From the IMG/VR virus record IMGVR_UViG_3300017917_002270, positions 1 through 23,682 of that record: 23,682 nt of DNA, one strand, 5' to 3'. The translations under genes were made by a program, and so were the position numbers. The stretch is from a virus. Positions 1 through 23,682 of this stretch are shown here, piece by piece. The notes under the pieces were generated by a model. It did not search any database. It was not told the origin of the DNA and was given only the letters and a program-made list of their open reading frames with translations. Numbering within the stretch: the stretch's first letter is position 1; every line of letters begins with the position of its first letter.

Positions 1-977
1 GGAATACCAAATCCTTCAGAATTCGCCCATTGTACATAAACATCGAATAGGTTGTAAATTTCATTAAGTATCTCTACTTTAACACCATTTTGAACACTAG
101 GAGTTTTTGCAGCACCATTACAATTCAAACAAGGATATACAGCATCATTAAAAAAGGAAACAAAACTATTGAGACAATTAGTACAGGTATACGTAGTCAG
201 AACATTCGCACAAAGTTCGTTTTCCTTAATTAACCTTGCTATATCCCAGCCCAAATCTGGGTAGGCGGTGTGTAAATACAGAAATACCTTGCTTGTATCT
301 TTTCCTTCCTTTTTTAATTTATCCAGTAATTTTTTAAATGAGATACATAAATCTGGATACAACTTGCGTTTTTGATTGCGCATTACTGTTCCAACAATAA
401 ATGCATCTTCTGGTAAACCAGCCTTCTTTTTATGTTCAGCCTTATTTGTTACTGGAATAAACTTATTATAATCAACACCAGGAGATAAAACAATTGGGCG
501 TAAATCACCCTGTTTTTCGAGTAGTGATTTTGCCCAATTTGTGTATGTTCCCAAATAATCAACTTTGGAATAATCTGCTATCCATTGCTCATTTTGTGGT
601 TCTGCATCTACAGTTGGAACCCATAAAAACTTAAAACATTTTTTATATGGTGAATCTAATATATGTGCTGACATCCAGTGGTCTAAAAATGAGACAACAA
701 GGTCCGGTTGAAAATGAAGACAAACATCCTCAAATCTCCACGAACCCCATTGCCAACTCATATTACCGTTATAAGCATCTTTTTGATGGTCTAATGGTAG
801 ATTACCATAATAAGTCCACGGAATTTGATTTCTTTGATTAAAATGTGGGTCACCATAATTTGAAAATTCGGCAACTTGAAAACCTAGGGCATGTAAACGA
901 CTACATAAATTATATGTAATCGTTCCATATCCAGTAGCTAGAAAAGACGCTTCTCCAGTAATTAGAATTCGTTTCAT
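1..977 (-). CDS. GT-B fold glycosyltransferase with zinc-ribbon insertion (C-terminus beyond window)
   Basis: The frame is open from an ATG at 975-977 to the left edge, giving about 325 residues of a longer protein. The N-terminus (ILITGEASFLATGYGTITYN) resembles the first Rossmann strand and glycine-rich loop of GT4/GT1-like GT-B enzymes. The partial end, ANSEGFGIP, matches the start of the donor-binding E-x7-E region. The missing part should hold the rest of the nucleotide-sugar site. Between the two domains lie CTNC and, about 16 residues on, CLNC, a four-cysteine zinc-ribbon pattern. Members of this family transfer a sugar from an activated donor; the acceptor here is unknown and could be modified phage DNA, a virion protein or host surface glycan. 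Its ATG overlaps the stop of the upstream gene (ATGA). The family call is fairly secure; the substrate is not inferable. Confidence 0.8.
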   Translation of the reverse strand, partial: MKRILITGEASFLATGYGTITYNLCSRLHALGFQVAEFSNYGDPHFNQRNQIPWTYYGNLPLDHQKDAYNGNMSWQWGSWRFEDVCLHFQPDLVVSFLDHWMSAHILDSPYKKCFKFLWVPTVDAEPQNEQWIADYSKVDYLGTYTNWAKSLLEKQGDLRPIVLSPGVDYNKFIPVTNKAEHKKKAGLPEDAFIVGTVMRNQKRKLYPDLCISFKKLLDKLKKEGKDTSKVFLYLHTAYPDLGWDIARLIKENELCANVLTTYTCTNCLNSFVSFFNDAVYPCLNCNGAAKTPSVQNGVKVEILNEIYNLFDVYVQWANSEGFGI

Positions 978-1183
978 TCTTTGTCAATTTGTATTGAGTT
1001 TCTAAATCTATTTAATAATACTTCTTGTGCCAAGCCAGTATCGCTATACAATCTAAAATGAAATGAAAATGTTTCACTGTCAAATTTAGTTGGAATTTTT
1101 GTAAATCCAGCCTGTTTTAAGACAAGTATATTATTATTAATTTCATCTTGTGTTAAGTTAATAGAAATGTTTAACGCAAACAT
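974..1183 (-). CDS. small hypothetical protein, 69 aa
   Basis: A 69-residue protein I do not recognise. It has a predicted short alpha-beta make-up: a helical stretch starting LTQDEINNNILVLKQAGF is followed by alternating strand-like residues. It has no cysteines, no membrane segment and no signal peptide. It is tightly embedded: its ATG overlaps the ssb stop by one base (TAATG), and its TGA overlaps the glycosyltransferase ATG (ATGA). Translational coupling at both ends supports it as a real gene. Confidence 0.6.
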   Translation of the reverse strand: MFALNISINLTQDEINNNILVLKQAGFTKIPTKFDSETFSFHFRLYSDTGLAQEVLLNRFRNSIQIDKE

Positions 1184-1602
1184 TAAAATGGAATATCCTC
1201 ATTATCAGAACTTGCGGGTGCTGCCTTCTTTCCATTCTTAGCTTTTGGCTTTGCTTCAGGTTCAGGTTCGGAATCTCCATCTGCCGGCGCATTATCAGAC
1301 TTAGAACCAAGCATCATAATATGCTCGGCTTTAATAAAGACCTTGCTGCGCTTTTCACCATCCTTTTCCCATGAATCTTGCACTAATTCACCAAGAACAG
1401 CAACCTGTTTGCCCTTAGTAATATATTCTTCGGCAATTTCGGCACCCTTGCCCCAAATTTCAACGTCAAAAAAGTTGGTTTTATCCTTTTTGTAACCATC
1501 TACTGCTAAACCAAACTTAGCAACTTTGGTTTCACCAACATCTTTAACTTCAGGGTCTCGTGTTAATCGTCCAACTAGTGTAACTGAATTATTCGCTCTC
1601 AT
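1183..1602 (-). CDS. ssb: single-stranded DNA-binding protein
   Basis: A 139-residue SSB of bacterial type. Residues 1 to about 100 form the OB-fold, opening with NSVTLVGRLTRDPEVK and including FFDVEIWGKGAE and KGKQVAVLGEL, which match core strands of the family. A flexible tail rich in Pro, Glu, Lys and Ala follows and ends in the acidic tip SDNEDIPF. In bacterial SSBs this DIPF-like tip recruits replication and repair partners; here it may contact the phage's own helicase, primase or nucleases, which is inference. The gene lies just downstream of the C-terminal polymerase half and one small gene, and its start overlaps that gene by 14 bases. Its base composition is visibly less AT-rich than neighbouring hypothetical genes. 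Confidence 0.95.
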   Translation of the reverse strand: MRANNSVTLVGRLTRDPEVKDVGETKVAKFGLAVDGYKKDKTNFFDVEIWGKGAEIAEEYITKGKQVAVLGELVQDSWEKDGEKRSKVFIKAEHIMMLGSKSDNAPADGDSEPEPEAKPKAKNGKKAAPASSDNEDIPF

Positions 1603-2122
1603 GTGTAAATCCTTGTAAAAATATTTGTTTAACTATTTGATAGCCTTCATTTACTTTAGATTGTTCGCTTAGACTATCTATTTCTGGCGAAAAACCATTC
1701 TCAATTCCATAACTAACAATTGTGATTAAATCTTGCTCTTTTTTAGAACATTTATTATCTCCCAATAACATAAAAATTTTTGATATAGGTTCATTATCAA
1801 CATTATCTATACTTTTTGATGTTTCATCATTAAAATTAATTAATTCTGGTGGATAATTTAAACGATTACATTCTAATATAATGTCTAATATAGCAAGCAT
1901 TTTTAAGCTGTATGATGGAGCTTTAATAATATCACTTTTACCATTAAGATTTTTGATAATCTTATTTTTCTTAAATTCATATGTGATATATTTTGGTTCA
2001 ATATTAGTCAACTTATTTTTTTGACCTGGTAATGTTAAGACCACCAATCCACTTGTTTTATTTAATTTAACACTATAATCAATTTTGGTTAAATTGTCTT
2101 TTATTTTGTTTAAATTTGCCAT
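1589..2122 (-). CDS. hypothetical protein between polymerase C-half and ssb, 177 aa
   Basis: A 177-residue, Lys/Asn/Ile-rich protein that I do not recognise. The first 70 residues look like a small beta-rich domain (SVKLNKTSGLVVLTLPGQ, YITYEFKKNKIIKNLNG). The rest is mainly helical, with an acidic linker around residues 98-112. It has no membrane segment or metal motif. Its ATG lies 13 bases inside the end of the polymerase C-terminal gene, and its stop lies inside the start of ssb. This position suggests co-expression with the replisome and perhaps an accessory role, but no function can be assigned. Confidence 0.6.
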   Translation of the reverse strand: MANLNKIKDNLTKIDYSVKLNKTSGLVVLTLPGQKNKLTNIEPKYITYEFKKNKIIKNLNGKSDIIKAPSYSLKMLAILDIILECNRLNYPPELINFNDETSKSIDNVDNEPISKIFMLLGDNKCSKKEQDLITIVSYGIENGFSPEIDSLSEQSKVNEGYQIVKQIFLQGFTHESE

Positions 2123-3714
2123 ACTTTTTCTACCAAAATGCTCTCACCCTTTTCTTTATTTTCACTACGTTTGCATCGTAGTAATACTGTATTACCGTCA
2201 GATAATATGTCGCGATATGTTTCGTATATATCTGCAAAAGCCACGATATTATCCATTCTTGTTGATTTATCTGATGCTGTAATAAATGCCATACATTTAC
2301 CAAAACTATTGCTAGTCTGTTTTTTAATAGTATACTCACGTACAGCCTCTAACAATACTGCAACAACCATATATTCCGAATCATAACCATTTTGAATTTG
2401 TTGCAGTGTACAATTAGCAACACTTACATCTCTATCATCCAATTTAGTCTTAGTGATTGGAACACCCAAGTAAAATTCCTCTTGAAACGAAATAAAATCG
2501 GCAGAGTCTTTCAGAGAAAATGGCGGATTGTCCAGTTCGTTCTTGATTTCTTGCAGTTTACTCAGTGTGTTTGATGCAGGTTTCCTATTGTTTATTTTAG
2601 GAGGATTGGCTAAATAAATTCCTATTAATTCCGATAAAGATGCTGGTTTTTGCGTTTCTAATATCTGTGCAAATGCTTTTAACTGGGTCGCGGTTAAATT
2701 ATTGAACCGATTATATTCGAACTGCATTTTTTGCCGGTCAACACCCATATAATCTAGGGCACCACTTAAAATCAAGGATTTCATAATTCCTGCTGAAATA
2801 TCTACAGACGTAAGAAATTCTAGCCAAGATAAATTCTTAATTGTCCCCTTTGTTGCTTCTATATTAGAAATTGTTGATATAATCTTGTCAATTGATGCGT
2901 CTCCTATTTCTCGAATAGAAGATAGACCAAAATAAATTCCATCTTCGTGATATTCAAAATCCTTATTTTTATTATAGAGACTTGGACCAAAAACTTCTAT
3001 ATTAAAAGATTTAGCGTCATTGATTAATTCATTGATAGCAGTAAATTTATCTGCTGAGTCTTTAGCATTACGCAACCAAGATACGAAAAATTCTTTCGTA
3101 TAATTTGCTTTCAAATAAGCTGTAATATAACATGTTTGAGCATAACTAACGCCGTGACTTAAATTGAATGAATATCTTTGAGATTTTTCCAAAATATCGA
3201 AAATTTTATCGGCTTCATCGCGGGTACATTTACCAATCTTTTCAGCACCATTAACAAATTTAGACCTAAGTGGTGCCATTAACTCTGGTTTCTTTTTAGC
3301 AGCAGCTTTACGGAAGTCATCTGCTTCTTGTAGATTAAAACCTGCTATTTCTCTACAAATAGACATAGCTTGTTCTTGATACACTAAAATTTGATAAGTA
3401 TCACGTAATAATGGTTCCAAACATGGGAACAATGGTTTAGTTGGTAATTCTCCATTTTTACGCATACAATATAGAGTTGCCATGTTTTTACCAGACTCTT
3501 CATCTTGAACCTCAAGAGTACCTGGTCTAACAATTGAGATTAAATCTGCTAGTTGTTTTAGCTTTTCAGGCTTCAGTTTTTTACTATATGTTCTTAATAA
3601 GGGTGACTCAATTTGAAAACAACCAATGGTTCTGCCAGAACCAATCAATTCATATGTAGCTTCATCGTCATACTGATATCCTGGAGCAGTAAGTTTTTTA
3701 AGTAAATCACTCAT
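2110..3714 (-). CDS. dnaE: DNA polymerase III alpha subunit, C-terminal half (fingers, HhH, OB)
   Basis: A 534-residue chain equivalent to the C-terminal half of a bacterial C-family replicase. It opens with a Met in the short linker after the palm, then reads GRTIGCFQIESPLL and IVRPGTLE, counterparts of E. coli VFQLES and RPGPL. Fingers motifs follow: VYQEQAM (111-117), ADDFRKAAAKK (131-141) and YSFNLSHGVSYA (181-192). IYFGLSSIREIG (260-271) belongs to the helix-hairpin-helix region. An OB-fold occupies roughly 430-534. The palm and its catalytic aspartates are absent; they are on the separate chain at 6955-8841. No tau-binding domain and no clear clamp-binding pentapeptide were recognised. 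The ATG has an 8-base overlap with the upstream gene. It presumably works only when assembled with the other half. Confidence 0.93.
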   Translation of the reverse strand: MSDLLKKLTAPGYQYDDEATYELIGSGRTIGCFQIESPLLRTYSKKLKPEKLKQLADLISIVRPGTLEVQDEESGKNMATLYCMRKNGELPTKPLFPCLEPLLRDTYQILVYQEQAMSICREIAGFNLQEADDFRKAAAKKKPELMAPLRSKFVNGAEKIGKCTRDEADKIFDILEKSQRYSFNLSHGVSYAQTCYITAYLKANYTKEFFVSWLRNAKDSADKFTAINELINDAKSFNIEVFGPSLYNKNKDFEYHEDGIYFGLSSIREIGDASIDKIISTISNIEATKGTIKNLSWLEFLTSVDISAGIMKSLILSGALDYMGVDRQKMQFEYNRFNNLTATQLKAFAQILETQKPASLSELIGIYLANPPKINNRKPASNTLSKLQEIKNELDNPPFSLKDSADFISFQEEFYLGVPITKTKLDDRDVSVANCTLQQIQNGYDSEYMVVAVLLEAVREYTIKKQTSNSFGKCMAFITASDKSTRMDNIVAFADIYETYRDILSDGNTVLLRCKRSENKEKGESILVEKVWQI

Positions 3715-4015
3715 ATTGAATATATTCTGTATTTAGAACAAAAGAATTATTTTTCCACATATTTTGTTGTTCTATTATTGTTTTATTTTGTTCTTTAAGT
3801 TTTTGTTCTTTAAGTTGTTTAATTAAAACTAATCTAGCTCTTTTATCTTGACAATCGTTACAAATAAATACATAATTATGTTCTATATATAAATATGATT
3901 GCATAGAACTGAGTGCAACTTCAAAAGTTTTACGACATTCTTCACATGGAATATCAACATTTTGATTTTTATTAACTATATAGTTTCTATTTAAATAATT
4001 AATCTGTGTTACCAT
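3707..4015 (-). CDS. small zinc-ribbon-like protein, 102 aa
   Basis: A hypothetical protein with two cysteine pairs, CEEC near residue 25 and CNDC about 25 residues later, a typical spacing for one zinc ribbon. A long charged helix rich in Lys, Gln and Glu follows and could form a coiled coil. I chose the ATG at 4013-4015 (MVTQINYL) because GAGAG lies nine bases upstream; the frame is also open to a TTG at 4033. The gene sits between the proofreading-type exonuclease and the polymerase C-half, overlapping both. It could be a nucleic-acid or protein adaptor, but the function is unknown. Confidence 0.6.
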   Translation of the reverse strand: MVTQINYLNRNYIVNKNQNVDIPCEECRKTFEVALSSMQSYLYIEHNYVFICNDCQDKRARLVLIKQLKEQKLKEQNKTIIEQQNMWKNNSFVLNTEYIQYE

Positions 4016-4616
4016 TAGAAAATGCTCTCTCAAACTTCACTTTATTCATTTTATATACTTTAAGCAATCTAATTGCAATTTTAGCACAATCACGTGCATC
4101 AATTAATGCATTATGTGCTCCATCTCTTGACAATCCAACTAAATCGCGTAAATCATTTAGACTTGTTACACTGTAATCTTTAGTAAAGAATGTCCAGCGA
4201 AACATATCGTCCATTAAATCCAAACGATTAACTTTATGGAATAGAAGGTCTGTGTTTAAACCCTTTGCAGTTAAAAATGGCGTATCGAACTTATTAATAT
4301 TATATCCAGCAGGAATAGGAGAATCCCAACCTGTTTTACCTCGTCTCCATCGTTTAATATATTCACTAAACAACGAGATAGCATTATCAATTTTTGGACC
4401 TTTCATAACTTCTTGAAGCGAAAGCCCAGTATAACTCCAAGTTTTATCTTCTATGATATCTGGATTTTCGGGTTTTATCACTGTGTAAAATTCACTATTT
4501 GGAATAATAGATAATCTAACAGGGTCAACAACAACAGAACCAATTGATAAAATTTGGTCAGTTGTTTCTAGGCCAGAAGTTTCAATATCGAAGAAAAGAA
4601 AATAGTTGTTATTCAT
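3999..4616 (-). CDS. DEDDh 3'-5' exonuclease (DnaQ/epsilon-like)
   Basis: A 205-residue exonuclease of the DEDDh class, which removes 3' nucleotides with two metal ions. Exo I is FFDIETSGLE with D10 and E12. Exo II is YNINKFDTPFL with D111. Exo III is DGAHNALIDARDCAK, with the catalytic His168 and Asp173. All five DEDDh residues are present, so it should be active. The most likely role is proofreading for the phage's split polymerase, because the gene lies between the two halves; repair or RNA trimming remain alternatives. No clamp-binding motif was recognised in the short C-terminus. I chose the ATG at 4614-4616, which overlaps the upstream TGA (ATGA), over an in-frame TTG at 4634. Confidence 0.88.
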   Translation of the reverse strand: MNNNYFLFFDIETSGLETTDQILSIGSVVVDPVRLSIIPNSEFYTVIKPENPDIIEDKTWSYTGLSLQEVMKGPKIDNAISLFSEYIKRWRRGKTGWDSPIPAGYNINKFDTPFLTAKGLNTDLLFHKVNRLDLMDDMFRWTFFTKDYSVTSLNDLRDLVGLSRDGAHNALIDARDCAKIAIRLLKVYKMNKVKFERAFSNGNTD

Positions 4617-4924
4617 CTGTAATAAGACCCGCAATCACAATGGTCTGGAGCATAATTCCATTCATCGTCTTCATTTAATCTCCAACACTCTATTTTATAG
4701 CACATAGAACAATGTCGTATTAATACATCTTCGTCAGAATATTTAATATCTTCTGGTATACTATCATACCATTTCACGCGCCTATCTTGAACATCGGACC
4801 TTCTTTTATTGATTAGTTTATCATGAATATTACGAACAATAGTTTCGGTTAATTTATATACTGGATTATTAAATATCCATTCATAATCTGTTCCATTTTT
4901 GACTGGATAACCATCTAGCTCCAT
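4613..4924 (-). CDS. hypothetical cysteine-containing protein, 103 aa
   Basis: An unrecognised 103-residue protein, strongly charged and rich in Asp, Arg, Trp and Tyr. Its C-terminus carries a likely metal site: HCSMC, a further Cys about five residues on, and HCDC just before the end. This arrangement of His and Cys could hold one or two zinc ions. There is no membrane segment. It starts two bases after the UDG-like gene and ends in an ATGA overlap with the exonuclease, so it is coupled to the replicase gene set. Confidence 0.6.
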   Translation of the reverse strand: MELDGYPVKNGTDYEWIFNNPVYKLTETIVRNIHDKLINKRRSDVQDRRVKWYDSIPEDIKYSDEDVLIRHCSMCYKIECWRLNEDDEWNYAPDHCDCGSYYR

Positions 4925-4926
4925 TT

Positions 4927-5445
4927 TTATAATTCCTGTAATAATTGTGTTTTAAATGTATTTACTTCAAAAGTACCGCCATTCATAATATATGAAGGAT
5001 GATAACATAATTTATACTTTATAAAATGTGTTATTGAAAATGGTAAGATAACTTCGGAATTTTGAATTAATTTATTTTCGGTAGTTTTTAGTGTACTTTT
5101 TAATCTTGGAAAGATAGCCTTTTGCCCCAATAGAAATATAGTTGAGGGTTGAATTTTTTCAATTTCTTTCAAAAGATGAGATTCACAAATTTGACTATAT
5201 TGTTTCCATGCTTTAGTTGTAGTATCTACTGGACATTTTAATAAACTAGTTGAATATATTAAATCTTTATCAATATTACATTCTTGTAAAATTTTATCTA
5301 CAAATTTTTGTGTTATTTGATTAATAGGTACGTGATAAATAAACATCCACTTAGCAGATTTTTTACCAATTCCTGGTATTGGACTTACGCATCTCGAACT
5401 AAGTGGACATAATGTACAATTCAAAACATCTTCTTTTATTGACAT
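4927..5445 (-). CDS. uracil-DNA glycosylase superfamily protein, family 4-like, degenerate active site
   Basis: A 172-residue protein with the layout of a family 4 (Fe-S) uracil-DNA glycosylase. The four expected cluster cysteines are visible: C10 and C13 (NCTLCPL), C71 (SLLKCP) and C87 (SQICESHLL). The central IQPSTIFLLGQKA and late CYHPSYI (H149) also align with the family. However, the catalytic motif 1, normally like GEGPG followed by a PFVG loop, is replaced by FIYHVPINQ. The enzyme may therefore be inactive, have altered specificity, or serve as a DNA-binding or structural partner of the polymerase. UDG-like domains are also found attached to phage SPO1-type polymerases, which fits a replisome role. 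The start is an ATG in a TAATG overlap with the upstream gene. Confidence 0.7.
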   Translation of the reverse strand: MSIKEDVLNCTLCPLSSRCVSPIPGIGKKSAKWMFIYHVPINQITQKFVDKILQECNIDKDLIYSTSLLKCPVDTTTKAWKQYSQICESHLLKEIEKIQPSTIFLLGQKAIFPRLKSTLKTTENKLIQNSEVILPFSITHFIKYKLCYHPSYIMNGGTFEVNTFKTQLLQEL

Positions 5446-5717
5446 TATAACATTTTAACTTGAATATAGTTATCTTTATCTGGGGATGATATTGCCATGC
5501 CTAATTTTGTATATCCTTTACGTTTAGTTTTTACAACTTTACCAGTTTTGGTACTTATATATATTGTATCACCAACAGATATTTTCTTATTCATAGTTTG
5601 AGTTATAATTATATTTCCACTGTGATATATTGGTAATAATAATCTAACATCTAAAGGATATGGATTTTCGGTAAGAGACAAACCCATCCAAAAGACAGTG
5701 TCTAATAATAATTTCAT
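5445..5717 (-). CDS. small beta-rich hypothetical protein, 90 aa
   Basis: A 90-residue protein with a beta-strand and turn pattern (SVGDTIYISTKTGKVVKTKR, LGMAISSPDKDNYIQVKML). The order GD-[hydrophobic]-Gly turn-LGxAx-hydrophobic end is reminiscent of small phage capsid-associated DUF2190-like proteins. The match is by eye and weak. There are no cysteines and no convincing signal peptide. It is fused by an ATGA overlap to the IMPDH-family gene and by TAATG to the UDG-like gene. Confidence 0.55.
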   Translation of the reverse strand: MKLLLDTVFWMGLSLTENPYPLDVRLLLPIYHSGNIIITQTMNKKISVGDTIYISTKTGKVVKTKRKGYTKLGMAISSPDKDNYIQVKML

Positions 5718-6724
5718 ATTTCAATCACACGTACATTTTTCCTAAAATCTGGTAAATATTTAGCGTTCATATAAGACATAGATGACTGTAAACCACCCTT
5801 AAATCTTTTAATTACATTCTCAACATGTCCGCTGTAATTAACTAGTGTTTCTCTTCCTTCAATATATGTTGGTTTATTTCCACTATTTTCTTGTTGAACA
5901 GAGAATGATGCAGCACCACGCAACACTTTCTTTAGAACTCCATCAACCTTTAACATAGATGATGGTGATTCTGCACATCCAGCTAAAATACCACCAACCA
6001 TTACGGCATCAGCACCAAGAGCTAATGCCTTACACATATCTGCTGGTATTTTAATTCCACCATCTGCAATTATCTCTGCTGGTCGATAACATCTTTGAAT
6101 TTTTTCTCTTCCATTGACTATTTCTTCAATTAATGATGCCATTGGATAATATATACCAGTTTCAGTTTTAGTTTCACAAACACTTCCACCAGCAATACCA
6201 ACTCGTACTGCACTAACACCTAAATCATTTAGATAATGATATCCTTCAATGGATGCTACATTACCAACGATAATACCTGTTCTTCCATAAGAATCAATAT
6301 TGCCTAAATTAGATATATATTCTATAGTTTTTTCAATTTGTTTATTGGCACCATTAGCAGTATCGACACAAAATAGACGACAACCTACATTAAATAATTC
6401 TTCTATTCTATTGAATTCTTTTAAACCTACGGCACATCCTATTCTAGATTTTTCTATAGAACTTAAATCATTTTTTTCTGATAAAAGAAATTCTATTTTT
6501 TGTTCTTCTATACTTTGAAATCGATGAATAAGACCCATACAACCCAATTTAGCTAATTGGACCGCCATTTGTCCATTACAAACATCTGGCATTGGAGCCG
6601 ATATAATTGGTACATCCAATGTTATTGTACTAATTTTTGTGGATGTATTTACGCATGAACGACTTATAACATCAGATACTACTCTGGGCACTAATGAAAT
6701 GTGTTGATAATCTAATTTTTTCAC
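5714..6724 (-). CDS. IMP dehydrogenase / GMP reductase family enzyme
   Basis: A 336-residue TIM-barrel enzyme of the family that interconverts IMP with XMP (IMPDH) or GMP (GMP reductase) through a covalent cysteine intermediate. Visible landmarks are DTANG (121-125), the catalytic loop AGGSVCETKTETG with Cys183, the phosphate-binding IADGGIK (219-225) and MVGGILAG (242-249), the RG at 269-270, and the YIEG and GGLQSSMSYMNA segments near the C-terminus. There is no CBS pair, and the overall length is close to GMP reductase. TGIYYP after the catalytic loop also leans toward GMP reductase, but I would not decide between them. It could bias guanine nucleotide supply for phage DNA or a modification pathway. 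The start is a GTG in a GTGA overlap with the upstream gene. Confidence 0.88.
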   Translation of the reverse strand: MKKLDYQHISLVPRVVSDVISRSCVNTSTKISTITLDVPIISAPMPDVCNGQMAVQLAKLGCMGLIHRFQSIEEQKIEFLLSEKNDLSSIEKSRIGCAVGLKEFNRIEELFNVGCRLFCVDTANGANKQIEKTIEYISNLGNIDSYGRTGIIVGNVASIEGYHYLNDLGVSAVRVGIAGGSVCETKTETGIYYPMASLIEEIVNGREKIQRCYRPAEIIADGGIKIPADMCKALALGADAVMVGGILAGCAESPSSMLKVDGVLKKVLRGAASFSVQQENSGNKPTYIEGRETLVNYSGHVENVIKRFKGGLQSSMSYMNAKYLPDFRKNVRVIEI

Positions 6725-6954
6725 TTTAAAATTTCCTTAAACTCTGAAACAAATGATTCTAATTCTGGGTCATAATTAGAAGTATTCCAATGTGTATATT
6801 TTGGATTATCTTCTATTGCTTTCTTGAGACAGGATAAATGTAAATTTGTATCCCACTCCCACGAAAATAGCCAATCTATTTCTTCATCATCAGTCATATA
6901 ACAAAACCAACATCCACCCTTAGCTGGGGTACTTTTTCTTTCATTTTTCTTCAT
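6721..6954 (-). CDS. small putative zinc-binding protein, 77 aa
   Basis: A 77-residue hypothetical protein with CWFC near residue 15 and LHLSC about 24 residues later, so a CxxC plus HxxC site for a single zinc is likely. The rest is acidic and aromatic (four Trp). The ATG follows immediately after the TAA of the polymerase N-half (TAAATG), and its TGA overlaps the GTG of the IMPDH-family gene. No function can be assigned; it may be a small adaptor or host-takeover protein. Confidence 0.6.
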   Translation of the reverse strand: MKKNERKSTPAKGGCWFCYMTDDEEIDWLFSWEWDTNLHLSCLKKAIEDNPKYTHWNTSNYDPELESFVSEFKEILK

Positions 6955-8841
6955 TTATTTCTCTATTAATGAAATTGCCGTTGAAACTTTATTTAATGCG
7001 GATAATCCTAAAATATCAAATTTAACAATACCATATGGCTCTAAATCTTCCAATTCTAAACCACAACTTAGGTGTGAACTACGCTTATCGTATACCATTG
7101 GACAATATTCAAATAAGTCTTGACTGGAAATAACTAATCCAGAAGCGTGTTTACCAATAGAACGAGCAGTTCCTTCCAATCGCATAGCTTGAGCAAATAT
7201 ATGTCCATATTTGCCCGTAATCTTTCCGTCCTGTAATTCTACCCATTCCTTTAGTTCTTTTGCGTGATTCTGAAGTGCCCATAGTATTATAGAGGGTTGC
7301 TCTCCAGATTCTTTCATGCTCTGAAGTTCATCTGCGATTTTAGCTTCGTCAGGAATCCAGTCGGTAATTCTGTTAACTTCATCGTATGTTGCGGTATCAT
7401 AGATACGGAAAACGTCTTTAACAACTCCACGACCCATCATACGACCAATTGTACAGATATTTGCCACACAATTTTCGCCGTATCTGGAACGTATATAATC
7501 TATGACTTCATCTCGTCGAGTCGCCTCGAAATCCGTATCAATATCAGGATATTGAATATGTCCAGGTGAATTACGTCCAGCATTATAAAATCGCTCAAAA
7601 ATCAAATTATTTTCAATTGGATTAACTTGCGTAATATCTAACAAATAGGATACTAGACAACCTGCAGCTGAACCGCGTCCAGGTCCAGTTAAAATACCCT
7701 TATTATTTGCCGCCTTAACATAATCATTTACGATAAGGAAATAGTCTGACAAATTTGCGTCTTCAATAACTTTGAGTTCGCCGTTAATTCGGTCCACATA
7801 TTTTTGTTGTTCTTCTTTACTAATCACAGATGCTATTTTATTACGCCATCCATCTCGACACTTTTGTCTCAATTCTTGCACAGAATTATTAGATATAGAA
7901 GGTAATTTTGGTTTATTTAAAATGCTATAATTTTCACATCGGCTAGCAATTTCGAGCGAACTATCAAGTTCTTCCTTAGTATGCCATTTTTGCATTTCTT
8001 CCTGTGAAGGAATATAATACTGACTTGATTTAAAAAATCCATCTAAACCAAATTCTTCACCTGAATTTAATTGACTCTGAACCTTCTTTAGAGTTGTTTT
8101 TAAACTAATACATAGAAGTGCTCGTTGGTCTCTTGCATCCTCTTTTTTAGCATAATGTGAATCTGCCGTTGCTACACAAGGAATACCCATCTTTTTTGAT
8201 AAGTATCTAAGTCCTTGTGCCAAAACAACTTGTGCTGGCATATTAACTTGGTCAAATAATTGAACTTCCAGAAAGAAGTTATCCTTAAAAATTGAACGAT
8301 ATTTATCTGCCAAATTAGATGCTGCTTGTACCCAATCTGGTCGGATAAAACCTTTTACATCTTCAACAGTTTCTGCACCGTAAGCATTTAAATCGGAAAA
8401 AAATATGTTGGCCATTTGCGAACCTGGATGACCAGAGAAGCAGAGCAAACCTTCTGAATATTTCGCAAGCATATCAAAATCAATGCGCGGCTTATAATAG
8501 AATTTAGTATTTGCTGCATTATTAAGTCGCACTAAGTTGGTCCATCCGACTGGATTTGTTGCCAACACAACCAAGTGGGCTAGTTTGCGGTTTTGTGGGT
8601 CTTTTACTTCAGCATTATCGCAAATGTAAAATTCGTTAGCAAAAATAGGTTTTAATTCTCTTTTTTTACATTCCTTTTCTAGTTTAACTGTTGATAGTAA
8701 ATTACCATGTTCTGATAATGTGCAGGTTGTATAACCTAATTCTTTACACCTTTTCACCATATTACTAGCTGAACTAGCACCATCAAGCAACGACCCATCA
8801 GAACTATGGGCGTGATGTGGTAACCAAATTGGACTATTCAT
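6955..8841 (-). CDS. dnaE: DNA polymerase III alpha subunit, N-terminal half (PHP, palm, thumb)
   Basis: A 628-residue chain covering the PHP and palm/thumb domains of a C-family replicase. PHP-type metal ligands are visible: H10 and H12, H45 (LSEHGN), E70, H89 (LAHL), H138 (SGHPG), E192, and D227 with H229 (ADSHY). The palm has GPGRGSAAG (386-394), PDIDTDF with D433 and D435, and the third catalytic aspartate D609 in IVKFDILGL. These match E. coli D401, D403 and D555. The chain ends 19 residues after D609, with no intein-like sequence. The fingers and C-terminal domains are encoded separately at 2110-3714. The ATG overlaps the upstream TGA (ATGA). The intact PHP ligands suggest a metal-loaded, possibly exonucleolytic PHP domain. 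Confidence 0.95.
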   Translation of the reverse strand: MNSPIWLPHHAHSSDGSLLDGASSASNMVKRCKELGYTTCTLSEHGNLLSTVKLEKECKKRELKPIFANEFYICDNAEVKDPQNRKLAHLVVLATNPVGWTNLVRLNNAANTKFYYKPRIDFDMLAKYSEGLLCFSGHPGSQMANIFFSDLNAYGAETVEDVKGFIRPDWVQAASNLADKYRSIFKDNFFLEVQLFDQVNMPAQVVLAQGLRYLSKKMGIPCVATADSHYAKKEDARDQRALLCISLKTTLKKVQSQLNSGEEFGLDGFFKSSQYYIPSQEEMQKWHTKEELDSSLEIASRCENYSILNKPKLPSISNNSVQELRQKCRDGWRNKIASVISKEEQQKYVDRINGELKVIEDANLSDYFLIVNDYVKAANNKGILTGPGRGSAAGCLVSYLLDITQVNPIENNLIFERFYNAGRNSPGHIQYPDIDTDFEATRRDEVIDYIRSRYGENCVANICTIGRMMGRGVVKDVFRIYDTATYDEVNRITDWIPDEAKIADELQSMKESGEQPSIILWALQNHAKELKEWVELQDGKITGKYGHIFAQAMRLEGTARSIGKHASGLVISSQDLFEYCPMVYDKRSSHLSCGLELEDLEPYGIVKFDILGLSALNKVSTAISLIEK

Positions 8842-9287
8842 TTTTCAACGCCAACTAAATTATAAAAATTATTATATTTATAAACTACAATATGACTAGA
8901 ATTTTGAATATAATAATCTATATGTTTTATAGCATCATTTGAATTTATAAAAATAGGTACATAAATATACTCTCCCTCAACAAATTTTTGTGATATTAAT
9001 TTATTTTTTATTGTTTGAATTATATCATTTATATTTGTAGGATGTTTAATCCATAACGTATTTTTATCCATACCTAAATTAATATTATTTTTATATTTTA
9101 ATAAATTAATTTTATTGCATTCAATTAATGTAATATTATTATATATTTGATTCTCTATCAAGTAATTAATATGTTCTTCAACCTTACAAACTTTTCTACC
9201 TGTTGCCGCTAAAATTGATGGCGTAACAAGTAAAGTCGGAATCATTTTTGAAAATTCGCGTCTAGTTAGCATAATTCTATTTTTCAT
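8838..9287 (-). CDS. hypothetical protein with twin-arginine-like leader, about 149 aa
   Basis: An unrecognised protein. Its N-terminus reads MLTRREFSKMIPTLLVTPSI, which resembles a Tat signal (S/T-R-R-x-F-x-K, then a moderately hydrophobic stretch up to about residue 25). The remaining 120 residues are extremely rich in Asn, Ile and Tyr, with alternating strands and helices. I chose the ATG at 9285-9287; an ATG at 9270-9272 would give the same protein starting at MLTRREF, and a TTG lies at 9293. The gene overlaps its upstream neighbour and ends in ATGA with the polymerase N-half. Export through Tat is inference. The coding sequence is more AT-rich than the polymerase gene beside it. Confidence 0.55.
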   Translation of the reverse strand: MKNRIMLTRREFSKMIPTLLVTPSILAATGRKVCKVEEHINYLIENQIYNNITLIECNKINLLKYKNNINLGMDKNTLWIKHPTNINDIIQTIKNKLISQKFVEGEYIYVPIFINSNDAIKHIDYYIQNSSHIVVYKYNNFYNLVGVEK

Positions 9288-9633
9288 TCTCAATTAATTT
9301 GTTTAACTGGTCTATTTCTGGTTGCATTGCATTTGGTGCATAAACACCCTTACATAATATATAAGCTATTGCTTCTATAAAGCCATTTCTAAAACCATTT
9401 ATTATACCATAATTATCACTAACAACTATAATATTATTATCTATTGAATCTTTATTGTGTAATAAATTAACATTATTTGTTTTAAACGCTGGTGGTGTTA
9501 ATGCAGGTGGTAATATTTCTATATCAACTGTAGCTTCTTGTATATTAGAAGCATCTATTGATATAAACTCCTTATTATTCTCTATTTTTTTATTTTTAAA
9601 GATTCTAAAGTGATATAATGTAATTGTATTCAT
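9277..9633 (-). CDS. hypothetical protein, 118 aa
   Basis: A 118-residue protein that I do not recognise. It has a strand-rich first part (TITLYHFRIF, EFISIDASNIQEATVDIEIL), a proline-rich turn PPALTPPAF, and a more helical C-terminus with GFRNGFIEAIAYIL. There is no signal peptide or cysteine pair. It ends with TAG, which supports TAG being a real stop in this genome. Its end overlaps the start of the Tat-leader gene, and it begins four bases after the membrane protein upstream. Confidence 0.5.
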   Translation of the reverse strand: MNTITLYHFRIFKNKKIENNKEFISIDASNIQEATVDIEILPPALTPPAFKTNNVNLLHNKDSIDNNIIVVSDNYGIINGFRNGFIEAIAYILCKGVYAPNAMQPEIDQLNKLIENEK

Positions 9634-9637
9634 ATTC

Positions 9638-9994
9638 TTATCGTTCTAATTGTTCAATATTAACTCGCTTATTTAAGCAAACATCACCGTCTTCATCTGC
9701 AAAAAGTGTATAATAATCATTTATAAACCCGCATCTACCATTATCATAAGCATAACAACGTTGACCATCACTAAATTCAATTATCCATTTATTGTTACGT
9801 GCATGGATTATTTGACCAATATAATTGCGCTCTGCAAGAAATTTATTGGTATTTGCTTTTTTTATTTGATGTGGTAATACAATACCAAAATACATCGTAG
9901 ATGACATAAATATCACCCCAATTGATAATATAAATGGAAATGAGTAACGTTTCCACGCTTTTTTGCAATTATTTAACAACGTGTTTAAAATCAT
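9638..9994 (-). CDS. single-pass membrane protein with small beta domain, about 118 aa
   Basis: A protein with one hydrophobic segment (about residues 20-40, FPFILSIGVIFMSSTMYFGI) preceded by basic residues. A compact beta-like domain containing YIGQIIHARNNKWIIEFSDG and a Cys-containing turn follows. By the positive-inside pattern the small domain should face the periplasm or outside. I chose the ATG at 9992-9994, which sits just after the upstream TGA and behind GGTGA; the frame is also open to an ATG at 10025-10027. The same anchor plus beta-domain plan recurs at 10304-10609 and 14290-14736. The function is unknown; such proteins could act in superinfection exclusion or envelope modification. 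Confidence 0.55.
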   Translation of the reverse strand: MILNTLLNNCKKAWKRYSFPFILSIGVIFMSSTMYFGIVLPHQIKKANTNKFLAERNYIGQIIHARNNKWIIEFSDGQRCYAYDNGRCGFINDYYTLFADEDGDVCLNKRVNIEQLER

Positions 9995-9998
9995 AAAA

Positions 9999-10340
9999 TC
10001 ACCAAGATACCAAAAAGAAACTATCATCTATATAATATGGTCGTTTTGCTATTTGTAGTTCAGAAACTGTATAACCATCTTGCGATAAAACATTTTTCAT
10101 TTTATTATAAAATTTTTCACGAACTCTACATCGAAACCATATTGTACATTCTGTGTCACCTCGATATGCTGCGTCTTTTATAGTTTGATAACATTGGTCT
10201 AATGTAAATTCAAAATCACTTTGTTCTATTTTAGAGTAATAATCTTTATTTTCTTCAGCTAATCGTCTTGCTTCATTAGCGGTAAGTTTAACTGGATTCT
10301 CAATTACAGTTTTTCTTTTAAAGCAATCATTCCAAAACAT
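9999..10340 (-). CDS. hypothetical protein with helix-Gly-strand-helix module ending in W, 113 aa
   Basis: A soluble 113-residue protein. From about residue 45 to the end it has a pattern of an amphipathic helix (QCYQTIKDAAYRGD), a strand (ECTIWFRC), a second helix (MKNVLSQDGYTVSEL) and a final strand ending LVSW. The same order (helix, Gly, strand, helix, GF/YxV, terminal xxW) is seen at the C-terminus of the protein at 13196-13618 and partly in that at 13782-14330. The molecular role is unknown. Its ATG lies 37 bases inside the preceding gene. Confidence 0.55.
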   Translation of the reverse strand: MFWNDCFKRKTVIENPVKLTANEARRLAEENKDYYSKIEQSDFEFTLDQCYQTIKDAAYRGDTECTIWFRCRVREKFYNKMKNVLSQDGYTVSELQIAKRPYYIDDSFFLVSW

Positions 10341-10609
10341 AATGTATCCTTTACAATATAATCCTCATCAATTTGTGGTTTAATCTCTCCACAAAATACT
10401 TCCATTCGTGTGTCATCTGGAAAACGAACAACCGCGCGATAGGGATAAATGTATGAATCATCTATCCAGGAATCTATCACGCGGCAGTATAAACCATGTT
10501 CAGCAATAAAATAGCGAGCTATTCGTCTACCATTATTTGCATGTACTCTGACCACGAATGGAATTAATAACACTATAAATGTTATAAATCCCAATACGTG
10601 TTTATTCAT
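10304..10609 (-). CDS. small exported or anchored protein, 101 aa
   Basis: A 101-residue protein starting with a clear signal peptide or anchor: MNKH, a hydrophobic core GFITFIVLLIPFVV, then VHA followed by NN, which would fit a signal peptidase I site. The mature part, about 75 residues, is beta-rich (YRAVVRFPDDTRMEVFCGE) with three cysteines that could form a disulfide outside the cytoplasm. It overlaps the beta-propeller gene stop in TAATG and runs into the next small gene by 37 bases. The layout resembles the other anchored beta-domain proteins of this island. Confidence 0.6.
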   Translation of the reverse strand: MNKHVLGFITFIVLLIPFVVRVHANNGRRIARYFIAEHGLYCRVIDSWIDDSYIYPYRAVVRFPDDTRMEVFCGEIKPQIDEDYIVKDTLCFGMIALKEKL

Positions 10610-12144
10610 TAAGTAATCCTTATTAAAAGTTGTTCATGACCTTTAATTGTTGTAACATATGCACCATTGACTACAGTTTGTGTTTTATGAGCTTCACCAG
10701 TAGTAACTAATACATATAGAGAATCATTATCAATACAAACTTCATCAATTAAGTTATATGTTGTATAAATACTTTTTTCACAAATTTTTTGTTCCCAATG
10801 TTTCTTGCTACCTGTAAGAAGTTCAAATCTATCTACACATAGTATACTTTCATCTTTTAAATAGCAGAAATATGTATACTTATTATCAGAAACTATATGA
10901 TTAAGATTCTGACGAGGGTCAAATGCTCTAAAATTATATTCATGTGGAATTGAACCTACTGGATATACCTGTTTCCATAATTCAGCACCAGTATCTAGAT
11001 TAATAGCTGATATTAAATTACCTTTCACAGCATTATATGTATATAATACCATAATATTATTAGATACACTAATTTTAGATATCCAATTATATGCTGTTTC
11101 AGGACTATGATTAGTTTGAATTTCTCTTACTAATTGTCCAGTTTTTTTATTGACAATCAATATTACCATTGTTTTTCTTGTGTCTGCCGCCTGTTTCATA
11201 GGCGGAAGTTTTGGATGAGCTAAACAATACACAAAGTTTTCATCCATACATATTGGAGTTTCATAATAATTAGCATCCTGACTAAATCGAATAACATAAT
11301 TAATATTATGATATGTCCACTCAACAACTGGTTTTGATTGTCCTGCAACAGAAATAATGGATGTTAATTGAATACCATCAGCTTTATCTAATCCTGAATA
11401 TACCATTACTCCATTACGACCAACATAGGTTTTTTCAGCATTATTAATTGTAAAATCTAAGGATGGTGTAATTAATACATGTCGAGTTGCATCAGAAACA
11501 TAGGTTGGGTTATTTTTAAGAGAATATATTGCTGGAGCAATACCTAAATTTGATTTATTATCTACACTTACAGCACCTTTTCTCCAAAAATATAATCCAT
11601 CTCGGAAATTATAATGACCGGGACGGGGTGTTATCATTATGGGGTTTCCATCAGCAATTCCAAAATATGAAGACGCATTGTTATCACGATTACGAATATA
11701 TTGTAATAAATTATTACCACTATATTCAACCCAATCATAAGAATATCCATCTCCAGTAGATGAAACTAGAATTCCATCTTCCTCATTCCAATATATAGTA
11801 AATCTACCAGCACTTACATCATGCCCTTGTAATGCCCAACTAAAATTAAATAACGACATAGATGCTCTAGTTGCATTGGGCGCTGGAAGCGTCTTTTCTA
11901 CATTTAAATCAGCATCACAGATAAAAATTTGATTTGTTTTATCTGGAGCGGCACCTAAAAATGCAATTTTATTATGTCGAATTGCAATATTGCGATTACG
12001 CATAGTTCCATACCACTTGCCTTTTACTGTAACTTTTAGAAGTGGATTAAGTGGAATATTAAATATTTTAGTGTTCCATTGTAAGTCTAATATACAATCT
12101 GTATATTTTAAATTATCACCATTTCCATATGGACCGATTTTCAT
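10609..12144 (-). CDS. PQQ-like beta-propeller-type protein, 511 aa
   Basis: A 511-residue, strongly beta-rich protein with no signal peptide or membrane segment. The second half has repeated blade-like units of strand-loop-strand with TG turns, for example VNKKTGQLVREIQ, INLDTGAELWKQ and ELLTGSKKHWEQ. These resemble the xxTGxxxW motif of PQQ-type propellers. The first half has other strand pairs (RNIAIRHNKIAFLGA, GDGYSYDWVEY). I infer a propeller of several blades, used for binding rather than enzymatic oxidation. It could be a virion or host-surface-binding protein placed unusually among replication genes. The start is strongly supported by GAGGT six bases before the ATG. The family call is by eye, and a tail-associated protein is an alternative. 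Confidence 0.6.
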   Translation of the reverse strand: MKIGPYGNGDNLKYTDCILDLQWNTKIFNIPLNPLLKVTVKGKWYGTMRNRNIAIRHNKIAFLGAAPDKTNQIFICDADLNVEKTLPAPNATRASMSLFNFSWALQGHDVSAGRFTIYWNEEDGILVSSTGDGYSYDWVEYSGNNLLQYIRNRDNNASSYFGIADGNPIMITPRPGHYNFRDGLYFWRKGAVSVDNKSNLGIAPAIYSLKNNPTYVSDATRHVLITPSLDFTINNAEKTYVGRNGVMVYSGLDKADGIQLTSIISVAGQSKPVVEWTYHNINYVIRFSQDANYYETPICMDENFVYCLAHPKLPPMKQAADTRKTMVILIVNKKTGQLVREIQTNHSPETAYNWISKISVSNNIMVLYTYNAVKGNLISAINLDTGAELWKQVYPVGSIPHEYNFRAFDPRQNLNHIVSDNKYTYFCYLKDESILCVDRFELLTGSKKHWEQKICEKSIYTTYNLIDEVCIDNDSLYVLVTTGEAHKTQTVVNGAYVTTIKGHEQLLIRIT

Positions 12145-12157
12145 GTTATTACCTCAC

Positions 12158-12472
12158 TTAATAGTTTATAAATCTAATGATTAAATTTTTGATTTTTTGA
12201 ATAATGCTATTTACAAATAAATCAATTTTAAATACATACTTATGAATATTATACCATTTATTGTAAGTGGATGTAAATTCTACAAGTTCACCAAGAATTG
12301 TTCCGCTATCATTTTTAACAGATGTTGGAATTCCATAATTGGATTCCAGCTTTAACAATAATTCTTTACTTAATTTTTCTGATTCACTATGAAATTTATA
12401 GACATACACATAATTACTTTGATAAAGTATTACGGTTGTCGTAAAAGGTGAATTTTGGAGTTGTTCTTCCAT
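12158..12472 (-). CDS. hypothetical protein, 104 aa
   Basis: An unrecognised protein with a strand-rich start (TTTVILYQSNYVYVYKF), a central helix (SEKLSKELLLKLESNYGI) and a hydrophobic, basic C-terminal stretch (VNSIIQKIKNLIIRFINY) that may lie along the membrane. I chose the ATG at 12470-12472 because GGGAG lies nine bases upstream, although this makes it overlap the glycosyltransferase by 59 bases. A later GTG would remove most of the overlap. It ends 13 bases before the propeller gene. Confidence 0.5.
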   Translation of the reverse strand: MEEQLQNSPFTTTVILYQSNYVYVYKFHSESEKLSKELLLKLESNYGIPTSVKNDSGTILGELVEFTSTYNKWYNIHKYVFKIDLFVNSIIQKIKNLIIRFINY

Positions 12473-13148
12473 TCCAATTTGCTCCCATAGTCTTATCTGG
12501 TAATTGAGTCTCAAGGTGAATTGCAAAAATTTCGGGTATTAATACTCTTTTTTCTCTTGGAAATTTAAGCGTAAATTGAACATCAGTGCGTGCTGCACCA
12601 GTATGCTCAGTTGGATACTCTAATTTTTGTTTACCCTGATTCCACATCTGGAAATACCCTATAGGTAGCCAGCCGCCATATCCCTGATTTGCTAATCGTA
12701 CACCCATAGGGAACGGTGATGGATGTACAAATATACTATTTTCATATTGAGGTTTTGGTTCAGCCAAATATTTTATCCATTCCTCAAATGACTTACACAT
12801 TAAACGGTCTACTGAATATAAACAGCTTGTATCTAATTTTAGAGTGTTGATAAAGTTGCGAAAATGAGTAGGTAGACAGATATCTGCATCTATATGAATC
12901 ACCCAATCATTGTATTTTAGATGAGATAATCCCTCATTTATCATTTTTCCTTTGTTAAAGACACCATCTTCATGACATTTATCTGTTTTGATACAATTAA
13001 CGTGATATTGCTCACATACGCGATGGGTATCTATGTCGTCGCAATCTGAGACAACTATAATATTGTCAAATTGACTTCGGTTAAATAGAATAGACCATGC
13101 TAAAAAATCAGCGTAATCCACACAAACTATTACAGCTTCGAGTCTCAC
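12414..13148 (-). CDS. GT-A glycosyltransferase, family 2-like
   Basis: A 244-residue nucleotide-sugar glycosyltransferase. It opens with a Rossmann-like strand (LEAVIVCVDYADFLAW), followed by NIIVVSDCDD and VFNKGKMINEGL. The DxD metal and donor site is in WVIHIDADICLP (D87 and D89). A downstream segment, RLANQGYGGWLPIGYFQMW, and an H-x-E late motif (IFAIHLE) complete the pattern. Similar short GT-A enzymes are known from tailed phages; acceptors are mostly unknown. The start is a GTG with a textbook AGGAG six bases upstream, in one of the few intergenic gaps, where a separate promoter is visible. This suggests regulation partly independent of the upstream operon. Confidence 0.8.
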   Translation of the reverse strand: MRLEAVIVCVDYADFLAWSILFNRSQFDNIIVVSDCDDIDTHRVCEQYHVNCIKTDKCHEDGVFNKGKMINEGLSHLKYNDWVIHIDADICLPTHFRNFINTLKLDTSCLYSVDRLMCKSFEEWIKYLAEPKPQYENSIFVHPSPFPMGVRLANQGYGGWLPIGYFQMWNQGKQKLEYPTEHTGAARTDVQFTLKFPREKRVLIPEIFAIHLETQLPDKTMGANWNGRTTPKFTFYDNRNTLSK

Positions 13149-13164
13149 CTAATACTCCTATAAA

Positions 13165-13186
13165 AATCCTAAATTTCCATAGGATT
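13165..13186 (-). terminator. weak stem-loop with T-run, possible attenuating terminator
   Basis: On the minus strand AATCCTA and TAGGATT form a 7-bp inverted repeat around an 8-base loop, followed by a run of T. The stem has only two G-C pairs, so termination would be inefficient. It overlaps the -10 box of the candidate promoter, so only read-through transcripts would contain the whole hairpin. It could lower read-through from upstream, or be chance in AT-rich DNA. Confidence 0.25.
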
Positions 13187-13213
13187 ATACACCTTTTACC
13201 AAGTAATTTGCAA
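13184..13213 (-). promoter_or_regulatory. candidate sigma70-like promoter for the glycosyltransferase gene
   Basis: Read on the minus strand, TTGCAA (13208-13213) is followed after 18 bases by a perfect TATAAT (13184-13189). A start site near 13177 would give a leader of about 30 bases to the GTG at 13148. The -35 matches four of six consensus bases and overlaps the last codons of the upstream gene. It lies in the longest gene-free gap of the window, and the perfect -10 in such a gap makes it better than chance, though AT-rich DNA often yields such boxes. Confidence 0.5.
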
Positions 13214-13618
13214 ATAGTTACCTACAACATAACCATCATATGATATATAACGACGACGCACTGTAAATCCGTTATTTTTTAATTTTTTAATAACCAATTT
13301 TTCAATATCTGAATTAATTTTTTCTTTAAAATTAAACCAATCTTGCCCTACTTCTACACATTTGGTTATTTCATTTGTGATATGATTATATATTTTAACC
13401 GATTCTTCTTCTTGTTTTATTTTAGTTTGTTCTCTTAATGTTAATATATGCTCTGGTATTTCTGGAGGTGGTTTTGGCTTTGTTTTATCTGCAATATATT
13501 GAAACAAATGATGTATAATAGGAATGCCTTCCATTTTAGATAGAATTGCAAATAATATAGTAAATATACCTACTAATAATATACAACTCATAATTAATGT
13601 ATTTAATATACTTAACAT
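13196..13618 (-). CDS. membrane-anchored protein with terminal helix-strand module, 140 aa
   Basis: The N-terminus carries a hydrophobic segment (about residues 8-27, LIMSCILLVGIFTILFAILS). A proline-rich linker (TKPKPPPEIPEH), a charged helix, and a C-terminal module of about 65 residues ending GNYLQITW follow. The module repeats the helix, VGQ turn, strand, helix, NNGFTV and final W pattern of the protein at 9999-10340. The module would be cytoplasmic or extracellular depending on topology, which I cannot settle. The start overlaps the upstream stop by one base (TAATG). The function is unknown. Confidence 0.55.
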   Translation of the reverse strand: MLSILNTLIMSCILLVGIFTILFAILSKMEGIPIIHHLFQYIADKTKPKPPPEIPEHILTLREQTKIKQEEESVKIYNHITNEITKCVEVGQDWFNFKEKINSDIEKLVIKKLKNNGFTVRRRYISYDGYVVGNYLQITW

Positions 13619-13797
13619 TATAATTCCTTCTTAAAATTTCCTAATTGTTCTATACTTTGAATTGCATCTTGACTTATAAATAAATCTTTTAAATCAGCTT
13701 GTGGTAATAGTGTTGGTTGTTGTCGTTGAAATTTAACTTGATATGGATATTGATATTCTTTTTCTAATTTAGAATATTCTTCTAAGTTATAAACCAC
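13618..13797 (-). CDS. small hypothetical protein, 59 aa
   Basis: A short, hydrophilic protein rich in Gln, Glu, Lys and Tyr (YNLEEYSKLEKEYQYPYQVK), without a membrane segment or metal motif. I chose a GTG at 13795-13797 because GGAG lies six bases before it; a TTG at 13809 is also in frame. It overlaps the end of the two-helix membrane protein by 16 bases and is coupled to the next gene by TAATG. No homologue comes to mind. Confidence 0.5.
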   Translation of the reverse strand: MVYNLEEYSKLEKEYQYPYQVKFQRQQPTLLPQADLKDLFISQDAIQSIEQLGNFKKEL

Positions 13798-14330
13798 TTT
13801 TTTCTCCAAGAAATATATAATATTCCACCAGTAAATATCAATCCTAAAGTTAAAAATGATAAGATAAGTGCGATAGCAAAAAATAATACATGTATAACTG
13901 AGTGTGATTCATGTGTAAAAGTTGCACCAGCTAAAATCAAACATATTAAAGGCATGAAAAGACTAGACAACCATATATTATATACTGTAAATCCATTTCC
14001 TTTTAATTTATTTCGAATTTTTTTATTTTCTGATAAAGTCAAATCTATATCATTACTAGACATCAAAAAATATCTACCATTCTTAACAGATGTAAAAATT
14101 TCATTTATAATTTTTTCATATCGTTGCTCAATAAGCTTGTTTCTCTCTTCTTGATATTTTTTATATCCTTCATCTGATTGTTGTTGAAGTTTTTCAATAA
14201 ACTCATTTTTAGGTTTTACTTTATCTCTTCGATAAAACATTGAATATGGATTATCGTCAATAAATTTATCTTCGCTTTTTAAGAAATCATCAATCTGTTT
14301 TAATGTTTCTTCTATTTCTGTTTGATTCAT
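13782..14330 (-). CDS. membrane protein with cytoplasmic helical domain, 182 aa
   Basis: Residues 1-120 are hydrophilic and helical, with a charged coiled-coil-like stretch (FIEKLQQQSDEGYKKYQEER). A region (INEIFTSVKNG to LKGNGFTVYNIW) follows that resembles the helix-strand-helix module of two neighbouring proteins. The C-terminus then has two hydrophobic segments, about 123-142 and 147-175, so it is likely a hairpin membrane anchor. The last residues SWRKKWFIT should be cytoplasmic. It ends in TAG. The start at 14328-14330 overlaps the upstream gene by 41 bases, and no strong ribosome site was seen. Confidence 0.55.
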   Translation of the reverse strand: MNQTEIEETLKQIDDFLKSEDKFIDDNPYSMFYRRDKVKPKNEFIEKLQQQSDEGYKKYQEERNKLIEQRYEKIINEIFTSVKNGRYFLMSSNDIDLTLSENKKIRNKLKGNGFTVYNIWLSSLFMPLICLILAGATFTHESHSVIHVLFFAIALILSFLTLGLIFTGGILYISWRKKWFIT

Positions 14331-14736
14331 TGTCTATTCTATCTATAATTTTTAAATATGGAGACGACCATCTTTCTGAAAATACTATTTTATATTCTTC
14401 TCCAATTTTAGGAAACATACCATTTGTATCTACAGATACACGATATTCTCCGGGTAATTCCATAATAGTTTCATAATAATGTTTAGCATATTTACCAGAA
14501 GTTAATCCGTCATTAATGGCGATAATTTTACCTTTATCGCCACAAGTTTTTAAGATATGTTCTGCATATTTTTTACCATTTATATATGATGTGTGTTGTT
14601 CATACCAAATTGCAGTTGGTAATCCAATTAAAACTATTAATGGTAATAATATAGTTACAGCTATTATAAATTTACTCATTAAAAGGTCTCTTTTATATTC
14701 TTTTTCTCTTTGTTTTTCGTCACATCTCCAACACAT
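14290..14736 (-). CDS. single-pass membrane protein, 148 aa
   Basis: The protein begins MCWRCDEK, a CxxC pair, followed by a basic stretch and a hydrophobic helix (FIIAVTILLPLIVLIGLPTA, about 23-42). A small beta-like domain (GKIIAINDG, GEYRVSVDTNGMFPKIGEEY) probably lies outside the cytoplasm. The plan of anchor plus small beta domain matches the proteins at 9638-9994 and 10304-10609. AAGGA nine bases upstream supports the ATG at 14736. The cytoplasmic CxxC could bind metal only with a partner. Confidence 0.55.
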   Translation of the reverse strand: MCWRCDEKQREKEYKRDLLMSKFIIAVTILLPLIVLIGLPTAIWYEQHTSYINGKKYAEHILKTCGDKGKIIAINDGLTSGKYAKHYYETIMELPGEYRVSVDTNGMFPKIGEEYKIVFSERWSSPYLKIIDRIDNESNRNRRNIKTD

Positions 14737-14741
14737 ATTGT

Positions 14742-15767
14742 TTATTCCTTATTAACATCTCTTTGTTTTAAACCTTCTGAACCACCACCATAACCATAAT
14801 CAGATAAATCAAACCCAGGTACTGTATTATCAATAATAGCTTGTTTTAAACCCTTAGTTTTAACTTCATTAGCAACATGTTCACATAATGAATTTTGTCC
14901 AAGTACTTTTGATGCAAAACACAATGATTTACACTTCCAATGTTTTCTATTACGAGATAATAAGGCTGGAGTTTGAGTCTGTTTAATTTCCTGAAATCTA
15001 TTCTTAATCATTTCTTCTATGACTGGTAGATTTGAACGGTCAAATGGCATAGAAAATACACCACCTGCACGAACATAAAATATACTCATCATAAACTCTT
15101 TGTCTGGATAAAGATGAGCTAATGCATAATAGTAGATACAGAGTTGTGGGTCTTTTAAAAATTCATTAAATCCCTTTTCATTATCATAATCTTTATTCCA
15201 ATCATTTCGACGAGATGCAGTCTTATAATCTAATGCTTCCAGATAATCTCCGTGGTCTAATATAAGGTCAATATTACCTTTTAATCGCAAATATCCCTCA
15301 TATTTATTTGGGCCTAAATCAAATTTATATTTTGCCCAATCTTTTTTAATTTCAATATCAAATGATTGTTCAACACCAAAAACCTTATTATTTAATGGAG
15401 AATAAAAACCATTTTTATAATTTAAACAGTCTTGAAACCAATTCCAGTATTCTTCTCTATCTTCGTCAGTGTATGAATGTTCAGATTTATTAGCGTAGAA
15501 AGAAAAAGAGTCGGCAAAAATTTTATGAAAGTCAATCGGCTTAGTTAAGTCTAATGGTTCCATTTCTGGATATTCCATTGACGTTAAATTCTGTTGTTTA
15601 CCAAGCTGATAAAGGGCAACACCCTCCATTGCTTTATGTATAATGTTTCCAGCTTCAGCCTTTTTATTTGCCGGGCCTTTATAGCCCATTCCGTATTCTA
15701 GCACGAAAAGGTGCTGACACCAATCCCAACGATTATATGATGAACTACGCAAAAATGTTACTTGCAT
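14742..15767 (-). CDS. RecB/Cas4-like PD-(D/E)XK nuclease with probable Fe-S cluster
   Basis: A 341-residue nuclease of the PD-(D/E)XK superfamily, RecB/AddB/Cas4-like branch. N-terminal SSSYNRWDWC gives C17. H44 is in the expected GxxxH position (AGNIIHKAM). D167 lies in LKGNIDLIL, D180 and K182 in ALDYKTA, and the Q-motif is DPQLCIYYYAL (Q208). Three more cysteines, C279, C283 and C295, lie near the C-terminus. With C17 they could hold a 4Fe-4S cluster as in AddB and Cas4 proteins. It probably processes DNA ends for recombination or replication alongside RecA and DnaB. The last 40 residues, rich in Gly and Lys, are an unconserved-looking tail. Its start lies 10 bases inside the dNMP kinase gene. 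Confidence 0.85.
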   Translation of the reverse strand: MQVTFLRSSSYNRWDWCQHLFVLEYGMGYKGPANKKAEAGNIIHKAMEGVALYQLGKQQNLTSMEYPEMEPLDLTKPIDFHKIFADSFSFYANKSEHSYTDEDREEYWNWFQDCLNYKNGFYSPLNNKVFGVEQSFDIEIKKDWAKYKFDLGPNKYEGYLRLKGNIDLILDHGDYLEALDYKTASRRNDWNKDYDNEKGFNEFLKDPQLCIYYYALAHLYPDKEFMMSIFYVRAGGVFSMPFDRSNLPVIEEMIKNRFQEIKQTQTPALLSRNRKHWKCKSLCFASKVLGQNSLCEHVANEVKTKGLKQAIIDNTVPGFDLSDYGYGGGSEGLKQRDVNKE

Positions 15768-16513
15768 TCTATTTCAAAATCAATCCATCCCCAACCAACT
15801 AAAATATCAAAAATCGCCTTATTTTGCTGTTCAATAGTCATGTCAGAATTATCGATAACTTCGTCGAAATCAGTAAAATTATCTAGGGCAATTTCTGCCG
15901 CCGCATCAGAATTAAATTTATTACGGGTTAAACGCACAACTTTACCACCAGCAGCCCTAATTGCTGCAATTTCTTCTGGAAAACGTACATCAGTAATAAT
16001 ACTGAATTCTGAATTCTGTTCGGCAATATCCCGCATAAGAGCATCGCACCAACATGTGGGAATTAAGGTCCGCATAATATCGGTTCCAACAATTTCTAGG
16101 ACTTCTCTCGCGGTCAAGAATCCCGAAATGTCCTTCTTTTTTCTTTTCTTTATTATTTCCAATGGTATATTAGCCCAGGGCACTTTAGTTAAAGTATTTT
16201 TGTCATTATCAGAACCATAACACTGTTCATGTGTTAAGCCCAAAACTTTTATACAGAATTTTTTTAATGGGTCAGCAAATGAAAATTGTCTCACGTATGG
16301 ATAAACGAAATCCTTTAGAAAGGGCGTTTCTCGTGTAACATCTAATTTTCTATCTTCTACTTGGCCATCATAAGCTAATGGAACAATTAAATCTCCATTA
16401 CTATCTACATAGCTATATTCAATTATATCATACTGTTGCATCCATAAACCAGTAAGCCAATTACCAATTGTATTTTTACCAGCGGATTTTTTACCAGAAA
16501 TACCTAAAATCAT
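15758..16513 (-). CDS. deoxynucleoside monophosphate kinase, phage type
   Basis: A 251-residue P-loop kinase resembling phage dNMP kinases (T4 gene 1 type), which phosphorylate dNMPs to dNDPs. The P-loop is GKKSAGKNT (7-15). FSFADPLKKF (77-86) gives the acidic substrate region. TAREVLEIVGTDIMR (134-148) and IITDVRFPEE (172-181) match the family. Such enzymes raise dNTP supply, and some act on modified nucleotides, so the pairing with the IMPDH-family gene may point to altered nucleotide pools; that is inference. It is joined to the primase gene by ATGA. Base composition is less AT-rich than the adjacent nuclease gene, especially over 15.8-16.1 kb. Confidence 0.85.
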   Translation of the reverse strand: MILGISGKKSAGKNTIGNWLTGLWMQQYDIIEYSYVDSNGDLIVPLAYDGQVEDRKLDVTRETPFLKDFVYPYVRQFSFADPLKKFCIKVLGLTHEQCYGSDNDKNTLTKVPWANIPLEIIKKRKKKDISGFLTAREVLEIVGTDIMRTLIPTCWCDALMRDIAEQNSEFSIITDVRFPEEIAAIRAAGGKVVRLTRNKFNSDAAAEIALDNFTDFDEVIDNSDMTIEQQNKAIFDILVGWGWIDFEIECK

Positions 16514-17571
16514 AATTTATCAATTAACCTTTTTATTGAATCAATTTCTTTACTAGAAGCTTCGCCTATATCTTTACTTTTATATACGGGACAGATTATT
16601 TTTCCTAAATGTGAACAGCTATTTGCAATTTGTAATGTAGCATTATCTCCAGCAGCATCATTATCCATTAAACATATAATATTTTTGATGTTAAGTTGTT
16701 CAAGTAGAATGACTTGCTGGTCTTTAATCGCGGAACCATAGATGGCTAATGCACCATTAACTCCATAGTCAGATAAACGTATGGCGTCAAGTGGACCTTC
16801 CGTTAAAATTACATTACCAGTATTATTAATATAATCTCTAGCAAACCAAAGATTAAATAAACTATTGCTAGTATGCCAATTTTTGGAATTTATCCACTTG
16901 GAATAATGTTTAAAATTATCACAAGAACCATAATGATAATAATTGCATTTTGGGCATTTAACAAATAATGAACGACCTAAACAACCATTAACAATATCTT
17001 TATCATTATCATATACCGGAACAACTATTCTATTATACATACGTTTACCTTTATTAAGGCAAACTCCAATATCATACATATCTAAAATTTCTTCAGAAAA
17101 TCCACGTTTAATCAGTGGTTCGGCTGGACGTTTTAAACTTTTACGTATGTATCGTTTAGTAACTTCTTTACATTGTTCAGTTTGAATTTGATGTTTAGTA
17201 ATTCCTTGTAATTGTTTATCGATATCTATTATAGCAGAACAATTTAAAAACGAAAGACAAAATGTGATTGTTTCGGCAAATGTCTCTGTTTTATTATTTT
17301 CTGGCCATCCATACCGTGCCCTAGATAAAATTCCTCTTACTAGACCTAACATTGAGGGCATAAAAGTGTCGTGACAATTTCGTGTAAAACATCGCCAAAA
17401 ACCATCTTTAATTGACAGGGCATTAGGATTATCACCGCCATGACAGGGGCAGGCCATTGTGACTTTTTTGCCATAATCATATTCAATTTTAAATAAATCT
17501 AATAATTCGTTGACGCGATACCACAATAATTGCGAAATTTTATACAATTCATCTTGATTATACTTCGTCAT
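16510..17571 (-). CDS. DnaG-type DNA primase
   Basis: A 353-residue primase that would lay down RNA primers at the fork. The N-terminal CHC2-type zinc site is visible as CPCHGGDNPNA (C41, H44), C61 and C66. The Toprim domain has VILTEGPLDAIRL (E258) and CLMDNDAAGD (D303, D305), which bind catalytic metal. Between them, at 206-217, is an added cysteine cluster (CPKCNYYHYGSC) not usual in cellular DnaG. There is no C-terminal helicase-binding domain of recognisable form, so the chain is short relative to bacterial DnaG (about 600). It overlaps the helicase gene by 14 bases, which fits joint production of a primase-helicase pair. Confidence 0.9.
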   Translation of the reverse strand: MTKYNQDELYKISQLLWYRVNELLDLFKIEYDYGKKVTMACPCHGGDNPNALSIKDGFWRCFTRNCHDTFMPSMLGLVRGILSRARYGWPENNKTETFAETITFCLSFLNCSAIIDIDKQLQGITKHQIQTEQCKEVTKRYIRKSLKRPAEPLIKRGFSEEILDMYDIGVCLNKGKRMYNRIVVPVYDNDKDIVNGCLGRSLFVKCPKCNYYHYGSCDNFKHYSKWINSKNWHTSNSLFNLWFARDYINNTGNVILTEGPLDAIRLSDYGVNGALAIYGSAIKDQQVILLEQLNIKNIICLMDNDAAGDNATLQIANSCSHLGKIICPVYKSKDIGEASSKEIDSIKRLIDKL

Positions 17572-18970
17572 TATCTTCTAATTCAAACGCTTCGTCTGAA
17601 ACATTTTGTGAATTAAGACCTATTTCTATCAGTTTAGAATATTCACCCTGAAAATCAAAATTGATATAGCCATGTCCAGTACCTGGACCAAATCTAGTTA
17701 CTAGAGTTTTCATTTTTCTATTGCCATTTTGTTTACCATCTTGTGCTATTTCTTCAGGCTCTTTTTCTTTTAGAAGCGAAACTGATGTAGCATACTGTGA
17801 TAATCTATCTGAACTTGCGATAACAGCAATTGTTTCTTCCCTGATTCCATCGCGATTTGTTTGTCCAAATGATAAACATGGGAAATCATAACGTTTAGTA
17901 AAAGCATTTAGTGCCTGTAATTGAAAACCAAGTGCTTGATATTCAGCCATATTTTTTGATAATTCATTGGTGTCCATTAATTTAAAATAGTCGTAAATAA
18001 CAACACAATCATTTGTAGTACCATCAGCTCTAATACCAACTTCTTTAAGAATCCATCGTTTAATAATAGATAGAATCTCATCAAATGAACAACCTGCAAC
18101 AGTTCGATAATAATATGGTATATCGGCAACTTTTTTAGCAACTGCTAATACTTGTTTTTGTTGTTTAGCATCTAATTTACCGGTCTCAATTAATTTAGAG
18201 TCGATATTGCACATATTAGCATAAATACGCGCTAAATGTTCTTTATCTGTCATTTCTGTATCAACATTGAAGACAGGTATTTTTAATACATCTGCAATAT
18301 GTATGGCTACATTATCAACAAATGTAGTTTTACCAGCTTTTGCTCTAGCTACAACTAGATTTGTATTACCCCTTCTTAATCCACCACCAATTGATGCATC
18401 AAATAATGGATAACCAGTACTAATTCCAATGGTTTCACGTGGATTATCTATAATATGTTGAATCCACTCAACACCATCAGTTCCAATTTTTTTGGTTTGT
18501 TGTGTATCTCTATCCAAAAAATTAGATAGGTCAAGAATTTTACCTTCTGGAATAGCAAAAATTTCTGCTATAGATTCAGTACCAACAATTTTTTCCAATT
18601 CTTTAGAAGCTATTACCATCTGTTGTTTTAATTTTCTGGTAATAGATAATTTAGCAACTTTAATTGCTTCGTTACGAATATTATTTAACTCGATAGATTC
18701 ATCTTTTAAACTTTTAATATAAGCAAGAACATCTTTTGATAAATAATTTTTGTAACCTAAATCAGTAGCAGTTGAAATAATACTAGGAATATCCACATTA
18801 TTATTGTATTTATCATAATATTCTTTACAGCATGAAAATACAATTTTATGTGTTTCATTTTCAAAATCTTCTGGTCTAATAACATCGTCTACTTCAATAA
18901 AACCATCTTTACCATGATTTATTAAACCAATTAATATTGACTTTTCAGCCTGTAAATTACTGATACTCAT
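17558..18970 (-). CDS. DnaB-type replicative helicase
   Basis: A 470-residue hexameric helicase. The N-terminal DnaB-like domain covers roughly 1-110 (NLQAEKSILIGLI). The RecA-like motor begins at about residue 180 with ISTGYPLFDASIGGGL. Walker A is ARAKAGKTT (208-216), the catalytic glutamate is in VDTEM (E239), Walker B is VVIYDYFKL (D327), and the sensor-like motif is SFGQTNRDG (Q370). The TRFGPGTG motif late in the chain carries the likely arginine finger and contacts with nucleotide. It unwinds DNA ahead of the split polymerase with the primase encoded next. An acidic tail ends the protein. Its ATG overlaps the upstream TGA (ATGA). Confidence 0.93.
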   Translation of the reverse strand: MSISNLQAEKSILIGLINHGKDGFIEVDDVIRPEDFENETHKIVFSCCKEYYDKYNNNVDIPSIISTATDLGYKNYLSKDVLAYIKSLKDESIELNNIRNEAIKVAKLSITRKLKQQMVIASKELEKIVGTESIAEIFAIPEGKILDLSNFLDRDTQQTKKIGTDGVEWIQHIIDNPRETIGISTGYPLFDASIGGGLRRGNTNLVVARAKAGKTTFVDNVAIHIADVLKIPVFNVDTEMTDKEHLARIYANMCNIDSKLIETGKLDAKQQKQVLAVAKKVADIPYYYRTVAGCSFDEILSIIKRWILKEVGIRADGTTNDCVVIYDYFKLMDTNELSKNMAEYQALGFQLQALNAFTKRYDFPCLSFGQTNRDGIREETIAVIASSDRLSQYATSVSLLKEKEPEEIAQDGKQNGNRKMKTLVTRFGPGTGHGYINFDFQGEYSKLIEIGLNSQNVSDEAFELEDNDEV

Positions 18971-19509
18971 TTTGCGCCATTACATTTATTACAACGGTAG
19001 GAAGTGCCTTCCAACATAGTTGCTGCTAAACCACTAGAAATCATTTCTGTTTTTCCACAAACATAACACTGTTTTTCAACAGTAATTGCTGCAGGTCTAA
19101 TTCTTGGAACTGGTTTTTTACCTTTCCAATTTTTCTTATCTATTTTTCTATCGTCAGCACCAACATCACGATAATCAATAAATTGAATTTTTCTATTTGG
19201 GTCAATAATACTAGACCTACCTTTTACAGTAGGTAAAATATTAGTTGTACTATTTAATTGTTGTGTTTGTTTTTTTGTCCTAACAGTCTTTTTGGATTTA
19301 GTTTGTGTCTTAGCTTGCGTTTTTTTACCGCTAGGAATCCACTCTTTAGGAATACGTTTTATAGTCAAAACAACTTTTTTTGTCGTAAAAGTTTTGAACT
19401 TATATTTTCCAGAAAATAATATTTCAGTTGGTACTAGCAAATCACCACAATACCAGTTACCATCTTTTAATACGACTGTTATATTAGTCGCGGTTTTGAT
19501 TTTTTTCAT
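18967..19509 (-). CDS. C-terminal zinc-ribbon protein with basic linker, 180 aa
   Basis: Residues 1-55 look beta-rich (ITVVLKDGNWYCGDLLVP, KVVLTIKRIP). A Lys/Gln/Thr-rich basic linker (about 60-85) and a proline-containing stretch follow, and then a C-terminal ribbon, CYVCGK and CNKC spaced by about 23 residues. The basic linker plus ribbon suggests nucleic-acid binding. It is coupled to the helicase by ATGA, so a helicase-loading or fork-associated role is possible, but no known loader signature is seen. Its start lies 26 bases inside the upstream gene. Confidence 0.6.
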   Translation of the reverse strand: MKKIKTATNITVVLKDGNWYCGDLLVPTEILFSGKYKFKTFTTKKVVLTIKRIPKEWIPSGKKTQAKTQTKSKKTVRTKKQTQQLNSTTNILPTVKGRSSIIDPNRKIQFIDYRDVGADDRKIDKKNWKGKKPVPRIRPAAITVEKQCYVCGKTEMISSGLAATMLEGTSYRCNKCNGAK

Positions 19510-19990
19510 AAGCTAATCCATTAATATATTTAGCACTTTCGGCAACTTTATCAGATAAATCACGAATTTCGTTATATCGTGAATATGCCTGAGTTCTTAA
19601 TTTATGTAATTTTAAAGTAAAAGAATTTTCTGCTATAGCCAGCATTTTCTTTTCTTCTAAACTTTTGTATGTACCAGTACCACCTAGACTATCAATGTTT
19701 TTAGAAATTTTCATGGCGATTTGGTCATCAGCCCATTTTGCCTTTGAATAATGTCTATTTTCTTCTTTTTTAAGAAAGATGGCGTACATTGCTAATGAAC
19801 ATGCGTAATATCGACACTCTTCAGAAGTTAATAATTTAATTGTACTAACTGAAAGTGACATTAACGTATCAATATCTTCCGGTGGTTTTAATCTAGCTAA
19901 ACCAATGGATTTATCATATTCATCCAAAGCTTTATCTAGACCAGACATATAATCTTCTGCTGTTACAACTTGTTGAGTTTCTTCTTCCAT
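19484..19990 (-). CDS. helical protein of unknown function between RecA and helicase genes, 168 aa
   Basis: A 168-residue, almost wholly helical protein with charged residues spread throughout (SVSTIKLLTSEECRYYACSL, AKWADDQIAMKISKNI). It has no membrane segment, no zinc site and no enzyme motif. It sits between a nuclease gene and the zinc-ribbon/helicase pair, close to recA. In phages this position often holds recombination mediators or loading factors, so that is a reasonable guess, but the sequence shows no diagnostic motif. It overlaps both neighbours. Confidence 0.55.
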   Translation of the reverse strand: MEEETQQVVTAEDYMSGLDKALDEYDKSIGLARLKPPEDIDTLMSLSVSTIKLLTSEECRYYACSLAMYAIFLKKEENRHYSKAKWADDQIAMKISKNIDSLGGTGTYKSLEEKKMLAIAENSFTLKLHKLRTQAYSRYNEIRDLSDKVAESAKYINGLAYEKNQNRD

Positions 19991-20343
19991 ATAGTTATAT
20001 CTTCATTTTCAAAAAATTCTAAAACAAGAAAACCATTTTGTTCTAACAAATCTCGCTTTAATTTATCGCGAGATAAACTGCGTAAATAATCAATTTTATT
20101 TCCAAAGAATGAAACATACTGTGTATGTTGCCTACCTTGACATTCAATAGCAATTTTTAATGAAGGTAAAATGAAGTCAACATATAACTTATGTTTGGGA
20201 ATTTTAACTTCTTCCCATACAGTTTCATATGGAAATAGTTCTTTTAATAGTTGTTTTGTTTTATTGTGAAGCGAACTGTGTTTTCTGGTCTTATTATTTT
20301 TATGTAGTATCTTATATTCTTTATTATCTACAACAAATTTCAT
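19963..20343 (-). CDS. small PD-(D/E)XK endonuclease-like protein, 126 aa
   Basis: A 126-residue protein with the core of a restriction-type nuclease: a helical start with an acidic residue pair (WEEVKIP, E44 or E45), then LYVDFILPSLKIAIECQGRQ with D56, E67 and Q69. This D-x10-E-x-Q layout is found in Vsr/DUF559-like small nucleases. The C-terminal part (RDLLEQNGFLVLEFFENED) also follows that fold, in which a strand ends the core. The role could be repair, recombination or a homing function. It is joined to recA by ATGA and overlaps the next gene by 28 bases. Confidence 0.75.
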   Translation of the reverse strand: MKFVVDNKEYKILHKNNKTRKHSSLHNKTKQLLKELFPYETVWEEVKIPKHKLYVDFILPSLKIAIECQGRQHTQYVSFFGNKIDYLRSLSRDKLKRDLLEQNGFLVLEFFENEDITIWKKKLNKL

Positions 20344-21326
20344 TGACCAACTAACTCGCGTAATTTAGTTTGTAATTCGTTCTTTAACTCTGAACTTTCC
20401 TTAATTCCCGCTGTAAATTTAGCTAATCCCTGATACTTTTTCTCTCCATAGGTATACCAGGGCGTTTTAACACTGGCCAAACCCAGTTCAATAGCTAAAT
20501 TAGCAAGCTCTGCTTCTTCATCAATACCGTATCCAAATCTAAAATAGGATTGTATAGACGTTCCTTTAACTGCACCTGGTAGGGCACCAGTTTCTAATTT
20601 CCAGGACATTATTTGTCCTACGATATCGTCGCCCTCCTTCCATTCTTCAACTTTATCGCCACGTAGTTTAACGTCTGTCTGATAATTACCTGCGTTAGAG
20701 CCTTTTTCTTTAGTTGGGGCACCATATCCAGTTGGATTTGCGGCAATATGCCGAATAACGATAACTGTCCAATTATTAAAGCAGATAAGGTCTTTATTTC
20801 TGCGGACAAATTTTGCCATTAATTTTGCTGCATCGGCGCGTTGCATATCAGTAATATCACCTTCCATTTCAGCGTTAGTACATAAATATGATTCTGAATC
20901 GATAATTAGACAAGAATTATGTCCATTTTTCAATAAATTTTCATATTCTGCAATATGACCCTCTGCAGTTAAAATCAAAGCTTCTTGTGCCAACTCATTT
21001 TTTTCATTAAATTCAGCACCACGAGAAGTTACAACTTTAAATAATTCTGGTTTTAATCCAGAGGTTGATATTAAGTCGCGTCGTTTTAGACGAGCCTCAA
21101 CATTGCCGTAATAAACCATTTTGCCCATTTCCTGGCATTTTGCTGCTATTCTAAGAGCTAAAGCCGTTTTACCAAATTTTGGTGGACCATAAATAGTATT
21201 CCATGTACCAGATACAATACCACCACCCAATAAAATATCAAGTGCGGGAGATATGGAAATAACTTCCGGCTCCATATCCCAGAAAAATTGGCCGTCAACA
21301 ATATTACTTCTTTTTTCCTTCGTCAT
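20340..21326 (-). CDS. recA: RecA-type recombinase
   Basis: A 328-residue strand-exchange ATPase closer to bacterial RecA than to T4 UvsX. Walker A is GPPKFGKT (47-54), the catalytic glutamate lies in NVEARL (E77), Walker B is CLIIDS (D143), and the L2 region has GSNAGNYQTD (from 209). The C-terminal subdomain (LGLASVKTPWYTYGEKKYQG) parallels E. coli RecA around KAGAWYSYKGEK. It forms filaments on single-stranded DNA and promotes strand exchange, probably for recombination-dependent replication and repair. I chose the ATG at 21324-21326; the frame also extends to a TTG at 21332. Compared with E. coli RecA (353 residues) it has a shorter N-terminal helix and no acidic tail. Confidence 0.93.
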   Translation of the reverse strand: MTKEKRSNIVDGQFFWDMEPEVISISPALDILLGGGIVSGTWNTIYGPPKFGKTALALRIAAKCQEMGKMVYYGNVEARLKRRDLISTSGLKPELFKVVTSRGAEFNEKNELAQEALILTAEGHIAEYENLLKNGHNSCLIIDSESYLCTNAEMEGDITDMQRADAAKLMAKFVRRNKDLICFNNWTVIVIRHIAANPTGYGAPTKEKGSNAGNYQTDVKLRGDKVEEWKEGDDIVGQIMSWKLETGALPGAVKGTSIQSYFRFGYGIDEEAELANLAIELGLASVKTPWYTYGEKKYQGLAKFTAGIKESSELKNELQTKLRELVGQ

Positions 21327-21717
21327 AATCAAAAATGATACCTAAAGATGTTTTTTTCTTTTGTTGTGTGGGAAGTACATCGGTTCGAGCAGCTTCTAAC
21401 ACAACCTCTTCTGTGTGTATATTATACTTATCGCAAGCTTCCATAAGTTGTGGTCCAAGTAATGTAGTTAACCACCATAGTTCTTTGGAATTAAGAGCTT
21501 TTAAAATAACATTAGGCGAATAGATTTTCAATAACCTATTCGCCAACATTACTTCTCGAATAAAGATTTTTTTCCATTTATCTGTATTCCAGAATTTATC
21601 TACCAAAACCTTTTTTTCTTTATTTGCTCGTTTTTCACATATTTTTTCTGCGATAATTTGTGGTGCTGACACTAATTGGTCAGTATACTTTGATTCATAG
21701 ATTTTAGGATAAGACAT
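21304..21717 (-). CDS. hypothetical helical protein upstream of recA, 137 aa
   Basis: A 137-residue basic, mainly helical protein, with a Lys-rich run (ICEKRANKEKKVLVDKFWNT) and a helical hydrophobic centre (NVILKALNSKELWWLTTLLG). There is no signal peptide, zinc site or recognised fold. It overlaps the following recA start by 23 bases and lies 46 bases inside the upstream gene. This makes it part of the recombination block, but its role is not known. Confidence 0.55.
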   Translation of the reverse strand: MSYPKIYESKYTDQLVSAPQIIAEKICEKRANKEKKVLVDKFWNTDKWKKIFIREVMLANRLLKIYSPNVILKALNSKELWWLTTLLGPQLMEACDKYNIHTEEVVLEAARTDVLPTQQKKKTSLGIIFDYDEGKKK

Positions 21718-22130
21718 TCTTTTAATTCACTTTGTAAAACCTCTTCTACAGTAACTTCTTCGCTGCGTTGTACTTCTAATTCAGGTATTTGCCACCAACT
21801 TTTGAAGAGTATATTATCTACAACATAACCAACAACAAAGAAACCGTCTGTACGTTCTGATGTATACCATCGACCAGCTCCCATACTCATATAATAACCA
21901 TCAGCATTTGGTCTTAATTGCTCACGATGAGACCTATTTTGTAATACTAAATTAGTAATATACAAATTATGCTCTCTGCAATATCTAACTAATCTTAGCC
22001 ACGAAAATGGTTGGTTTGGTTCACGACCATCATCAGAAATAAATTCTAAACCATTAGATAGAGTTGCACGATACTTAGTTTGTGTTTCATATGTATCGTG
22101 ATAAAAGGAATCTTCGCCAAAAATTAACAT
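21672..22130 (-). CDS. hypothetical protein, 152 aa
   Basis: A 152-residue protein with mixed strands and helices (TKYRATLSNGLEFISDDG, WLRLVRYCREHNLYITNLVL), and an aromatic mid-region (GYYMSMGAGRWYTSERTDG) that could be a binding loop. The C-terminal 35 residues are acidic. I do not recognise the family. It ends with TAG and overlaps the next gene by 46 bases. It starts one base after the preceding stop (TAA then a single base). Confidence 0.55.
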   Translation of the reverse strand: MLIFGEDSFYHDTYETQTKYRATLSNGLEFISDDGREPNQPFSWLRLVRYCREHNLYITNLVLQNRSHREQLRPNADGYYMSMGAGRWYTSERTDGFFVVGYVVDNILFKSWWQIPELEVQRSEEVTVEEVLQSELKECLILKSMNQSILTN

Positions 22131-22131
22131 G

Positions 22132-22446
22132 TTATCGCAATGTTGTCATACAGTCTGAATATTTTGTTTTTGGTTTTGTTAGTTTCTTACTGAGTTCTTC
22201 GCCCATTTCAGCGGCCTGTGGCGTTAGAACAGTTACGCCATCTTTACCATTCACTGTTTTGTGAATAGTGGCATTTTCAACCATTGATGGTTGTTTAGGT
22301 TCAGCCTTTTTAATTACTTCCATCAAAGCAGCTACCTCTTTTTGTTTCGTCTTATTTTTCTTTGCTACCACAGACATAATTTCTTCTGTTGGTACGCTAT
22401 TTTTAATAGCTTGCTTTATATATTCTTGTTCAATAGTTGATAACAT
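22132..22446 (-). CDS. hypothetical protein, 104 aa
   Basis: A 104-residue protein: a helical, charged N-terminus (TIEQEYIKQAIKNSVPTEEI) with a Lys-rich centre, a strand segment (IHKTVNGKDGVTVLTPQAAE), and a Lys/Thr-rich tail. It is probably cytoplasmic, and no known motif was seen. It sits one base after the stop of the preceding gene, in the run of small genes between the FmdB-type protein and recA. Confidence 0.55.
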   Translation of the reverse strand: MLSTIEQEYIKQAIKNSVPTEEIMSVVAKKNKTKQKEVAALMEVIKKAEPKQPSMVENATIHKTVNGKDGVTVLTPQAAEMGEELSKKLTKPKTKYSDCMTTLR

Positions 22447-22447
22447 T

Positions 22448-22744
22448 TTAATTCCTTGTTAAACGCACTGCTTGGTTGTATTCTACGCGATTTCTCGATT
22501 TAAGAAATGCGGTATAATAATCAAAACATTCTTTACTAACAGATGTAAAACAATATTTTTCAATACCAATACCTTTAATTTTCATACTTAATTCAACATC
22601 AGATGATTCTGAAGGATTAAATAGTTCACCAGTTTGGCGATTTAATTTTACTGAATGTATTCTGTTCTCTATTTTTGCTACACAGCGATAATTGTCAATT
22701 TCGTCTGTTGTTGAACCATCTGATAAAAACCCTACATTAATCAT
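22448..22744 (-). CDS. hypothetical protein, 98 aa
   Basis: A 98-residue alpha-beta protein with strands (YRCVAKIENRIHSVKLNRQT, VELSMKIKGIGIEKYCF) and a C-terminal helix with basic residues. It contains the phrase NRQTGELFNP, a turn found in several beta proteins, but no family could be named. It starts eight bases inside the preceding zinc-ribbon gene, at an ATGATTAATG junction. Confidence 0.55.
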   Translation of the reverse strand: MINVGFLSDGSTTDEIDNYRCVAKIENRIHSVKLNRQTGELFNPSESSDVELSMKIKGIGIEKYCFTSVSKECFDYYTAFLKSRNRVEYNQAVRLTRN

Positions 22745-22994
22745 TAGCTCTCTCCATTATAAATAACATCCCTTCTGGAAGCATTTTTACGTTTTTTTGT
22801 CGTGTTTCTTCTGTTCCACCGACAATTACTTTACCTTGAATAGTAACTTTATTTGATAAATTATCACACCACGGACATTTAGCAAAATAAGTATTGACGT
22901 AATTAAACGTTGTTAACTGTTCAGTTTGTAATAAATGAGCTAATTTACGATTACAAGATTCACAGATTAAATACTCATCAATTGTTGCGCTCAA
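22737..22994 (-). CDS. zinc-ribbon protein with TTG start, 85 aa
   Basis: The protein has CESC and CPWC pairs separated by about 26 residues, a zinc-ribbon pattern, followed by strands (VTIQGKVIVGG) and a helical end. No ATG occurs before the second cysteine pair, so the TTG at 22992-22994 is the likely start; AAGGGA lies upstream of it at a workable distance and the FmdB-type gene stops just before. The role is unknown; ribbon proteins of this size often bind nucleic acid or partner proteins. Confidence 0.6.
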   Translation of the reverse strand: MSATIDEYLICESCNRKLAHLLQTEQLTTFNYVNTYFAKCPWCDNLSNKVTIQGKVIVGGTEETRQKNVKMLPEGMLFIMERAND

Positions 22995-22995
22995 A

Positions 22996-23439
22996 TTACT
23001 TTCCCTTATCTCGTTTTAATTTTACTACGCGCTCAACATCTTTTGATGCCTTGCGTTCTTCTTTCTGTTTCTCAATAACTTCTTTTTTGGTTAATTGAGA
23101 TTTTTTAGGTGGTATTTTACCATCTTCGATATATTTTGTGATTTCTTCTTTAGATGCACTTCTTAATCTTCTGTCTACATCATCTAGAGTATTGGGTTTA
23201 ATACCATACTCATCCATTTTTTTAGCAACTAATTCATCACCCATAGATTTTGAATTACGTTCAGCTAACTGACCCAGAGTCGTAACAGCGGTAACAAATG
23301 CGTGACAACCACCCGATATTAATTTTTCAAATTTATTTTGTAAACAATTTGGACACTTTTTTATATTTTTAGCATTCATTGACTGAAAAATTTCAGTCTC
23401 ATATCCACATGCGTTACATCTATACTCATAAATTGGCAT
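22996..23439 (-). CDS. FmdB-type regulatory zinc-ribbon protein
   Basis: The N-terminus MPIYEYRCNACGYETEIFQS is the signature of the FmdB zinc-ribbon family, with the second pair CPNC at 33-36 and EKLISGG following. This family is found in bacteria as small proteins of unknown or regulatory function, and versions occur in phages. Here the ribbon is followed by a longer Lys/Glu-rich helical tail (about 80-147), more extended than usual bacterial FmdB (about 70-110 residues). The tail could bind nucleic acid or a partner. The start is the ATG at 23439; it overlaps the upstream phosphatase gene by 14 bases. Confidence 0.75.
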   Translation of the reverse strand: MPIYEYRCNACGYETEIFQSMNAKNIKKCPNCLQNKFEKLISGGCHAFVTAVTTLGQLAERNSKSMGDELVAKKMDEYGIKPNTLDDVDRRLRSASKEEITKYIEDGKIPPKKSQLTKKEVIEKQKEERKASKDVERVVKLKRDKGK

Positions 23440-23682
23440 TTTTATAATTATCTAACTGTTCTGCAATTTCTTTCCATTTTGAAACGGTATCCAAATAATT
23501 GTTAGATTTCCAATTAGTGGATTTGAGTTCGCCTATCTGGATAGCTTTGTCGTCAATGTAGTATTGAGCAGATGGTTTTCCCATAACTATATTATCGTAA
23601 TATACGAAATGTTTTTTACACCATTTTCTTAATTCTTCGTAACCTCTGTCGTGAGCTAATTTTGCGTTATGATTTTCGCGTA
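23426..23682 (-). CDS. HAD-like hydrolase, C-terminal fragment
   Basis: The reading frame is open from the right edge to a TGA at 23426-23428, giving the last 84 residues of a longer protein. It contains LRKWCKKHFVYYDNIVMGKP followed by SAQYYIDDKAI. Lys in GKP and the DD pair fit HAD motifs III and IV, typical of small phosphatases including nucleotidases. The nucleophilic DxD motif I should lie beyond the window. A 5'-nucleotidase or sugar-phosphate phosphatase are both possible. It overlaps the FmdB-type gene start. Confidence 0.7.
   Translation of the reverse strand, partial: RENHNAKLAHDRGYEELRKWCKKHFVYYDNIVMGKPSAQYYIDDKAIQIGELKSTNWKSNNYLDTVSKWKEIAEQLDNYKNANL

What the first reader, a model, noticed from the sequence alone, without database searches (positions are those of the whole stretch)
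2110..8841. DNA polymerase III alpha split into two genes without an intein
The N-half (628 aa, ending 19 residues after the third palm aspartate) and the C-half (534 aa, starting in the linker before the fingers) total 1162 residues, about the length of E. coli alpha (1160). The break falls in a short linker, so both pieces look like complete folding units. Neither end shows intein sequence (no Cys-led N-intein, no HN-C junction), unlike the cyanobacterial split DnaE, whose break is at another place. Seven genes separate the halves. Activity therefore requires non-covalent assembly.
Basis: partly seen in the sequence, partly recalled or inferred. Interest (0 to 1): 0.75.

Follow-up and report, generated by a model that had tools for sequence, protein, structure and literature searches.

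The report
Two-gene phage DNA polymerase III alpha
A large group of uncultured bacterial viruses makes its main DNA-copying enzyme as two separate proteins that must come together at the joint between two domains, usually with the gene for a proofreading enzyme lying between them.

Summary
Confirmed and extended. The window, an uncultured-virus contig, encodes Pol III alpha (C family, DnaE-like) as two chains. N-half (628 aa, 6955-8841 minus) is PHP-palm-thumb with all catalytic Asp. C-half (534 aa, 2110-3714 minus) is fingers-HHH-OB. Seven genes lie between. It is not an assembly error: in 118 distinct environmental viral contigs holding both halves the gene breaks at the same palm/fingers junction, 118 of 118 with a DnaQ-type exonuclease gene between. 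79 of 80 bacterial DnaE loci sampled are one ORF; the other is cut by a contig end. Catalytic residues are invariant in 157 N-halves. No intein sits at this break, although two relatives carry recognisable split inteins elsewhere in the same polymerase. 16 long relatives (49-244 kb) hold no family A or B polymerase. AlphaFold folds each half alone confidently (pLDDT 92-93). Best reading: an obligate non-covalent two-chain replicase, probably with DnaQ as third subunit. Precedents exist: a minimal split Pol III in jumbo phages that also have Pol B (PMC7824862), phage G, and phage phiT1, which breaks at the same site. So: a new variant of a known kind. No biochemistry was done.

The parts
6955..8841 (-). 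DnaE-N: PHP + palm + thumb half of Pol III alpha, 628 aa, catalytic D433, D435, D609; all nine PHP metal-ligand positions filled (one Cys replaced by His)
2110..3714 (-). DnaE-C: fingers + HHH + OB half, 534 aa, starts at the equivalent of E. coli alpha ~575-582
3999..4634 (-). DnaQ-like DEDDh 3'-5' exonuclease; homologue lies between the two halves in 118/118 contigs of the main clade; catalytic D16, E18, D117, H174, D179
3707..4033 (-). 108 aa Cys-rich protein overlapping the start of DnaE-C by 8 nt (ATGAGTGA), suggesting translational coupling
4613..4924 (-). 103 aa Cys-rich protein, unknown, in the gap
4927..5445 (-). uracil-DNA glycosylase, family-4-like, in the gap (also in the gap of L029, L037, L040, L342)
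5445..5717 (-). 90 aa protein in the gap
5714..6724 (-). IMP dehydrogenase/GMP reductase-like protein in the gap
6721..6954 (-). 77 aa protein in the gap, directly after DnaE-N
1183..1602 (-). SSB, downstream end of the conserved replication operon
14742..21717 (-). rest of the conserved replication module: PD-(D/E)XK nuclease (Cas4/RecB-like), dNMP kinase, primase, DnaB, orf180, orf168, DUF559/Vsr-like, RecA, orf137

Best explanation
The two ORFs are the two chains of one C-family replicative DNA polymerase. Chain N supplies the PHP domain, the palm with all three catalytic aspartates, and the thumb. Chain C supplies the fingers, HHH and OB fold. The break lies at the palm-fingers joint, so each chain is a complete folding unit and the active site is rebuilt by non-covalent docking, with no splicing. 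The DnaQ-like DEDDh exonuclease encoded between the halves is most likely the proofreading subunit of the same complex. The assembly is the virus's main, probably only, replicase. Shown here: sequence, gene order, clade-wide conservation, absence of inteins at the break, absence of other polymerases in long relatives, predicted independent folding. Inferred: docking, activity, DnaQ membership.
For: Same break in every clade member examined, 118/118 with DnaQ between. D433, D435, D437, H565, D609 invariant in 157/157 N-halves. DnaQ catalytic residues 119/119. Both halves match Pol III alpha structures: N by Foldseek 4iqj/2hpi E ~1e-44, C 4iqj/7pu7 E ~1e-22; sequence profiles map N to Thermus alpha up to residue 638 and C from 641. 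AlphaFold pLDDT 92.6 and 92.0 for each alone. No Pol A or Pol B in 16 long relatives, one PF07733 place in 15 of 16. N, C and DnaQ distances correlate with each other more than with other replication genes (r 0.91-0.94; partial 0.27-0.44). The clade is monophyletic, 100/100 support.
Against: No complex was predicted (the tools take one chain) and nothing was assayed. Neighbouring genes correlate in evolution anyway. The deeper sister contigs L328 and L341 have the split without a recognisable DnaQ in the gap, so DnaQ is not needed for the split itself. The window is a fragment, so another polymerase elsewhere in its own genome is not excluded.
Confidence: 0.85

Rival explanations
1. The halves are joined covalently after all, by an unrecognised split intein, RNA trans-splicing or DNA rearrangement.
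For: Split inteins do occur in this clade in the same polymerase: L026/L103 inside fingers with a homing-endonuclease-like ORF between, L218 at GRG|SAAG in the palm; cyanobacterial DnaE is spliced this way.
Against: Only 19 residues follow D609 and a stop lies 6 codons before the C-half start; no N-half in the clade has a tail long enough for an N-intein apart from L218, whose intein sits elsewhere; no Rfam intron in the window.
Confidence: 0.04
2. The split polymerase is accessory (repair or translesion) or vestigial, and the virus relies on another replicase, as in group 2.2 jumbo phages where a minimal split Pol III accompanies Pol B.
For: Precedent in PMC7824862; the window is incomplete.
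Against: No family A or B polymerase in 16 relatives of 49-244 kb; invariant active site in 157 N-halves; location inside the core operon with DnaB, primase, SSB and RecA.
Confidence: 0.09
3. The two proteins act separately: N as a nuclease/nucleotidyltransferase, C as a DNA- or clamp-binding protein.
For: Different genes with several genes between in some genomes.
Against: Palm and fingers residues are both conserved and, from known Pol III alpha structures, are needed together; N and C occur together wherever the contig is long enough to tell, with few exceptions at contig ends.
Confidence: 0.02

Closest known systems
Bacterial Pol III alpha, DnaE1 type (E. coli, Thermus, M. tuberculosis)
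   Same: Domain order PHP-palm-thumb-fingers-HHH-OB, catalytic Asp triad, fold
   Different: One chain there, two here; no tau-binding C-terminal region here; ~30% identity
Cyanobacterial split-intein DnaE
   Same: alpha encoded by two separated genes
   Different: Break within fingers (Y|CFNKSH, from my own knowledge) and halves ligated by a split intein; here break at palm/fingers, no intein
Minimal split Pol III alpha of group 2.2 jumbo phages (PMC7824862)
   Same: Phage C-family polymerase encoded as two separate proteins thought to reassemble
   Different: That one is described as only core catalytic and template-binding parts, at distant genes, alongside a Pol B; here full PHP, HHH and OB domains, DnaQ in the gap, no Pol B seen. 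I did not align the two
Rossellomorea phage phiT1 (PV767480) and contig L265
   Same: Break at the same palm/fingers joint, one small gene between, no intein
   Different: No DnaQ in gap; in the best tree a separate lineage next to unsplit viral DnaE, though shared origin is not rejected (p-AU 0.21)
Other phage dnaE splits: Bacillus phage G and Jayan, Microbacterium phage DannyDe, Mycobacterium phage Send513
   Same: alpha in 2-3 genes
   Different: Other break points (PHP/palm, or just before the DxD motif); phage G with a homing endonuclease gene between
Fractured genes with split inteins (Dassa et al. 2009, as cited in PMC6892783)
   Same: Phage genes in pieces with genes between
   Different: Those carry intein halves and a homing endonuclease; L026/L103 of this clade is such a case but at another site

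Membership tests
C-family DNA polymerase, Pol III alpha (DnaE type) | Palm with Asp triad (E. coli D401, D403, D555) | tested here: met
   D433, D435, D609, invariant in 157/157
C-family DNA polymerase, Pol III alpha (DnaE type) | PHP, thumb, fingers, HHH and OB domains | tested here: met
   (spread over two chains)
C-family DNA polymerase, Pol III alpha (DnaE type) | Single chain | tested here: not met
   two ORFs, 118/118 contigs
C-family DNA polymerase, Pol III alpha (DnaE type) | Clamp-binding motif QxxLF after HHH | tested here: inconclusive
   no obvious motif by eye in 49 C-halves; no bacterial-type clamp in 16 long relatives
C-family DNA polymerase, Pol III alpha (DnaE type) | DNA polymerase activity | not testable with these tools
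   needs purified protein
Cyanobacterial split-intein DnaE | N-intein on N-half and C-intein on C-half | tested here: not met
Cyanobacterial split-intein DnaE | Break before CFNKSH in fingers | tested here: not met
   window carries RYSFNLSH intact inside the C-half
Fractured gene (split intein + homing endonuclease) | Homing endonuclease between the pieces | tested here: not met
   none recognised among the seven gap genes by Pfam, NCBIfam, PHROGs
Group 2.2 jumbo-phage minimal split Pol III | Only core catalytic and template-binding parts, no PHP or other Pol III domains | tested here: not met
   PHP, HHH and OB present; paper text
Group 2.2 jumbo-phage minimal split Pol III | Coexists with family B polymerase | tested here: not met
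   0 of 16 long relatives, none of them shown to be complete; not testable for the window's own genome
DnaQ / epsilon-type DEDDh exonuclease (gap gene) | DEDDh catalytic residues | tested here: met
   119/119

The most novel reading that the evidence does not exclude
The polymerase is a true three-subunit core (DnaE-N, DnaQ, DnaE-C) in which the exonuclease helps hold or gate the palm-fingers joint, so that synthesis is possible only when the proofreader is bound; the split is a regulatory design and not a tolerated accident.
Probability: 0.13. Interest if true: 0.88.

Novelty: new variant of a known kind. Interest (0 to 1): 0.66.

Why it matters
Replicative C-family polymerases are otherwise almost always one chain. 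Here a diverse viral lineage, some of jumbo size, seems to depend on a two-chain version with a break at the moving palm-fingers joint. It gives a natural permissive split site for engineering split Pol III, a test of whether fingers and palm can assemble in trans, and a marker (DnaE-N, DnaQ, DnaE-C order) for a large lineage with no cultured member found here. The split lies in a gap that acts as an insertion hotspot for DNA and nucleotide metabolism genes, which bears on how multi-subunit replicases form.

Tried and rejected
Close-relative scans with the single window proteins found nothing; alignments were needed. DnaB and RecA of the window have only weak matches (~25-30%) in cultured phages, so host and family stay unknown. 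Rfam: nothing, so no known intron. The first trees put phiT1 next to the split clade; with more unsplit viral relatives it moved to an unsplit group, but a shared origin is not rejected. I considered that the conserved Cys motif in many C-half N-termini (FxCGCxF...NLxC) docks on the N-half: the Cys/His columns that co-vary with it most lie in the C-half, with only one weak His column in the N-half, so it more likely stabilises the C-half start; the window lacks it. Several paper searches found no description of this clade.

Full report
What is there. The window is a complete IMG/VR record of 23,682 bases, linear, so probably a fragment of a virus genome. Apart from short overlapping frames the ORFs are on the minus strand. 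The N-half, 6955-8841, 628 aa, has PHP and the Pol III alpha catalytic domain (PF07733 from profile position 2 to 260 of 260). The C-half, 2110-3714, 534 aa, has the fingers domain (PF17657) and HHH_6. Against the bacterial DnaE family model the N-half covers 7-576 and the C-half 587-1060 of 1146. So nothing is missing at the break, and what is missing is the far C-terminal (tau-binding) region; the total length equal to E. coli alpha is a coincidence. The third catalytic Asp is residue 609, 19 residues from the end. Seven ORFs lie between the halves.

Not an artefact. A scan of viral contigs with an alignment headed by the N-half gave 80 contigs at 40-52% identity. In all of them the N-half is a separate ORF that ends at the same point (a few are cut by the contig end), and where the contig reaches far enough the C-half is a separate ORF downstream. 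A second scan with the C-half gave 80 loci, none with N and C in one ORF. Removing duplicates leaves 118 contigs with both halves; all have the halves on one strand and a DnaQ homologue between them, with a median gap of 864 nt and a range of 603-5586. By contrast, of 80 bacterial loci found the same way 79 are one ORF and one is cut by the contig end. A third scan headed by phage phiT1 gave mostly unsplit viral polymerases, 70 of 79 new loci, so the method does find unsplit ones.

Functional constraint. D433, D435, D437, H565 and D609 are the same in 157 of 157 N-halves of the clade. The nine PHP metal-ligand positions are kept in most, with His in place of the usual Cys, but are degenerate in 39. 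The DnaQ DEDDh residues (D16, E18, D117, H174, D179) are the same in 119 of 119. AlphaFold with the clade alignments gives mean pLDDT 92.6 for the N-half, whose last helix ends at its C-terminus, and 92.0 for the C-half. Foldseek matches both to Pol III alpha structures. Sixteen long relatives (49-244 kb) have no family A or B polymerase, and one PF07733 place each except one with two. They have no bacterial-type sliding clamp either, and no classical clamp-binding motif is evident in the C-halves; how processivity is reached is open. Seven of the 16 have a terminase match at E <= 0.001, four over the family cut-off, consistent with tailed phages.

No intein. The N-half has 19 residues after D609 and a stop lies six codons before the C-half start. 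Tails are equally short across the clade. Inteins would have been seen: L026/L103 have the C-half broken again inside the fingers, with an N-intein, a homing-endonuclease-like ORF and a C-intein, and L218 has a split intein at GRG|SAAG in the palm.

Origin. The split polymerases form one clade with full support. L328 and L341 branch just outside the rest, break at the same place, and carry other genes in the gap: by my reading of the sequences a dUTPase and a thymidine kinase in L328, an RNase HII in L341, and a small zinc-ribbon protein in both. So the split is probably older than the DnaQ-in-gap arrangement, and the gap looks like an insertion hotspot; the window itself has added a UDG, a GMP reductase/IMPDH-like gene and small genes there. 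Phage phiT1 and contig L265 break at the same joint. The best tree places them with unsplit viral polymerases, which would mean that the same joint was split twice, but a single origin is not rejected (p-AU 0.21).

How it probably works. Palm and thumb on one chain and fingers on the other reassemble without a covalent bond. In the window the C-half start overlaps the preceding gene by eight bases and the genes are closely packed, which suggests coordinated translation. Evolutionary distances of N, C and DnaQ follow each other more closely than those of the other replication genes; this fits a three-subunit core, but neighbouring genes would also tend to do so.

What is known. Two bacterial surveys (PMC3919608, PMC12926913) mention no alpha of this kind; the first names cyanobacterial intein splits and frameshifted sequences only, as far as a term search of their text shows. 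PMC7824862 describes a minimal split Pol III in group 2.2 jumbo phages that also have Pol B. That is the nearest published precedent found; it differs in domain content and in the presence of Pol B. I did not compare sequences directly, so an ancient link is not excluded. Other annotated phages show dnaE in pieces with other break points. I found no description of this clade, but the library holds only part of the literature.

Verdict. Biochemical proof is missing.

Noticed in passing
L026:10783-13775 (same in L103): DnaE-C broken again inside the fingers by a split intein (RYSFNK|CLSPDSV... and ...GIAVSN|SHSSAY) with a homing-endonuclease-like ORF between, three residues from the cyanobacterial DnaE split-intein site.
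   Followed up: yes
L218:2745-5084: Split intein at GRG|SAAG in the palm of DnaE-N, with no endonuclease gene between.
   Followed up: yes
C-half N-termini of 52 of 64 clade members: Motif FxCGCxF plus a third Cys (NL[DE]C.KTW) and a co-occurring His in fingers; absent together in the window and near relatives: possible Zn site at the split end.
   Followed up: partly
39 clade members, e.g. L210, L224, L228: PHP metal site degenerate, most also with a shortened PHP region (~530 aa N-half), while DnaQ stays intact: loss of one of two possible proofreading sites.
   Followed up: partly
between DnaE-N and DnaQ in many loci, e.g. L064: Conserved ~58 aa small protein (VGxxFxxNGxEYxK...SCC), SH3-like by eye.
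   Followed up: no
contig of L255 (G006), 53291-54163 and 199351-200223: Two DnaE-N places in one 206 kb contig: real duplication or redundant assembly.
   Followed up: no
L200:3148-4930: DnaE-N interrupted by an apparent frameshift near residue 423-463.
   Followed up: no
L015 / JN638751 239245-248715: Bacillus phage G alpha in three pieces: gp329, gp331 after homing endonuclease gp330, and fingers at 248287.
   Followed up: partly
window 4927-5445 and 5714-6724: Family-4-like uracil-DNA glycosylase and GMP reductase/IMPDH-like gene in a phage replication operon.
   Followed up: partly
16 long relatives: No bacterial-type sliding clamp and no evident clamp-binding motif in DnaE-C: processivity factor unknown.
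   Followed up: partly
L014, Mycobacterium phage Send513 gp72: Annotated as sliding clamp, but it matches the DnaE PHP part (31% over 256 aa); likely misannotation.
   Followed up: no
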